From Aromatoleum aromaticum EbN1 (lineage in GTDB: Bacteria > Pseudomonadota > Gammaproteobacteria > Burkholderiales > Rhodocyclaceae), in contig NC_006513.1 in NCBI RefSeq assembly GCF_000025965.1, forward strand, positions 1,178,001 through 1,242,000: a stretch of DNA of 64,000 bases. The letters are read 5' to 3'. This document shows positions 1 to 64,000 of the stretch, in pieces. The stretch's first letter is position 1. Every line of letters starts with the position of its first letter. The translations under genes and the position numbers were made by a program. The notes under the pieces are model-generated. The model worked only from the letters and a program-made list of their open reading frames with translations. It searched no databases and was not told the DNA's origin.

Positions 1-933
1 CTGCGTGCTCGCGGCGTACATGCCGAGCGGGAACACCGCGCCCCAGTACAGCGGGTCGTACTTCAGCGGGAAGCGCTTGTAGACATGCCGCCACAGGCCG
101 AGGATCAGCAGCATCGGAATCCACCATGTGCCCGTCGCCCAGTAAAAGACCGTGAACCCCTTGAGGAACGGCAGCAGCGAATGCAGGAAAGGCGCGTCGG
201 GGGCGTTTGCGATCAGCAGCGAGCCGGCGAGTGTCGAGATCGCCATCGCGCCCATGTTGATCCAGTACGGCGGCGCGAGGTCGCCCGGCGAGAACAGGAA
301 GAACGTGTAGCGGTAGAAAATCAGCGACATCATCCAGATGTAGAGCATGCCGCCCCACAGCCACATCGACAGCGCGAGGAAGTTCAGCTCCAGCCGGTAA
401 GGCTGCTCGAGGTGGTTCGCGAGCAGCGCGCCGAGCACTGCGATCGACTGCGTCGCGACGACCGCGAGCAGCCAGCCGCCGCTGATGCCGCGGTCGAGCG
501 TCGGCTTTTGTTCCTTGACGGTGAAGGCCGTGAAGATCGTGTAGGTCAGTCCGATCCACAGCGCGATCGCGACGAACCACAGTGTGAGCCCGGCCGCTTC
601 GCTGTCCGCGAGGATCAGGAACTGGCTGCCGAGGATGCCGGACGCGGCCACTGCGGTGAAGAAGCCGGGCCCGCGCAGGTGATCGACCATGTCGCCGAAG
701 AAGCGCTGCGGAAAGCGGATCATGCGCAGCACGAACAGCACCGCGATGACGCCGTAGATGCCGACGTTGAGGACGAACAGCCCCTGCGCGAGGCGCGGCA
801 GCGCGAGGAGATGCGCGCCCAGCGAAATGATCCCGGTCGCCATGACCATGCCGAAGTACGCCGGAGACATGCCTTCGAGATCCTGCAGCAGGCGCGCGCC
901 GGCAAGCGTGCGTGCCGCCGGAGCGGCGGTCAT
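1..933 (-). CDS. TDT-family (tellurite-resistance/dicarboxylate, SLAC1-like) membrane transporter, 3' end missing
   Basis: Reading the minus strand from an ATG at 933 gives an uninterrupted frame that leaves the window at base 1, so only the N-terminal 311 residues are visible. It is strongly hydrophobic with about eight predicted membrane helices. The opening has the family-typical 'SPAYFGMVMATGI' stretch, followed by repeated helix pairs. The start overlaps the stop of the upstream esterase (ATGA at 930-933), so the two are probably co-transcribed. TDT proteins move C4-dicarboxylates, anions or tellurite-related substrates; the substrate here cannot be told from sequence. Confidence 0.8.
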   Translation of the reverse strand, partial: MTAAPAARTLAGARLLQDLEGMSPAYFGMVMATGIISLGAHLLALPRLAQGLFVLNVGIYGVIAVLFVLRMIRFPQRFFGDMVDHLRGPGFFTAVAASGILGSQFLILADSEAAGLTLWFVAIALWIGLTYTIFTAFTVKEQKPTLDRGISGGWLLAVVATQSIAVLGALLANHLEQPYRLELNFLALSMWLWGGMLYIWMMSLIFYRYTFFLFSPGDLAPPYWINMGAMAISTLAGSLLIANAPDAPFLHSLLPFLKGFTVFYWATGTWWIPMLLILGLWRHVYKRFPLKYDPLYWGAVFPLGMYAASTQ

Positions 934-2441
934 CCTTCGCACCCCTGCGGCGGGCGGGCGTACCACTGGCCCGGTTCCCCTTCGTACAGCGTGACACTCG
1001 ACCAGAAATTCCAGCTGAAGCCGATGTCCTGCCGGTCGCCGGTCGATAGCGCATGAGTGAAAAACCAGCCGTTGGCGGTGGCGCGGCCGGCAACCACGTG
1101 TGCGCTTGGCGAGGCCGTTTCCGGCGTGCAGCTCATGCCGGGACCGCCACGCGCGAGGACTTCGACTGCGCGGCTCGCCGACGCCGTGTTGCCGGCGCTG
1201 TCGGTCGCGCTGTAGGTGCATGCATAGCGGCCCGGCCGGGCCGTGTCTACGCTGCTGCAGTCGGCACTTACCGCGAGCTCGCCGTCCTCGGGATCGGTGG
1301 CGCTCGCGCCCGGATCGACGAACGTCTGCCCCTCTTCCAGGCTCAGCGGGTTCGCCCCGGCGATCGTGATGCGCGGGCCGCCCGGCTCGGCGGCGGCTGC
1401 GCGCGGATGGCGCTCGAAGAAATTCCACGCGATGTCCGGCAAGCTCGGCCCGTGCCGGATCGACCATTTGCCGTCCCGCCCCTGCTCGCCGCCGATCCAG
1501 TAGTGGCCATGGTCGGTGTCGGACGGGTTCGGCGTCGCCTGCGGGCCGTCGTAGAACACGGTTTCAACGACCGAGCGGCTCGCGGTGTCGCCGTCCGCCG
1601 TGAAGACGGAATGCCGGCAACCATAGTCTTCGTCGCCGAACACCGCTGTGCACGGCGTCTGCCGCGCCATCGCCGTCGCCGGCGTATCGTGTCCGGCCGA
1701 ACCGAACACGATCAGATGCGCGTCGCGCAGATTGTGACCGGCCTGCTGGACGACCGTGCAGTCGGCGTCGTTCTGCACCACCAGCAGCGGGATCGGATAA
1801 GGGTCATCGACTTCGGCCTGCATGTCGGCGACGACGCGGCTCACCGAATGGAACGTCGCCCGCCCGGGGCACTGGCCCGACAGCGACACCGACGCCGAAT
1901 CTTCGCCATAGGGAATCCCGGCCACGCTCGCGGCCGCCGCCCAGTATTCGTTGTGCGCGACCGCCGCGACCACCGTCATCGCCGCACCCGACGACAAGCC
2001 GGTGATGTAGCGGCGCGCCGGGTCGATGTCGAAGTTGCCCTCGACTTCGCGCGCGATGCGATGCAGGTCTTCCGGCTCGCCGCGCCCTTCGTGCTGATGC
2101 GCGTCGAACCAGAACCCCCAGCAGTTGGTGTTGCGCAGGCCGTCGTAGCTGGTGATGCGCGGCGCGACGAGGATGAAGCCGTAGCGTTCGGCGGCGGCGG
2201 TCAGGCCCCAGTCGCGCAGCACGTCTTCCTCGGTCTGCTGGCAGCCGTGCAGCGCCATGACCAGCGGCGCCGGCCCGCTCAGGCCGTCCGGAACATAGAC
2301 TTTGTACTGCCGGTCGCGCGAGCCGGAATAGTCCTGCGCGCGGAACGTGAAAGCTTCGGTCGTGCCGGCCACCGCCGCCGCGCCACACAGGGCCAGCAGC
2401 ACCGCAGCCAGCGCATTTCGCCATACCCGTTTCACGCGCAT
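930..2441 (-). CDS. Secreted PHB-depolymerase-family esterase with C-terminal Ig-like domain
   Basis: An alpha/beta hydrolase of the extracellular poly(3-hydroxybutyrate) depolymerase/esterase family, 503 residues from the chosen start. The start MRVKRVWRN is preferred because it follows an AAGGAG site and opens a clean signal peptide ending near AVAG/TTEAF; a longer frame upstream has neither. Visible motifs are the oxyanion 'HGCQQTEEDV', lipase box 'GLSSG', Asp region 'QNDAD' and His region 'DTDHGHYW'. After about residue 350 comes a 'GANPLSLEEGQTFVDPGA' bacterial Ig-like (DUF5011-type) domain, then a Trp-rich tail of about 65 residues. Probably hydrolyses a polymer or ester outside the cytoplasm; true PHB activity is inferred. 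Confidence 0.85.
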   Translation of the reverse strand: MRVKRVWRNALAAVLLALCGAAAVAGTTEAFTFRAQDYSGSRDRQYKVYVPDGLSGPAPLVMALHGCQQTEEDVLRDWGLTAAAERYGFILVAPRITSYDGLRNTNCWGFWFDAHQHEGRGEPEDLHRIAREVEGNFDIDPARRYITGLSSGAAMTVVAAVAHNEYWAAAASVAGIPYGEDSASVSLSGQCPGRATFHSVSRVVADMQAEVDDPYPIPLLVVQNDADCTVVQQAGHNLRDAHLIVFGSAGHDTPATAMARQTPCTAVFGDEDYGCRHSVFTADGDTASRSVVETVFYDGPQATPNPSDTDHGHYWIGGEQGRDGKWSIRHGPSLPDIAWNFFERHPRAAAAEPGGPRITIAGANPLSLEEGQTFVDPGASATDPEDGELAVSADCSSVDTARPGRYACTYSATDSAGNTASASRAVEVLARGGPGMSCTPETASPSAHVVAGRATANGWFFTHALSTGDRQDIGFSWNFWSSVTLYEGEPGQWYARPPQGCEG

Positions 2442-2578
2442 CGACAAATCTCCTTGAAGCTCGCCGTGGAAAGTCCGCAGGCGATTCGACCATCCCGCTG
2501 TCACGCGGCGCACGTATTGACACTTTTTTGCGCCGCTTTTGGCACATCGCGCAGATTACTTCACGACCACTTTTCCGC

Positions 2579-3143
2579 TTACCTGCGAGCAGGGTGCGCC
2601 GTCTCATTCAGCACGCGCAGGACGACTTCCCGGTCGATTGCGTCGAGGGCCGATTCGAGGGCGGCAGGGTCGCGGGGGGGGGGGGGGGGAAGGTTTCGTG
2701 AGGTACTGGATCATGCGGGGGGCTGTGGCGTGGCCGCGGCTGGCGGCTCTTGCGATCCACTCCATCCCCGCTTTTTCGTCGGCCGGAACTCCGGTCCCGG
2801 CGATGTAACAGCGGCCGAGCCAGTGCATGGCTTCGGGGCAATTCTGCTGGGCTGCGGCGTCGAGCCAGCGCACGGCCTCTTCGGGCAGGTTCTGCGCAAG
2901 GAACAGCAGCGCGAAGTCGCACTGCGCTGCCGCGATGCCGGCATCCGCATCGAGGATCAGCTCGCGGTCATCCGGTTCCACGCGCAGGCGGGAGAGCGCC
3001 AGCGCGTCGTCGAGCGCGACGAGCGTGCGCTCGCCGGCACCGAGAGTCTGTGTGCGGAGCAGGCCATCCGCGACCCGGCGCCACAGCGTGCGCTTGCTGA
3101 GGCCCGAGAGCGACGAGACGGTGTTCAGGGAGATGCAGTCCAT
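2579..3143 (-). CDS. Sel1-like repeat protein, frame broken in a 16-base poly-C (coding strand) tract
   Basis: Starts MDCISLNTVSSLSGLSKRT and carries Sel1/TPR-like helices, for example 'AVRWLDAAAQQNCPEAMHWL' followed by a 'GRCYIAGTGVP' repeat. The opening resembles an HTH-like 'LSGLSKRTLWRRV' segment. After 'MIQYLTKPS' the coding strand runs into 16 consecutive C. As sequenced the frame continues into a proline/arginine-rich tail and stops near 2604. With one C fewer it continues as 'PAALESALDAIDREVVLRVL', normal codon use, and stops at 2579. The end given is the restored frame. It is divergent from the pilin gene. Either slipped-strand variation or a sequencing error explains the break. Confidence 0.7.
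2674..2689. repeat. 16-nt homopolymeric G tract inside the Sel1-like gene
   Basis: Sixteen consecutive G on the plus strand, inside the 3' third of a coding region. Removing one base, or adding two, restores the better downstream frame. Tracts of this length are prone to slippage during replication and also to sequencing error. Confidence 0.95.
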
Positions 3144-3246
3144 CGTGGCTCCGACGCGGCGAGAAAGCGCGAGTTTAACTGCAGGCTTGGCCGGGCAAAA
3201 CGGTTTCGCCGAACGGGAGCTCCCGGCTGCGCCATGCCCGTCCTGC

Positions 3247-3316
3247 TGGCACGACCGGGTGTGCCATTCGAATGGCGTGGCACAGGTGGGGGTGTGCCAG
3301 GGGCGACGGTGGCACA
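3247..3316 (+). promoter_or_regulatory. Cluster of TGGCAC/GTGCCA half-sites upstream of the pilin promoter
   Basis: Five hexamers in about 70 bp: TGGCAC at 3247, TGTGCCA at 3260, TGGCACA at 3278, TGTGCCA at 3293 and TGGCACA at 3310, plus a perfect 14-bp palindrome GCCATTCGAATGGC at 3263-3276. They lie 45-130 bp upstream of a sigma-54 element, where an enhancer-binding protein would act. A PilR-type activator is the natural candidate; that assignment is inference. Confidence 0.5.
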
Positions 3317-3359
3317 CCCTAGTTCGCCGGAATCCCGCTGTTTCCGGCCTTTCTCGACA

Positions 3360-3375
3360 TGGCGCAGCCCTTGCT
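3360..3375 (+). promoter_or_regulatory. Sigma-54 (-24/-12) promoter of the pilin gene
   Basis: TGGCGCAGCCCTTGCT fits the sigma-54 consensus TGGCAC-N5-TTGCW with exact GG/GC spacing. It ends about 48 bp before the pilin ATG. Type IV pilin genes are classically RpoN/PilR dependent. Confidence 0.75.
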
Positions 3376-3423
3376 CTGTATCCCGCAAGCGGGATTTTCC
3401 GCGGGTATCCAAGGGAGTACAAA

Positions 3424-3840
3424 ATGAAAAAGGCACAACAGGGCTTTACCCTGATCGAATTGATGATCGTCGTCGCGATCATCGGGATTCTGGCGGCGGT
3501 AGCGCTGCCGGCTTACAGCGCTTATCAAGCCAAGGCGAAGCTGGTAGCTGGCCTGGCTGAAATTTCTGCAGGCAAGACTGCAGCGGAAGACCAGCTCAAT
3601 GATGGGGTAAATCCTGCTAATGCGGCTGCGATCGGCCTTCTCGCTGCGACGGGAAATTGTACGATCACAGCGGCGTTTGCCGCTGGCGCTGGGACAATTA
3701 GTTGTGCCGTGCTTAATGCGCCGTCACTGGTTTCCGGCGCGACGCTAACGTGGACGCGTACTGCTGCCGGAGTTTGGAGTTGCGCCACCACCGGTGCCAC
3801 GGACAAGACGCTGGCACCGAAGACGTGCCCCCAAGCATAA
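3424..3840 (+). CDS. pilA: Type IV major pilin (PilA-like)
   Basis: A 138-residue type IV prepilin. It has a short leader MKKAQQG, cleavage before Phe, then the conserved hydrophobic helix starting FTLIEL with Glu at mature position 5. The globular part carries four cysteines: a pair around 'GNC...ISC', and a C-terminal pair in 'WSC...KTC' like the D-region loop of major pilins. The ATG follows AAGGGAG and sits downstream of a sigma-54 promoter. A strong intrinsic terminator follows, so the gene is monocistronic. Role: subunit of the pilus for twitching, adhesion or DNA uptake. Confidence 0.92.
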   Translation: MKKAQQGFTLIELMIVVAIIGILAAVALPAYSAYQAKAKLVAGLAEISAGKTAAEDQLNDGVNPANAAAIGLLAATGNCTITAAFAAGAGTISCAVLNAPSLVSGATLTWTRTAAGVWSCATTGATDKTLAPKTCPQA

Positions 3841-3895
3841 ATGAATGAGGAAAAAGGGGAAATAGGAAAGATCACGGATATCCCCTTCCTCCGAA

Positions 3896-3921
3896 AGAGA
3901 CCGCCTCGGCGGTCTTTTTCT
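3896..3921 (+). terminator. Rho-independent terminator after the pilin gene
   Basis: A GACCGCC-TCG-GGCGGTC stem followed by a T-rich run (TTTTTCTTTT), 56 bp after the pilin stop codon. Confidence 0.85.
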
Positions 3922-3956
3922 TTTGGAACTGAAGCAAGCACTGAAACAGGGGACCG

Positions 3957-4230
3957 CCATTTCGGCGAATTCCTCGACGCGGCCCGGAGGGAACCTGTAG
4001 TCGTCACCAGGAATGATCGCCCGATCGGGATCATGATCTCCATCGAGGACGCCGCCGACACCCTGCTGCCGGAATTTCTGCTCGACAAGGACCCAGGATA
4101 CGACGGCTGGCTCTTCGGCAAGGTTTCGGCGACCCTCGCGCGCGTCGACGCGAAGGAGCCCCGCCTCCACGACCACGACGAGGCGATGGCCCGGCTGCGG
4201 GAACGCAGGGCCGGCGAGAACGCGTATTGA
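3957..4230 (+). pseudogene. Truncated Phd/YefM-type antitoxin copy (no start, no toxin)
   Basis: From CCATTTCGGCGA onward this segment is a near copy (about nine bases in ten) of the intact antitoxin at 5286-5566. It encodes 'HFGEFLDAARREPVVVT' through to the C-terminus. It lacks the first dozen residues (MKVMSARDAKN), including the start and ribosome site, and no toxin gene follows. The frame can be read through from an ATG at 3841 after the pilin stop, but that N-terminal part is terminator sequence and resembles nothing. Best seen as a remnant of a duplicated or recombined module. Confidence 0.75.
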
Positions 4231-4290
4231 CAACAGCTACACGCCCTCCCACAATTCGTGTATCCAACGTGTATGCAAAAGGAGCCACCC

Positions 4291-4563
4291 ATGCGTGACG
4301 CGGCCATCAACCTGCGGGCCTTGCCCGAGCAGCGTGACCTGATCGATCACGCTGCCAGCCTGTTGGGCAAGAACCGTTCGGACTTCATGCTCGAAGCTGC
4401 TTGCGACCGAGCACAGGCCGTGGTGCTGGATCAGGTCTTTTTTGGCCTGGACGCCGACAAGTTCAAGCAGTTCACTGCCATGCTGGACGCACCCCCTGGA
4501 CCAAATCCCGGGCTTGAACGCCTCATGGCCGTGCAGGCGCCGTGGCGCACCGGCGCGGCATGA
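4291..4563 (+). CDS. DUF1778 (TacA-like) ribbon-helix-helix antitoxin
   Basis: A 90-residue protein starting MRDAAINLRALPEQRDLIDHAA, the typical opening of DUF1778 antitoxins that neutralise GNAT acetyltransferase toxins. The body has the RHH 'RSDFMLEAACDRA' segment and the C-terminal 'DAPPGPNPGLERL' toxin-binding tail. The ATG at 4291 follows AAGGAG at 4276-4281, so earlier in-frame ATGs are disfavoured. It overlaps the toxin start by ATGA. Confidence 0.85.
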   Translation: MRDAAINLRALPEQRDLIDHAASLLGKNRSDFMLEAACDRAQAVVLDQVFFGLDADKFKQFTAMLDAPPGPNPGLERLMAVQAPWRTGAA

Positions 4564-5054
4564 GCTTGCAACTGAGCGCACCGCAACCCCTCGCTGCCAC
4601 TCATCTTCTGGATGAATTTGCCAGCGGAGAAACGTGTCTGGACGAATGGCTCAAGCGGCGGGCGCTGTCCAATCAGTTGAGTGGAGCCAGCCGCACATTC
4701 GTCGTCACGGATCAGGAGCAGCACGTTTTCGGCTACTACGCGATGGCGGCCGGAGCGGTCTCGCACCAGATGGCGACGGGCGGCGTGCGGCGAAACATGC
4801 CTGACCCCATTCCGGTGATGGTGCTGGCACGGCTCGCTATTGACGATCGTGTCCAGGGCATCAAACTCGGAGCCGCCCTGCTTCAAGACGCTGTCAATCG
4901 GGCCGTGGCAGTGTCGCAGAACGCGGGCGTGCGAGCCTTGCTCGTTCATGCGCTTCACGAGCATGCCAAGCAGTTTTACGAGCACTACGGTTTTCAGGAA
5001 TCGCCACAGCACCCGATGACGCTGATGCTGCGCCTGAACACCGTCAAGGCTTGA
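4560..5054 (+). CDS. GNAT acetyltransferase toxin (TacT family)
   Basis: A 164-residue GNAT protein with the family pattern: 'LDEFASGETCLDEWLKRRA' near the start, 'GYYAMAAGAV' strand, acetyl-CoA loop region 'RLAIDDRVQGIKLGAALLQDA', and the 'FYEHYGFQESP' C-terminal motif with its Tyr. TacT toxins acetylate the amino group of charged tRNAs and stop translation. It is translationally coupled to the upstream DUF1778 antitoxin. The acetyl-CoA loop reads 'QGIKLG' where the usual form is R/Q-G-x-G-x-G/A, so one loop Gly is replaced by Lys; activity may differ. Confidence 0.85.
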   Translation: MSLQLSAPQPLAATHLLDEFASGETCLDEWLKRRALSNQLSGASRTFVVTDQEQHVFGYYAMAAGAVSHQMATGGVRRNMPDPIPVMVLARLAIDDRVQGIKLGAALLQDAVNRAVAVSQNAGVRALLVHALHEHAKQFYEHYGFQESPQHPMTLMLRLNTVKA

Positions 5055-5253
5055 GCGAGCAAAAATAGGGTCAGCACCTGGTGGATCAACAGAAAAATTA
5101 CTTTAAAAACAGGCTGATATACTGATTCTATAGGCTGGAAATGGTCTTTTTCTTTGGTGCGCCCTCCCCGCGGCACACGCGTCCCTTCGCCTTGCCGAAA
5201 TGGACAAAATAGCTACAATAAACACAATCATGCCCCTACTGGAGGAGATCAGC

Positions 5254-5568
5254 ATGAAAGTCATGTCGGCGCGCGACGCCAAAAACCATTTCGGCGAGTT
5301 CCTCGACGCGGCCCGGAGGGAACCTGTCGTCGTCACCAAGAACGATCGCCCGGTCGGGATCATGATCTCCATCGAAGACGCCGCCGACACCCTGCTGCCC
5401 GAATTCCTGCTCGACAAGGATCCGGGATACGACGGCTGGCTCTTCGGCAAGGTTTCGGCGACGCTCGCGCGCGTCGACGCGAAGGAGGCCCGCCTCCACG
5501 ACCACGACGAGGCGATGGCCCGGCTGCGGGAGCGCCTGCGGGAACGCAGGGCCGGCAAGACGGCGTAA
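5254..5568 (+). CDS. Phd/YefM-type antitoxin
   Basis: A 104-residue antitoxin starting MKVMSARDAKNHFGEFLD, the Phd/YefM DNA-binding fold. 'VVVTKNDRPVGIMIS' continues the beta-sheet and 'SIEDAADTLL' leads into an acidic and Arg-rich C-terminal toxin-binding tail. The ATG follows a strong GGAGGAG. It carries a short internal duplication (LRERLRER) absent from the truncated copy at 3957-4230. The toxin gene starts 2 bp after its stop. Confidence 0.85.
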   Translation: MKVMSARDAKNHFGEFLDAARREPVVVTKNDRPVGIMISIEDAADTLLPEFLLDKDPGYDGWLFGKVSATLARVDAKEARLHDHDEAMARLRERLRERRAGKTA

Positions 5569-5570
5569 GA

Positions 5571-5855
5571 ATGGGGATCGTCTGGACGGAAGAGGCGATC
5601 GGCGACCTCGAAGAGATCCTCGCGTATTACTACGCCGAAGCGGGTCCGGCAACGGCGCAGGCGGTCGAGGAACGCATCGTCGCCGAAATCATGGCGCTCA
5701 CGACATTCCCCGAGAGGATCCGCACGAGCGACCGCGTCCCGGGCGCCCGGGAACTTGTGGTGCGACGCCTCCCATACGTGGTCTTCGTGAAAGGGGTCCC
5801 CGACGGCGTCGTGGTGCTCAACGTGGTACACACGGCGAGGAAGTTTCCAGAGTAA
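5571..5855 (+). CDS. RelE/ParE-superfamily toxin
   Basis: A 94-residue protein, '[20 protein letters not shown]', the standard opening of ParE/RelE toxins (two helices after a first strand). The end has '[34 protein letters not shown]', the beta-sheet with the family-typical 'R..YVVFYR' and 'H..R..P' pattern. Directly behind its antitoxin. RelE members cut mRNA and ParE members poison gyrase; sequence alone does not decide. Confidence 0.85.
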
Positions 5856-5985
5856 TTACGCGCGAGGACACCTCGAACTCGCCCTTGGCTGCGCCCGCGG
5901 ACTCCCCCTTCGTCCAGTTCTTGCGCCGCTCGTGAAGATGCATATATTGACGCATAATGACATCTTTACTGATGATGGTGTCCGC

Positions 5986-6189
5986 ATGAGAACGACTGTC
6001 ACGATCGATGATGATCTGTACGAAAAGGCCCTGGAAGTGGCCGATCCGGCTATGGACAGGGCCGATCTCTTCCGCGAGGCGATGAAAACTTTCGTTCGGG
6101 TACAAGCCGCCAAGCGCCTTGCTGCGTTGGGGGGCACCATGCCGGAGATGCAGGATGTGCCGCGACGGCGCGGCGAGCCCTCGCAATGA
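5986..6189 (+). CDS. VapB-type antitoxin
   Basis: A 67-residue protein: [19 protein letters not shown] is a classic ribbon-helix-helix VapB start, followed by '[27 protein letters not shown]', the linker typical of VapB/DUF2191 antitoxins. The longer frame from 5932 is rejected because it begins in promoter-like AT-rich sequence. The stop overlaps the VapC start (ATGA at 6186). Confidence 0.85.
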
Positions 6190-6569
6190 AAGGCGTCCTG
6201 GTCGACACATCGATATGGGTTGACCACTTCCGACAACGCAATGATGTCCTGGTGGGCTTGCTCGATCTGGACCTGGCGCTGACGCATCCGATGGTCCTGG
6301 TCGAACTTGCGTGCCGAACACCCCCTGCACCGCGAGTTCGGACACTCGGCGACATAGGACTGCTTCAACAGACGCAACAGGCGAGTTTGCGCGAGGTGAT
6401 GGACTTCATTGAACGCGAAAAACTGTATGGGCTTGGGTGCGGGCTGGTTGACATGGTTTTGTTGGCGTCAACGCTGATCACACCGGGCGCAGAGCTGTGG
6501 ACGCTGGACAAGCGCCTGGCCGCGCTGTCGGAACGGTTCAGCGTGATGCACCAACCGATCTCACGCTAG
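6186..6569 (+). CDS. VapC PIN-domain ribonuclease toxin
   Basis: A 127-residue PIN-domain protein. '[13 protein letters not shown]' carries the first catalytic Asp, '[11 protein letters not shown]' the conserved Glu, and '[18 protein letters not shown]' the later acidic residue; here the usual D in 'GxxxxDxxLLA' is kept as 'VDMVLLA'. 'LWTLDKRL' matches the last motif. VapC toxins cleave RNA, commonly initiator tRNA or rRNA. The stop overlaps the convergent stop of the broken GNAT gene by 3-4 bases. Confidence 0.88.
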
Positions 6570-7046
6570 AAGCGGCCTGCAATCAGATCAATCGTGGCAC
6601 TCAGGCGGCTCCACGTCGCCAGCGGCAGGAAAAGCGTCAACGCCGAGTCGGGCAGAGCGATGAAGCCGTGATGCAGATAGAAGGCCGCTGCCGCTTCATC
6701 CTTCGCATCGACCATCAAAGCATAAGCGGCAATCTTGGAGTTGGCCGCACGGTCGAGCGCATCGGCCAGCAGTGCACCGCCCAGACCTTGCCCCTTGAAA
6801 GCCTGATCGACGGCCAAGCGACCCATGCGAACCGCGGGCACGCTCGGATAGCGCGGCAGCTTCTTGGCCATACGGGCCGGAAGATCGGCCAGCAGCAGGC
6901 TTGCTGACGCCAAAGTGTAGTAGCCCGCGATGCGCTGCCCGTCCGCCAGCGCGACGAAGCAGGCGGTCACGCGGCGGCGAACGTCCTGGGTAACCTGCTC
7001 CCGCAAGTAGCGGTCGAGCGGTTCGGAATCGCTGTTGAACGCGGCA
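6566..7046 (-). pseudogene. GNAT (TacT-like) toxin, 3' part, cut by IS insertion
   Basis: The minus-strand frame ends '...AFYLHHGFIALPDSALTLFLPL', the C-terminal half of a GNAT toxin with acetyl-CoA loop 'FKGQGLGGALLADAL'. Reading upstream it runs 'AAFNSDSEPLDRYLREQV' and then hits the IS21 end at 7046/7047. The missing 5' piece (MSSAPFQLAPLDAAHDR) is at 11914-11968 on the other side of the 4.87-kb insertion. Joining the two across one copy of the 5-bp duplication CGGCA gives a continuous normal toxin of about 165 residues. Confidence 0.85.
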
Positions 7047-7086
7047 TGTCACTGCCGGATGTAAGTTGATACGGGCTGCCGATTGA

Positions 7087-7857
<771 letters not shown>

Positions 7858-8049
7858 TGACCGGTGAATCCGCGGTCGTGACCGCGGATTCCGATTTGAT
7901 CGTGACCGATTTCGGCGAGTTGTCGGAATGGGCGGTCACGATGTCGGAATCAATGGTCACGATCAAATCGGAACGGGTTTGTGAGGCCAAGCGTGGCAAC
8001 GTCGTTTGTCAGGCCGGCTACCCTCGCGCGCTTTGCGCGGAGACCGAGG

Positions 8050-9618
8050 ATGCCGGCGGAGCGGATTGCCATGCACAAGATCAGGGAGCTGTTACGGCTC
8101 AAATACGACTGCGCGCTGTCGCATGAGCGCATTGCCCGCGCGCTGTCGATTTCCAAAGGAGTGGTCGCCAAGTATGTGAAGGCGGCCGAGGAGTGCGGCC
8201 GGCCGTGGGCCGAGTTGTCGGCGGCCGACGAGGCCGAGTTGCGCCGGGTGCTGGGGGTCGCCCGGCGTGGACGTGGCGCGAGCGTCGCGAATGTGCCGCC
8301 GGATCTGGCGGCGGTGCATCAGGGGCTCAAGCGAAAGAACGTCACGCTGGCGCTGCTGTGGGAAGAGTACGTGCAGACGGCCGACGGGCCGAGCTATCAG
8401 TACTCGCGCTTTTGCGACCTGTACCGCGCGTTCGCCCGCACGCTCAAGCGCTCGATGCGCCAGGTGCACCGCGCCGGCGAGAAACTCTTCATCGATTACG
8501 CGGGCGACACGGTGCCGATCGTCGACGCCGACACGGGCGAGATTTCGCGCGCGCAGATCTTCGTCGCGGTGCTCGGCGCCTCGAGCTATACGTTCGCCTG
8601 CGCCACGGCGACGCAGTCGCAGGCCGACTGGCTGGGCTCGCTCGCCCGGGCGCTGGCCTTCATCGGCGGCGTGCCCGAGCTCGTGGTGCCCGACAATACG
8701 CGCTCGCTCGTCGGGCAGGCCGACCGCTACGAGCCGCAACTGCAGCGCACCACCGCCGAGTTCGCCGCGCACTACGGCGTGGCGATCCTGCCCGCGCGCC
8801 CCTACAAGCCGCAGGACAAGGCCAAGGTCGAAGTCGGCGTACAGATCGTGCAGCGCTGGATTCTGGCGCGGCTGCGGCATCGACGTTTCTTCTCGCTGGG
8901 AGAGTTGAACGAGGCGATCGCCGCGTTACTCGAGCCGCTGAACACGCGTGCCTTCCGGCGCCTGCCAGGCTCGCGCCACGAAGCGTTCGAGACGCTCGAT
9001 CGGCCGGCGCTGCGCCCGTTGCCCGCCACCGCGTTCCAGTTCGCCCAGTGGAAACGGGCCAAGCCCAATATCGATTACCACGTCGAGTTCGACGGGCATT
9101 ACTACAGCGTGCCGTATGCGCTCGCCGGCCAAGCGGTGGAGTTGCGCATCACCGCGAGCAGCATCGAATGCTTTGCCGCGGGCCGTCGCGTCGCGGTGCA
9201 TGCGAGAAGCCACCGGCCCGGCGTCTACTCCACGCTCACCGAACACATGCCCGCATCCCATCAGGCGCATCGCCAGTGGTCGCCCGGCAAACTCATCGCC
9301 TGGGGCGCCACCGTCGGCCCGCACACCGAGCAGGTGGTCAGCCACCAACTCGAACGCATGCCGCACCCCGAGCAGGGCTACCGGGCGTGCCTCGGGCTGA
9401 TGCGCCTCGGTCGCCAATACGGCAACGAACGGCTCGAAGCCGCGGCGACCCGCGCCGTCACCCTCGGGGCGATGCGTTACCGCAACGTCGCCTCGATCCT
9501 CAAGAGCGGGCTCGACCGCGCACCGCTCCCCACTCCCACTCCCACTGCCGCTAGCCAAACCGAACTGGCGCTTCCCACCGTGCACGAGAACCTGCGCGGT
9601 GCGCGCTACTACCACTGA
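8050..9618 (+). CDS. istA: IS21-family transposase IstA (inner element)
   Basis: A DDE/DDN transposase of 522 residues from [15 protein letters not shown]-terminal HTH '[25 protein letters not shown]'; integrase core with '[15 protein letters not shown]' (first Asp), '[16 protein letters not shown]' (second Asp) and '[19 protein letters not shown]' (Glu), typical of the IS1326/IS408-like IS21 branch. C-terminal beta-barrel '[24 protein letters not shown]'. The upstream in-frame stretch from 7981 is IS end sequence, so the later ATG is preferred. Confidence 0.9.
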
Positions 9619-9640
9619 TTCCACCCACCGGAGAACATCG

Positions 9641-10375
9641 ATGCTGATGCAACACAGCCTGCAACAACTGCATGCCCTGCGCCTGGAAGGCATGGCGCGC
9701 GCCTTCGAGGAGCAGCTCACCCAGCCCGCCATCACCGCGCTCAGCTTCGAGGAGCGCTTCGCCCAGCTCATCGATCGCGAGATCCTGCTGCGCGACGGCA
9801 AACGCATCGACCGGCTGCTCAAGGCAGCCCGCATCAAAGCCGCTGCAGCCTGCCTGGAGGACGTCGACTACCGCGCCGGGCGCGGGCTCGAGCGCAGCCA
9901 GATCGCCGCGCTCGGCACCGGGCAATGGATCCGCCATCACCAGAACTGCCTCATCACCGGGCCCACCGGCAGCGGCAAGACCTGGCTCGCCTGCGCGCTC
10001 GCCAATGCCGCGTGCCGGCAGGGCCTCGCGGCCTATTACGTGCGTCTGCCGCGGCTCTTCGAAGAGCTGCGCATCGCGCATGCCGACGGCAGCTTCAGCC
10101 GACGCCTCATGCAGCTCGCGCGCATGGATCTCATCGTCATCGACGATTGGGGCCTGGCCGCGCCGTCGGCGCAGGAGCGAAGCGACCTGCTGGAGCTGCT
10201 CGACGACCGCGTCGGCACGCGTTCGACCGTGATCACCAGCCAGCTGCCGATCGAGCACTGGCACACCTACCTGGGCGACCCGACCTTCGCCGATGCGATC
10301 CTCGATCGCGTCGTGCACGCCGCGCACAAGCTCGCCCTCAAGGGCGAGTCGATGAGAAGAAAGGAAAAGGCATGA
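9641..10375 (+). CDS. istB: IS21-family helper ATPase IstB (inner element)
   Basis: A 244-residue AAA+ ATPase of the IstB/DnaC family. Walker A is 'GPTGSGKT' and Walker B 'LIVIDDWG', with sensor region '[10 protein letters not shown]'. It begins [19 protein letters not shown] after CCGGAGAAC and lies 22 bp behind istA. It assists transposase target selection. A long inverted repeat (about 10399-10455) follows the stop and may terminate transcription. Confidence 0.9.
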
Positions 10376-10581
10376 GGCCGTGCGCGCGAGACGCCTTACC
10401 CACAGGCGCCCGCCCGCCAGCGTATGAGGCGCGCTGGCGGCCGCCTGTGGATAAGCCTGCGCCGTGCCTCGAATTGACCGTGATCGTGACCGACGCGGTT
10501 AGAATCTGAACACCACGCTTCGCGCGCAGACCCCCCGGTCACGTTCGTCGGTGCAGGCGGTCACGTTCGTCGGAATGCGCA

Positions 10582-11768
<1,187 letters not shown>

Positions 11769-11775
11769 GGGCCGC

Positions 11776-11832
11776 GCGACGGAGCGCCCCTGCGGTCGGG
11801 CCTTCGGCCCTCCCTTCGGGGCGCTCCGTCGC
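11776..11832 (+). terminator. Long hairpin after outer istB
   Basis: The arms GCGACGGAGCGCCCC and GGGGCGCTCCGTCGC form a perfect 15-bp stem, with a second small stem in the loop. It lies just after the istB stop. No T-run follows, so it may act as an RNA-stabilising or Rho-assisted end rather than a classic terminator. Confidence 0.5.
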
Positions 11833-11913
11833 ACATGTCAATGGGATAGAGGTGTATCAGTTTTAAATCGGCAACCGCCGGGAAAGCGTGTCAGTTTTAA
11901 ATCGGCATTGACA

Positions 11914-11968
11914 CGGCACGGTCATGCGCGGCATCGAGCGGCGCGAGCTGGAACGGCGCGCTGCTCAT
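11914..11968 (-). pseudogene. GNAT (TacT-like) toxin, 5' part
   Basis: The ATG at 11968 overlaps the stop of its DUF1778 antitoxin (ATGA). The visible residues are MSSAPFQLAPLDAAHDR, then the IS21 end. The remainder of the gene is at 6566-7046. The antitoxin is therefore left without a functional toxin. Confidence 0.82.
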
Positions 11969-12246
11969 TCAGCACGCAGCAGCTTGCTGCGACGAACGAA
12001 GGCACGTTCCAAAGCCGGTGAGGGTTGCGGGGGCGACAGCAGCGCCTGGGCAAAGCACTCCTGATCGGCGAGCGACAGACGGATGACTTCAGCCTGCTCG
12101 ATAGCACGCTGTGCGGCATCCTGCACGGCAGCGATGACAAAATCAGTCATGGTGCGCCCTTGAAGTTCAGCGGCGCGCTTGAGCATCGAATGCAGATCCT
12201 TGCTGATCCGGGCTTCGAGGCGGGCGGTGGAAATGGCTGCAGGCAT
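11965..12246 (-). CDS. DUF1778 antitoxin orphaned by IS insertion into its toxin
   Basis: A 93-residue ribbon-helix-helix protein MPAAISTARLEARISKDLHSMLKRAAELQGRT. 'FVIAAVQDAAQRAIEQAEVIRLS' leads into the toxin-binding tail 'SPPQPSPALERAF'. The partner toxin is split by the nested insertions. A perfect 19-bp palindrome lies upstream, so self-regulation probably persists. Confidence 0.85.
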   Translation of the reverse strand: MPAAISTARLEARISKDLHSMLKRAAELQGRTMTDFVIAAVQDAAQRAIEQAEVIRLSLADQECFAQALLSPPQPSPALERAFVRRSKLLRAE

Positions 12247-12269
12247 GGTGTTGTCCTCCTGGTGCAGTT

Positions 12270-12288
12270 ATACGGCAAATTGCCGTAT
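12270..12288. promoter_or_regulatory. 19-bp palindrome, probable antitoxin operator
   Basis: ATACGGCAA-A-TTGCCGTAT, perfect dyad, 24 bp upstream of the antitoxin ATG on the minus strand. The position and AT-rich setting fit an autoregulatory operator for the RHH antitoxin. Confidence 0.65.
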
Positions 12289-12369
12289 CGTCACAACCTT
12301 AACGTACGGCTTTCCCGGTCCGTACCATGTCAGACCATGGTTTTTCCCACTTGCGCAGAAGAAAGCGGT

Positions 12370-12975
12370 TCACGCCCCCGCGAACGCCGCCGGGCGGCCG
12401 AAGTGGAAGCCCTGGTAGAAATCGAAGCCGAGCGCGCGGCAGCGGCGGGCGCGTTCGGTCGTGTCGACTTTCTCGGCCAGGAGCCGCGCCGGGTAGAGTC
12501 GCAGGCGGCGAACCAGCCGTTCGAGCGCGTCGGGATCGAGCTGCAGCACGTCGATCTTGACGATGTCGACGAGCCCGAGCAGCGGTTCATAGGCGGGCGT
12601 GATCGCGCAGAAGTCGTCGAGCGCGAGACGGTAGCCGAGGTGCTTGAGTTCGGCGCAGCGGTGCACGATCGCCTCGTCGACTTCGATCGTTTCGAGCAGT
12701 TCGAGGACGACGTCCTCTTTCGGCAGGCGTTCGACGCCGCGGCCGAGCAGGGTTTCGGCGTCGAGGTTGACGAAAGCGGCGCAGCCTCCCATGACGCTGT
12801 GCACGCCGAGCCGGCCGAAGACGCGGGCGATCACCTGCGCGGTCGCGCGCGCGCCGTCGCTGACTCTTGCTTCGCCCGATCCGTCGTCGCGGAACAGCAG
12901 TTCATAGGCGATCACATTGCGCTCCTGGTTCAGGATCGGCTGACGCGCGACGAACACTTCGTTCTGGCTGCCCAT
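12370..12975 (-). CDS. EAL-domain protein lacking the usual HDOD half
   Basis: 201 residues starting MGSQNEVFVARQPILNQERNVIAYELLFR, the opening of EAL-HDOD (YuxH-like) proteins. EAL-type residues are present: Glu in 'YELLFR', Asn in 'FVNLDAET', 'ALDDF' with both Asp, Lys in 'IVKIDVL', Glu in 'AEKVDT' and Gln in 'YQGFHFGRP'. The protein stops right after the EAL domain, while family members usually run to about 400 residues with a C-terminal HDOD domain. It lies next to the IS/toxin island, so loss of the second half is likely. It may bind or cleave cyclic di-GMP, unproven. Confidence 0.75.
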   Translation of the reverse strand: MGSQNEVFVARQPILNQERNVIAYELLFRDDGSGEARVSDGARATAQVIARVFGRLGVHSVMGGCAAFVNLDAETLLGRGVERLPKEDVVLELLETIEVDEAIVHRCAELKHLGYRLALDDFCAITPAYEPLLGLVDIVKIDVLQLDPDALERLVRRLRLYPARLLAEKVDTTERARRCRALGFDFYQGFHFGRPAAFAGA

Positions 12976-13422
12976 GATTGCCTCCATTGGCGTGGTTCGC
13001 GGCGGCATGTGTTGCCTCGACCGCCCTGCCCGGTGCTTTCCGGGCCATGACTGCATTCTTCCCCACTCCGGCTGAACGACTCCTGAAGGCGGCATTCAGT
13101 GCGCGTTCACTGTGAAAAAATGACCAGATCCGATTTTTCTTCCTCGCAATATGACGAAAACGACCGGATGCCACCGTCCGGAGAAACCGCCCTGTCCTCG
13201 AATTGCGGGCGGATGTCGTATTTGCCGCCGTCGATTCGGTATTGCATCAGGCTTGATGCAAACAGCGGGCCCGCCGGAAAACGCCTGACTGGCACCGTTC
13301 GTAGCGCCCCTGGTCGGCCGACAGCCGTGCCAACGGAACGATAAGCTTGTCGCAAACGTTTTATTTGTCAGGACATCATCCGGACGTTACTATCGATTCA
13401 ACTCAGACACCGGAAGTTGCCC
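12976..13422. other. Non-coding stretch between EAL gene and toxin-antitoxin pair
   Basis: About 450 bp between divergent genes. It must hold both promoters. The last 90 bp are AT-richer (GCAAACGTTTTATTTGTCAGG at about 13351-13371). I see no RNA gene, repeat or convincing open frame in it. Confidence 0.5.
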
Positions 13423-13701
13423 ATGACCACCTTGAACCAATCGAAAACCGAACGGATCGATGTCCGGGCGAGCGGCCCCGTCAAGCAGCTCCTGCAGGAA
13501 GCAGCGCGTGCTTGCCACAAGAACGTCAGCGAGTTCCTGCTCGACGCTGGCGTGACTGCGGCTAACCAGGCGCTGGCCGACCGTCGCCGTTTCGTTCTCG
13601 ACGACGAGCGGTGGCAGGCATTCCAGCAGGCACTGGATCGCCCGGTGCAAGCCAAACCGCGCCTGAAGAAACTGCTCACCGAACCTGGAGTGCTGGATTG
13701 A
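13423..13701 (+). CDS. DUF1778 (TacA-like) antitoxin
   Basis: A 92-residue RHH antitoxin: MTTLNQSKTERIDVRASGP, then 'VKQLLQEAARACHKNVSEFLLDAGVTAANQAL' and a C-terminal toxin-binding tail 'ALDRPVQAKPRLKKLL'. ATG 13423 is chosen over a TTG two codons earlier because it is the first ATG after GGAAG. Its stop overlaps the TTG start of the toxin. Confidence 0.85.
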   Translation: MTTLNQSKTERIDVRASGPVKQLLQEAARACHKNVSEFLLDAGVTAANQALADRRRFVLDDERWQAFQQALDRPVQAKPRLKKLLTEPGVLD

Positions 13702-14201
13702 GCGCTGCGTATGAGCCGATAAGCAAACTCGGTGCCGCAGACGCCGTCGAAAGTTTCGACTGTGGCCAGCCGGCACTGAATCAGTTTCTGCACCAGTACG
13801 CACTGGTCAACCAGAAGGCCAATAGCGCACAAACCTACCTCTGCCGCAGTGCCGGTGAGGTCGTCGGTTTCTACAGCCTCGCGGTAGGCAGCGTTGATCC
13901 CGAGTCGGCACCTGCGCGGGTGATGAAAGGCCTCGCTCGACACCCTGTCCCGGTGATGATTCTGGCAAGGCTGGCGGTGGACAAAAATCATCAGGGCAAA
14001 GGGCTGGGTCAAGCGCTGCTCAAGGACGCCCTGCAGCGCACCGCCCAGGCGGCCGACATCGCGGGCATTCGATGCTTGCTGGTGCACGCGAAGGACAACG
14101 CGGCGCGGCAGTGGTACGAGTCCTGGGAGTTCGAGCCGAGCCAGACCGACTCTTATCATTTATTCTTGATGCTCAAGGACTTGAAGGCTTTGTTAACGTG
14201 A
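13698..14201 (+). CDS. GNAT acetyltransferase toxin (TacT family), TTG start
   Basis: A 167-residue GNAT toxin: 'SFDCGQPALNQFLHQYA', 'VVGFYSLAVGSV', the acetyl-CoA loop 'KNHQGKGLGQALLKDAL' and the terminal 'ARQWYESWEFEPS'. No ATG precedes the conserved N-terminus in this frame; the TTG at 13698 overlaps the antitoxin stop in the same way as the ATGA overlap of the other pairs, so I take it as the start. Expected to acetylate charged tRNA and block translation. Confidence 0.85.
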   Translation: MSAAYEPISKLGAADAVESFDCGQPALNQFLHQYALVNQKANSAQTYLCRSAGEVVGFYSLAVGSVDPESAPARVMKGLARHPVPVMILARLAVDKNHQGKGLGQALLKDALQRTAQAADIAGIRCLLVHAKDNAARQWYESWEFEPSQTDSYHLFLMLKDLKALLT

Positions 14202-14307
14202 AGACCCCCGAATCAGGCGAAATACCCCAAGCAGCGAGGGACTATCTGCCGGACGCCGCGGACGGACTCCACAGCGGATCTCGCCCCGCCGAACCGTGAG
14301 GCGATCG

Positions 14308-15147
14308 CTACGCGATGCTCTTCGCGATCGACGCGACGGTTTCGTCGATGAGCCGGCGCGCGATGCTGAAAGGATGGGGCAGGCGCGGCAGGCGGTCGAT
14401 GCCGAACCAGTCGGCGGCTTCGATCTCGCCCGGCTGCGGGACGATCTCGCCACTGACGTAGTCGGCGACGAAAGCGATCATCAGCGAGTGCGGGAAAGGC
14501 CACGGCTGGCTGTCGAAATAGCGCAGGTTCGTGATCTCGACGCCGACCTCTTCGCGCACTTCGCGCTGCAGCGTCTGTTCGAGCGTTTCGCCCGGCTCGA
14601 CGAAACCGGCGAGCGCGCTGTACATGCCTTCCGGAAAATGCGGCGAGCGCGCGAGCAGCAGTTCGCGTCCGCGCCGCACCAGCCCCATCACCGCCGGCGA
14701 CAGGCATGGATAGCCCGCCAGCCCGCAGTCCGGGCACACGCGCGCCCGCTCCCCCTGTTTCAGGCCCGTGGCCGACCCGCAGCGGCCGCAATATCGGTGC
14801 GTGTCGTCCCACTCGATGATCTGGACCGCGCGCCCGGCGATCGCCAGTACCGTTTCGTCGATCCGCCCGAAAAGCCTGCGCAGGCCCTGCCATTCGGCGC
14901 GCTCGGGCAGCTCTGGCGATGCTTCGAATGCAGCCGTGAAGCAGTCCCGCTCGCCGAGCCGGCCGAGATAGTGGCGGCAACGCCCGGCGGCGACACCCAG
15001 TTCCTCCAGTTCGCCGCGACTCGGGACGCGCGCTGACTCGCCTTCGCCGATCACGAGCAGGCGGTCCGCGTTGAACACGAACCACAGGTCGCTGTCGCTC
15101 GCCTGCGAAGGTTCGGTGATTCCCGGCACAAAAATATCCATGCACAT
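14308..15147 (-). CDS. nudC: NAD(+) diphosphatase / RNA NAD-decapping hydrolase NudC
   Basis: A Nudix hydrolase of 279 residues. A zinc ribbon 'CGRCGSATGLKQGERARVCPDCG' precedes the Nudix box 'GFVEPGETLEQTLQREVREEVGV', and the NADH-pyrophosphatase signature 'SQPWPFPHSLM' follows. Family enzymes split NAD(H) into NMN(H) and AMP and remove 5'-NAD caps from RNA. Two ATGs (15147 and 15141) lie close together with no strong ribosome site, so the start is uncertain by two codons. A single gene, not clearly in an operon. Confidence 0.92.
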   Translation of the reverse strand: MCMDIFVPGITEPSQASDSDLWFVFNADRLLVIGEGESARVPSRGELEELGVAAGRCRHYLGRLGERDCFTAAFEASPELPERAEWQGLRRLFGRIDETVLAIAGRAVQIIEWDDTHRYCGRCGSATGLKQGERARVCPDCGLAGYPCLSPAVMGLVRRGRELLLARSPHFPEGMYSALAGFVEPGETLEQTLQREVREEVGVEITNLRYFDSQPWPFPHSLMIAFVADYVSGEIVPQPGEIEAADWFGIDRLPRLPHPFSIARRLIDETVASIAKSIA

Positions 15148-15225
15148 TGGTCGATTCCCGCTGTTCGTCGTCGTTCGGCGACAGTCTCCACGCTTTGCGC
15201 GGCCGCTGGAAGTGCCGGAGCATCT

Positions 15226-16620
15226 TCAGCGCGGGACAGGCTCGCGCGGCAGAAACATGCCGAACGTCGTGACGCCGTCGATCGACTCGGCGCTCATCGT
15301 TCCGCCGTGCGCCTCGACGATCGTGCGCGTGATCGCGAGCCCGAGCCCCGCCCCTTCGCCGTGGCGCTGCCGGTCGGCACTGGCGCGATGGAAGCGCTCG
15401 AAGACCCGCGACAGCTGGTCGGACGGAATCGTGTCGCCGTGGTTGCGCACGCGCAGCGCGACCTGCGGGCCTTCGTCCGCGATCGTGATCTCGATCATCC
15501 CGCCCGCCTGCGTGTGACGGATCGCGTTCGACAGCAGGTTCGAGATCGCGCGGCGCAGCATCAGCGCGTCACCGCGCACCCGGGCGTCGCCGCGCACGTC
15601 CAGCGTCACGCCGCGCTCCTCCGCGAGCGCTTCGTAGAACTCGACGAGGGCGCGGGCCTCGGCGGCAAGCTCGACGGTTTCGTCAGGATGCGGCAGGCGG
15701 CCGTTCTCCGCTTTCGCGATGAACAGCATGTCGCCGACCATGCGCGCGATGCGCTCGTATTCCTCGAGGTTCGACGCCAGCACGTCGCGGTATTCGTCGG
15801 CGTTGCACGGCCGAGACAGGCACACCGCGGTCTGCGTCATCAGATTCGAGACAGGCGTGCGCAGCTCGTGCGCGATGTCGGCGGAAAAATCGGAAAGACG
15901 CTGGAACGCGGACTCGAGACGGTCGAGCATGCCGTTGAGCGCTTCGACGAGCTCATGCACTTCGGCCGGCGCATCGGCATCGTCGAGACGCTCGCCGAGC
16001 CGCGCGGCCGACAATGCACCGGCAGTCGCCGTCACGCGGCGCAACGGCGCCAGGCCGTGATGCGCCGCCCACCAGCCGAGCATCGCCGCGACTGCCGCCG
16101 CGACCGAGATGCCAAGCCACAACCCGCGCCGGGTCGCATCGAGGAATCGCGCGTGGTGCGTGATGTCGAGGCCGACCAGCGCGGTGACGCGGCTCGCCTC
16201 TCCCGCCCCCGGCAGCGCGAACGTCCTTTCCCTGCCGACGTAATGGCGCCCGTCCTTTTCCCAGCTCGCGACGCCCGCCGGAAGGCGCTGCCCCGCGAGC
16301 TGCGGCGCACTGAAGAGGCCCGGATGGACGGCGTAAATGACGCTGCCTTCGGCGTCGCGCAGCAGCACACCGACCATGTCGTGGCCGACGAACGCGTCAT
16401 CGAGGCGCTGCCCGAGCGTGTCCCTGGCCTCGGGCGCCGCCGACGTCAGCAGGTGGTTCTCGATCAGCGCGAACTTGCCGTGCAGCTCGTGGTTGTCGAG
16501 TTCGATGAAATGCGCCTCGACCGCGCGCCCGAGCACCACGCCGACGACGATCAGCAGGGTCGCAGTCATCGCCGCGAACAGCAGCGCGAGCCGCGCGGTC
16601 AGCGACAGCGGCCGTTTCAC
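15226..16620 (-). CDS. cusS: Heavy-metal sensor histidine kinase (CusS-like)
   Basis: 464 residues from a GTG overlapping the response-regulator stop (GTGA). Two membrane helices ('[21 protein letters not shown]' and '[19 protein letters not shown]') enclose a periplasmic domain of about 140 residues. Then HAMP, the H-box '[16 protein letters not shown]', N-box '[15 protein letters not shown]' and G2 '[20 protein letters not shown]'. It matches the CusS/CopS heavy-metal kinase family that senses periplasmic copper or silver. The metal is inferred. Confidence 0.85.
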
Positions 16621-17297
16621 CGCGGCTGCGGCGCTTCGAGCACGTAGCCCATGCCGCGCACCGTGCGGATCAGCTTCGGCTCGAACGGGTCGTCGACTTT
16701 CGCGCGCAGCCGCCGCACCGCGACTTCGATGACGTTGGTGTCGCTGTCGAAGTTCATGTCCCATACCTGCGACGCGATCAGCGAGCGCAGCAGCACTTCG
16801 CCCTGGCGCCGCAACAACAGCTCGAGCAACGCGAACTCCTTCGACGTCAGGTCGATCTTCACGCCGGCGCGCGTCACCCGTCTACGCAGCAGGTCGAGTT
16901 CGAGGTCTCCCGCGCTATAAACCTCCGGCTCCTTCGCCTTACCGCGGCGCAGCAGCGTGCGCACGCGCGCGAGCAGCTCGGAAAACGCGAACGGCTTGAC
17001 GAGGTAGTCGTCGGCGCCAAGCTCGAGCCCCCGCACGCGGTCCTCGACCTGATCGCGCGCGGTCAGGAACAGCACCGGCATGTCGCGTCCGCTGCGCCGC
17101 ACCGTCTGCAACACGCCCCAGCCATCGAGCGACGGCAGCATCACGTCGAGCACCATCAGATCGTAGTCGCCGTCGAGCGCGAGATGCAGGCCGTCGAGCC
17201 CGTCGCGCGCGAGATCAACGACGAAGCCCGCCTCGGCCAGCCCCTGGCGCAGGTAATCACCGGTTTTCGGCTCGTCCTCGACGATCAGGATTTTCAT
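16617..17297 (-). CDS. cusR: Copper-type response regulator (CusR-like, OmpR family)
   Basis: 226 residues. Receiver with phosphoacceptor Asp in '[16 protein letters not shown]', Thr in 'VLFLTARD' and Lys in '[10 protein letters not shown]'. OmpR-type winged helix '[49 protein letters not shown]', closest to CusR/CopR regulators. A TTACA-N4-TGTAA box upstream fits the known cop box. No efflux genes lie next to it in this window. Confidence 0.88.
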
Positions 17298-17374
17298 TGC
17301 TCGTGTCCCCGCTCTATCCGCCGCTGCGCGACCGCGAGCACATTCTGCCTTGGCACACGTCTGCTGATGCGGAG

Positions 17375-17390
17375 ATTACAAAGATGTAAT
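17375..17390 (-). promoter_or_regulatory. cop-box-like operator upstream of cusR
   Basis: ATTACA-AAGA-TGTAAT, a perfect dyad with 4-bp spacer, 78-93 bp before the regulator start. It resembles the TTACA-N-TGTAA boxes bound by CopR/CusR-type regulators. Confidence 0.6.
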
Positions 17391-17480
17391 CGCCGCGTCA
17401 GCATCCCGACTGCTGCCGTCGTGCCGGCGCGACGAACGCGAACGCGCCAAGGTGGCGTCGCCGGTCGCCGGCACGCTGCA

Positions 17481-17556
17481 GCCCCCGTCCGGGTATATCT
17501 CGTGCCGAGGCGTCCGCCGCGCGCCAACGAGGCGCGAGACACACCCGGACGGGGGC
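17481..17556. repeat. Long imperfect inverted repeat between LAL regulator and cusR
   Basis: A left arm of 26 bp (17481-17506, starting GCCCCCGTCCGGGT) pairs with a right arm (17531-17556) at 22 or more of 26 positions, around a 24-bp loop. It sits 40 bp after the regulator stop. It could be an RNA end structure or a REP-type element; no T-run is present on either side. Confidence 0.6.
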
Positions 17557-17596
17557 GGGCAGAAACCGGCGATGCCGAAAAGGGAAGGATCCGCCG

Positions 17597-20284
17597 CTAC
17601 TCGATGATCCCCAGCAGCCGCGCGCGATCCACCGCATGCCGGCGGTTCGCGGCGTTGAGCTTGGCGAGGAGGTTCTTCATGTGCCACTTGATCGTCTCGG
17701 CGCCGACATCGAGCATTTTCGCGATTTCCTTGTTCGAGCGGCCGAGCGACAGCGCGCCGAGGATTTCCATCTCGCGCGCGGAAAGCTGCGCCGGGCGGTT
17801 TTTCGGGTCCGCGGTCTTCTGCCCCGTCGCTTCCGGCACCCAGCCGAAGCGGCAGCGTTCAGCGGCGCGCTCGACGAACGCCGGCGTGATGCCGGCGCCC
17901 TTCGCGAGGCCGGACCGGTCGAGCTCCGGCAGGCATTCGAGCGCCGCCGGCCAGTCGTCGGCGATGACGCGCACGAGCCGGAAGGATTCAGCAAGGCTCA
18001 GCGCCTCGGCGAAGAGCCGCGCCGCGGCATCGTCGCCCGACCCCTCGCAGCACGCGGCGAGCAGCTTGACGGTGAGCTGGTCGCGCCCGCGCCGCAGCCG
18101 GGCGGCGATTCCACCCGCGCGCTCCAGCGCGAGCACGGCCCCCTCGTCGTTGAAATCGAGCAGCGCGACGCGCGTGGCGGCGATCTCGCGGACCAGGCGC
18201 AGCTCCGCCTCCAGCCCATGATCCGGGCGGTCCGCGCCGGCGACGATCTCGTCGATCGCCCCGAGCAGCATGCGGCACGACACGATCCGGTTGCGGATCG
18301 CGTGCTGGCGGAGCTGCTCGCCGAGGCTCGCGACGACGAGGCGCGGCTGGCCGCGCAGCTCGCCGATCGCGGCGAGGCTGTTCAGCGCGTCGAACGCCTT
18401 CCCTTCGCGCCCTTTCTGGTTCTCGTAACGCGCGAGCGTCAGGTAGGCGAGCATCACCGCGTCCGGTAGCGCCGCCTGCTCGATCAGATCGAGCCGGTTC
18501 GCGAGCAGCGCGCGCGCTTCGTCTTCGGCGCCGAGCTCCCAGCACGCCGCCGCGAGCCCCGCCGCCTGCACCGCTGCCGGCAGCGAGCGCCAGCCAGTGC
18601 TCGCCTCGGCGCGCTCGAGCGCAGCGCGGAAAACGCCTGCCGCCTCGCTCGCCTGGCCTTCGATCAGGTAGCTCAGGCCGACTGCGAACGCGCCGTACAT
18701 CGCGTCGTAGAAGTTGCGCACGCCGCGACCGCGACCGTCGGAAATCTGCTGGTAATAGCGCGCGCGGTCGGGGAAGCCGGTATGGATCGCGACGAACGAC
18801 AGGGTATTGCAGTACAGCGGCCCGAGCTCCGGGTCGTAGCTCTCGATGCAGCCGCGCGCGCGCGTGTAGTCGTCGCAGTGGATCGCGACCGCCGAGCGCA
18901 CGATGTTCGCCTGCAGCGCGATCTCGGGCGTGACGCCCGGCCGCGCGAGGATCACGTCGGCCAGGCGCTCGGCGTCCTGCGGGCGGTAGCACAGCGCGCA
19001 CGCCCACGCGGCCGTCAGCTGGATGCCTTCGCGCCGGGTGATTTCCTCCGGCGGCAGGCGGTCGAGCCACGCGAGGACTTCGACGATGCGGCCCTGCACG
19101 CCGAGGTGGCGCAGGCGCTTCTCGATCCAGTCCATCGCCTGCGTGCGCATGCCGGCGACGAACGCGTGGTCGGCCGCCTGCTCGAGCATGTTGTGCGCGG
19201 CGAACCACTCGGCCGCGGTCGCGTGCAGCACCCGCAGCTCTTCGGCCGGCAGCGCGTCGAGGAGGCTGTGCAGGTACTCGATGAACAGCGGGTGCATGCG
19301 GTAGTTGTCGCCGTCTCCGCCGACCGACGTCACGAGCCCGGTGTTCTGCTCGAGCCGCGACAGGATTTCGCCGCTGTCGGCGACGCCGCTCAGCGCCGCG
19401 CACAGCTCGGGGTGCTGCGTCTTCAGGATCGACGCGCGCACGAGCATCGCGACGGCATCCGGCTCCAGGCTTTCGAGCACGAACTGCGAGAAATAGCGCG
19501 CGATGTCGCCCGTCGCGCCCGAAAGTCCCGCAACCGTGCCCGCGATGTCGCTTTTCCGCGCCATCGCGGCGGTGACGATCTGCAACGCCATCGGCCACCC
19601 TTCGGTGCGCTCGTGCAGCCGCGCGCACGTCTCGATGTCGATGTCTTCGCCGAGGCGCCGGCGCAGGAAACCGATCGTGTCGTCGAGCCGCAGGCGCAGG
19701 TCCTCGGTGACGAACTGGGTGTACAGGCCGTGGGCGTTCAGCTCCTCGACCGGGAACGGCGGGTCGGCGCGCGAAGTGGCGACGACATGGAAATTCGGCG
19801 GCGCGTTGCGGATCAGGTAATAGACGAACTCGACCGCATGCTCGTCGGACAGCTGGTGCAGGTCATCGATGAGGACGTAGGTCGGGCGCGCGAGTTCGTG
19901 GATCTGCACGAGGACTTCGCTCGCGATCCACAGGTCCGCGCCCGACTGGCCGAGCTGGTCGAACGCGCGCGCCGGCACGTCGAGCCCGACTGCGACGCGG
20001 ATCGACGCGACCAGCGCCGGGATGAACGTCGCGCTGTCGTCGCTCGCGTCGACCGTCAGCCACGCGACGGCGGCGCCGGTCGCGAGCAGCTCGCGGCGCC
20101 ACTGCACGAGGAGCGACGTCTTGCCGAAGCCCGCCAGCGACGTGACGACGACCAGCGGCTGTTCGGCCGTCTCGCGCAGGCGCTCGAGCAGGCGCGCCGG
20201 CGCGAGCGCCTGCTTCGCCGAATGCGGCGGCATCGTCTTGAGGGCAAAACGATACGGGATTGCCTCGGTGGTCTTGTTCCTCAT
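17597..20284 (-). CDS. LAL-type (MalT-like) ATP-dependent LuxR-family regulator
   Basis: 895 residues from MRNKTTEAIPYRF. Walker A 'LAGFGKTSLL' lies around residue 50, Walker B 'TYVLIDDLHQLSDE' near 140. A long helical repeat (TPR-like) middle is followed by a C-terminal LuxR helix-turn-helix 'LSAREMEILGALSLGRSNKEIAKMLDVGAETIKWHMKNLL'. LAL regulators are ligand- and ATP-dependent activators (MalT, AlkS). It is the last gene of the minus-strand operon begun at 21769 (68 bp after the zinc-ribbon gene), so it may control that operon and its sister at 56.9 kb. The upstream in-frame extension to 20497 is not credible coding. Confidence 0.88.
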   Translation of the reverse strand: MRNKTTEAIPYRFALKTMPPHSAKQALAPARLLERLRETAEQPLVVVTSLAGFGKTSLLVQWRRELLATGAAVAWLTVDASDDSATFIPALVASIRVAVGLDVPARAFDQLGQSGADLWIASEVLVQIHELARPTYVLIDDLHQLSDEHAVEFVYYLIRNAPPNFHVVATSRADPPFPVEELNAHGLYTQFVTEDLRLRLDDTIGFLRRRLGEDIDIETCARLHERTEGWPMALQIVTAAMARKSDIAGTVAGLSGATGDIARYFSQFVLESLEPDAVAMLVRASILKTQHPELCAALSGVADSGEILSRLEQNTGLVTSVGGDGDNYRMHPLFIEYLHSLLDALPAEELRVLHATAAEWFAAHNMLEQAADHAFVAGMRTQAMDWIEKRLRHLGVQGRIVEVLAWLDRLPPEEITRREGIQLTAAWACALCYRPQDAERLADVILARPGVTPEIALQANIVRSAVAIHCDDYTRARGCIESYDPELGPLYCNTLSFVAIHTGFPDRARYYQQISDGRGRGVRNFYDAMYGAFAVGLSYLIEGQASEAAGVFRAALERAEASTGWRSLPAAVQAAGLAAACWELGAEDEARALLANRLDLIEQAALPDAVMLAYLTLARYENQKGREGKAFDALNSLAAIGELRGQPRLVVASLGEQLRQHAIRNRIVSCRMLLGAIDEIVAGADRPDHGLEAELRLVREIAATRVALLDFNDEGAVLALERAGGIAARLRRGRDQLTVKLLAACCEGSGDDAAARLFAEALSLAESFRLVRVIADDWPAALECLPELDRSGLAKGAGITPAFVERAAERCRFGWVPEATGQKTADPKNRPAQLSAREMEILGALSLGRSNKEIAKMLDVGAETIKWHMKNLLAKLNAANRRHAVDRARLLGIIE

Positions 20285-20351
20285 GCAGCGTCCGGGCGTC
20301 GGTGAGGCGAGAGAACGCCACGATACCAGCGCTTCCCTCCGGGCCGAAGCT

Positions 20352-20573
20352 TCACGCGTCGGCGGGCGGCTTCGCTCCCGGCACGGCTGCCGACCCTTCC
20401 TGGCCGGCATTTTTCGCCCAGAACGCCTGCAGCGCCCGGTCGAACTCGGCGATCGCTTCGGCGGGAACCTGGCTGCCGCATTCGTAGCACGTGCCATGCA
20501 TGCGATCGAACCAGCGGCAGCCGCACTGCTCGCACGCGAGCTCCGGGGCGCCGGACGGGTTGTGGAAAATCAT
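20352..20573 (-). CDS. Small zinc-ribbon protein
   Basis: 73 residues, MIFHNPSGAPELACEQCGCRW..MHGTCYECGSQVP. Two CxxC knuckles (CEQCGC and CYECG) form a rubredoxin-like or zinc-ribbon finger, followed by a helix 'IAEFDRALQAFWAKNAG' and a Pro/Ala tail. The ATG follows GGAG and overlaps the stop of the upstream gene. Function unknown; its operon suggests a partner or regulator of the uncharacterised protein. Confidence 0.75.
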   Translation of the reverse strand: MIFHNPSGAPELACEQCGCRWFDRMHGTCYECGSQVPAEAIAEFDRALQAFWAKNAGQEGSAAVPGAKPPADA

Positions 20574-21058
20574 CGGCACGCTCCGAGGAAAGCCAGGCCG
20601 AGCGTGTCGAGGAACTCCTCGTAGCCCGCGTCCTGCAGTTCGAACTTCGTGCGCAGCACGAAGAACATGATGTTGCCCTGGCGGATCAGGCGCTTGATCG
20701 ACGACAGCGTGTCGCCGTCGAGCGAGGCGTGCATCACCGCGAGCGCGACGTCGTCGGCGACGAACAGCAGGTCTACTCGCGCGCCCTGGAAGCCCGGGTA
20801 AGGCTCGACGCTCGCGACCATGCCGCTGCCATCGGCCATCCAGCGCATCATCGCGACGTCGCTGCCGCTGTCGACGAGCCCGGCGACGTGCTTGCCCGGC
20901 TGGATGCCGGACCCCGTGCGCGGCACGAAGCCGACTGCCGAGCCCGGGATCATCTCGGTGAAAAGTTCGCAATGCCGGTCGAGCATCGCCTGCCATACCG
21001 GCGGTTCTGCGAACACGCGCGACGCGGTCGCGGGCGGCGCCTCCAGTTCAATCTGCAT
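20570..21058 (-). CDS. Uncharacterised protein, paralogue of the gene at 53.6 kb
   Basis: 162 residues from MQIELEAPPATASRVF, with a good GGAGG site. I do not recognise the family. The C-terminal half ('VDLLFVADDVALAV' ... 'LIRQGNIMFFVLRTKFELQDAGYEEFLDTLGLAFL') aligns with the protein at 53611-53997 ('VAMLLVADRDALAAV' ... 'LVRRGKLHPYMLRTLEDLEDAGLSDFVEDFGLVF'). Both sit in operons with the same promoter type. No membrane helix or signal peptide. Confidence 0.75.
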   Translation of the reverse strand: MQIELEAPPATASRVFAEPPVWQAMLDRHCELFTEMIPGSAVGFVPRTGSGIQPGKHVAGLVDSGSDVAMMRWMADGSGMVASVEPYPGFQGARVDLLFVADDVALAVMHASLDGDTLSSIKRLIRQGNIMFFVLRTKFELQDAGYEEFLDTLGLAFLGACR

Positions 21059-21094
21059 CTGAACCTCCATGCCTCATCGGGACAATTGCCTTCA

Positions 21095-21769
21095 TCACCC
21101 TTTCCCCTCGCTCGAACAGCCGTTGCGGCAGTAGCGCGCGAGGCTGGCGCGGATCTCCGGCGGGATCGGGACCGATTTCATCGTTTCCAGGCAGCACATC
21201 ACGAGCGTCTGCCGGGCTTTCAGCCGTATTTCGTCGCCGACGCGCCCCTGCACGTCGAGGTCGATCGCGCTGTTGCCGATCTTCGTCACCGTCAGCCCGA
21301 GCACCAGCCGGTCGCCGAGACGGCTCGGGCGGGAAAACGTACAGTCCATCCTGGCCGTCGGGGTTCCCATCTTGCGCACCGTCACGAGTTCCGCGGAATC
21401 CGCCCCCAGCCCGTCGGTGAACCAGTCCTCGACGAGGCCGTTGAGGAGGACGAAATACTGCGGATAGAACACGATCCCGGCCGGATCGCAGTGCGCGAAC
21501 CGGATCAGCTCCTCGCGCTCGAACATCGCCGACACGGCGTACGGTTCGACGCCCGGCTGCACGTCCGGCTGCACGTCCCGCTGCGGCGCCGCGGCAGGCG
21601 TCGCTGCCGGCACGAACGGCAGGAAACCGAGCAGCGTCTTCCACACCGACGTCATCACTGCCGCTGCCGGTTTGGCGCCGGCGTCCGCAAAACGCTCTCC
21701 ACCCCGCGCGTTGCGCGCCGCCCCTTCGGGCACGACTCCCGTCGCCATCGCGTTGCCCAAAGCTGTCAT
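21095..21769 (-). CDS. Hotdog-fold acyl-CoA thioesterase with an unusual N-terminal extension
   Basis: 224 residues from MTALGNAMATG, behind AAGGAGG. Roughly residues 1-75 are low-complexity (Ala/Gly/Pro and a 'DVQPDVQPGVEP' repeat). Then comes a 4-hydroxybenzoyl-CoA-thioesterase-like hotdog domain: 'EELIRFAHCDPAGIVFYPQYF', with the catalytic Asp in the HCDPAG motif, and 'LGDRLVLGLTVTKIG'. Such enzymes hydrolyse aryl- or acyl-CoA esters, perhaps releasing CoA from dead-end intermediates. The first eight residues and the leader match the small protein at 56637-56882 almost exactly. First gene of its operon. Confidence 0.82.
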   Translation of the reverse strand: MTALGNAMATGVVPEGAARNARGGERFADAGAKPAAAVMTSVWKTLLGFLPFVPAATPAAAPQRDVQPDVQPGVEPYAVSAMFEREELIRFAHCDPAGIVFYPQYFVLLNGLVEDWFTDGLGADSAELVTVRKMGTPTARMDCTFSRPSRLGDRLVLGLTVTKIGNSAIDLDVQGRVGDEIRLKARQTLVMCCLETMKSVPIPPEIRASLARYCRNGCSSEGKG

Positions 21770-21823
21770 GGTTTTCCTCCTTGCACGAGCCACCGGGAGA
21801 CCGGGGCTGCTGAACATGGAGTG

Positions 21824-21870
21824 AATATAACGACGCGCCGTCGCCGCCACCCCCCCCACCCGGGAGGGGT
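21824..21870 (-). promoter_or_regulatory. Promoter of thioesterase operon: CCCC/GGGG dyad plus TTATATT
   Basis: On the minus strand, ACCCCTCCC-GGGT-GGGGGGGGT is followed about 18 bp later by TTATATT and then a leader ending in AAGGAGG-N6-ATG. The same arrangement with identical spacing lies at 56939-56985. The dyad is in the place of a -35 element, as for an activator-dependent promoter, and TTATATT is a plausible -10. Confidence 0.6.
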
Positions 21871-21932
21871 GAAGCGTGCCCGGGGCGAATGCTCCGTCGC
21901 GCCTCAGTGACGGGGGTGCTATCCTTCGCCCC

Positions 21933-22208
21933 ATGAGCACGATCACCTTCGATACGCACAAGTTCGTCAAGCAGCTTGAATCGGCGGGTATTCCGGCCGC
22001 GCAAGCGGAGGCGTTCGTCAACGCCCAGCGCGACATCCTTGCCGAGGCGCTCGATTCCGCGTTGGCGACCAAAGCCGACGTAGCAGATCTCAGATCCGAC
22101 TTGAAGTTGGAGGCAGCCGGTCTGCGCGGAGAACTGGGGACGATCCGCTGGATGATCGCCGCGCTCATCGCTCTGGCTGTCGCCAATTTCGCCAAGCAGT
22201 TCTTCTGA
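21933..22208 (+). CDS. DUF1640-type coiled-coil protein with C-terminal membrane helix
   Basis: 91 residues: MSTITFDTHKFVKQLESAGIPAAQAEAFVNAQRDILAEAL, a heptad-rich 'LATKADVADLRSDLKLEAAGLRGEL' coiled coil and a terminal hydrophobic helix 'TIRWMIAALIALAVANFA'. This is the DUF1640/CCDC90-like bacterial family, function unknown, often in the neighbourhood of mobile or stress genes. It is transcribed alone between two minus-strand operons. Confidence 0.8.
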   Translation: MSTITFDTHKFVKQLESAGIPAAQAEAFVNAQRDILAEALDSALATKADVADLRSDLKLEAAGLRGELGTIRWMIAALIALAVANFAKQFF

Positions 22209-22253
22209 CGTAATTGTTTCTCGCACGTTCATGCGCGACTATGCATTAGCGTA

Positions 22254-24269
22254 TTACGGCGTCTTCGTGAAGTCCGGCTTGCGCTTTTCCTGGAACGCGG
22301 TAATGCCTTCGCGCGCGGCGTGGGTGCAGGCGCTCTCGCCGAACGCGCGATAGCCGACTTCCAGCGCCTCGTCGAGCGTGCGGGCCGAGGCCGCTTCGTG
22401 AATCGCGGATTCCATCAGGCGGATGACTTCGGCGCTCAGCACCTGGCCGTTCGCAGCTTTCGGCTCGATGCGGTCGAGCGGCGCGATGTCGATCGCACCG
22501 CTCGGAATCCCCGCCACTTTGCCCGACAGCCCTCTGACTCGCGCGACCGCTGCGCGCACCAGCCCCGGGTAGTCGGCGGCGAGTTCGTCGATGACGCCAA
22601 GTTCGAGCGCGCGGGCGGCCTTGAGGCGCTCGGCGCGGCGCAGCATGCCGTTGAACTCGCTCGACGCCTGCGGCCAGCGCCGGTACGGCACGACCATCGC
22701 GCCGATGCCGTGCACGATGCCGAGCGTGACTTCGGGCAGCTGCATCCACGCGTCCTGCAGCGCGACGATGCCGTGGCAGCGGATCGCCAGTTCGAAGCCG
22801 CCGCCGAGCACCATGCCGTTGAGCGCGGCGACGACCGGCTTCTTCATGCTGTCCAGATACACCAGGAGGCGCGAGCAATCGCGCGCGTACTGCGCGGCGC
22901 CCGCTGCGTCACCCAAGAGGCGCGGGAAGCGGCCGATGTCGGCGCCGGCGCAAAACGCGCGGTTGCCGTAGCCGGTGATGACGAAACCGGTGACTTCCGG
23001 GTCGTGTTCATGCCGGCGGATCACCGACAGGATCTCGTCCGTCATCTCGTCGTGCAGCGCGTTCATCGCCTCGGGGCGGCGCAGCGTGATGACCTTGACG
23101 CCGTCGACATCGTCGACGAGCACGTGGCGCAGGAAGGCTTGGTACGCGGCAAACGAGCGTCGCGGCTCGGGCATTCCCGGCCGCTCCGCGCAGAAGCGTT
23201 CGACGATGCGCCCGGTCGTGTCGTCTCCGAGGTCGCGCATCAGATCGAGCGGTCCCTTGCGGAATCCGAGCGCCTGGCGGCAACCGAAATCCAGATCCGC
23301 CGGTTCGCCGATGCCGCGGTCGAGGATGTCCGCGCTCTGCGAGAACAGCACGCCGAGCAGGCGCTCGCGCACCGCCGCGGCGGTTTCGGGCGACACCGGC
23401 ACCGACTTGCCGGGCGCCACCGTGAGCCAGCGATCGACCGAGCGGAAGACCGGCGCAGGTCGGTAGTGCGGGCCTTCGATCTCGGCCTGCAGCGTGTTCG
23501 TCTCGGTGATGATCGGGTTGCCGTTCGCAAGGTTCAGCACGAAGAACGGCCCGGCGTGGACGAACTCGGCGGCGACGCTGTCGATCTCGGCCGCGCTCGC
23601 ACGCTCGAGCAGCAGCGCGGACTCGTTGCACCAGTTGTCGAAAATCCGGTCGAGCATGAAGCACACGACGTCGTCGGTGACGAGCGGCACTTTGCCGGTG
23701 CTGCAGAAGAGCCACCGCAGGTATTCGACGACTGCCGGCTCGGCCTTCTCCCAGCGCACGACTTCGACGACCGGGTTGCGCCACGCCGGGGCGAAGAAGT
23801 GCGTCACGGTGGCGCGCTCGGGGTGCCGCAGCTCGGCGAAAATCTGCGCGGCCGGCAGCGAACTGGTGTTCGACGTGATCAGTGCGTCAGGGCGCACAAC
23901 CGCTTCGACGTCGGCGAAAATCCGGCGCTTCAGCGCGATGTTCTCGGTTGCCGCCTCGAGCACCCAGTCGGCATCGGCGATGTCGCCGTAATCGAGCGTG
24001 CCGGCGAGGTTCGCCGTCACCGCTCGGGCTTCGGCTTCGCTCATCTTGCCCTTCGCGACCGCCTTGGCCGCGTAATCGTGGAAGCGCTGCAGCGCGCGGT
24101 CGAGCGCCGCCTGCGACACATCGACGAGCGTGAGCTTCAGCTCCGGCAGCGCGCTCTTGAGGTAATAGCCGATGTCCGGCCCGATCGTGCCGGCCCCGAT
24201 GACGGCGACCGCGCGCGGCATGGGGCGGGACGAGCCCGCGAGCAAGGGATTGGCGAACGGGAGTGCCAT
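22254..24269 (-). CDS. Fused 3-hydroxyacyl-CoA dehydrogenase / enoyl-CoA hydratase of indoleacetate degradation
   Basis: 671 residues from MALPFANPLL, behind AAGGAA. N-terminal NAD-binding Rossmann 'VAVIGAGTIGPDIG' (residues 21-34), 3-hydroxyacyl-CoA dehydrogenase motif 'THFFAPAWRNPVVEVV' with the catalytic His and Glu. The C-terminal crotonase domain has 'AFCAGADIGRF', 'GMVLGGGFELAIRC' and 'LPEVTLGIVHGIG', so both hydratase Glu are kept. The order (dehydrogenase first) is the reverse of FadJ/FadB. In the iaa pathway it would hydrate 2-aminocinnamoyl-CoA and oxidise the alcohol to the 3-oxo ester cleaved by the thiolase. A fusion protein of this type is reported in the EbN1 iaa cluster. Confidence 0.88.
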   Translation of the reverse strand: MALPFANPLLAGSSRPMPRAVAVIGAGTIGPDIGYYLKSALPELKLTLVDVSQAALDRALQRFHDYAAKAVAKGKMSEAEARAVTANLAGTLDYGDIADADWVLEAATENIALKRRIFADVEAVVRPDALITSNTSSLPAAQIFAELRHPERATVTHFFAPAWRNPVVEVVRWEKAEPAVVEYLRWLFCSTGKVPLVTDDVVCFMLDRIFDNWCNESALLLERASAAEIDSVAAEFVHAGPFFVLNLANGNPIITETNTLQAEIEGPHYRPAPVFRSVDRWLTVAPGKSVPVSPETAAAVRERLLGVLFSQSADILDRGIGEPADLDFGCRQALGFRKGPLDLMRDLGDDTTGRIVERFCAERPGMPEPRRSFAAYQAFLRHVLVDDVDGVKVITLRRPEAMNALHDEMTDEILSVIRRHEHDPEVTGFVITGYGNRAFCAGADIGRFPRLLGDAAGAAQYARDCSRLLVYLDSMKKPVVAALNGMVLGGGFELAIRCHGIVALQDAWMQLPEVTLGIVHGIGAMVVPYRRWPQASSEFNGMLRRAERLKAARALELGVIDELAADYPGLVRAAVARVRGLSGKVAGIPSGAIDIAPLDRIEPKAANGQVLSAEVIRLMESAIHEAASARTLDEALEVGYRAFGESACTHAAREGITAFQEKRKPDFTKTP

Positions 24270-24340
24270 GCGTGGGTTCCTTTGGTGTCGAGTGGGTCCG
24301 TGACCGGATCGCGGCGATGCGAGCCGCTTCCAGCTTTTTG

Positions 24341-24352
24341 TGTATACAGTAT
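24341..24352 (-). promoter_or_regulatory. GntR-type operator half-match upstream of the hydratase/dehydrogenase gene
   Basis: TGTATACAGTAT on the plus strand (ATACTGTATACA on the minus), the same 12 bases as in the palindrome before the GntR gene at 25557-25574. It lies about 75 bp before the fusion-protein start, in an AT-rich stretch that probably holds the promoter. Confidence 0.6.
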
Positions 24353-24465
24353 CCCGTACTCTTCCGCGAAAACGCAACTTCGATGTATGCCGGCAATCGC
24401 TGCGGCAGATCCTCTGCTCGCTCGCGCCCGCCTGCCGTATGGCCAAACGGCTAGGCGTCGCGCCG

Positions 24466-25374
24466 CTATGGCGCTCGCTCGACGCCGTGGCGCAGCATGT
24501 CCACCATCGCGTCGGCGATCTCCTTCGGCGAGCGCCGGCCTTCGCGATACCAGATGTACACCCAGTTCATGCCGCTGAGCAGCAGCAGGCGCAGCAGCGT
24601 GCGGTCGGTGCCGGGTGCGAGCGGCAGCGCGTCGATGAGTTCGCGGTAGATGTTTTCGTAGGCTTCGCGCACCGGACGGATTTTCGCGAACAGCCCGTGG
24701 TGGCGGATCATCGCGAGGTTGTGACCGGTGACGCGATCGACCGGAGAGCCGGTCGCGATGCCGCCGACATGGACTTCGCAGGCTCGCATGAGGCGTTCCC
24801 ACGGGTCGCGCGTTTCGCCGATCGCCGCCGTGACCGCTACCGTCAGGCGGCGGAAGCCTTCGCCGTGCACCGCCAGATAGAGCTCATCCTTCGATGAAAA
24901 ATAGTGATAGACCGAGCCGGGCAGGAGCCCGACTTTGCGCGCGATGTCGCGGATCGAGCTGCGGTCGTAGCCCTGCTCCGCGAACAGCTCGGCGGCCGCA
25001 TTGAGGATCACCTGGCGGCGGTCGATCGGTTGGTCGACCGCATCTCCCGCTTCCCGGGACGAGGCACCGCGGACGAGCCGTGCGGTGAGCGCGCCGCGTT
25101 CGAGCAGCCCGCGCTGCGTGTCGGTCAGCGCCGCGAGCCCTTCGCCCGAACTGCCGGCAAGCGCCCGCAGACGCTTGACCGCAGTCTCGAGGCCGTGCTT
25201 CTGCCAGATATAGCGCACACCGGACGGCGAGATCGGCAGCCCGGCCTGGCGCAGCCGCTCGGCAACCGCCGCCTGCCCTAGCGCCGGCTCATCGCGCGAC
25301 AGCCGCAGGATCTCGGCTTCGACCGGGGAAGGCTGCGCGGCGCTGTGTTCGGAAACGGTCGGGGGCTCAGTCAT
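24466..25374 (-). CDS. TetR-family regulator with extra N-terminal helix-turn-helix
   Basis: 302 residues, about 100 longer than a normal TetR. Residues about 15-110 contain a second HTH-like region ('DEPALGQAAVAERLRQAGLPISPSGVRYIWQKHGLE'), resembling integrase-type HTH domains. The TetR DNA-binding domain is at about 120-165: 'ILNAAAELFAEQGYDRSSIRDIARKVGLLPGSVYHYFSSKDELY'. The C-terminal ligand domain is helical. It lies upstream of the fusion gene in the same direction and divergent from the GntR gene, so it is a likely second pathway regulator. Confidence 0.85.
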   Translation of the reverse strand: MTEPPTVSEHSAAQPSPVEAEILRLSRDEPALGQAAVAERLRQAGLPISPSGVRYIWQKHGLETAVKRLRALAGSSGEGLAALTDTQRGLLERGALTARLVRGASSREAGDAVDQPIDRRQVILNAAAELFAEQGYDRSSIRDIARKVGLLPGSVYHYFSSKDELYLAVHGEGFRRLTVAVTAAIGETRDPWERLMRACEVHVGGIATGSPVDRVTGHNLAMIRHHGLFAKIRPVREAYENIYRELIDALPLAPGTDRTLLRLLLLSGMNWVYIWYREGRRSPKEIADAMVDMLRHGVERAP

Positions 25375-25556
25375 CGAAACCGGGGCATGGGAAGTCGGAT
25401 TGGGACAGGATCATAGCGAGCGCCGCATCCCGGCGCAGCAAATCGCGCAACAGTCCCGGGATAAGGCCTGCCGGGAGCCCTGCCGAACCGGCGCCCGTTT
25501 CGGCCTCCGCAGCGATTGCGCCTATTCGTCCGCCGCCTCGACTTTACACGCAAAAA

Positions 25557-25574
25557 AATACTGTATACAGTATT
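25557..25574. promoter_or_regulatory. 18-bp palindromic operator between tetR and gntR genes
   Basis: AATACTGTATACAGTATT, a perfect dyad centred on GTATAC. FCD-type GntR regulators bind TNGTATACNA-like sites, and this one lies 47 bp before the GntR start. A 12-base match recurs before the hydratase/dehydrogenase gene. Confidence 0.75.
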
Positions 25575-25620
25575 CATTCATCGGCCTTCGGCCCCGCATT
25601 TGCCCTACAAGGTTCTGCCC

Positions 25621-26310
25621 ATGGTTCCGTCACTCAAACCTGTCGAACGCCCCCTCGCACTCGGCGAGCAGGTGTATCACAAACTGCGTTCGCACCTGCG
25701 CAACGGCATGATCGTCGCCGGCCAGCCGCTGCAGGAAGTCCAGCTCGCCGAGCAGCTCGGCGTGTCACGCACACCGGTGCGCGAAGCGCTGCGGCGCCTG
25801 TCGAGCGAAGGCCTGCTGGTTTCCGACGGGCGCAGTTTCGTCGTCCCGGCGCTGACCCTCGACGACGTCAACGACATCTACGAGATCCGTTTCCTCGTCG
25901 AAACGGCGGCGATCCGCCGCATCGCCGCCTTCACGCAATCACCGGCGATGCGCCGCTCGATCGATGACGCACTCGCCGCGGCAATGCGCGCGCACGAGGC
26001 GAACGACGCCGATGCCTTCCGCGAAGCCAACATCAGCTTTCGCGCCGCGTGGCTCGCGCTGGTGCCCAATCCGCGCCTCGTGCGGATCGTCGAACAGTAC
26101 GCCGACCACATGCAGCGCATCCGCACGCTGACGCTCGGCGATGCGCAGATCCGCACGATCGTGCTGCGCGGGCTGAACCGCATCACCGCGGCGCTCGCCG
26201 TCGGCGATGGCGACACGGCGGCGGCGGCGATGCTCGAACATCTCGGCGAAGCCAAACGCTCGTTCATCGCCGCGGTCGGCCTCGCCGACGAAGACCCGCA
26301 GCACCGGTAA
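25621..26310 (+). CDS. GntR-family (FCD domain) transcriptional regulator of the iaa cluster
   Basis: 229 residues from MVPSLKPVERPL. N-terminal winged helix 'LGEQVYHKLRSHLRNGMIVAGQPLQEVQLAEQLGVSRTPVREALRRLSSEGLL', then an FCD all-helical ligand domain 'DDVNDIYEIRFLVETAAIRRIAA'. A GntR regulator is part of the published iaa cluster. An operator palindrome lies just upstream, so it is likely autoregulated and represses the downstream catabolic genes until an aromatic CoA ester or indoleacetate binds. The frame can be extended upstream to 25516, but that overlaps the operator, so the internal ATG is preferred. Confidence 0.85.
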   Translation: MVPSLKPVERPLALGEQVYHKLRSHLRNGMIVAGQPLQEVQLAEQLGVSRTPVREALRRLSSEGLLVSDGRSFVVPALTLDDVNDIYEIRFLVETAAIRRIAAFTQSPAMRRSIDDALAAAMRAHEANDADAFREANISFRAAWLALVPNPRLVRIVEQYADHMQRIRTLTLGDAQIRTIVLRGLNRITAALAVGDGDTAAAAMLEHLGEAKRSFIAAVGLADEDPQHR

Positions 26311-26380
26311 CGGGAACGCCCCAGAGGTCAGCCGCACGAACGGCGCCCGGGGACGTGAAACATACAGGAGGAGACAGACG

Positions 26381-26425
26381 ATGCACAGCAACCGCACCCG
26401 CGCCCCGAAGCGCGCGCAAACATGA
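26381..26425 (+). CDS. 14-residue leader ORF coupled to the thiolase start
   Basis: ATG 26381 follows a near-perfect AGGAGGAG and encodes MHSNRTRAPKRAQT. Its stop TGA overlaps the thiolase ATG (ATGA). The thiolase start itself has no ribosome site, so ribosomes probably reach it by reading this small ORF first. Confidence 0.5.
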   Translation: MHSNRTRAPKRAQT

Positions 26426-27627
26426 GCTACAAGGCCGAAATTCCGTACGGCGCGTACTGGAGCACGCCGTTCGCGCGCTGGCAGGGCAGCTTCGCGAATC
26501 TCCACAGCGTGCGCTTCGCGGCGCACGTCGCGCGCGAGGAGCTGGGCCGGCGCGCGATCGACCCCGCGCTGTTCGACTACGGCGTGCTCGGTTTCTCGGT
26601 GCCGCAACAGCACGCGTTCTACGGCCTGCCGTGGCTGACCGGCATGATCGGCGCGACCCGCGCCGGCGGCCCGACGATGATGCAGGCCTGCGCGACGGGC
26701 GTGCGCACGCTGCTCGCGGCGGCGCAGGAAATCGAGTCGGACATGGCGAGCGTCGCGCTCGCGATCAACTGCGACCGCACGTCGAACGGACCGCACCTCT
26801 ACTACCCGAATCCGCGCGCTCCCGGCGGCACCGGCAGCGCCGAGAACTGGGTCATGGACAACTTCGGTTGCGACCCGCTCGGCGGCCATTCGATGCTCGC
26901 CACTGCCGAGAACGTCGCGTCCAAACACAATGTCACGACCGCGCAGCAGCACGAACTGGTGTTGCGGCGCGAGCAGCAGTACGGCGACGCGCTGCGCGAC
27001 GATTCGGCGTTCCTCAGGCGCTTCATGACGCTGCCTTTCGCAGTGCCGTGCGCGGACTTCCGCAAGACGGCGGCGACGCTCGACGGCGACGAAGGGACGT
27101 CCCGGTCGACGGCCGACGGGCTGGCGAAACTGCGGCCCGTCGTCGACGGCGGCAGCGTGACGTTCGGCGCGCAGACGCACCCGGCCGACGGCAACGCCGC
27201 GATCGTCGTCACGACACCGGACAAGGCGCGCGAGCTGTCGGCGGACCCGAAGATCGCGATCCGCCTGCACGGCTTCGGCCTCGCCCGGGCGGAACTCGCG
27301 TACATGCCCGAAGCGATGATCCCGGCTGCGCGCCGCGCGCTCGACCAGGCCGGACGCAGCATTGCCGACCTCGCCGCGATCAAGACGCACAACCCGTTCG
27401 CGGTGAACGACATCGTCTTCGCCCGCGAGACCGGCGCGGACCTCGCTTTGATGAACAACTACGGCTGCTCGCTCGTCTGGGGTCATCCGCAGGCGCCGAT
27501 GGGCACGCGCGCGATCATCGAGCTGATCGAGGAGCTCGCGCTGCGCGGCGGCGGCTTCGGCCTTTTCACCGGTTGCGCGGCCGGCGACACGGCGATGGCG
27601 GTGGTGATCGAAGTATGTGACGCATAG
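26422..27627 (+). CDS. iaaA: Thiolase releasing acetyl-CoA in indoleacetate degradation
   Basis: 401 residues, thiolase fold. The nucleophilic Cys is in 'MMQACATGVRTLL', the His in 'KTHNPFAVND' (usual form NEAFA), and C-terminal motifs are 'GCSLVWGHPQAPMGTR' and 'FTGCAAGDTAMAVV' with the second catalytic Cys. The non-standard His loop suits a bulky aromatic 3-oxoacyl-CoA. Expected reaction: 3-(2-aminophenyl)-3-oxopropionyl-CoA plus CoA to 2-aminobenzoyl-CoA and acetyl-CoA. A beta-ketothiolase is part of the published cluster; the letter A follows the gene order anchored on iaaB, iaaF and iaaL. Confidence 0.82.
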   Translation: MSYKAEIPYGAYWSTPFARWQGSFANLHSVRFAAHVAREELGRRAIDPALFDYGVLGFSVPQQHAFYGLPWLTGMIGATRAGGPTMMQACATGVRTLLAAAQEIESDMASVALAINCDRTSNGPHLYYPNPRAPGGTGSAENWVMDNFGCDPLGGHSMLATAENVASKHNVTTAQQHELVLRREQQYGDALRDDSAFLRRFMTLPFAVPCADFRKTAATLDGDEGTSRSTADGLAKLRPVVDGGSVTFGAQTHPADGNAAIVVTTPDKARELSADPKIAIRLHGFGLARAELAYMPEAMIPAARRALDQAGRSIADLAAIKTHNPFAVNDIVFARETGADLALMNNYGCSLVWGHPQAPMGTRAIIELIEELALRGGGFGLFTGCAAGDTAMAVVIEVCDA

Positions 27628-27670
27628 GCAACGAAAGCTGCACGAGCTCCCCCGACGGGGAGCCGCGAGA

Positions 27671-27744
27671 GGCGCAAAAGCGCCCGGACAGACGTGTATC
27701 CCCGACCAGAGTGAAAGCGTGTTTATAGAGGCGCAAAAAGCGCC
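27671..27744 (+). repeat. Two near-identical small hairpins between thiolase and ligase genes
   Basis: GGCGCAAAAGCGCC at 27671-27684 and GGCGCAAAAAGCGCC at 27730-27744, in the 147-bp gap. Both could fold into 5-bp stems. They may be weak processing or stabilising elements in the polycistronic mRNA. Confidence 0.5.
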
Positions 27745-27774
27745 CGTGACGAGACAACTGGAGGAGGAGTGGGC

Positions 27775-29307
27775 ATGGAGCTGTCCGAATGGATAGACCG
27801 CCACGCCGGGCTCGAGCCCGGCAAGACGGCAATCCGGTTCCCGGAGCGCGACCTGTCGTACGCGCAGCTGGCCGGGCTGGTCGAGCGGCTCGCGTCGGCG
27901 CTCAAGGCGTCCGGCGTGGCGCATCGCAGCTGCGTCGCGTATCTCGGCTACAACAGCCCGGAGATGCTCGCGACGCTGTTCGCCTGCGCGCGGCTCGGCG
28001 CGCTGTTCATGCCGTTGAACTGGCGCCTGGCCGGGCCGGAGCACCGGCAGCTGCTCGCGGACTGTCCGCCGTCGGTGCTGTTTGTCGAGCCGCGCTTCGT
28101 TGCGCAGATCGACGCGTTCCGCGACGCGCTGGCGGACGTGACGCTGGTCGCGTTCGACGCACCGCCGCAAGGCTGGATCTCGTACGAGGCGCTGCTCGAG
28201 CGCAGCGGTGACGCAGTGCCGCGCGATCCGCAGGTCGGGCCGCAGACGCCGCTACTGATCTGCTACACGTCGGGCACGACCGGCAAGCCGAAAGGGGCGC
28301 TGCTGTCGCAAGGCGCGCTGGCGTGGAACGCCGTGAACAGTATCGACCTGCACGAGCTGAGCGCCGACGACCGGATCCTGACGACGCTGCCGCTGTTCCA
28401 CGTCGGCGGGCTCAACAACCAGACGACGCCGGCGCTCTCGGCCGGCGCGACCGTCGTGCTGCATCCGAAGTTCGACGCCGACGCGACTTTCGACGCGATC
28501 GAACAGGAACGCATCACGCTGACCGTGCTCGTGCCGGCGCAACTCGAGATGATGATCGCCCGGCCGCGCTGGCAGAGCGCCGACCTGTCGAGCCTGCGCA
28601 TGATCACGACCGGCTCGACGATCGTCCCCGAGCGGCTGATCCGCGAAGTGCACCGGCGCGGCGTGCCGCTCGTGCAGATCTACGGCTCGACCGAGACTTG
28701 CCCGATCGCGGCGTACGTCAAGCCCGCAGACGCGCAACGCAAGGCCGGTTCGGCCGGTCGCGCGGCGCCGCACTGCAGCCTGCGCATCGTCGGCGATGAC
28801 GGTCACGACGTGAAGCCGGGCGCGACCGGCGAAATCCTCGTGCGCGGCCCGAACGTCATGAACGCTTACTGGAACGACCTGCAGGCGAGCGCCGCGGTGC
28901 TCAAGGACGGGTGGTTCCGTACCGGCGACATGGGCCACCAGGACGGCGAAGGCTATCTGTGGGTCGACGGGCGCAAGAAGGAAATGATCATCTCCGGCGG
29001 CGAGAACATCTATCCCGCCGAGATCGAGAACCTGCTCGGCGAGTCGCCCGACATCGCCGAAGTGGCGGTCGTCGGCCGGCTCGACGAGCGCTGGGGCGAA
29101 GTCGTCGTCGCCGTCGTCGTGCCGCTCGAAGGCCGCACGCTCGACGCGGGGCACGTGCTGCAGCTGCTGGAAGGCCGCATCGCCCGCTACAAGCTGCCGA
29201 AAGAGGTGGTGTTCCTCGACGAACTGCCGCGCACCGCGCTCGGCAAGGTCAGGAAGGATGACGTGCGCCAGCTGGTCGCACGGAAAACGTTCATGGAGCA
29301 GACCTGA
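27775..29307 (+). CDS. iaaB: Indoleacetate-CoA ligase
   Basis: 510-residue AMP-forming acyl-CoA synthetase from MELSEWIDRHAG, behind GGAGGAGG; the GTG two codons earlier is inside the ribosome site. Motifs: P-loop 'YTSGTTGKPKGALLS', 'YGSTETCP', 'GWFRTGDMG', hinge 'DGRKKEMIISGGENIYPAEIE', and the catalytic Lys in 'LPRTALGKVRK'. IaaB of Aromatoleum aromaticum is a characterised ligase specific for indole-3-acetate; identity here rests on gene order. It makes indoleacetyl-CoA in the cytoplasm, the activated substrate for the Mo hydroxylase. Stop overlaps the next start. Confidence 0.88.
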   Translation: MELSEWIDRHAGLEPGKTAIRFPERDLSYAQLAGLVERLASALKASGVAHRSCVAYLGYNSPEMLATLFACARLGALFMPLNWRLAGPEHRQLLADCPPSVLFVEPRFVAQIDAFRDALADVTLVAFDAPPQGWISYEALLERSGDAVPRDPQVGPQTPLLICYTSGTTGKPKGALLSQGALAWNAVNSIDLHELSADDRILTTLPLFHVGGLNNQTTPALSAGATVVLHPKFDADATFDAIEQERITLTVLVPAQLEMMIARPRWQSADLSSLRMITTGSTIVPERLIREVHRRGVPLVQIYGSTETCPIAAYVKPADAQRKAGSAGRAAPHCSLRIVGDDGHDVKPGATGEILVRGPNVMNAYWNDLQASAAVLKDGWFRTGDMGHQDGEGYLWVDGRKKEMIISGGENIYPAEIENLLGESPDIAEVAVVGRLDERWGEVVVAVVVPLEGRTLDAGHVLQLLEGRIARYKLPKEVVFLDELPRTALGKVRKDDVRQLVARKTFMEQT

Positions 29308-31430
29308 TGACATTGAAGATCGGAATCGACGTCGGCGGCACCTTCACCGATTTCGTCGTCACGCGCGACGGCGCCGAGCCGGCGATATTCAAGTCGCTGT
29401 CGACGCCGGCCGACCCGTCGATCGCGGTCGTGAACGGTCTCGCCGACATCGCCGCAAGCATGGACCCGCCGCTGTCGCTCGAAGCTTTCGCACCGCTGAT
29501 CGACACGATCGTCCACGGCACGACGGTGACGACGAACGCGACGCTGACCGGCTCCGGCGCGAAATGCGGTCTGCTGACGACCGAAGGCGTGCGCGACGCG
29601 CTCGAGATGCGCCGCGGCGTGCGCGAGGAGCAATACAACAACCGCCATACGAACGTGAAGCCGCTCGTGCCGCGTTATCTGCGCGCCGGCATTCCGGGAC
29701 GGCTCGACCGCGACGGCCAACAGACCACGGCCCTCGACCTCGATGCAGTCGCGCAGGCGATCGAACTGTTCCGCCGCGAAGGCGTCGAGGCGGTGTCGAT
29801 CTGCTTCATGAATTCGTTCGCGAACCCGGCGCACGAACAGGCCGCAGCCGAGCTCGTGCGCCGCGAACTGCCCGACGCGTATCTGTCGGTATCGACCGAC
29901 TTGCTGCCGTCGATCCGCTTCTACGAGCGCGTCAGCACGACCGCGCTCAATTCCTACGTCGGCCCGAAGCTCAACCACTACCTCGACCAGCTCGTCGGCC
30001 GCTTGAAAGGCATCGGCTTCGACGGCCTGCTGCTGATCATGCAGTCCAACGGCGGCGTGATCTCGCCGCAGCTCGCGCGCGAAAAAGCGGCGCTGACGCT
30101 GCTGTCGGGCCCGGCCGGCGGACCCGGGGCCGGCCTTTTCTACGTCCGCACGCACGGCCAGGACCGCTGCATCATCACCGACATGGGCGGCACGAGCTTC
30201 GAAGCGTCGGTCGCGGTCGGCACGCCGATGATCAAGAACGACGGCGAGATCGCGCGCCACAAGATCGCGCTGCCGATGCTCGACATCCACACCATCGGCG
30301 CGGGCGGCGGCTCGATCGGCTGGCTCGACGAAGGCGGCCTGTTGCGCATGGGCCCGCAGAGCGCCGGCGCCGATCCGGGACCGGCCTGCTACGGCAAAGG
30401 CGGAAAGCTGCCGGCGACGACCGACGCGAACGTCGTGCTCGGCTACCTCGACCCGGAGTTCTTCGCAGGCGGAAAAATGAAGCTCGACGTCGCCGCCGCG
30501 CGCGCCGCGATCGAGGAGCACATCGCGACGCCGATGGGGCTCACGGTCGAGGAAGCTGCAGCCGGCATGTATCGCGTCGCGTGCAACAACATGGCGCAGG
30601 GCGTGCGCGAAGTGACGATCAAGCGCGGCTTCGACCCGCGCGAGTTCCCGTTCATCCCGGCCGGCGGCGCCGGCCCGATCCACTCGTGCCTGATCTGCGA
30701 CGAACTCGAGATTCCGCTGCAGATCGTGCCGCGTGAGTCGTCCGTGCTGTGCGCGTTCGGCATGCTGATGAGCGAACTCAAGCACGATTTCGTGCGCACT
30801 TTCGTGGCGCGCCTCGACGCGCTCGACTGGCCGAAGCTCGGCGCCATCATCGACGAGATGGCGCTCGACGGCGCGGGCCAGCTGACCGAAGAGCGCATCC
30901 CGGACGCGCGCCGCCGCTTCGACGTCAAGCTCGACTGCCGCTACGTCAAGCAGTACCACGAGGTGTCGTTCATCGTGCCGCACCGGCTGATCCAGGCGGG
31001 CGACGCGGCAGCGATCGCGGCGGCGTTCCACACCGAGCACAACCGGCTGTACGGCTACTCGCTCGAGCAGGAGGCGACGCCGGTCGAAGTCATCAACGTA
31101 CGCGTGCAGGCGATCGGTGTCACCGACAAACCGGTCGCGCGCGAGGAACCGTGGGCCGGCGACGACGCGGCGCACGCGCTGAAAGGCCGGCGCGCCGTGT
31201 ATATCCCCGAGACGAAGACGTTCCGCGACGTGCCGGTCTATGACGGCCATCGCATGCGCCACGGCAACCGCATCGACGGTCCCGCGATGATCGAGCAGGA
31301 AACCACTGCGATCTTCGTCAGCGCGGCGTACGACTGCGTGGTGGACGCGCTCGGCTCGTTCGCGCTGTTCAGCAAGGGGCGCGAGGACCTCGTGAAGTCT
31401 TGCATTCAGGAAAAGGAGGCTCTGGCATGA
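29307..31430 (+). CDS. iaaC: Hydantoinase/5-oxoprolinase-type subunit A (ring-opening enzyme)
   Basis: 707 residues of the HyuA/acetone-carboxylase-beta-like ATPase fold. 'KIGIDVGGTFTDFVV' phosphate loop at the start, 'DTIVHGTTVTTNATL', and 'CIITDMGGTSFEASVAV' as the second phosphate-binding loop. The end reads 'LFSKGREDLVKSCIQEKEALA'. With subunit B it would use ATP to hydrolyse the amide of the 2-oxoindole ring and open it to an aminophenylsuccinyl product. The last 21 codons are duplicated after a repeat insertion downstream. Overlaps iaaB by TGATGA. Confidence 0.85.
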   Translation: MTLKIGIDVGGTFTDFVVTRDGAEPAIFKSLSTPADPSIAVVNGLADIAASMDPPLSLEAFAPLIDTIVHGTTVTTNATLTGSGAKCGLLTTEGVRDALEMRRGVREEQYNNRHTNVKPLVPRYLRAGIPGRLDRDGQQTTALDLDAVAQAIELFRREGVEAVSICFMNSFANPAHEQAAAELVRRELPDAYLSVSTDLLPSIRFYERVSTTALNSYVGPKLNHYLDQLVGRLKGIGFDGLLLIMQSNGGVISPQLAREKAALTLLSGPAGGPGAGLFYVRTHGQDRCIITDMGGTSFEASVAVGTPMIKNDGEIARHKIALPMLDIHTIGAGGGSIGWLDEGGLLRMGPQSAGADPGPACYGKGGKLPATTDANVVLGYLDPEFFAGGKMKLDVAAARAAIEEHIATPMGLTVEEAAAGMYRVACNNMAQGVREVTIKRGFDPREFPFIPAGGAGPIHSCLICDELEIPLQIVPRESSVLCAFGMLMSELKHDFVRTFVARLDALDWPKLGAIIDEMALDGAGQLTEERIPDARRRFDVKLDCRYVKQYHEVSFIVPHRLIQAGDAAAIAAAFHTEHNRLYGYSLEQEATPVEVINVRVQAIGVTDKPVAREEPWAGDDAAHALKGRRAVYIPETKTFRDVPVYDGHRMRHGNRIDGPAMIEQETTAIFVSAAYDCVVDALGSFALFSKGREDLVKSCIQEKEALA

Positions 31431-31633
31431 GCCCAACGGCTTTCGGCACTTGCTCGAGCGGCTGTTCCGCGACCCCAGCCGTAGGGCGGATGAGCCGCGT
31501 AGCGGCGTTATCCGCCGGATGCGATTCGGCGGAAGGCGCCTGCGGCTTTTCCGCCCTACGTTCTCTGTTCAGGAAAGGCCGCGAGGACCTCGTGAAATCG
31601 TGCATCAAGGACAAGAAGGAGGCCCTGGCATGA
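31427..31633 (+). CDS. 68-codon ORF created by repeat insertion (possible iaaD)
   Basis: An open frame starting at an ATG that overlaps the iaaC stop and ending at a TGA that overlaps the ATG of the next gene. Most of it encodes the 81-bp repeat element; the end 'LFRKGREDLVKSCIKDKKEALA' duplicates the iaaC C-terminus. If translated it would couple iaaC to the next gene. The letter gap between iaaC and iaaE would allow this to be the reported iaaD, but I cannot confirm that. Confidence 0.35.
   Translation: MSPTAFGTCSSGCSATPAVGRMSRVAALSAGCDSAEGACGFSALRSLFRKGREDLVKSCIKDKKEALA
31480..31560. repeat. REP-like palindromic repeat, copy 1
   Basis: The ends CGTAGGGCGG and CCGCCCTACG are inverted; inside lies further GC-rich dyad (GCGGCGTTATCCGCC and GGCGGAA). 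A second copy is at 40263-40341. Such GTAGGGCGGATAA elements recur in many proteobacterial genomes. The element is flanked by a diverged 69/72-bp direct duplication. Confidence 0.85.
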
Positions 31634-33324
31634 GCGCCGCAACTATCGATCCCATCCTGCTCTCGGTCTATGCGCGGACGTTCCGCTCGATCACCGACGA
31701 GATGAGCATCTCGATGGAGCAGACGACGCGCTCGCCGATCCTGTGCGAAGCGAAGGACTACGTCACCGGGCTGTACGACGGCGACGGCAACATGCTCGAG
31801 CAGACCGAGAACCTGCCGATCCTCGCGTTCTCGCTCGCGCCGGTGTGCAAGTACATCAAGGAATATTTCGGCGACGAGATCTACCCCGGCGACGTGATCT
31901 TCCACAACGACGTGTTCAGCCTCGGCAACCAGAACAACGACGTCGCGGTGTTCAAGCCGGTGTTCTTCGAAGGCCGGCTCGTCGCCTGGACTGCGGTCAA
32001 AGGCCACCAGGCCGACATCGGCGGCAACGTCGCCGGCGGCTACAACCCGAACGCGGTCGAAGTGTGGCAGGAAGCGCTGCGCATACCGCCGGTGAAAGTC
32101 GTCGAGAAAGGCAAGCTGCGCAAGGACGTGTGGAACCTGATTTTCGCCAACGTGCGGCTCGACATCGTGCAGCACGACATGAAAGCCGAGATGGGCGCCT
32201 GCACGGTCGGCGAGCGGCGGCTGCTCGAGTTGCTCGCCAAGTACGGCGTGCCGAGCTACGAGGCGCACAAAGAGGCGCTGTTCGACGCGACGCGCAAGAT
32301 GATGGAAGCCGAGATCGCGAAGATCCCGAACGGCAGCTACTCGGGCGAAGGCAAGGTGTTCTACGACGGCCGCCACGTCGGCTCCGAATTCACGATCCGC
32401 GTCGACATCGAGGTCAAGGACAAGTCGATCCGCTTCGACTATTCGCGCACCGACCCGCAGACCAATGGCTTCGTCAATGGCACGTTCACGTCGAGCGCGT
32501 CGGCGACGATCCTCACCTTGCTGCAGATGGTGAACCCGGACATCCCGCACAACGAAGGCATGGTGCAACCGATCGAGATCGTGATCCCGGAAGGCACGAT
32601 CCTGAACGCCGCGTACCCGAAAGCGACGACGTTCGGCAACCACCTGTGCCCGCCTAACGCCGATGCGATCCAGCGTGCGCTGGCGCCGGTGATGCCCGAG
32701 CGCGTGACCGCCGGCTGGAACAACCTGCTCGCGAGCCTCACGACCGGCATCGATCCGAAGACCAACGAGAAATACGTCGACATCGGCTTCATGGGGCTCA
32801 AGGGCGGCTCGGGCGCGATGCTTGGCACCGACGGCTACGACCACATCGGCATGATCGACGCGTCCGGCGGCGTGCTCGACCAGGACTACGAGATGTTCGA
32901 GCAGCAGACGCCGCACCGGCTGATCCGCCACGAACTGCTGACGGACTCGGCCGGCGCTGGCGAATGGCGCGGCGGGCTCGGCGTCGAGACGATCTTCGAG
33001 ATCGGCTCCGACGACACGCAGCTCGTGACGTTCGGCGACGGCGACTTCGAACCCGCGTTCGGTCTCTTCGGCGGCGGCAGCGGCGGGCTGAACTTCATCC
33101 GCCTGCACTACCCGGACGGCACGACCGTCGTGCCGAAGAACAAGGATCTCATCACCGGCGTGCCGCGCGGCACCGTCTACCACCAGGTCGCGAGCGGCGG
33201 CGGCGGCTATGGCGACCCGCAGCGGCGCAGCCGCAAGCTGCTCGCCGAGGAGATCCGCAACGGCGTGATCTCGGAGCAGGCCGCGCGCGAGAAATACGGC
33301 TACGAAGCGCAAGAGGTCGCCTGA
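31630..33324 (+). CDS. iaaE: Hydantoinase-type subunit B
   Basis: 564 residues, HyuB family, from MSAATIDPILLSVY, behind AAGGAGG. Conserved stretches: 'SISMEQTTRSPILCEAKDYVTGLYD', 'DVIFHNDVFSLGNQNNDVAVF', 'AVKGHQADIGGNVAGGYNP', and the C-terminal 'GGGSGGLNFIRL' plus 'VASGGGGYGDP'. The metal/substrate-binding subunit of 5-oxoprolinase-like enzymes. Forms with iaaC the presumed ATP-dependent amidohydrolase that opens the pyrrole ring of the 2-oxo intermediate. The ATGA overlap with the following gene shows tight coupling. Confidence 0.82.
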   Translation: MSAATIDPILLSVYARTFRSITDEMSISMEQTTRSPILCEAKDYVTGLYDGDGNMLEQTENLPILAFSLAPVCKYIKEYFGDEIYPGDVIFHNDVFSLGNQNNDVAVFKPVFFEGRLVAWTAVKGHQADIGGNVAGGYNPNAVEVWQEALRIPPVKVVEKGKLRKDVWNLIFANVRLDIVQHDMKAEMGACTVGERRLLELLAKYGVPSYEAHKEALFDATRKMMEAEIAKIPNGSYSGEGKVFYDGRHVGSEFTIRVDIEVKDKSIRFDYSRTDPQTNGFVNGTFTSSASATILTLLQMVNPDIPHNEGMVQPIEIVIPEGTILNAAYPKATTFGNHLCPPNADAIQRALAPVMPERVTAGWNNLLASLTTGIDPKTNEKYVDIGFMGLKGGSGAMLGTDGYDHIGMIDASGGVLDQDYEMFEQQTPHRLIRHELLTDSAGAGEWRGGLGVETIFEIGSDDTQLVTFGDGDFEPAFGLFGGGSGGLNFIRLHYPDGTTVVPKNKDLITGVPRGTVYHQVASGGGGYGDPQRRSRKLLAEEIRNGVISEQAAREKYGYEAQEVA

Positions 33325-34457
33325 TGGACTTCGATCTCACCGACGAACAGCGCGCGATCCAGGACACGTTCGCGCGCTTCAGCGACGAGCGCATCGCGCC
33401 GCAGGCGGCCGCGCTCGACGAGGCGCGCGCGTTCCCGCGGGCGCTGTTCCGCGAGCTCGCCGAGCTCGGCTTCTTCGGCATGCGCTATCCCGAGTCGGTC
33501 GGCGGCTCGGGGCTCGCGCTGAGCGAGTTCTGCCTCGCGCTGAGCGAAGTCGCGCGCGGCTCGATGTCGCTCGCCGGCGCGGTCGCGATGCAGTCGCTGA
33601 TGGGGACGAAGTTCCTGCAACTCCTCGGCAACGCCGACATCGTCGAGCGCCTCTTCAAGCCGGCGCTTCGCGGCGACAGGATAGGCGCAATCTGCATGAC
33701 CGAGCCGAATGCAGGCTCCGACCTCGAATCGATTGCGACGACGGCGACCCGGGTCGACGGCGGTTATGTCATCAACGGCCAGAAGACGTGGATCACCTCC
33801 GCCCCGGTCGCGGACTTCTTCACCGTGTTCGCACGCGCCGGCGATGAGAAAAAGCTGACGATCTTCCTCGTCGAGAAGGACGTCCCGGGCATCACCGTCG
33901 GGCGCGAAATCCACAAGATGGGCGTGTGGGCGCTGCCGACGTCCGAAGTCGCGTTCGACGGCTGCTTCGTGCCGGACAGCCACCGCCTGTCGAAAGAGGA
34001 AGGCGACGGCGAAGGACATTTGAAGAAGACGCTCGCCGAGATCCGCATCATCACCGGCGCGATGGCGCTCGGCGTCGCGCGCGCGGCGCTCTTTGCTGCG
34101 GTGCGCTACGCCGGCGAGCGGAAACAGTTCGGCAAGCCGATCAACCGCTTCCAGGCGATCCAGCTCAAGCTCGCCGACATGGCGACCGGGCTCGAAGCGG
34201 CGACCACCCTCGTCCACCGCGCCGCGTGGCTGTGCGACATGAAGCGCCCGCATCACAAGGAAGCCGCGATGGCGAAGCTGTTCGCGACCGAAACGGCGGC
34301 GGGCATCTGCGACGACGCGGCGCGCGTGCTGGCGTCGTACGGCTACGCGATGGAATACCCGGTGCAGCGGTATCTGCGCGACGTGCGCTTCACGCTGATC
34401 GGCGGCGGCACCAGTGAAATCCTGAAACTCGTCATTGCGAAGGAAGTGAGCTCATGA
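33324..34457 (+). CDS. iaaF: Benzylmalonyl-CoA dehydrogenase-type acyl-CoA dehydrogenase (decarboxylating)
   Basis: 377 residues with acyl-CoA dehydrogenase N-terminal, middle ('ICMTEPNAGSD', 'NGQKTWITSA') and C-terminal domains ('RKQFGKPINRFQAIQ', 'ASYGYAMEYPVQRYLRDVR'). IaaF of A. aromaticum is described as oxidising benzylmalonyl-CoA to cinnamoyl-CoA with loss of CO2. The canonical catalytic Glu (Y-E-G-T) is replaced: 'TLIGGGTSEI', with Gly at residue 361. The alternative Glu position used by isovaleryl-CoA dehydrogenase is Ile240, next to Glu239. Loss of the base fits decarboxylation replacing proton abstraction. Confidence 0.87.
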   Translation: MDFDLTDEQRAIQDTFARFSDERIAPQAAALDEARAFPRALFRELAELGFFGMRYPESVGGSGLALSEFCLALSEVARGSMSLAGAVAMQSLMGTKFLQLLGNADIVERLFKPALRGDRIGAICMTEPNAGSDLESIATTATRVDGGYVINGQKTWITSAPVADFFTVFARAGDEKKLTIFLVEKDVPGITVGREIHKMGVWALPTSEVAFDGCFVPDSHRLSKEEGDGEGHLKKTLAEIRIITGAMALGVARAALFAAVRYAGERKQFGKPINRFQAIQLKLADMATGLEAATTLVHRAAWLCDMKRPHHKEAAMAKLFATETAAGICDDAARVLASYGYAMEYPVQRYLRDVRFTLIGGGTSEILKLVIAKEVSS

Positions 34458-34873
34458 ACGACACAGGACAGCAACGCAGGATCAAGGTCCTGCTCGCGAA
34501 GCCCGGCCTCGACGGCCACGACCAGGGCGCGAAGATCGTCGCCCGCGCGATGATGGACGCGGGCTTCGAAGTCATCTACACGGGCCTGCGCCAGACGCCC
34601 GAACAGGTCGGGCGAATCGCGCTCGAGGAGGACGTGGACGTCATCGCGCTCTCCAGCATGGCGGGGTCGCACCTGCCGTTCTGCCGCAAGTTGAAACCGC
34701 TGCTCGAAGAGAACGGCCTGCACGACAAGCTGTGGCTGATCGGCGGCAACCTGCCGGCGCAGGACCACGACGCGTTGCGCGAGCTCGGCTTCAGGGGCAT
34801 TTTCCCGACCGGCTCGAAGCTCGACGCGATCGTCGCTTATATCCGTGAGAACGTCCGGGAGCACGTCGCATGA
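34454..34873 (+). CDS. iaaG: B12-binding small subunit of the acyl-CoA mutase
   Basis: 139 residues, a separate cobalamin-binding domain: 'KVLLAKPGLDGHDQGAKIVARAM' carries the D-x-H-x-x-G motif whose His ligates cobalt, with 'VIALSSMAGSHL' and 'LWLIGGNLPAQDHDAL' completing the fold. Such stand-alone small subunits occur in isobutyryl-, 2-hydroxyisobutyryl- and related mutases. It overlaps both neighbours (ATGA at 34454 and 34870), so it is made in step with the large subunit. Confidence 0.9.
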   Translation: MNDTGQQRRIKVLLAKPGLDGHDQGAKIVARAMMDAGFEVIYTGLRQTPEQVGRIALEEDVDVIALSSMAGSHLPFCRKLKPLLEENGLHDKLWLIGGNLPAQDHDALRELGFRGIFPTGSKLDAIVAYIRENVREHVA

Positions 34874-36483
34874 ACGACCGCGCGCAATCGACGCTGAAAA
34901 TCGTCACGAACGAATCCGGGCTCGAAGTCAAGCCGCTCTACACCGCGGCGGACGTCGAGGAGAGCGGCGGCACGACGATGCTCGGCGAGCCGGGCGAATA
35001 CCCTTTCACGCGCGGCATCCACCACGAGATGTACCGCAAGCAGCCCTGGACGATGCGCCAGTACGCCGGCTTCGGCAATCCGCATGACACGAACCAGCGC
35101 TTCAAGTACCTGATCGCGAACGGCCAGACCGGCCTGAACGTCGCGTTCGACCTGCCGACGCAGATCGGCCTCGACTCGGACGACCCGCTCGCCGCCGGCG
35201 AGATCGGCCGCGTCGGCATGTCGATCGACACGCTGCGCGACTTCGAGATCGCGTTCGACGGCATCGACCTCGATAAGATCACCGTCTCGATGACGATCAA
35301 CGGCGCAGCGGCGATCGCGATCGCGATGTACCTCGCGATGGCCGAGAAACGCGGCTACGACGTGAAGAAGCTGCGCGGCACCGCGCAGAACGACATCCTC
35401 AAGGAGTTCATCGGCCGCGGTACGTGGATCTTCCCGGTCGAGCCGTCGATCAAGCTCGTCGGCGACACGATCGAGTACTGCGCCGAGCACGCGCCGAAAT
35501 ACAGCCCGGTGTCGGTGTGCGGCTACCACATCCGCGAATCCGGGGCGACCCCGGCGCAGGAGATGGCCTACGCGTTCTGCATCGCGAAGGCCTACGCTGA
35601 CGAAGTCATCGCGCGCGGCCTGGCGGTCGACGAGTTCGCCGGGCGGCTGTCGTACAACTTCAACATCTTCGGCAACCTGTTCGAGCAGGTGTGCAAGTTC
35701 CGCGCCGGCCGCAGCCTGTGGGCGAAGATCATGAAGGAGGAGTACCACGCCGAAAAACCCGGCTCGATGTGGCTGCGCATGATCGCGGCCGGCGGCGGCG
35801 GCGGGCTGACCTTCGAGCAGCCGGAGCTGAATATCGTGCGCGGCGCGTACTACGCGCTGATCAGTGCATTGTCCGGCACGCAGACGATGGCGCTGTGCTC
35901 GTACGACGAGGCCTACACGATCCCGACCGAGTATTCGGCGCGCATCTCGCTGCGCACGATGCAGATCCTCATCGAGGAGATGGGGATGACCGAGACCGTC
36001 GACCCGCTCGGCGGCTCGTACTACGTCGAGACGATGACGAACCGCATGCGCGACAAGATGGAAGAGATCATCGCCGAGACCGACGCCCAGGGCGGCATCG
36101 TCAAGCTCGTGTCCGAAGGGATCATCCAGGCGAAAGTCTCGGCGCAGGCGTACCAGATGCAGCGCGACATCGAGTCGGGCAAGTTCCCGAAAGTCGGCGT
36201 CAACCGCTACCGCAACGACAACGAGGAAGACCACCCGGTCGAGTTCCACCCGTACAACGAGGACGACGCGCGCGTGCAGGTGGACGGGCTGAACAAGGTG
36301 CGCGCCGAGCGCGACAGCGAGCACGTCGCGCGCACGCTCGCAGCCGTCAGCGAGGCCGCCCGGGCCGGGGCCAACGTCATGCCGGCGATCGTCGAGGCGG
36401 TCAAGGCCTACGCCAGCGTCGGCGAAATCACGAAGGAACTGGTGAAGGTCTATGGCCGCTACCAGGAACCGATCCGCTTCTGA
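34870..36483 (+). CDS. iaaH: Methylmalonyl-CoA-mutase-like large subunit (aryl-succinyl-CoA mutase)
   Basis: 537 residues, TIM-barrel mutase subunit with 'YPFTRGIHHEMYRKQPWTMRQYAGFG', 'GLNVAFDLPTQIGLDSDDPLA', 'GTAQNDILKEFIGRGTWIFP' and 'VSVCGYHIRESGATPAQEMAY'. Aligning with P. shermanii methylmalonyl-CoA mutase, Tyr65 and Arg183 match Tyr89 and Arg207, the Arg that binds the free carboxylate; isobutyryl- and hydroxyisobutyryl-CoA mutases lack it. This fits a dicarboxylic CoA ester such as (2-aminophenyl)succinyl-CoA rearranging to (2-aminobenzyl)malonyl-CoA. The specific substrate is inferred from context. Confidence 0.88.
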   Translation: MNDRAQSTLKIVTNESGLEVKPLYTAADVEESGGTTMLGEPGEYPFTRGIHHEMYRKQPWTMRQYAGFGNPHDTNQRFKYLIANGQTGLNVAFDLPTQIGLDSDDPLAAGEIGRVGMSIDTLRDFEIAFDGIDLDKITVSMTINGAAAIAIAMYLAMAEKRGYDVKKLRGTAQNDILKEFIGRGTWIFPVEPSIKLVGDTIEYCAEHAPKYSPVSVCGYHIRESGATPAQEMAYAFCIAKAYADEVIARGLAVDEFAGRLSYNFNIFGNLFEQVCKFRAGRSLWAKIMKEEYHAEKPGSMWLRMIAAGGGGGLTFEQPELNIVRGAYYALISALSGTQTMALCSYDEAYTIPTEYSARISLRTMQILIEEMGMTETVDPLGGSYYVETMTNRMRDKMEEIIAETDAQGGIVKLVSEGIIQAKVSAQAYQMQRDIESGKFPKVGVNRYRNDNEEDHPVEFHPYNEDDARVQVDGLNKVRAERDSEHVARTLAAVSEAARAGANVMPAIVEAVKAYASVGEITKELVKVYGRYQEPIRF

Positions 36484-36493
36484 GGAATTGCGA

Positions 36494-37360
36494 ATGACCC
36501 CAATCGAACAATATCTCGCGCCGGCCACTCTCGACGAGGCGGTCGGCATCCTGCAGCAGGGCGAAGTCACGATCCTCGCCGGCGGCACCGACGTGATGCC
36601 GCAGAGCAAGGCGGGACGGCTCGCGATCAAACGCACGCTGATGAACATCCGCCGCATCCCGGAACTGAAAGGCATCGCGCTCGACAATGACGCGATCCGC
36701 ATCGGCGCGCTCACGACGATCACCGAGATCCTCAACGACCCGCTCGTCAAGGAATACCTGCCGGTGCTCGCCGAGGCCTGTGACCACTTCGCGAGCGACC
36801 AGATCCGCAACGCGGGCACGCTCGGCGGCAACATCGGCAACGCCTCGCCCGCCGGCGACACGCTGGTGCCGCTGATCGTGCTCGACGCGGAGGTCGAGCT
36901 CGCATCGAAGCCGAATGGTTCGGTGACGACGCGCCGCATGCCGCTCGCCGAATTTTTCACCGGCCCCGGGAAGACGAAGCGTGCGGCCAACGAACTGCTG
37001 ACCGCGGTGCGCATCCCGCTGCCGAAGCCGGGCCACGTCGCGCGCTTCTTCAAGTTCGGCACGCGCCCCGCGCTCGACATCTCGGCGATCTCGATCGGCA
37101 TCGCCGGCGTGATCGACAACGGCGTGATCTCGCAGGCGCGCGTCGCGTTCGGCGCCGTCGCGCCGACGCCGATCCGCGCGGCGCGCACCGAAGAGGCGCT
37201 CGAAGGCCGGCGCCTCGACGAGGCGACGATCGAAGCGGTCGCGAGCGCCGCGCGCGACGAGGTCAACCCGATCGACGACGTGCGCGCGACCGCGTGGTAC
37301 CGCAAGGAACTGATCCACAACATGACGAAAAGGATGCTCGACCATGTCGCTCAAGCATGA
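36494..37360 (+). CDS. iaaI: FAD-binding subunit of xanthine-dehydrogenase-family Mo hydroxylase
   Basis: 288 residues: 'TILAGGTDVMPQSKAG' and 'ASDQIRNAGTLGGNIGNASPAGDTLVPL' are the two FAD-binding motifs of the CoxM/XdhB family, with a CO-dehydrogenase-flavoprotein C-terminal domain 'FKFGTRPALDISAISIG'. Only one Cys is present, so it lacks the 4Fe-4S insertion of 4-hydroxybenzoyl-CoA reductase beta subunits. Passes electrons from the Fe-S subunit to an external acceptor. The end overlaps the next gene by 17 bp. Confidence 0.88.
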   Translation: MTPIEQYLAPATLDEAVGILQQGEVTILAGGTDVMPQSKAGRLAIKRTLMNIRRIPELKGIALDNDAIRIGALTTITEILNDPLVKEYLPVLAEACDHFASDQIRNAGTLGGNIGNASPAGDTLVPLIVLDAEVELASKPNGSVTTRRMPLAEFFTGPGKTKRAANELLTAVRIPLPKPGHVARFFKFGTRPALDISAISIGIAGVIDNGVISQARVAFGAVAPTPIRAARTEEALEGRRLDEATIEAVASAARDEVNPIDDVRATAWYRKELIHNMTKRMLDHVAQA

Positions 37361-37817
37361 CATCGGCTTTACCCTGAACGGCGTGAAGAAGCGCGTCACC
37401 GTCGACGTCGGCATGACCGCGCTCGACATGCTGCGCGACGTCGTCGGGCTCACCGGCACGAAATACGGCTGCGGCGAAGGCGAATGCGGCGCGTGCACGA
37501 TCCAGGTCGACGGCCTGTCGATGAACTCGTGCCTGATGTTCGCGGTGGACTGCGACGGCCGCAGCCTCGTCACGATCGAAGGTCTTGCCGCCGACCCGCG
37601 CGCCGACGCGCTGCGCGAAGCGTTCGTCGAGCACGGCGCGGTGCAGTGCGGCTTCTGCACGCCGGGCATGGTCGTGCAGGCCGCCCACATCCTCGCGACG
37701 CATCCCGACGCGGACGCCGAGACGATCAAGCGCGGCATCGAAGGCAACCTGTGCCGCTGCACCGGCTACAAGAAGATCGTCGACGCGATCGAATCCGCGT
37801 GCTGCGGCGGAAAATGA
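37344..37817 (+). CDS. iaaJ: 2x[2Fe-2S] subunit of the Mo hydroxylase
   Basis: 157 residues with both cluster motifs: plant-ferredoxin type 'YGCGEGECGACTIQVDG..NSC' and the four-helix bundle 'QCGFCTPGMVVQAA' plus 'NLCRCTGYKKIVDAI'. Standard size for XdhC/CoxS-like small subunits. Links the molybdenum site and the flavin. Confidence 0.9.
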   Translation: MSLKHDIGFTLNGVKKRVTVDVGMTALDMLRDVVGLTGTKYGCGEGECGACTIQVDGLSMNSCLMFAVDCDGRSLVTIEGLAADPRADALREAFVEHGAVQCGFCTPGMVVQAAHILATHPDADAETIKRGIEGNLCRCTGYKKIVDAIESACCGGK

Positions 37818-37828
37818 GGAGCGACGCG

Positions 37829-40240
37829 ATGAATGTTGCAGAGAAGACCCATTTCATCGAGGCCGACACGCTGATCGGCAAGCGCATCCAGAAAAAGGAC
37901 GCGCCCGAGAAGGCGGCCGGCAAGACGCGCTACATCCAGGACATGGTGCTGCCGGGCCAGCTGCACGCGAAGATCCTGCGCTCGGCGCGCGTGCATGCGC
38001 GCATCGTCTCGATCGACACGTCCGCGGCGAAAGCGCTGCCCGGCGTGCATGTCGTGCTGACCGCAGCGGACGTGCCGGACCAGCAGCCGATCGGCGTCGC
38101 GCGCGACCACCTGCCGCTCAAAGGCGAGCGCGTGCGCAGCCTGCGCGACGAGATCGCCGCGGTCGCCGCCGACTCCGAGGAGATCGCCGAAGCCGCGCTG
38201 AAACTGATCCGCGTCGAATACGAGGATCTGCCGATCATCAGCGACCCGCAGGACGCGCTGAAGCCCGGCGCGCCGCTGATCCATCCGGAACCGCACGGCC
38301 CCGACGGCAAGCATCTTCATCTGAAGCCGAACGCGCCGATCGCATTCGCCGGCAAGCCCGACAACATCGCGATGCAGTTCGACTACACGCACGGCGACAT
38401 CGCGCAGGCCGAAGCCGAGTCCGACGTGGTGTTCGAGGACACGTTCAAGCTGCATTACGTGACGCATTGCTGCATGGGCGTGTCGGGCATCATCGCCGAG
38501 TTCGACGCGTCCGGGAATCTCCTGATGTACTCGAACACGCAGGTGCCGTTCCTGCACAAGCGCGAGTTCGCCGAATACCTGCACATGGACCCGAGCCGCA
38601 TCCGCATCATCCAGCCGCCGATCGGTGGCGGCTTCGGCTCGAAGCTCGACATCTACCCGTTCGAAGTCATCTGCATCTTCCTCGCGCGCGCCGCGCAGCG
38701 GCCGGTGAAGATGGTGTTCTCGCGCGAAGAGGAGTTCCTCGCGTCGCCGACGCGCCAGCCGGTGCTGCTGACGCTGCGCTCGGGCTGCAAGAAGGATGGC
38801 ACGCTGACGTTCCGCCAGGTGCACACGCTGCACGACAACGGCGCCTACACGTCGTGGGGCGCGACGACGCCGTTCGTCATGATGCAGACGTTCTCGTCGC
38901 TGTATCGCGTGCCGGCATGCGACTACCACACCACCGCGGTGTACACGAACAACCCGTACGCCGGGTCGTTCCGCGGCTACGGCAACCTGCAGGCGACGTT
39001 CGCGATCGAGCAGCACATGGACATGCTCGCCGAAGCGATCCAGATGGATCCGCTCGAGTTCCGCCTGAAGAACGCGCAGGACGCCGGCGAAGTCACCGGC
39101 CAGGGCATGGTGTTCAAGAGCTGCGGCTTCAAGGAATGCCTGACGACCGCGGCCGAACGCAGCGACTACCAGGCGAAGCACCGCGACAACATCGCGCATC
39201 GCGGCGACGCCGGCCCGATCAAGCGCGGCATCGGCATCGCGTCGATGCTGCACGTCGGCGGCGGCGCGAAGATTTATCCGTCGGACGGCTGCGGCACGAT
39301 CCTGAAGCTCGACGACTTCGCGAACGTCACGCTGATCACCGGCGCGTCCGAGATCGGCCAAGGCTCGGAGACGGTGCTGTCGCAGCTCGTCTGCGAGGAG
39401 CTCGGCCTGCCGATCTCGGCGGTCACGGTCGTCAACAACGACACCGCGATCACGCCGTGGGACGTCGGCGTGCATGCGAGCCGCACGACTTTCATCGCCG
39501 GCAATTCGGCGATCGGCGCGGCGAAGAAGGCGAAAGCGAAGATCCTCGCGGCGGCGGCGAAGAAGCACGGCTGTGACGAGACCTCGCTCGACCTGCGCGG
39601 CGGCTTTGTCATCCACGCCGATACCGGCGAGCCGGTCGTCGAGCTTGCGCGGCTGATGCGCAACCTGCACTTCTCCGACAAGGCCGAGCTCGTCATGACG
39701 ACGTTCTACTACGAGCCGCCCAGCGTGCATCAGGACAAGGGCTTCAAGGGCGACGTGTCGGCGGCGTACGCGTGGGCGACGCAGGTCGTCGAAGTCGAGG
39801 TCGACACCGACACCGGCATCGTGAAGATGACGAAAGTCACCGGCGCGCACGACGTCGGCCGCGTGCTGAACCGCCTCGGCATCGAAGGCCAGATCGAAGG
39901 CGGCGTCGTCATGGGCCAGGGCTACGCGCTGACCGAGAACCTGATCGTCGACAACGGCGTCACGCGCAATCCGAACTTCCGCGACTACAAGCTCGTCACC
40001 GCGCCGGAAATCCCCGAGATGGACATCTCGTTCATCGAGTCGATGGACGGCGAAGGCCCGCAGGGCGCGAAAGGCGTCGGCGAAGCGCCGTCGATCTGCA
40101 TCGCCGCAGCTGCCGCGAACGCGATCTACAACGCGACCGGCGTGCGCATCTTCGCGCTGCCTTTCACGCCGGAAGCGGTCTACCGGGCATTGCGCGGCAA
40201 AACACCGAAACCCCATTGGCAAGCGTGGAGACCGGCATGA
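37829..40240 (+). CDS. iaaK: Molybdenum-cofactor large subunit of the indoleacetyl hydroxylase
   Basis: 803 residues from [35 protein letters not shown]. Two xanthine-dehydrogenase Mo-binding domains, with '[13 protein letters not shown]', '[19 protein letters not shown]', '[15 protein letters not shown]' (Moco-binding Gln) and the catalytic-Glu motif '[21 protein letters not shown]'. Predicted to add water-derived oxygen at C2 of the indole ring, giving 2-oxoindole-acetate or its CoA ester, without O2. Followed 22 bp later by the second REP-like repeat. Confidence 0.9.
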
Positions 40241-40262
40241 GCGTCGATCACCATGGGGCAAC

Positions 40263-40341
40263 CGTAGGGCGGATGAGCCGCGCAGCGGCGTTATCCGCCG
40301 TATGCCATTCGGCGGAAGGCGCTTCGCTTTTCCGCCCTACG
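40263..40341. repeat. REP-like palindromic repeat, copy 2
   Basis: A 79-bp element with CGTAGGGCGG/CCGCCCTACG inverted ends, closely similar to copy 1 at 31480-31560 (2-bp shorter, a few changes). It lies in the 145-bp gap between the Mo subunit and the CoA-transferase genes. No flanking direct duplication is visible here. Confidence 0.85.
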
Positions 40342-40385
40342 TCCTGCGGTGCCCGGGCAAGCTCCAACGAATGGAAGGCAGTCGA

Positions 40386-41579
40386 ATGAAGCGCAGAACG
40401 GTCCTCTCGATGGAGCAGGCGCTGTCGATGCCGTACGCGACGCTGCGCTTCGCACAGCTCGGCTGGCGCGTGATCCGCCTCGAATCGACGCCCTCCCGTG
40501 GCGGCCTGCCCGGCGACCCGAACCGCTACATCGGCGCGAACGTCGTCGATGACGACCGGCGCACGTATTTCATCGCGCCCAACGTCGGCAAGGAGGCGAT
40601 CGCGATCAACCTGAAGGAGCCCGACGGCCAGGCGCTGTTGCGGCGCCTCCTCGTCGAGCTCGACGTCGACGTGTTCTGCTGCAACACCGTGCCGCGCCGC
40701 TATGAGCAGCTCGGCATCGACTACGAGACGCTGAGCCGCACGAAGCCCGACCTGATCTGGGCCGGCATCTCGGCGATGGGCCCGGACTACCCGGACGCGC
40801 CGGGCTACGACCCGGTGCTGCAGGCGATGGCAGGCTACATGGAGCTCACCGGCGACGCCGACGGCCCGCCGACGCTCGCCGGCGTGCCGATCGTCGACCT
40901 CAAGGCGGGCGACGAAGTGTTCGCCAACGTCATGCTCGCGCTGCTCGAACGCGCCGAGACGGGCAAAGGCAGCCGCATCGACGTGTCGATGCTGCAGGCC
41001 GCGGCGTCGTGGCTCATCACGACGCTGCCCTTGCTCGACTTCGACTGCCAGCCGGCGGAGATCACGCGCTGCGGCAACGCGCACCGCAAGTTCATCCCGA
41101 CCAACGTCTACCCGACTGCGGACGGCTTCATCTACATGGCGATCGGCAGCGACGTGCAGTGGCGCCGGCTCACCGAGATCCCGAAGTTCGCCTCGCTCGG
41201 CGCGGCCCCCCGCGCGACGAACGAAGGGCGCCACAAAGAGCGCGACGCGATCCACCGCGACATGGCGGCCGTGACGACGCGCTTCGCGACGGCGGAGATC
41301 GCCGCGGATTTTCGCGACGCGACGATCCCGCACGCGCCGATCCACGACATTCCGGCGGTGCGCGACATGGAAGCGGTGCGCCGCCGCCTGACGACGACGC
41401 GCACCCCCGACGGCCGGCTCGTGCACATGCAGCCGATGGCCGTCGACGTCGCCGGTGCGAGCGGGGAACTGGCGTTTCCGGCGAAGTACGGGCAGGACAC
41501 CTGCGCGGTGCTGCGCGAAGCGGGCTACGCGGACGAGGCGATCGCGCAGCTGCGCGAACGGGGCATCGTCGCGGGGTGA
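40386..41579 (+). CDS. iaaL: CaiB/BaiF family CoA-transferase (phenylsuccinyl-CoA type)
   Basis: 397 residues from [34 protein letters not shown]. The family-III CoA-transferase fold is shown by '[23 protein letters not shown]', '[13 protein letters not shown]', the catalytic Asp in '[35 protein letters not shown]', and '[15 protein letters not shown]'. IaaL of A. aromaticum is a phenylsuccinyl-CoA transferase; it would move CoA to the other carboxyl of the ring-opened dicarboxylate so the mutase can act. A weak GGAAGG site precedes the start after the repeat element. Confidence 0.87.
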
Positions 41580-41602
41580 GCGTGCCGCAACGCGCGGCAC
41601 GC
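41580..41602 (+). terminator. GC-rich hairpin directly after iaaL
   Basis: GCGTGCCGC-AACGC-GCGGCACGC, perfect 9-bp stem starting at the stop codon. No T-run follows; likely an mRNA 3' end or a Rho-assisted stop before the binding-protein gene. Confidence 0.5.
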
Positions 41603-41796
41603 AGCGAAAGGCGGCTCGACTGCAGCGTGTCGGGCCGGCGCGGGCGCTGCACCGGGAGAGGCAGCTCGCGCCGTATTTCCCATGCATCCCGGAAAGCATT
41701 TTCCAGCGACAGCGAGGTAAGTCTTCCGAACCCTGAGTTCTTCACGCGCAGCAGCAATCCGGTCTTTTTGGTCCACACCGCAGGAGACAAGAAAAC

Positions 41797-42945
41797 ATGA
41801 AAATGAAAACGATGCTGATGGTCCTGTCAGGCCTTTTCCTGACAGCGTCCCTGCCGGCCCACGCGCAGGTCAGAATCGGCGTGGTTTCATCCGCGACCGG
41901 CCCGACAGCGCTGGTCGGCATTCCGCAGAAGAACACGGTGGCGCTGCTGCCGGCGAAGATCGGCGACCTCACCGTCGAGTACATCGCGCTCGACGACGCG
42001 AGCGACCCGACTGCGTCGGTGACCGCGGTCAAGAAGCTGATCTCGGAACAGAACGTCGACGCGATCATCGGGCCCTCCGGCTCGCCGAACGCGATGGGCG
42101 TGATCCAGTTCATCGCCGAGGCCGGCGTGCCGCTGCTCGCGCCGGTCGGCACCGCGGCGGTCGTCACGCCGATGGACGACAAGAAGAAATGGGTGTTCAA
42201 GACCACCCAGAACGACGACATCATCGCCAGGGCGCTGATGGAGCACATGGTCAAGAGCGGCGTGAAGACGGTCGGCTTCATCGGCGTCGGCGACCCGTAC
42301 GGCGAAAACTGGTACAAGGTGTTCTCGGCGCTCGCCGCGGCGAACGACATCAAGATCACCGCGAACGAGCGCTTCCAGCGCCAGGACGCGTCGGTCACCG
42401 GGCAGAGCCTGAAGGTCCTCGGCGCGAACCCTGACGCGGTGCTCGTCGCCGCCGCCGGCGGGCCTGCAGTGCTGCCGCAGACGACGCTGCGCGACCAGGG
42501 CTACACCGGCCGGATCTACCAGACCCACGGCGCCGCGCTGCCGGACTTCCTCAAGCTCGGCGGCAAGAAGGTCGAAGGCACGATCCTCGCCGCGAGCCTG
42601 ATGCTGGTGCTGCCCGAGATCGCCGACAGCAACCCGTCGAAGAAGGTCGCGACCGAGTACATCGCCGCGTACGAAAAGGCGTACGGCTCGCGGCCGGCGA
42701 CCTTCGGCGCCAACGTCTATGACGCCGGCCTGCTGCTGCAGCAGGCGATCCCGCTCGCGGCAAAAACCGCGAAGCCCGGCACGAAAGCGTTCCGCGCGGC
42801 GCTGCGCGACAGCCTCGAACAGACCACCGAGCTGATCGGCACGCAGGGCGTCTACAACATGACGAAGGACGACCACAGCGGCTTCGACGAACGCGGCCGC
42901 GTGCTGATCGCCGTCAAGGACGGCGGCTGGACGCTGGCGAAGTAA
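41797..42945 (+). CDS. Periplasmic branched-chain-amino-acid-type binding protein
   Basis: 382 residues with signal peptide [23 protein letters not shown] and mature start [18 protein letters not shown], a Peripla_BP_6 (LivJ-like) lobe pair: '[31 protein letters not shown]', '[17 protein letters not shown]'. A periplasmic binding protein is reported in the iaa cluster and was indoleacetate-induced; it probably captures indoleacetate or a related aromatic acid. No permease or ATPase genes of this transporter lie nearby, so the partner must be elsewhere. Preceded by AGGAGA. Confidence 0.87.
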
Positions 42946-42948
42946 GCG

Positions 42949-42991
42949 CCAACGGGGCCGCGCCGTCGCACAGGTGCCGTGCCCCCGTTGG
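42949..42991 (+). terminator. Hairpin after the binding-protein gene
   Basis: CCAACGGGG and CCCCGTTGG pair around a 25-bp loop, 3 bp after the stop. Likely transcription end; no strong T-run. Confidence 0.45.
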
Positions 42992-43163
42992 AAAGGCAGC
43001 ATCGGCGGGGAATGGCGGTTGCAGGCGCACAGCGGCACTGCGCAAAGGAAATCCCGCTCGATGTTCGGCCAGACGGAAGAATGGGTGCGTACCGGCGTCG
43101 AGTGGCACGGGCAGGCACGACGCCAAACCGCACGCCATGACGACTGCGCCCCTCATCCGTCGC

Positions 43164-43868
43164 TCACGGATAGCCCGCGCTGCGCGCGACCTCGTCCCGC
43201 GTCATCGTCAGCCGCACCCGCCCCTCGCCCCAGTCGATGCGATCCAGCGCTTCGACGGGGATCAGGACGTGCCCGCTCCCCACCCAGGGGCGCTTGTCGA
43301 CGAGCAGGTAGCTGACGCGCCAGTCCTCGTCGTCGATGAGGAAGTCCTCGACGATGCCGATCGTGCCATCGGTCGCCTCGATGTCGTATGCGATCACTTC
43401 CGCGCCGCTGCGCAGATGGGAGCGTTCAGCGGCTTCGATCTCGCGTTCGGCAATCGCTTCCAGCTGGCTCACTTCGTTCCCGGGGCGCAGCTGCGCCGTT
43501 CCGAGCAGCATGCCGAACGAGCCGCCGACCCGGCTGGGCGGGTCGTTCCGGTAATGGTCATCGCGATAATGGGCACCATGCGCCATTTCGTAATATCTCG
43601 AGACGGGGTGGCCGTTGGCGACAGGCGGGCTCTTTTCGATCTGCTCGCGCGTCAGCTTCGTCAGAATCGCTTCGTCGCTCCAGGCTCCCGGACGAATCGC
43701 CCGCGGCGAGATCAGCACCTCGCGCTTGCGCAGCCAGTTCGCGGACCGGACGACAAAATAGCGCACACCCCACCCTTCGGCGTCGAAGTACACATCCTCG
43801 ACGCAGCCGATCGTGCCGTCAGTGGCATCGATCGGGTAACCCTGCAACTTCGTGAGTCGATAGAACAT
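43164..43868 (-). CDS. Double PRC-barrel protein (1)
   Basis: 234 residues with two PRC-barrel domains: N-terminal '[27 protein letters not shown]' and C-terminal '[28 protein letters not shown]', with a charged linker in between. A paralogue lies at 45605-46318. Such proteins are often linked to cell-envelope or photosynthetic-type complexes or general stress; the function here is unknown. Divergent from the sorbosone dehydrogenase gene across 200 bp. Confidence 0.8.
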
Positions 43869-44069
43869 CGCGGTCTCCTTTGGCCCGCCAGTTACAGCGA
43901 AAACCGCTCCGCCCGGCGGTCACGGTCCGTCATTCGCGGTGTCGGCTCCTTCAGCGTCCTTTCGCCGCGCCGGCTCGCACCATGGTGTCCGATTGGCAAG
44001 CCCCATGCCTGCCCGGGGCGGCACGCGGCTTGCATGGGCTTCGCCCCGAGCGGGCGAGGAGACGAGACC

Positions 44070-45527
44070 ATGACAGATTCCGACATCACGCCGACAGTGG
44101 CGCGCAGCACCCGGCATGACTTGCGAAAGGGAACGGTGCCTGGCGCCTGGCCGGTAGCGGCGCCCGCCTTGGGCCGTCCTCCCGGCCGCCCGGCGCTCCT
44201 GGCCCTGCTGTGCTCGCTGAGCCTCGCCGCGTGCACCGAGACTGCGCGGCTGCCCCCTTCCGCGAGCCTCGGCCCCGACCCGGTGCTGCCGCCACCGGCG
44301 AAGTCGCTGATCCCGACTGTCGATATTGCCCCGGCGGTCGGCTGGCCGTCGGGCGCGCAGCCCGTCGGCGCGCCCGGCGCGCGCGTCCAGGCTTTTGCCG
44401 GCGACCTCGACCATCCGCGCTGGCTGTACGTGCTGCCCAACGGCGACGTGCTGGTCGCCGAGACCAACGCGCCGCCGCGCCCGAAAGACAGGCAGGGCAT
44501 CAAAGGCTGGGTCATGGCGCAGGTGATGAAGCGTGCCGGCGCGGCAGTGCCGAGCGCGAACCGCATCACGCTGTTGCGCGATGCCGATGGCGACGGCGTC
44601 GCCGAAGGGCGGTTCGCGTTTCTCGAAGGGCTCAACTCGCCGTTCGGCATGACGCTCGTCGGCAGCGACCTGTACGTCGCAAACACCGATGCGCTGGTGC
44701 GCTTTCCGTACCGCGACGGCGACACGACAATCGCCGCCGCCGGCGTCCCGGTCGTCGCGCTGCCGGGCGGGCCGCGCAACCACCACTGGACGAAGAACGT
44801 CATCGCCAGCCCGGACGGCGCGCGGCTCTACGTGACGGTCGGCTCGAACAGCAACGTCGCCGAGCACGGCATCGACGCCGAGGCCGGCCGCGCGGCGATC
44901 TGGGAAGTCGACCCGGCGACTGGGGCGCACCGCATTTTCGCGAGCGGCCTGCGCAACCCCAACGGCCTCGACTGGGAGCCGCACACCGGCCGGTTGTGGA
45001 CCGTCGTCAACGAGCGCGACGAGCTCGGCAGCGACCTCGTGCCGGACTTCCTGACATCGGTCGTCGACGGCGGCTTCTACGGCTGGCCATACAGCTACTT
45101 CGGCGCGCACGTCGATGAGCGGGTCAAACCGGCGCGCCCCGAACTCGTTGCCCGCGCGATCAAGCCGGACTACGCGCTGGTGCCGCACAGCGCGGCGCTC
45201 GGGCTCGTGTTCGGCGAAAAAAGCGCGCTGCCGCCGCCACTTCGCGACGGCGCCTTCATCGGCCTGCACGGCTCGTGGAACCGCCGGCCGCCGAGCGGCT
45301 ACAAAGTCGTCTTCGTCCCGTTCTCCGCCGGCGCTCCAGCCGGCGAGCCGATCGACGTGCTGACCGGCTTCGTCAATGACGACGGCGAGGCCCAGGGGCG
45401 GCCGGTCGGCGTCGCGATCGACAGCCGCGGCGCACTGCTCGTCGCGGACGACGTCGGCAATGTCGTCTGGCGCGTGTCGGCCAGCGGTGACGCAACAGGC
45501 GCCGCGACGCGCGGAAGCGCGCAGTGA
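44070..45527 (+). CDS. PQQ-dependent sorbosone/sugar dehydrogenase-like lipoprotein
   Basis: 485 residues. Near residue 54 a lipobox 'SLSLAAC' follows a hydrophobic stretch, so the mature protein is probably a lipid-anchored periplasmic protein; a shorter start within the first 50 residues is possible. Beta-propeller of the glucose/sorbosone dehydrogenase family: '[19 protein letters not shown]', '[18 protein letters not shown]', '[29 protein letters not shown]' and '[17 protein letters not shown]'. May oxidise a sugar or aldehyde with PQQ; substrate unknown. ATG 44070 follows GAGGAGACGAG. Confidence 0.82.
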
Positions 45528-45604
45528 AGTTCTTTCAAGGCGGGTGTAGTTCTTGCCGGGGTGCCGGGTCCAGCGAGTTTCTGCACCCCACCGGCGCAGA
45601 ACGT

Positions 45605-46318
45605 CTACGCCTTCGATGCCTTCTCGACCTCTGCACGCGCAATATTCAGGCGCACTTCGCGCGTCGCCCAATCGACTTTCGCCACGGCGCTGGTCGGCAG
45701 CCGCAGGTGGTCGCTCGGCAGCCACGTGCGCGTATCGATGACGATGTCCGTGATCCGCCAGTCGCTGTCGTCGATGACGAAGTCCTCGATGTGTCCGGCC
45801 GGCCCGTCGGTTGCGACGAGCCGGTAGCCGATCACTTCCTCGCTGCTGCGCAGATGCGACTCGCGGGCGCGCTGCTCGGCTTCCTTCAGCTCGCGCACGC
45901 GCTCGCCGGGAGCCACTCCGCCAGGAGGCGTGGTCACCGACGGTTCACCGCTGATCGGGTGCTGCGACGCGCCCCACAGGTAAGGCCCGTCCCAGTAGAA
46001 GGGGTAACCGTAGTAGTTTGCGTGCGCTTCCTCGAACTGGCGTGACACCGGCATGTCCTGGTCCGCCCCGGGGCTGTTGCGCACCTGCTCGCGAGTCAGC
46101 GCGACCGCGATCTCCCGCTCGCTGCCGGCGTCACGCCGGATCGAGGACGGCGAGATCAGCACCTTGCGTCCGCCGATCCCCTCGTCGCCCGCTTCGACTT
46201 CGAGGTAGCGCACGACCCAGCGCGCGTCGTCCAGATACACGTCGCGCACCGCGCCGATCCTGCCGTCCGTCGCGACGAGATGCCGATCGAACAATTCGCC
46301 CTTCGCCCTGAGAAGCAT
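45605..46318 (-). CDS. Double PRC-barrel protein (2)
   Basis: 237 residues, the same two-barrel layout as the gene at 43164-43868: 'VATDGRIGAVRDVYLDDARWVVRYLEV' and 'VATDGPAGHIEDFVIDDSDWRITDIVIDT'. The linker has a Tyr/Pro-rich 'YYGYPFYWDGPYLWGA'. The two copies flank the sorbosone-dehydrogenase-like gene, which suggests a local duplication. Function unknown. Confidence 0.8.
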   Translation of the reverse strand: MLLRAKGELFDRHLVATDGRIGAVRDVYLDDARWVVRYLEVEAGDEGIGGRKVLISPSSIRRDAGSEREIAVALTREQVRNSPGADQDMPVSRQFEEAHANYYGYPFYWDGPYLWGASQHPISGEPSVTTPPGGVAPGERVRELKEAEQRARESHLRSSEEVIGYRLVATDGPAGHIEDFVIDDSDWRITDIVIDTRTWLPSDHLRLPTSAVAKVDWATREVRLNIARAEVEKASKA

Positions 46319-46524
46319 GGCTGCCTCCGTGAATTAGGTCGTCATGGCGGGTGATCAGCAAACAGCGTTCCGCGCAGCGCGGGCGGCTGGTATCTGACCA
46401 CCGGGCGACGGTCGGGAAAGCCCTGCACGAACCTGGCTGCCGTTCGCCCCCCTTCACGGCGCCGGGCAACGGCATCGCCGACTCGAACAAGGTTGTCGAT
46501 GCGAGGCGCGCGGCGCCGAATAGA

Positions 46525-47766
46525 ATGAAGCCCCTTGACGAATTTCCCGCTCCGCCGATGCCTCCGCCGCCATTCCCGTCCCTGTCGGCCCCCGTGTGGG
46601 CAAGCGCTTTCCGGCCGTTCTACCTGCTCGGCGCGCTCTATGCGCCGCTGTTGATGGTGGTCTGGGCGGGCGCGTACCTCGGCGCGTGGGATGTGCCGGT
46701 TTCGGCCGCGACGCCGCTCGCGCTGTGGCACGGCCACGAAATGCTCTTCGGTTTCGCCGCCGCGATCATCACCGGCATCGTGCTGACCGCCTTGCCGAGC
46801 TGGGCCGGCACGCCGGAAATCCGCGGCGGCCGGCTCGCGCTGCTGGTCGCGCTGTGGCTTGCCGGCCGGCTCGCGTGCTGGGCGACGCCGTGGCTGCCGC
46901 CGCTGTTGGTCACTGTCGCCGACAGCCTGCTTTTCCCCGCGCTGTTCGTCCTACTCGCGCCGCAACTGTGGCGCGCGGCGAACCCGCTCTACCTGCTGCT
47001 GCTGCCGATCCTCGCCGCGCTCTCTGGCGCCAACCTCGCCTATCACGCGGGAATTGCCGCGGCCGACCCGGCCCTGGGCGGCCTCGGCCTGCGCGCCGGC
47101 GTCTATGCGGTGATCGTGCTGTACGTGCTCAAAGGCGGCCTCCTCACGCCGATCTTCACCGGCAACGCGCTGCGCGAAAAAGGCCGCGGCGACCAGGCGC
47201 CGTTCCGCGCCGGACTCGATGCCGCGGCAGTCGTCGTCGTCGTCGTGCTCGCCGTGCTCGATCTGGCCGCAGTGCCGGCACACTGGACCGGCGCCGCGGC
47301 ATTCGCGTGCGCCTCGATCCACGCGTGGCGGGTCACGCGCTGGCAGGGCTGGCGCGTCGCCGACGTGCCGCTCGTCCTCGTCATGCACCTCGGCTTCGCG
47401 TGGCTGATCTTCGCGTTCGCGCTGAAAGCCGCCGCGGAACTGGCCGGCGTCGTCGCGGAAGCCGCGTGGCTGCACGCGTTCACCGTCGGCAGCCTCGGCA
47501 TGATGATGGTCGGCCTGATGGTGCGCGTGAGCCTGCGCCACACCGGCCGCCCGCTCGCGCTGCCGCACGCGATGCGCTTCGCCGCCCTGCTGCTGTTCGC
47601 TGCGGCCCTGGTCCGGCTCGCGGTGACGGTCCACGAGCTCGGCGCGTGGGCGGTCGCGATTGCCGCGCTGCTGTGGAGCGTCGCGTTCGTGCTCTACCTC
47701 GCGCGCTTCGGCACGATCCTGGTGGGTCCGAGCGTGCCACGGGCCCGCGCAAAACAACACGTCTGA
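46525..47766 (+). CDS. nnrS: NnrS family membrane protein (1)
   Basis: 413 residues, about 12 membrane helices. Family signatures 'FRPFYLLGALYAPLLMVVW', 'WHGHEMLFGFAAAIITGIVLTALPSWAGTP' and 'MRVSLRHTGR' are present with the conserved His residues that bind heme and copper. NnrS proteins protect against nitric oxide or nitrosative stress in denitrifiers. The ATG at 46525 is chosen because the longer frame upstream lacks hydrophobic character. Second copy at 62269-63519. Confidence 0.88.
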   Translation: MKPLDEFPAPPMPPPPFPSLSAPVWASAFRPFYLLGALYAPLLMVVWAGAYLGAWDVPVSAATPLALWHGHEMLFGFAAAIITGIVLTALPSWAGTPEIRGGRLALLVALWLAGRLACWATPWLPPLLVTVADSLLFPALFVLLAPQLWRAANPLYLLLLPILAALSGANLAYHAGIAAADPALGGLGLRAGVYAVIVLYVLKGGLLTPIFTGNALREKGRGDQAPFRAGLDAAAVVVVVVLAVLDLAAVPAHWTGAAAFACASIHAWRVTRWQGWRVADVPLVLVMHLGFAWLIFAFALKAAAELAGVVAEAAWLHAFTVGSLGMMMVGLMVRVSLRHTGRPLALPHAMRFAALLLFAAALVRLAVTVHELGAWAVAIAALLWSVAFVLYLARFGTILVGPSVPRARAKQHV

Positions 47767-47788
47767 GCGACGCCGCACAAACCGCGCG

Positions 47789-48199
47789 TCAGTATTCGAG
47801 CATGCGAGGCAGCGTCTTGGCCTCTTCCACCCATCTTGCGATCTCGGTCTGAGCCGGCATCCGTCGAGTGAGCTTCATTTTTTCGTTTGCCGCCTGCATC
47901 GCCTCGGTGAGATTGGCGACGTTTCGTCGCGACAGCTCCGGCACGGTATCCACACCGGCCGCTTCGAGGAGCTCGGAATACTCCGACCCCACCCCTTTGA
48001 TCCGGAACAGATCCGCCATGTTGGCGAATTTCAGAATCTGATCTTCAGGAATTTTCGTTTTTTCAGCCAGCTCTTTCCGCTGCTGCGGCGTACGACAATG
48101 CGCCAGTAGCGACGCCGCACTTCCGATACCGGCGCCACGAAATTTTTCCGCTGTCACCGCGCCGATGCCTTCCACCTCTTCGATTTTTGCGTTTGGCAT
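47789..48199 (-). CDS. DUF4332 helix-hairpin-helix protein
   Basis: 136 residues MPNAKIEEVEGIGAVTAEKFRGAGIGSAASLL, then a second HhH 'NMADLFRIKGVGSEYSELLEAAGVDTV'. This is the DUF4332 family, two DNA-binding-like helix-hairpin-helix units; function unknown. Convergent with nnrS (22 bp between stops). Confidence 0.82.
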   Translation of the reverse strand: MPNAKIEEVEGIGAVTAEKFRGAGIGSAASLLAHCRTPQQRKELAEKTKIPEDQILKFANMADLFRIKGVGSEYSELLEAAGVDTVPELSRRNVANLTEAMQAANEKMKLTRRMPAQTEIARWVEEAKTLPRMLEY

Positions 48200-48778
48200 T
48201 TCATGCCCCCTTTGCCGATTGACTGCGCTGCCTGTCGTTGAAAACCTGTCACTGGAAGCAAGCCGGCTTTGATACCCCACTCGCCGATCGATTCGGCGGA
48301 ATCGTTCTTATGTCCGCCGCCGGCTGCTTTCCCTTTTTCCGGCCGTGGGCGCGTGAATGTCGGCAGCACCTGAAGAACCTCCCCGGCATCGCCTTCCTCT
48401 CCGTCCGGCACCGGAGCCGCAGCACGAGTTATGCCAGTGAGCTTCAAAGGCCTGATTTTTCAGGATTCGTGGTTATCGATTCGGGGAAAATGTAACGGAG
48501 TTGTAAATTTTTACGACACGCGTTCGCTGTTGCTGCCGAAACAACCGCCGAAGTGTTCGATTCAATCGAACAGAACGTCGAAAAGTGATCGAATGCTCTC
48601 GCCAGCTTTGCCCGGAAAACCGCAACGGAATCCGCAAGAACAATATTCCGTCAATATTTTCAAATGCTTAATTGGCGCGCGCGACCTTGCGACCTATTGG
48701 CATGCGTCGTGCTGAAGTCCGATCGAGCGCAGCACCGGCTCAGTGGAAACTTCAATGACGCGGACGAGGAGAAATATC
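48200..48778. other. Long non-coding stretch with a lower-GC core
   Basis: About 580 bp. The part from about 48480 to 48670 is markedly AT-richer than the surroundings (for example TTGTAAATTTTTACGACACG and AATATTCCGTCAATATTTT). The short frames across it show no recognisable protein. It probably holds the promoter of the small peptide gene and may be acquired DNA. Confidence 0.5.
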
Positions 48779-48997
48779 ATGTCAAAGCTGACCATCAGGG
48801 ACCTGCCCGTCACGCAGGGACGGAAAGGCGAGGAAGGCAAGGCGATCCGTGCGTTGTCCCGCGAGGAACGGCGCGAAATCCGGGGCGGCCGCTCCGTGGC
48901 GGTGACCGTCGATGGGACGGGCACCGGAACCGTGGACGACTTCGGAATCAACATCGCGATCTTCGAAGGTCGCATCAACGGCTCGTACATCCTGTAA
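48779..48997 (+). CDS. Small GG-leader peptide (bacteriocin-like precursor?)
   Basis: 72 residues: MSKLTIRDLPVTQGRKGEEGKA, then 'IRALSREERREIRGG' ending in Gly-Gly at about residue 37, then a glycine/valine/threonine-rich core of about 35 residues 'RSVAVTVDGTGTGTVDDFGI..' to 'GRINGSYIL'. The 'IRDLPV...GG' leader form is common among small proteobacterial peptides that look like double-glycine-processed precursors. No protease/transport or modification gene is adjacent. The ATG follows GAGGAGA. Role inferred only from shape. Confidence 0.55.
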   Translation: MSKLTIRDLPVTQGRKGEEGKAIRALSREERREIRGGRSVAVTVDGTGTGTVDDFGINIAIFEGRINGSYIL

Positions 48998-49064
48998 GGG
49001 GCGAGCTCACAGCCGCGACAGGCGCAGGAACGCCCCTGCCGACAGGCCAACGCAGGCAGGCCGG

Positions 49065-49469
49065 TCAGGGCAGCCGGACCTGCTCCCCGTCAGGGCGATA
49101 CATCAGCAGATGGCTGACCAGGCCGCCCTGGATCGACTTGATCATGGATTCCAGCGCTTTCTGCGTCGCCTCGTCGCTCGGCTCCCGGTCTCCCTGCCCG
49201 CCCAGGCAGCCGACGAACACCATGTCCCAGGGTTGTCCCAGGCGATGTGATTCCTCGACCAGCTCGGCGAAGCTGTGGATTTCGTCGGTCTTCTTGTCCA
49301 CGTACATCACCGGGGCGAGCGCGCCGCCCTGGCCGTTTTCGAAGCGACGCTTCTCTTCCGGCGTCGCGCCTTCGGGCAGTTCCGCCCGGGCGAAAACGAA
49401 CAGCAGCCGCTGCGGTTCGGGCTGCTGCCGCGCAGCCTCGAGGAGGCTTTCAAACCCTGAAATGACCAT
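49065..49469 (-). CDS. Conserved hypothetical protein
   Basis: 134 residues MVISGFESLLEAARQQPEPQRLLFVFARAELPEGA, then 'DEIHSFAELVEESHRLGQPWDMVFVGCLGGQGDREPSDEATQKALESMIKSIQGGLVSHLLMYRPDGEQVRL'. Soluble, no signal peptide, no cofactor motif I can name. Sound coding sequence with AGGA before the start and stands apart from the maturation operon upstream. Function unknown. Confidence 0.7.
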   Translation of the reverse strand: MVISGFESLLEAARQQPEPQRLLFVFARAELPEGATPEEKRRFENGQGGALAPVMYVDKKTDEIHSFAELVEESHRLGQPWDMVFVGCLGGQGDREPSDEATQKALESMIKSIQGGLVSHLLMYRPDGEQVRLP

Positions 49470-49548
49470 TTTCCTGCCCTTGCTGTGATGGGAACGAAGC
49501 GCATTCTGTCACAGCGCGCCGGGCGGGTCTGTCGTCCGCGCCGCTTCC

Positions 49549-49962
49549 TCACCCCTCGGCGACGGCCTTCGCGAGGGCTTCGAATGGGATCAGCACGCAG
49601 CCGTGGCGGCTGCGGTGCTGGCGCACCGGCTCGAACACCGCCAGTTCGGTCCAGCCGTCCGGCCGCTCGCCGCCGGCGAGCATCGCCGCGACTCCGGCGC
49701 GCAGCGCCTCGGAGTCGGCCGCGGACAGGCCGACACCGTGCAGGCCGATCACCGACGCTGCGGCGCGGCACAGCAGGCAGCCTTTCACCTCGTGGGCGAG
49801 CGCGACGATGCGACCGTCGGCGACGCGGACTTCCATGCGCACGCGGTCGCCGCACACCGGGCTGTCGCGCATCGCCGAGCCCGACGGCGCGTCGAGCCTG
49901 CCGGCGCCGCACGCGGCCGCGGCGAGTTCCTTGATGCGCTGGTTGTAGAGGGCCTCGATCAC
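49549..49962 (-). CDS. IscU/SufU-like Fe-S scaffold protein
   Basis: 137 residues. The three-Cys pattern of IscU/SufU scaffolds is visible: 'DSPVCGDRVRMEV' (Cys-Gly-Asp), 'VKGCLLCRAAAS' and 'SRHGCVLIPFEAL'. Starts MIEALYNQRIKELAA, a family-typical opening. It overlaps the MobA-like gene stop (ATGA) and is the last gene of the 49.5-56.9 kb operon, so it may supply clusters to the 2Fe-2S subunit of the Mo hydroxylase. Confidence 0.8.
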   Translation of the reverse strand: MIEALYNQRIKELAAAACGAGRLDAPSGSAMRDSPVCGDRVRMEVRVADGRIVALAHEVKGCLLCRAAASVIGLHGVGLSAADSEALRAGVAAMLAGGERPDGWTELAVFEPVRQHRSRHGCVLIPFEALAKAVAEG

Positions 49963-51650
49963 GTGACCGGCTCCTCGATGATGCCGCTGCCGGACTGGGG
50001 GACGAGCGACGCTTCGGCCTGCGCGAGATCGCCGGGCCGGTCGACATCGACGAAGATCGCGTCGTCGTCGATCGCGATCCGCTTCACGCGGTCGGCGTTA
50101 TGTTCGATGAGGCCGCGCGCGCCCTGGTCGCCGCAGATGCCCGCCATCGCGGCGAAGAACTCGCGCGGCCACAGGATCGGATTGCCGCGGCGGCCGTCCT
50201 TCTCGGGCGTGACGATCGACGGGGCCGCGGGGTCGAAGGCCGCGATGACGCGATCGACATGTTCGGCGGTGATCCGCGGCATGTCGCCGAGCAGCACGAT
50301 CACCGCGTCGATGTCGTCCGGCAGCGCCGCGATGCCGTGGCGCAGCGAGCTCGACATGCCCTGCGCGTGGTCCGGATTATCGACGAGCGTCGCCCCGCTC
50401 GCCGCGAGCACCGTCCCGACCGCTTCGGCCTCATGGCCGACGACGACTGTCACCGACTCGGCACACGACGCGCGAGCCGCATTGACGGCGCGCAGCACCA
50501 TCGGTACGCCGCCGACTTCGATCAGCAGCTTGTTCGGGGCGCCCATGCGCGAGGACCGTCCGGCTGCCAGCACGAGCGCGGCAACGCGGGGCGCGCCCGG
50601 CCGGCGCGGCGCTGCGGAACTTTCGCCGTCGCCGTCCTCCGCATCTTCTGCCGCGTCGTCTTCAGCTTCGAGCGGACTGCGGATCAGGCCGCCGACGCCC
50701 AGTCGCATGATGTCTTCGCGCGTCGGGACTAGCCCGGCGAGCAGCCGCTGCAGCACCCAGTCGAGTCCGTTCGTGCGCCGCGAGCGGCCGCAGCCGGGCA
50801 TGATCACGACCGGCACGCTGCCGAGATGCGCCAGCACGAGCATGTTGCCCGGCTCGACCGGCATGCCGAAATGGTCGATCCGCCCGCCGGCCGCGGTGAC
50901 GGCCGCCGGCGCGATGTCGTGGCGGTCCTTCGCGACCGTCGCGCCCGACACGAGCACGAGGTCGCAGCCGGCCGCGAGCGCCTGGCGCACCATCGCTTCG
51001 AGCGCTGCGCGCTCGTGCGCGCAGCGCAGCACCAGCGCGAGACGGCTGCCGAGCGCGTCGAGGCGGTGGCGCGTCGCGGCGACGGTTCCGGCGAAGACGC
51101 TTTCCTTCATGCCGGGCAGCTCGCTCAGGATCAGCGCGACGCGATGCGGCTTCAGTTCGGCGACGCGCAGCAGCGGGCCGGCCGACGCGATCTCGCGGCA
51201 CGCGTCGATGAGGCGCGCCGGCACCGCGAACGGGATGATCTTGACGGTCGCGACGACCTGGCCGGCGCGCGCGACCGCGTGCTGCGGCAGCGTGCCGATC
51301 GCGACCGCTTCGTCGAGCAGGTTCAGGCGGTCGATGCGCTCGCGGTCCACCTGCACGATGCCGCGCAGCGACGCGTGCAGGTTGCAGCGGCCGGTGTAGG
51401 GCGGGCGCGTCGCGGCATTCGTGTCCGCCCCGGTCAGCAGCGCCGCGATCTGCGCTGCTGCGGCGTCTTCGGCGACGTCGCCGGGCGCGAGGCGCGCGCC
51501 GAGGACGGTATTGATGCCCGCGTCGCGCAGCCACGCGAGATCGGCCGCGGCGAGCGTGCGGCCTTTTTTCAGCGTCCTGCCGCCGACTTTCAGCGTATGC
51601 GCGAGCATCACGCCGGCGGCCGCGTCCGTGTCGAATTCACCGAAAATCAT
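49959..51650 (-). CDS. Molybdopterin-binding / MobA-like cytidylyltransferase fusion
   Basis: 563 residues. The N-terminal two-thirds ('LAAGCDLVLVSGATVAKDRHDIAPAAV', 'VVIMPGCGRSRRTNGLDWVLQRL') is a MoeA/molybdopterin-binding fold. An acidic linker 'EAEDDAAEDAEDGD' leads to a MobA/MocA nucleotidyltransferase 'VAALVLAAGRSSRMGAPNKLL', 'VVVGHEAEAV' and 'VIVLLGDMPRITAEHVDRVI'. Such proteins attach a nucleotide, usually CMP, to Moco for xanthine-dehydrogenase-family enzymes. This is what the IaaIJK-type hydroxylase would need. Confidence 0.87.
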   Translation of the reverse strand: MIFGEFDTDAAAGVMLAHTLKVGGRTLKKGRTLAAADLAWLRDAGINTVLGARLAPGDVAEDAAAAQIAALLTGADTNAATRPPYTGRCNLHASLRGIVQVDRERIDRLNLLDEAVAIGTLPQHAVARAGQVVATVKIIPFAVPARLIDACREIASAGPLLRVAELKPHRVALILSELPGMKESVFAGTVAATRHRLDALGSRLALVLRCAHERAALEAMVRQALAAGCDLVLVSGATVAKDRHDIAPAAVTAAGGRIDHFGMPVEPGNMLVLAHLGSVPVVIMPGCGRSRRTNGLDWVLQRLLAGLVPTREDIMRLGVGGLIRSPLEAEDDAAEDAEDGDGESSAAPRRPGAPRVAALVLAAGRSSRMGAPNKLLIEVGGVPMVLRAVNAARASCAESVTVVVGHEAEAVGTVLAASGATLVDNPDHAQGMSSSLRHGIAALPDDIDAVIVLLGDMPRITAEHVDRVIAAFDPAAPSIVTPEKDGRRGNPILWPREFFAAMAGICGDQGARGLIEHNADRVKRIAIDDDAIFVDVDRPGDLAQAEASLVPQSGSGIIEEPVT

Positions 51651-51692
51651 GGGAGTCTCCAGGACCGTCGCCGGTCCGCTGCGGGAATGCCG

Positions 51693-52409
51693 TCATGTCG
51701 GGCGATGCCTCGCCTGCACGACCTCGGCGAGGATCGCGACGGCGATCTCGGCCGGCGCGCGCCCGCCCAGGTCGAGCCCGACCGGCGAGTGGATGCGGGG
51801 AACCGCGTTTTCCAGCCCCGCCTCGCTGAGCCGCGCGACGCGCTTCGCGTGGGTGCGCGTGCTGCCGAGCGAACCGATGTAGAACGCGTCGCTGTGCAGC
51901 GCGACGATCAGCGCCGGATCGTCGAGCTTCGGGTCGTGCGACAGCGTGACGACGGCGGTCTGCGCGTCGATGCCGAGCCGCTCCAGCGCCTCGTCGGGCC
52001 ATTCAGTCATCACGCTGACGCCCGGCAGGCGCTGCGGCGTCGCGAACGCGCGCCGGGGGTCGACGACGATCACTTCGAAGCCGGCGATCGCGGCCATCGG
52101 CGCGAGCGCCTGCGCGATGTGCACTGCGCCGACGATGACGAGCCGCGGCGCGCCGACGTGGCAGCGCGCGAACAGCGCGCCGTCGGCCGACGCGAGCGCG
52201 CCGCTGCGGTTCGCCCGCAGGCGCTGGCGCGTCTCGGCGAGCTGCTCCGGCGTCAGCGCCAGCGCGCCGGAAAACCCGTCCTGGTTCTCGTTTGCGCTTT
52301 CCTCTTCGTGCACCAGCGCCGCTTCGCCATCGGCAAGCCGCGTGACCACCGCCACCGGCCGCTTCGCGCGGCGATCGGCGAGAAGCTGCTCGAACATCGC
52401 CGCTTTCAT
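51693..52409 (-). CDS. XdhC-like Moco chaperone, C-terminal Rossmann part only
   Basis: 238 residues from MKAAMFEQLLADRRAKRPV, overlapping the upstream gene by ATGA. Shows the second XdhC domain: 'LVIVGAVHIAQALAPMAAIAGFEVIVVDPRRAFAT', 'TAVVTLSHDPKLDDPAL', 'YIGSLGSTRTHAKRVARL' and 'GLDLGGRAPAEIAVAILAEV'. The XdhC/CoxI N-terminal domain is absent here and instead is fused to the MeaB-like gene before it. XdhC protects and sulfurates Moco before insertion. Confidence 0.85.
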   Translation of the reverse strand: MKAAMFEQLLADRRAKRPVAVVTRLADGEAALVHEEESANENQDGFSGALALTPEQLAETRQRLRANRSGALASADGALFARCHVGAPRLVIVGAVHIAQALAPMAAIAGFEVIVVDPRRAFATPQRLPGVSVMTEWPDEALERLGIDAQTAVVTLSHDPKLDDPALIVALHSDAFYIGSLGSTRTHAKRVARLSEAGLENAVPRIHSPVGLDLGGRAPAEIAVAILAEVVQARHRPT

Positions 52410-53536
52410 TCGATCCGCTCCACGAGAACCTGCACCCGGCCGCCGCACGCGAGACCGACCTCCCACGCCTGCTCGTCGCTGACGCCAAACTCGAGCAGGC
52501 GCGGCCTGCCGTCGGTGATGACCTCTTGCGCTTCGCCGATCACCGCGCCCTCGATGCAGCCGCCGGACACCGAACCCAGGAACGCCCCGCTCTCCTCGAC
52601 CGCGAGATGGCTGCCTTCGGGGCGCGGCGACGAACCCCAGGTCCGCACCACGGTCGCGAGGGCGACGCCACGGCCCACCGCACGCCAGCGCCGCAGCTGC
52701 TCGAAAAGTTCGTCGTCGGTCGCGGGCGCCGCCGGCATCGCGTCGCTCGCCGCCGAAGGGGTCGCGGCGCGCAGCCGCCGCCCGATGCCGGTGACGCCTG
52801 TGTGGGCGTCGATCCGCTCCACGAGCTCGGCGATCCCTTCGCCGCTCGTCGCGACCGTGCGCAGCACCGGCACCGTCCAGTGTTCGTCGCGCTGCAGTCC
52901 GCCGCTCGTCTGCAGGTCGAGCATCGTGCGCGCGGCGAGCGGCGAGTCGCCCTTGTTCACGACGAGGATGTCGGCGATCTCGAGGATGCCCGCCTTGATC
53001 GCCTGCACTTCGTCGCCGAGTCCCGGCGGACACACGACGACGTTCGTGTCGGCGACGCGGCCGATCTCGACTTCGGACTGCCCGACGCCGACCGTCTCGA
53101 CGACGACGACATCGAAGCCCGCGGCGTCGAACACATCGACGAGTTGCGCGGTCGTGCGCGACAGGCCGCCGAGGTGGCCGCGCGACGACAGCGACCGGAT
53201 GAAGACGCGCTCGTCGGCGCCGTGCCCGCCCATCCGCACGCGGTCGCCGAGCAGCGCACCGCCGGTGACCGGGCTCGACGGATCGACGGCGACGACCGCA
53301 ATGCGCCGGCCGCGCGCGAGCAACTCACCGAGGAGCGCGTTGATCAGCGTCGATTTGCCGGCTCCCGGCGCACCGGTGATGCCGACGATGTGGGCACGGC
53401 CGCGGTGCGACGCGAGGCTCACGAGGAGCTCGGCCGCACCGGGGCGGCCGTTTTCGACCGCAGTCAGCGCGCGCGCCAGCGCGGGACGCGAGCCGCCGAG
53501 GACTGCCGCCGGATCGATGTCTGCGGAAAAGCTCAT
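52406..53536 (-). CDS. MeaB-type GTPase fused to an XdhC N-terminal domain
   Basis: 376 residues from MSFSADIDPAAVL. Residues about 1-245 are an ArgK/MeaB GTPase: Walker A 'GITGAPGAGKST' (52-63), 'VVAVDPSSPVTGGALLGDRVRM', 'VVVETVGVGQSEVE' (145-157) and 'VVNKGD' (192-197). After a Ala/Pro-rich linker, residues about 270-376 are the XdhC/CoxI domain 'GVALATVVRTWGSSPRPEGSHLAV..FLGSVSGGCIEGAVIGEA'. MeaB guards B12-dependent acyl-CoA mutases; XdhC handles Moco. The fusion joins the maturation factors of the two iaa metalloenzymes. The MeaB C-terminal dimerisation arm seems lost. Confidence 0.9.
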   Translation of the reverse strand: MSFSADIDPAAVLGGSRPALARALTAVENGRPGAAELLVSLASHRGRAHIVGITGAPGAGKSTLINALLGELLARGRRIAVVAVDPSSPVTGGALLGDRVRMGGHGADERVFIRSLSSRGHLGGLSRTTAQLVDVFDAAGFDVVVVETVGVGQSEVEIGRVADTNVVVCPPGLGDEVQAIKAGILEIADILVVNKGDSPLAARTMLDLQTSGGLQRDEHWTVPVLRTVATSGEGIAELVERIDAHTGVTGIGRRLRAATPSAASDAMPAAPATDDELFEQLRRWRAVGRGVALATVVRTWGSSPRPEGSHLAVEESGAFLGSVSGGCIEGAVIGEAQEVITDGRPRLLEFGVSDEQAWEVGLACGGRVQVLVERIE

Positions 53537-53610
53537 CGCTGCAGTGACATTTGTTTGACGTCCAACCATCTTGCCCGTGTGCGCCCGCTCGCGCAACCGC
53601 CCACGCGGCG

Positions 53611-53997
53611 TCAGTGCCGCGGAAACACGAGCCCGAAGTCCTCGACGAAATCGGACAGGCCGGCGTCTTCAAGGTCTTCGAGCGTCCTCAGCATGTAAGG
53701 ATGCAGCTTGCCGCGGCGCACGAGCGGCGCGACCTGCGCGAGGCCGTCGGCGAGCACCGCGGCGAGCGCGTCGCGGTCGGCGACGAGCAGCATCGCGACG
53801 TCCGCGTCGAAGTCGCCGCGGTAGCTGCGCAGCGTCACGTTCGCGCCTTCAAACGTGCCGCGCCACACGAGCACGCGGCCGTGGCGCGCGGCGAAATCCT
53901 CCTTCGTCAGCACGCCGATCGACGCGTCGGCCGCGGGCACGCCGTCGCGGTCGAGCATCGCTTTCCACGCGGCGCAGTCGAGAAGCCCGTCGCTCAT
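53611..53997 (-). CDS. Uncharacterised protein, paralogue of the gene at 20.6 kb
   Basis: 128 residues MSDGLLDCAAWKAMLDRDGVPAADASIGVLTKEDF. The second half matches the C-terminal half of the protein at 20570-21058 ('VADRDALAAVL', 'LVRRGKLHPYMLRTLEDLEDAGLSDFVEDFGLVF'). No known motif or signal peptide. Lies between the flavin/RidA genes and the maturation genes of the same operon. Confidence 0.75.
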   Translation of the reverse strand: MSDGLLDCAAWKAMLDRDGVPAADASIGVLTKEDFAARHGRVLVWRGTFEGANVTLRSYRGDFDADVAMLLVADRDALAAVLADGLAQVAPLVRRGKLHPYMLRTLEDLEDAGLSDFVEDFGLVFPRH

Positions 53998-54028
53998 CGC
54001 GTCGTCCGCGCAGTCGTCACGACGCCGT

Positions 54029-54421
54029 TCAGGCCGGCAGCATCGCCGTGACCTCGATCTCGACTTTCGCGCCCTTCTCGACGAAGCCGGCGACCTGCAG
54101 CGCCGTCATCACCGGGAAATGCTTGCCGATCAGCTCGCGGTACACGGCGCCGATTTCAGCCAGACGGGCGTTGTACTCGACGCTGTCGGCGAGATACCAG
54201 TTCATCCGCACGATGTGGGCCGGGCGCGCGTCGGCTGCGGCGAGGACCGCGACGATGTTGCCCAGGGCCTGGCGGACCTGGGCGACGAGATCGTCGCTGC
54301 GGAACTGCTCCTGTTCATCCCAGCCGACCTGGCCGGCGACGAACACCATGCGCCCGCTGGCGACAATGCCGTTTGAATAGCCCTTGGGGCGTGCCCATCC
54401 GGGCGGTTGCAGAAATTGCAT
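54029..54421 (-). CDS. RidA-family (YjgF/YER057c/UK114) deaminase-like protein
   Basis: 130 residues from MQFLQPPGWARPKGYSNGIVASGRMVFVAGQVGWD, behind AAGGAG. Standard RidA trimer-forming fold with 'VRQALGNIVAVLAAADARPAHIVRMNWYLAD' and the 'IEVTAML' end. RidA proteins hydrolyse reactive imines/enamines to ketones. In this operon it might clear reactive amino intermediates of indole or aminobenzoate metabolism; that is inference. The Arg that binds substrate carboxylate lies in 'HIVRMNWY'. Confidence 0.87.
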   Translation of the reverse strand: MQFLQPPGWARPKGYSNGIVASGRMVFVAGQVGWDEQEQFRSDDLVAQVRQALGNIVAVLAAADARPAHIVRMNWYLADSVEYNARLAEIGAVYRELIGKHFPVMTALQVAGFVEKGAKVEIEVTAMLPA

Positions 54422-54517
54422 CGGTTCGGTCTCCTTGCGTTTTCGAGTGGGCAGTGCAACCGCGCCTGCTTCCTGCGCGCGGTGCGGCTGCACTGCCGTT
54501 TGCGTGACGGCGCCGGC

Positions 54518-56488
54518 TCAGATCCGCACGCCGAGCCGGTAGCCTTCGTGGATCGCGGCGTCGAGCCCGCGCGCGATGACCGCGTCGCCAGCACCGTGCA
54601 GCTCATCGACCATCCACTGGAATTCGTGGAACAGGTCGTGGTTCGCCTTGCGCGGCCCGGACACGATGACGGTGTCGGCTTCGACGAAAATCTCCTCGCC
54701 TTTGCCGTTCTTCACTGTCGCGCCTTCGACCGTGACTTTCGTCAGCACCGACGACGTCAGCGTGCGGATGCCGAGTTCCTCGATCCACGCCGAGTGGCGC
54801 CACTTGAACGACGGCATGACGTCGCCGGCGATGCGCTTGTCTTCCTCGACGAGCACGACTTCGTGGCCCTGCTTGCACAGCGATTCGGCCAGCGTCAGGC
54901 CGATCTTGCCGGCGCCGACCATGACGATGCGCTTGCCCGGAGTCACTTTGCCGGTCGCAACGTCGAGCGCATCGACGAGCTGCTCATGGCCTTCAATGTG
55001 ACGATAGGCTTTCATGTCGGTGCGCGAGCCGGCCGCGACGATGCACACGTCGAACTGGTGCAGGATGCTGCGCATGAACTTCGCGTTCGCCTCGGTGTTG
55101 AAGCGCACGTCGATCTCCATCTTGCGCGCCATCGTCTCGTAGTACTTGATCACCGAGATCAGGTCGTCGGGCCGCGCGAGATCGTTCGCCGCATAGCCGG
55201 CGAGGCTGCCGCCGATGCGGTCGCCTTTCTCGAACACGGTCACCTCGTGGCCGCGGCGCTTCGCGGTGATCGCCGCTTCCATGCCGGCGGGGCCGGCGCC
55301 GATGATCATGATCTTCTTCTTCACCGCAGCGGGCGTGACGTGGTATTCGGGCTCGACTTCGTGGCCGAGCGCCGGGTTCATCGCGCAGGTGTAAGGCAGG
55401 TCGCGGAACAGGCGCGACAGGCAGTTCAGCGAGCCGATGCAGCGGCGCACCTCGTCGAGCCGGTCTTCGGCCGCCTTGTGCAAGAGCTCCGGGTCGGCGA
55501 GCATCGGGCGGCACACTTCCCAGTAGTCGAACACGCCGTCGGCGATGCACTGGTTCGCCATCACCGGGTCGGGCAGGCGGTTGCCGAACGTGATCAAGGT
55601 GTTCGGGAAAAGTTTCTTCGCTTTCGCCGACAGGTAGTTCCAGTGCCCCGGCGCGACGTCGCGGCCGATCGACGATTCCGGCGCTTCCTGCCAGCCGACG
55701 GTCACCGAAATCATGTCGACGCCCGAATCGACCGCCTGCTGCATCAGCTCGAAGCACTCGTCTTCGCTGTTGCCGCCCCAGCGGTCCATCAGCTCGGCAC
55801 CGTTCAGGCGCACGACGAGCGGATGCTCGGGAGTGGCCTGCTTGATCGAGTCGATCAGTTCGCGCATGAAGCGGCCGCGGTTCTCGATCGAGCCGCCGTA
55901 TTCGTCGGTGCGCTGGTTCGTGAAGCGCGAGTTGAAGTTCGCCAGCAGATAGCCCATGAAGCTGGTCACTTCGGTGCCGTCGAAGCCCGCGCGGATCGCG
56001 CGTTTCGCGGCATCCGCGTGTTGGCCGATGATCGCGCGGATCTGCTCCTTCGTGACTTCCCTCGGCGGGCGGAAATGCGGCAGCGTCTGCGGCACGACCG
56101 ACGGCTGGATGCAGTAGCCCAGGTCGATGCCCCCGTAGCGCCCGGCGTGCAGGATCTGCTGGATTGCGACCGCGCCGCCGTCGTGGATGTACTGCGCGAT
56201 GGTCTCGAATTGCGGCAGGAACTTGTCGTCGAACAGCGCCACCTGGCGGAAGTACGATTTGCCTTCGCCGAGCGGGTCCGGGTATGCGCCCTGGTTCGTG
56301 ATGATGCCGGCGCCGGTCGCGGCGATGACGCGCATGCGGGCGAGTTCGCGCGGCGTGATGTAGCCGTCGCGCGTGTTGTAGTTCGACACGCAGCACGCGC
56401 CGTACTTGACCATGTTCTTGGTCGGATACTTGCCGATCTGGCCGGGTTTGAACAGATGGGGGAGCTTGAGCTCGCCGGGTCGGGTCAT
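54518..56488 (-). CDS. NADH:flavin oxidoreductase / 2,4-dienoyl-CoA-reductase-like Fe-S flavoenzyme
   Basis: 656 residues. Old-yellow-enzyme TIM barrel (residues about 10-370; 'GYLLANFNSRFTNQRTDEYGGSIENRGRF', the classic motif), then FAD/NAD(P) domains 'KIMIIGAGPAGMEAAITAKRRGHEVTVFEKGDRIGGSL' and 'KRIVMVGAGKIGLTLAESL'. This is the TMADH/FadH/BaiCD family with an FMN and a 4Fe-4S cluster. In the cluster motif C350-x2-S353-x2-C356-x11-C368, Ser replaces the second Cys of the family pattern, so the cluster may be altered or absent. Probably reduces an unsaturated or aromatic-derived acid or ester; substrate unknown. Confidence 0.87.
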   Translation of the reverse strand: MTRPGELKLPHLFKPGQIGKYPTKNMVKYGACCVSNYNTRDGYITPRELARMRVIAATGAGIITNQGAYPDPLGEGKSYFRQVALFDDKFLPQFETIAQYIHDGGAVAIQQILHAGRYGGIDLGYCIQPSVVPQTLPHFRPPREVTKEQIRAIIGQHADAAKRAIRAGFDGTEVTSFMGYLLANFNSRFTNQRTDEYGGSIENRGRFMRELIDSIKQATPEHPLVVRLNGAELMDRWGGNSEDECFELMQQAVDSGVDMISVTVGWQEAPESSIGRDVAPGHWNYLSAKAKKLFPNTLITFGNRLPDPVMANQCIADGVFDYWEVCRPMLADPELLHKAAEDRLDEVRRCIGSLNCLSRLFRDLPYTCAMNPALGHEVEPEYHVTPAAVKKKIMIIGAGPAGMEAAITAKRRGHEVTVFEKGDRIGGSLAGYAANDLARPDDLISVIKYYETMARKMEIDVRFNTEANAKFMRSILHQFDVCIVAAGSRTDMKAYRHIEGHEQLVDALDVATGKVTPGKRIVMVGAGKIGLTLAESLCKQGHEVVLVEEDKRIAGDVMPSFKWRHSAWIEELGIRTLTSSVLTKVTVEGATVKNGKGEEIFVEADTVIVSGPRKANHDLFHEFQWMVDELHGAGDAVIARGLDAAIHEGYRLGVRI

Positions 56489-56636
56489 GCGGGTCTCCAG
56501 TGGATTTCGTTGCTCATGAACGAAGCGTTGCAGGGATATGGGTAAAAACGGGGGTAAAAACGGGTCGGCGGGCCGGAGCGGGGAGCGCGCGGGAACTGCG
56601 CGACGCCCACCGCTCCATGCCGATTGCGTAGCAGCC

Positions 56637-56882
56637 TCACGCGGCGACGGTCGCGGTCTTTCGTCCTTTCACCGGCGGAAGGGAGTCCATGAACGCCCTC
56701 AGGCTGTCGCCCTGCATCTCGCGGATGAGCGCGACGACTTCGCCCAGCGACGAGGCGCACACGCACGAACAGACCGCGGGGAAGTCGCCCCTGCTGCGCG
56801 CCTCCGGCGCGGGCGCGTCGGCGGCCGCGTCCTCTTGCTCCAGTTCCTGAATGAGCGTCATCACATTGCCCAGTGCTGTCAT
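56637..56882 (-). CDS. Small protein opening the maturation/flavin operon
   Basis: 81 residues MTALGNVMTLIQELEQEDAAADAPAPEA then 'FPAVCSCVCASSLGEVVALIREMQGDSLRAFMDSL'. It contains a Cys-rich 'CSCVC' and two short amphipathic helices. I do not recognise the family. Its first residues and leader (AGGAGG) match those of the thioesterase gene at 21769. It is the first gene after the shared promoter element and is followed by the flavoenzyme. Confidence 0.65.
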   Translation of the reverse strand: MTALGNVMTLIQELEQEDAAADAPAPEARSRGDFPAVCSCVCASSLGEVVALIREMQGDSLRAFMDSLPPVKGRKTATVAA

Positions 56883-56938
56883 GGCCTTTCCTCCTTCCAC
56901 GAATCCACCTCGTCATCGAGGCGGCTGAATATGGATTC

Positions 56939-56985
56939 AATATAACCATGCACTGTTTGCGGCACCCCCCCCATGCGGGAGGGGT
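56939..56985 (-). promoter_or_regulatory. Promoter of the maturation/flavin operon: CCCC/GGGG dyad plus TTATATT
   Basis: Minus strand: ACCCCTCCC-GCAT-GGGGGGGGT, then after the same spacing TTATATT, as at 21824-21870. About three quarters of the surrounding 60 bases agree between the two loci. It lies 57 bp upstream of the first gene. Confidence 0.6.
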
Positions 56986-57132
56986 TTGCGTCGCCGATAG
57001 CCGCATTCCGGCGGCACTGCAATCACCGCTCGAGAGGGATTGATCGACGTCAAGGAAGCGGCTGTCGCTTCCGCCAGCATGCAGTTCGATACACAGTGGA
57101 TGAACATTCCCGCAACAGACCAGGAGGACATC

Positions 57133-58575
57133 ATGACGGAACATTCGAAACTCACCACGGCTGCGGGTTGCCCCGTCGTCGATAACCAGAACGTCATGAC
57201 CGCCGGACCGCGCGGCCCGCAGTTGTTGCAGGACGTGTGGTTTCTCGAAAAGCTCGCCCACTTCGATCGCGAAGTGATTCCCGAGCGCCGCATGCATGCG
57301 AAAGGCTCCGGCGCCTACGGCACTTTCACCGTCACCAACGACATCACGCGGTACACGCGCGCGAAGCTCTTCTCCGAACTCGGCAAGAAAACCGATCTGT
57401 TCGTGCGGTTTTCCACCGTCGCGGGCGAACGCGGGGCGGCGGACGCGGAGCGGGACATCCGGGGCTTCGCGGTGAAGTTCTACACCGAGGAGGGAAACTG
57501 GGATCTCGTGGGCAACAACACGCCGGTGTTCTTCATGCGCGATCCGCTCAAGTTCCCGGACCTCAATCACGCGGTCAAGCGCGACCCGCGGACGAACCTG
57601 CGCAGCGCACGCAACAACTGGGATTTCTGGACTTCGCTCCCGGAGGCCCTGCACCAGGTCACCATCGTGATGAGCGACCGCGGCATCCCCGCGTCCTACC
57701 GCGAGATGCACGGATTCGGCTCGCACACCTTCAGCCTCATCAATGCGAACAACGAGCGCTACTGGGTCAAGTTCCACATGGAGTCGCTGCAGGGGATCCG
57801 CAACCTTACCGACGCGGAAGCCGAAGCGGCGATCGGCAAATGCCGCGAGACGCACCAGCGCGACCTGTTCGACGCGATCGAAAGGGGCGACTTCCCGAAG
57901 TGGAAGTTCTGCGTGCAGGTGATGCCCGAAGCGGACGCCGCGAAGGTTCCGTACCATCCGTTCGATCTCACGAAAGTCTGGCCGCACAAGGACTACCCGC
58001 TGATCGAGGTCGGCATCCTCGAACTCAATCGCAACCCGGCCAACTACTTCGCGGAAGTCGAGCAGGCGGCATTCAACCCGGCCAACGTCGTGCCCGGCAT
58101 CGGCTTCTCGCCCGACAAGATGCTGCAGGGCCGGCTTTTTTCGTACGGCGATGCGCAGCGCTACCGCCTCGGCGTCAATCACGTGCACATCCCGGTCAAT
58201 GCGCCGCGTTGCCCGGCGCACAGCTATCACCGCGATGGCGCGATGCGCGTGGATGCCAATTACGGCGCGACTCTCGGCTACGAGCCCAACAGCTACGGCG
58301 AGTGGCAGGAGCAGCCCGATTTCCGCGAGCCGCCGCTCGCGCTCGGCGGGGCGGCCGACCACTGGGACTTTCGAAAGGACGACGACGACTACTATTCGCA
58401 GCCGCGCGCGCTGTTCCGGCTGATGACGCCGGAGCAACGCCAGACGTTGTTCGAAAACACCGCCCGGGCGATGGGCGACGCCCCGCTCGAAATCAAGCAG
58501 CGCCATGTCGAGAACTGCTCACGGTGCGATCCGGCGTATGGCGCGGGCGTCGCGAAAGCGCTCGATCTCGGCTGA
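57133..58575 (+). CDS. katA: Monofunctional (clade 3-type) heme catalase
   Basis: 480 residues, small-subunit catalase. The catalytic His is in '[16 protein letters not shown]', the Asn in '[28 protein letters not shown]', and the proximal Tyr in '[18 protein letters not shown]'. Starts [15 protein letters not shown] after AGGAGG; the longer frame from 57040 has no ribosome site. Detoxifies H2O2; note that the acyl-CoA dehydrogenase of the iaa cluster is reported to use O2 and give H2O2. Divergent from the maturation operon. Confidence 0.92.
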
Positions 58576-58596
58576 GTCCCGAACCGCCGCTCGCGG

Positions 58597-58840
58597 CGCC
58601 GCGGCATAAACTCGCGGCGTCCGGCGGTCGGCCTTCGAGGGCAAATTCCTTGACGTTCAGGTCATCCCACGGCTTCGCGCACTTGTCGGCGGCATCCCAG
58701 ACGTAGATCTTGCCGTCGGCGTTGCGGACGAAATAGCCGTCCGGGCCGACGAGATGCGGCGCGTTCGTGTCCTTCTCCAGGAACTCCGCGTCGTAGAGCT
58801 CGTTGACCAGCACATGACACAGGCCCAGCGCGAACTGCCG
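58597..58840 (-). pseudogene. Remnant of a molybdopterin oxidoreductase (DMSO-reductase superfamily)
   Basis: A minus-strand fragment encodes 'FALGLCHVLVNELYDAEFLEKDTNAPHLVGPDGYFVR' and on to 'WDAADKCAKPWDD', which reads like the interior of a DMSOR-family catalytic subunit (the region after the Moco-binding domain). It has no start or stop of its own and no cofactor motifs, and the surrounding 480 bp contain no other protein-like sequence. Probably a decayed relic of a larger gene. Confidence 0.5.
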
Positions 58841-59054
58841 GTCGGCCGCCGGGCGGAAGACCCCGGAAGAACGCGGCGCGAAGAATGCAGGCCTGGGCAT
58901 CTGGCAGCGTCGGGATCGCGCTTCCACTGCCGCAGTTGCCTGCAGTTGCCAATCCGTTCGCTCGCCGGCAGCATGCAGGCGGGCACCAGGACCTTTCCGC
59001 CCGCTTTTCTGACGCTCCCTGAATCACTCCTTCCAACCCGGCTGCTCCCGCCCG

Positions 59055-60236
59055 ATGAACCACCGCGAACGCCTTCTCGAACTGCAGTCGGTGCTGCTGC
59101 AATACCAGTCGCTATGGCGGCCGCAGCCTTTTCACGTCCGGCGCCCTGAATGGTGCGATCAGTGGCCGATGCTGGCCGAAGCGGTGCTCGGGTTCGACGA
59201 ACCCGCGCTCGAGCGATTCACCGCCGATCCCGCCGCGTGCCGCGCGTGGCTCACGCTCCGGCTGCCGGCAGCTGCCACGCTCGAGCTGTTGTGCGACATA
59301 CCGGCGCTCGTCCCGCGCGTGCTGCCGCCTGTCGACACCCGGTTCGACTGGTCGATTCCCGGACGCAAGCGCGAGCAGGTCGAAGCTTTCGCCGCGCACG
59401 GGCATGCCGCACAGGCGCCGTTGCTCGAATGGTGTGCCGGCAAAGGGCACTTGGGAAGGCGCCTCGCGCTCGCCGACCGGGTGCCGGTCCGCTCGCTGGA
59501 ACTCGACCCGACGCTGTGCGAAGCGGCGCAACGCCTCGCACAGCGCGCCGGCGTCCAGCAGACCGTGCTGTGCGCAGACGCGCTCGCGCCGGGGTCGCGA
59601 ACACACGTTCGCGGCCACACCGTCGTCGCGCTGCATGCGTGCGGCGAACTGCACCGCACGCTGGTGCGCTCCGCCGCCGCCGACCGCGCGCACAGCTACC
59701 GCATCGCGCCCTGCTGCTATCACCTCGGCGCCGACGGCGGCTACCGCCCGCTCAGTTCAGAAGCTTCGCTGCCGCTCGACGCCGCCGCGCTGCGCCTCGC
59801 GGTGACCGAGACCGTCACTGCGCCCCGCCACGTGCGCCAACGCCTCGCCCGCGACCAGGCGTGGAAGCTCGGCTTCATCGCGCTGCGCAACGCGCTCGAA
59901 GGCGAGGCGGCCCGCCTTTTCCGCCCGGTGCCGTCATCCTGGCTGTCGGGCGACTTCGCCGGCTTCTGCGCAGCCCTCGCGCAGCGCGAGCGCGTGCATC
60001 TCCCGGCCGCAATCGACTGGACGCACTGGCTCACAACCGGCGAGCGCCGCCGCGCCGAAGTGCGGCGCTTCGAGCTCGTTCGTCACGCGTTCCGGCGCGG
60101 GCTGGAGACGTGGCTCGTCATGGATATCGCGCTGGGATTCGAAGAGGCGGGGTTCGACGTCGAAGTCGGCACCTTCTGCGCTCGCGCGCTGACGCCGCGA
60201 AATCTGTTGGTGCTCGCCCGGCGGCGGGAGATGTAG
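59055..60236 (+). CDS. SAM-dependent methyltransferase (Methyltransf_32/PF13679-like)
   Basis: 393 residues. SAM-binding motif I is 'LLEWCAGKGHLGRRLAL', with the acidic end of strand 2 in 'VRSLELDPTLCEAA' and 'HTVVALHACGELHRTLVRSA' as motif IV. A Cys pair 'APCCYHL' follows. Resembles the GSTCD-like, uncharacterised RNA-methyltransferase group. Stands alone; start ATG chosen by frame and codon use. Confidence 0.8.
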   Translation: MNHRERLLELQSVLLQYQSLWRPQPFHVRRPEWCDQWPMLAEAVLGFDEPALERFTADPAACRAWLTLRLPAAATLELLCDIPALVPRVLPPVDTRFDWSIPGRKREQVEAFAAHGHAAQAPLLEWCAGKGHLGRRLALADRVPVRSLELDPTLCEAAQRLAQRAGVQQTVLCADALAPGSRTHVRGHTVVALHACGELHRTLVRSAAADRAHSYRIAPCCYHLGADGGYRPLSSEASLPLDAAALRLAVTETVTAPRHVRQRLARDQAWKLGFIALRNALEGEAARLFRPVPSSWLSGDFAGFCAALAQRERVHLPAAIDWTHWLTTGERRRAEVRRFELVRHAFRRGLETWLVMDIALGFEEAGFDVEVGTFCARALTPRNLLVLARRREM

Positions 60237-60413
60237 CGTTTCCGATCCGATGCCGGTCCGTCACGTTCTTTCTTGAACGTCGATTTCACAGGCGGGGCGG
60301 CCGACGCTGTAGCGGCCCCTGATCAACAATGCGTATTCCCTTTAAGACCCGGTTTGAGCTATGTTGAAGGACGATTTCAAGGTGCTGCTGCCCGGGACCA
60401 CGAGGAGAACGCA

Positions 60414-60881
60414 ATGAAAGGCGACAATCAAGTAATTGATCATTTGAACGCGTTGCTGTCGGGCGAAATGACGTCGGTAGATCAGTATTTCATCCATTCA
60501 AGGATGTACGACAACTGGGGGCTGCCCAAGCTGCACGAACGGATTGCCCATGAAATGTCGGAGGAACTCGAACATGCCTCGGGCCTCATCGCGCGCATCC
60601 TTTTCCTGGAAGGCACGCCGGATCTATCCAAGCGCGACCCTCTGCAGATCGGCCAGACTGTCCCCGAGATGCTGAAGAACGACCTCGCTCTGGAATTGAA
60701 GGTCGTCGCCCACCTGAAGGACGTGATCGCCTACTGCGAAACGGTCAAGGATTACCAGACGCGCGAGATCCTTGAAGGCATGCTGGCTGACACTGAAGAG
60801 GATCACACCTACTGGCTGGAAAAACAGCTCGGTCTGATCGACAAGGTAGGGTTGGAGAATTATCTGCAGTCGCAAATGTGA
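60414..60881 (+). CDS. bfr: Bacterioferritin, heme-Met replaced
   Basis: 155 residues, four-helix ferritin: Glu18, Glu51, His54, Glu94, Glu128 and His131 form an intact di-iron ferroxidase site. The usual heme-ligand Met52 is Leu ('EELEHA' instead of 'DEMKHA'), so this subunit is unlikely to bind heme on its own. Subunits of this type often pair with a second heme-binding one. The ATG follows GAGGAGA. Stores iron in the cytoplasm; neighbour to an iron-type ABC ATPase. Confidence 0.9.
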
Positions 60882-60973
60882 TCCCGTCTTGCGACGAGGG
60901 GCGTTGCTCGGCCGGGCGCGCGTGCACCCGGACCCGCTCTGCCGTGTGGCCGCCTCCCGCGCGGATCGGAATC

Positions 60974-62053
60974 TCAGCACGTCTGCGCCATTGCGCCCGT
61001 TTCGCCATGGAAAGCGATCACGTGGTCGGCATCCAGGCGGATTCCGATGTTCTCGCCGATGGGGTGGTCGTGGTGGCTAGAAACGAGGGAAAACACTCGT
61101 GCCCCGCTCTTCAGTTTCAAGGTGTAGAGAAATTCTGCACCACGGAAAGCCTTGCCCACCACCTGCGCTTTGACGTCGCTCACGTCATCGAGCACGACGT
61201 CGTCCGGGCGTAGCAGGACGTGTACCGGACAGCCGCAGGGACAACCGGCGATGCATTCTTCGGGGACGCATCCGTCGAGGACGCCGAGTTCGATTTTCAC
61301 CTGACGTGGGCCGCGCACCTCGCCCGGCAAGAACACGCCTTCACCGATAAAATCGGCGACGAAACGATTCACCGGGCGATGGTAAAGGTTGTACGGCGAG
61401 TCCCATTGCTGAATATGGCCTTCGTGCATGACCCCGATTTCGTCTGCGACGGCAAAGGCCTCGTTCTGATCGTGCGTGACGAGAATCGCCGTGGTGCCGG
61501 TCACCCTGAGGATTTCGCGCACCTCGCGCGATAGTCTCTCGCGCAAATTCACGTCCAGATTCGAGAACGGTTCATCGAGCAGCAGAATCTGCGGCTTCGC
61601 GGCGAGTGCCCGCGCCAACGCCACGCGCTGCTGCTGGCCGCCCGAAAGCTCGTGCGGAAACGCCCGCCCCAGCGCGCCCAGGCCGACGATTGCAAGCGCC
61701 TCCGAGACCCGCGCGGCTCGCACTCGGGCGGACTGCCGATGCAGTCCAAATCCCACGTTCTCGGCGACCGAGAGATGCGGGAAAAGGGCATAGTCCTGGA
61801 ACACCATGCCGACACCCCGCAGCTCAGGAGGTATGTGGCGCCCAGGACTGCTGACTACCACGCCGCTCAGGGCGATTTCCCCTTCAGCGATCCGTTCGAA
61901 CCCCGCGATGCAGCGCAGCACAGTGGTCTTGCCGCAGCCGGAGGGGCCCAGCAGACACGCAATGCTTCCTTGATCGAGCGAGAACGATAACGATCTTACG
62001 ACCGGCCGATTGCCGTAAGCGCAAGAGACGTTTCTCAGGTCCAGGAGTGGCAT
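60974..62053 (-). CDS. Iron(III)-type ABC transporter ATP-binding protein (FbpC-like)
   Basis: 359 residues. Walker A 'LLGPSGCGKTT', Q-loop 'MVFQDYALFPH', signature 'LSGGQQQRVALARALA', Walker B 'ILLLDEPFSNLD', H-loop 'VTHDQNEA', then a TOBE-type C-terminal domain. That domain has a Cys cluster (262, 267, 271, 273, 275). Family members energise ferric iron uptake. A Fur-box-like sequence lies directly upstream. No permease or binding protein lies in the window. Confidence 0.87.
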   Translation of the reverse strand: MPLLDLRNVSCAYGNRPVVRSLSFSLDQGSIACLLGPSGCGKTTVLRCIAGFERIAEGEIALSGVVVSSPGRHIPPELRGVGMVFQDYALFPHLSVAENVGFGLHRQSARVRAARVSEALAIVGLGALGRAFPHELSGGQQQRVALARALAAKPQILLLDEPFSNLDVNLRERLSREVREILRVTGTTAILVTHDQNEAFAVADEIGVMHEGHIQQWDSPYNLYHRPVNRFVADFIGEGVFLPGEVRGPRQVKIELGVLDGCVPEECIAGCPCGCPVHVLLRPDDVVLDDVSDVKAQVVGKAFRGAEFLYTLKLKSGARVFSLVSSHHDHPIGENIGIRLDADHVIAFHGETGAMAQTC

Positions 62054-62106
62054 GGGAACCGATGTGTCCTACAGGACGAAGTGACGGGTTTGCACAAGAT
62101 GAGATC

Positions 62107-62125
62107 AATTATAATTCTCATTCTC
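62107..62125 (-). promoter_or_regulatory. Fur-box-like sequence upstream of the ABC ATPase
   Basis: Minus strand GAGAATGAGAATTATAATT resembles the GATAATGATAATCATTATC Fur consensus at about 14 of 19 positions, 54 bp before the ATPase start. Confidence 0.65.
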
Positions 62126-62268
62126 AAAAACGCGACAATTCCGGCCCACCGAATTGAAGAGACGCGGACCGGACGGTCGAGTCAGGAGAGGCGCCGGAGT
62201 GGCTTTCCCGTTGCGCTGCGGGTGCGGCCAACCAAGGCAGGGCTCTGTAGTCGCAGCGTTGCAGCGCG

Positions 62269-63519
62269 TCAGCTGCCGTCCGGGGTCGGCGGCGGCCCTT
62301 CGCAGCCGACCCCGCCGTTCGCGCGTGCGCGGACGAAGAGCGGCGCGAGGTAAGCGCAGCACAGCGCAAACGCCAATACCCACGCGACGCTTGCGGCGCT
62401 CATCCACGCAACACCATGGCTGCCCGCTCCCCCGGCGACAGCGCGCATGACGGCGGCGGCAACGAGCAACGCGGCGCTGGCCGGAATCCACCGGCGTTCG
62501 TCGAGCGGGTAGCCGCCATGCGTACGACCGGCGATGCAGACGACGACGAATACGCTCAGGCCGAGCGCCCCCACGGTCAATAGGTGACGCCCGCTGCTGA
62601 CGGCGCCGTCGCCGCCGATCAGCGCGAACCCGATCAGGCCGAAGCCGCTCGCCATCAGGACATACACCAGATACAGCATCAATGGCCAGCGCCGGAAAAG
62701 CGGGCGGCCGACGTGCCAGTCGTTGAGCAGATTGAAGAGCGCCGCCGACGCCGCGAGGGCCAGCCAGCCGCCGAGCCGCACGCCGGGCGCGACGAACTCG
62801 ACGGCGGTGTACAGACCGATGCAGACAATCGCCAGATTGCGCCGCGGCGGACGGGCGCGATATTCATCCCGCAACGTGCCGCCTTTTTCGCGCCACGTGT
62901 CAATCGACGCATTGACGATGCGCATCGAGATGCGACTCAGCGCGACGACGATCAGGATCATCAGCACGCCGAGCGTCGCGTGGAGCCAGCGCGCGGGCGA
63001 CGCGCCGCTCAACGCGTCGGCGTAGAAGCCGGCGACCAGCAGCGTCAGCGCGATCAGCGCCCAGAGAAAAGATAGGTGGCGTCGCTCGGGGTGACGCCAC
63101 AGTCGCGGGGCGAGCAGAAAAATCAGGCCGGCGAGCAGCGCGAGATGGGCGAGCGCCGAGACGATCAACGCGGCCGTGCCAACGGCCCCCGACGCCCAGA
63201 ACGCCACACGCCCCGTCAGCCACGACAGCGCGAGCAGCCGCACCGCGCGCGGGCCGACCGCAGGGCTGCGGGTGAACTCGGGCACCGCGGTGAGCGCGAA
63301 GCCCGCTACCGCCGCGAGTCCGAAGCCGAACAGCAGTTCGTGCGCGTGCCAGACGAAGGCTCCGCCGGGAGTGGCGGGCAGCGGCACGCCCCAGGCGATG
63401 AAGGCGCCCCACGCAAGAACGAGCAGCGGCGCGGACAGCACGGCGAACAGGAAGAAGGAGCGGAAACCGCACAGCCAGACAGGATGATCGAGGGACCACA
63501 GGCGCCGCAGCGTCAACAT
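62269..63519 (-). CDS. nnrS: NnrS family membrane protein (2)
   Basis: 416 residues, about 12 membrane helices, with 'FRSFFLFAVLSAPLLVLAWGAF', 'WHAHELLFGFGLAAVAGFALTAVPEFTRSP' and 'LSRISMRIVNASIDTWR'. More distant in the family than the copy at 46525, but the conserved His-rich first motifs match. Likely part of nitric-oxide tolerance in a denitrifier. Overlaps the partial ABC ATPase stop by a few bases, so they may be one operon. Confidence 0.85.
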   Translation of the reverse strand: MLTLRRLWSLDHPVWLCGFRSFFLFAVLSAPLLVLAWGAFIAWGVPLPATPGGAFVWHAHELLFGFGLAAVAGFALTAVPEFTRSPAVGPRAVRLLALSWLTGRVAFWASGAVGTAALIVSALAHLALLAGLIFLLAPRLWRHPERRHLSFLWALIALTLLVAGFYADALSGASPARWLHATLGVLMILIVVALSRISMRIVNASIDTWREKGGTLRDEYRARPPRRNLAIVCIGLYTAVEFVAPGVRLGGWLALAASAALFNLLNDWHVGRPLFRRWPLMLYLVYVLMASGFGLIGFALIGGDGAVSSGRHLLTVGALGLSVFVVVCIAGRTHGGYPLDERRWIPASAALLVAAAVMRAVAGGAGSHGVAWMSAASVAWVLAFALCCAYLAPLFVRARANGGVGCEGPPPTPDGS

Positions 63520-64000
63520 GAGCTTGCCCTCTTTGCCTTTACCATCGGCACCCGCCCGCCGTGGGGCAGATCGGCGACATGCAGCGCCGGCTCCGCCGCA
63601 GGCATGTGAACCGCCCTGCCGTCCGCCGGAGGCACGGGCCCGAGGCCGAAACTCTGCCGCACCGCCGGCACGCGCAGCAGTTCGGCCGTCCGGTGATACG
63701 TGTGCGCTTCGTCGCGCGCGCAGGCGGGAGTCGGCAGATCGACGCGGTACACGATGCGGCCGGGCTCGGGCGCCATGACGAGAATCGTGTCGGCGAGCCG
63801 GACCGCTTCCATCAGGTCGTGAGTGATCATCAGCACCGCGAGCCCGTGCTCGCGCTGGTGGTCGAGAAGCAGGCGGTGCAACTGGCCTTTCAGGCCGATG
63901 TCGAGCGCCGAAAAAGGTTCGTCCATGAGCAGCAGGTCGGGCGCGAGCACCAGCGCGCGGGCCAGCGCAACCCGGCTCTGCATGCCGCCCGAGAGCGCGT
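63513..64000 (-). CDS. Nitrate/sulfonate-type ABC transporter ATP-binding protein, 5' end outside
   Basis: Only the C-terminal 161 residues are visible. Signature 'LSGGMQSRVALARALVLAPDLLLMDEPFSALD' and 'AVLMITHDLMEAVRLADTILVMAPEPGRI' place it in the NrtD/SsuB/TauB group. Walker A lies beyond the window edge. The substrate (nitrate, sulfonate or similar) cannot be decided here. Confidence 0.82.
   Translation of the reverse strand, partial: ALSGGMQSRVALARALVLAPDLLLMDEPFSALDIGLKGQLHRLLLDHQREHGLAVLMITHDLMEAVRLADTILVMAPEPGRIVYRVDLPTPACARDEAHTYHRTAELLRVPAVRQSFGLGPVPPADGRAVHMPAAEPALHVADLPHGGRVPMVKAKRASSC

Follow-up and report, generated by a model that had tools for sequence, protein, structure and literature searches.

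Domain structure of the MeaB–XdhC fusion

The window analysed here, a stretch of 64,000 nucleotides from Aromatoleum aromaticum EbN1 (NC_006513.1, positions 1,178,001 to 1,242,000), carries on its minus strand a gene for a 376-residue protein (52406–53536) in which a MeaB-type GTPase and an N-terminal XdhC (CoxI) domain are encoded in a single open reading frame (Table 1). The longest frame extends to 53596 (52406–53596); homologues favour the start at 53536. A first-pass annotation of the letters had read this frame as ArgK/MeaB GTPase motifs followed by an XdhC/CoxI domain and had proposed a domain search, which bore the reading out. The MeaB part matched PF03308 with an E-value of 1.1e-87 (294 bits) and TIGR00750 with 307 bits against a cut-off of 241, which places the protein in the MeaB family, and the XdhC part matched PF02625 (XdhC_CoxI) with an E-value of 2.6e-25 (88.5 bits against a cut-off of 24.3), all 68 profile positions being covered. 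The narrower profile NF006958 gave 239 bits, below its cut-off of 329.

Table 1 Features of the fusion locus and of the iaa genes in the window
Feature	Position	Strand	Evidence or remark
iaaG (B12-binding, 34454–34873) and iaaH (mutase, 34870–36483)	34454..36483	+	proposed client of the MeaB half
iaaI (FAD), iaaJ (2Fe-2S), iaaK (molybdopterin subunit)	36494..40240	+	proposed client of the XdhC half
NifU-like small protein	49549..49962	-	found near XdhC/MocA genes in many loci
MoeA-like domain + MocA-type cytidylyltransferase	49959..51650	-	MoeA-like part by a weak family match only; relatives fused straight to MeaB in G033 and G106
xdhC-C (XdhC C-terminal Rossmann half, separate gene, 238 aa)	51693..52409	-	PF13478, E 3.5e-40
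ATGA overlap of fusion stop codon and xdhC-C start	52406..52409	-	sequence
XdhC_CoxI N-terminal domain	52484..52687	-	PF02625; contains GSVSGGC; CGG motif just past the profile match
Linker	52688..52792	-	length and sequence differ between species
MeaB G-domain	52793..53479	-	PF03308 profile 1–237 of 273; C-terminal dimerisation part absent
Switch III DEVQAIK	52994..53014	-	D, Q and K = MeaB D182, Q185 and K188 by spacing; invariant in 14 aligned fusions
P-loop GAPGAGKST	53348..53374	-	motif

The motifs GAPGAGKST, ETVGVGQSE and NKGD are all found in the fusion, and the P-loop, switches I, II and III and the base-specificity motif (NKGD) of the MeaB family are present. Residues Lys61, Ser62, Asp85, Asp98, Arg101, Glu147, Asp175, Gln178 and Lys181 of the fusion (376-residue numbering) correspond, with an offset of 7 set by motif and constant spacing rather than by residue-by-residue alignment, to Lys68, Ser69, Asp92, Asp105, Arg108, Glu154, Asp182, Gln185 and Lys188 of Methylobacterium extorquens MeaB, as named in PMC10481361. 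All nine nucleotide and switch residues are invariant across 14 aligned fusions, and, judged from the sequence, the catalytic residues of the fusion are intact. Membership of the two families predicts that a mutase would stimulate the GTPase of the MeaB part and that the XdhC part would bind Moco and pass it to a hydroxylase.

Where the first-pass annotation had spoken of an XdhC domain, only the N-terminal half of XdhC proved to be fused. No XdhC Rossmann domain is present in the same chain in the window; that half is encoded by the next gene, xdhC-C. The genes upstream of the fusion, on the same strand, encode a 128-residue protein that matches no Pfam family, RidA and a flavoprotein of the old-yellow-enzyme type. 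The fusion operon runs on the strand opposite to iaaK, approximately 12 kb from the iaaK end, and a promoter and terminator scan of it gave counts near those of shuffles (1 against 0.4 and 5 against 3.9).

Several further features of the neighbourhood were seen. The RidA and old-yellow-enzyme type pair (54029–56488, minus strand) recurs together with CoA ligase and xdhC genes in four loci (L074, L092, L102 and L234), and its substrate might be 2-aminobenzoyl-CoA, an intermediate from further along the pathway that carries an amino group. By eye, the gene of the 128-residue protein (53611–53997, minus strand) has a similar-looking counterpart next to a small CxxC/CxxC protein at 20352–21070 (minus strand), and a set resembling these two is also seen in L074. 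Two adjoining genes at 8050–10375 (plus strand) resemble IS21-type IstA and IstB, again by eye.

The fused gene is conserved and under selection

The first-pass annotation had named an assembly artefact joining two genes as one way in which its reading could fail. The fusion junction recurs in many independently assembled genomes, with varying linker lengths, and the identity of the fusion to that in the window is 92–94% or 74–79% in other genomes of the genus and 66–77% outside it. Among four sister species, dN/dS ranged from 0.12 to 0.29 for the MeaB part and from 0.07 to 0.24 for the XdhC part, and was 0.75–0.93 for the linker in five of six pairs, the sixth having no ratio for lack of synonymous change. 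The MeaB and XdhC domains are both under purifying selection, the linker much less so. Because the same frame is found in separate assemblies and selection acts on both domains, an assembly artefact or a frameshift is ruled out.

The fused MeaB lacks its C-terminal dimerisation part

The MeaB profile match of the fusion ends at position 237 of 273, against 271 for the free MeaB of the same genome, and the sequence match of the fusion to a solved MeaB stops at residue 260 of the latter. According to PMC9974510, the C-terminal extension of MeaB takes part in dimerisation, with the dimerisation helices lying after residue 293 of 329. Since the profile stops early, the C-terminal dimerisation helices are missing from the fusion. 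The other Pfam-scanned fused forms behave in the same way, their MeaB part ending between profile positions 230 and 249 with the exception of a glyoxalase form (268), and a free MeaB scanned alongside them reached 268.

Compared with MeaB and MMAA, the G3E GTPase chaperones of B12 mutases, the fusion has the same G-domain family and the same switch I–III residues, but an XdhC domain in place of the dimerisation helices; the free MeaB of the home genome is 42% identical to it. MeaB fusions as such are already known from IcmF (PMC10481361 and PMC9164220). Like the fusion, IcmF of the home genome has a fused MeaB-type G-domain without the C-terminal profile end (positions 1–229). The G-domain of IcmF is joined to its own client, however, whereas in the fusion its partner is a chaperone that belongs to a different metalloenzyme. 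With XdhC/CoxI proteins, the Moco chaperones of the xanthine oxidase family, the fusion shares PF02625, the GSVSGGC and CGG motifs and XdhC-C and MocA as neighbours, but it has the N-terminal half only, placed behind a GTPase. No description of a MeaB–XdhC or MeaB–MocA fusion was found in the open-licence PubMed Central literature among the matches listed.

The fusion accompanies the iaa pathway

The window contains exact matches, at 33324 and 34433, to a pair of primers published for iaaF (ebA2055) of A. aromaticum EbN1 (PMC8360864). The same paper describes IaaGH as a mutase and IaaF as benzylmalonyl-CoA dehydrogenase; IaaIJK was taken as the Mo hydroxylase from the first-pass annotation and Pfam matches. 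An iaaH orthologue (at least 77% identity, the next best value being 46%) was found in 20 of 101 genomes, comprising the home genome and 100 relatives. The XdhC fusion occurred in 16 genomes, all of them within those 20, and in none of the 81 genomes without iaaH (Fisher 3e-15, with kinship left uncorrected). The fusion and iaaH share a contig in 13 of the 16, at distances of 10–56 kb; for G009 the distance runs over the origin, its single contig being taken as a circle. In the other three they lie on different contigs. Both the fusion and iaaH are present twice in G003. The link to the iaa pathway proposed in the first-pass annotation, which had noted both in one window, is thereby upheld across genomes.

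Within the genus Aromatoleum the fusion was present in all 12 genomes with iaaH and in none of the five without it, which rules out a general genus trait. Nor is the fusion needed for iaa, as four of the 20 iaa-positive relatives (G017, G022, G070 and G033) are without the XdhC form. G033 has a MeaB–MoeA/MocA protein instead; in G017 the MeaB that lies next to iaa-like genes shows no recognised additional domain, and xdhC is found in an operon of its own.

A second set of 20 assemblies was picked for likeness to the fusion (16 to MeaB, four to XdhC-N only) and is therefore a biased rather than a fair sample. An iaaH orthologue (at least 78%) was found in 10 of the 20, and IaaF agreed with the iaaH call in all 11 assemblies tested (10 yes; G104 no). 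XdhC-N fusions were present in G101, G102, G103 and G105 (cut), all four iaa-positive, and in G104. Two more iaa-positive assemblies (G106 and G108) have other Mo forms, and the remaining four of the 10 (G107, G109, G118 and G119) have no Mo-type fusion.

The first-pass annotation had held that fusions in genomes without either partner enzyme would speak against it. Among the genomes with a Mo-type fusion that were tested for iaaH, 23 of 24 have it, and one, the metagenome bin G104, does not: its fusion is present and orthologues of IaaF, IaaH and IaaK are absent. G104 is a candidate rather than a clean counter-example, as its fusion contig (25 kb, of which 19 kb were read) carries an IaaM-like gene (63%). 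A further fusion, in G432, lies outside the 24 genomes tested for iaaH.

Among 399 genomes drawn evenly from the order, the XdhC-N fusion was found in two (the home genome and G432) and an XdhC-C form in one (G162), at the same place as in G108. A close MeaB relative was present in 11 of the 399; seven of these, besides G070, have it within approximately 3 kb of either a mutase or an IaaGH-like mutase pair, and the remaining three are the window, G432 with the fusion and G162 with the XdhC-C form. A term search for indoleacetate in the expression paper PMC9765128 returned no mention in the text covered.

Mo-side partners of one MeaB clade

The fused proteins take several forms. The MeaB–XdhC-N form of the window was found in 14 genomes among those tested for iaaH, plus G432, and seven other Aromatoleum genomes have MeaB, XdhC-N and XdhC-C in one chain of 599–608 residues (confirmed by Pfam on two). 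MeaB is joined to the MoeA-like domain and MocA in G033 (L019) and G106 (L047), both iaaH-positive. The iaaH-positive G108 (L049) joins it to an XdhC-C-like domain, assigned by 38% identity over 78 residues (pairwise E-value 2e-9) with no Pfam match at 1e-4. The MeaB tree, built from 73 domains, has a branch with 97/97 support that sets apart the 24 Mo-fused rows; one of these (G105) breaks off at a contig end just inside XdhC, and G432 is not among them. Every Mo-chaperone fusion of the tree falls in this single MeaB clade, with four kinds of partner, a finding that is new here. Fused genomes belong to at least two families (f1 and f10), and also include bins titled Burkholderiaceae.

The standing operon order is xdhC-N, xdhC-C and moeA-like/mocA, and the appended domains are its first, second or third gene. 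Free close XdhC-N relatives in the loci are either stand-alone proteins of 106–123 residues or full-length XdhC of 334–348 residues, one more ending at a locus edge. In the XdhC-N tree, which has 105 columns only, fused rows (L005, from G011, being a fusion) are mixed with free ones, and the tree speaks neither for nor against a single origin.

Nearby MeaB proteins have other C-terminal domains by Pfam, namely 4HBT thioesterase, CutA1, nitroreductase-like and glyoxalase-type domains. The MeaB–4HBT form was seen in seven loci (L048, L052, L053, L064, L268, L269 and L271), all adjoining an IaaGH-like mutase with 34–37% identity to IaaH. MeaB–CutA1 was seen in L050, the glyoxalase type in L055 and the nitroreductase-like form in L020; the L050 and L055 loci showed no IaaGH-like mutase. 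In the MeaB tree the 4HBT labels of L051 (= L204) and L213 were read by eye, L051 having no 4HBT match at 1e-4, and the rows L199, L201, L205 and L206 have the Pfam matches of L048, L064, L052 and L053. The 4HBT, CutA1 and glyoxalase-type proteins resemble the fusion in having an extra domain at the MeaB C-terminus, but their partners are not Mo-cofactor proteins, and the mutase beside the 4HBT forms is a different one.

Metalloenzymes and chaperones of the home genome

With curated cut-offs, the home genome, to which this inventory was confined, has three mutase and three MeaB domains, as well as two MoCoBD_2 domains (Mo hydroxylases) and two XdhC_CoxI domains. Methylmalonyl-CoA mutase has a MeaB gene approximately 1 kb downstream, IcmF has its own fused MeaB, and IaaH has no MeaB but the fusion. 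Likewise, the second Mo hydroxylase, at 2.12 Mb, has an adjoining XdhC gene, whereas IaaK has no XdhC but the fusion. Judged by the length of its FAD subunit, the second hydroxylase may be 4-hydroxybenzoyl-CoA reductase. Since all other pairs are matched, IaaGH and IaaIJK remain as the only clients for the fusion, which by elimination probably serves these two. The first-pass annotation had likewise pointed to one mutase and one Mo hydroxylase as partners.

A proposed two-client maturation factor

In the MeaB cycle, GTP-bound G-domains pair via switch III and wedge the mutase open (PMC10481361 and PMC9974510). XdhC is a dimer in solution that binds Moco, protects it during sulfuration and inserts it, and is believed to associate with MoeA/MogA/MobA in a complex (PMC2997495 and PMC10609526). 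We favour, with a probability of about 0.65, the reading that the fusion serves two clients as a maturation factor in the anaerobic degradation of indoleacetate (auxin). For the B12 mutase IaaGH, its G-domain would act as MeaB does: the GTP-bound G-domains would pair through switch III and keep IaaGH open for adenosylcobalamin loading or the release of damaged cobalamin, and GTP hydrolysis would let the mutase close. The XdhC N-domain, together with the separately encoded C-terminal half, would receive Moco from the neighbouring MoeA-like/MocA protein, and the XdhC halves would then pass it to IaaIJK. Because both enzymes are required by the pathway, we propose, the fusion keeps their maturation activities in one protein. 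The assignment of each half to its enzyme is deduced from gene content. That related bacteria with the pathway have the fusion in differently built versions suggests that the two metal enzymes may be matured together. For the two-client reading speak the co-occurrence and linkage with iaa genes, the kept catalytic residues, the selection on both halves, the single Mo-fused clade and the one-to-one inventory; against it stand the iaa-positive genomes that have no such fusion, G104, the 55–58% IaaK variants beside a fusion of unchanged type, and the place of the fusion operon on the strand opposite to iaaK. A physical shared assembly platform for IaaGH and IaaIJK, as put forward in the first-pass annotation, is hypothetical, and co-expression of the chaperones would explain the same data.

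Co-expression is indeed a strong rival to mechanistic coupling in one chain. Adjacent and co-regulated meaB and xdhC-N genes may simply have lost the intervening stop codon, so that each half works alone and the tether just fixes their ratio. This is a serious possibility at slightly less than even odds, and it is compatible with the two-client reading, the two confidences being non-exclusive. It is favoured by the appended domains following one operon order, by the unconserved linker (dN/dS 0.75–0.93 in five of six pairs) and by the close MeaB proteins joined to 4HBT, CutA1, nitroreductase-like and glyoxalase-type domains, which indicate that this G-protein fuses readily. However, four partner forms in one clade, every one from the Mo toolkit, and the spread of the fusion over at least two families argue for more than neighbourhood. 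Alternatively, the MeaB domain could have been repurposed as a GTPase switch for the hand-over of Moco to IaaIJK, without serving IaaGH, comparable with HypB and UreG for nickel enzymes. Although the G-domain is joined to XdhC-N, XdhC-C or MoeA-like/MocA in different genomes, and the review PMC2997495 describes the control of sulfurated Moco insertion as not identified, we consider a pure Mo chaperone unlikely: the switch III Asp, Gln and Lys, with their role in mutase gating, do not vary, most of the closest relatives from outside the clade have mutase genes beside them, and IaaGH would be left as the sole home-genome mutase lacking a G-protein.

The missing dimerisation helices raise two further readings. 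The 4HBT, CutA1 and other families appended to MeaB are oligomeric, and the scanned Mo-type fusions stop short of the C-terminal end of the profile. Together with the dimeric state of XdhC in solution (PMC2997495), this would fit an XdhC part that is mainly a dimerising scaffold in place of the lost helices, with little Mo function. That account is improbable, as the GSVSGGC and CGG motifs are kept, the XdhC part has a dN/dS of 0.07–0.24 and, in the window, it still adjoins xdhC-C and mocA. The second is a coupled loading of the two cofactors, in which the XdhC dimer (or MoeA-like/MocA) replaces the helices and the G-domains pair and open the mutase only in the geometry set by the Mo chaperone; we regard it as doubtful. 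If it held, the Moco state would gate B12 loading, or GTP would gate the Mo hand-over, giving a checkpoint that links two metalloenzymes of one pathway. In a wider sense, the C-terminus of MeaB would then serve as a socket for oligomeric domains plugged in during evolution.

The fusion bears on two insertion processes, of B12 and of Moco, that have been studied as separate systems. Tied to one pathway and occurring in four forms, it makes directly testable whether two unrelated metalloenzymes are matured in a coordinated way. It is also a natural Mo-side fusion with which to ask how GTP enters the Moco hand-over, and its forms suggest that MeaB can exchange its dimerisation part.

Variation of the Mo hydroxylase within the iaa cluster

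In two genomes (G006 and G007) the fusion is 92–94% and IaaH 98% identical to those of the window, but IaaK only 57%. Given this divergence of IaaK beside a nearly unchanged fusion, the XdhC half is not closely tailored to a single IaaK. The difference between IaaH at 98% and IaaK at 57% within one genus suggests that the Mo hydroxylase may have been swapped inside the cluster. More generally, IaaK occurs in two versions relative to that of the window (37814–40240), with 76–100% and 55–58% identity, while IaaH is at least 77% identical throughout (G006, G007, G022, G033, G053 and others), and the 55–58% variant is present in several genomes whose fusion type stays the same.
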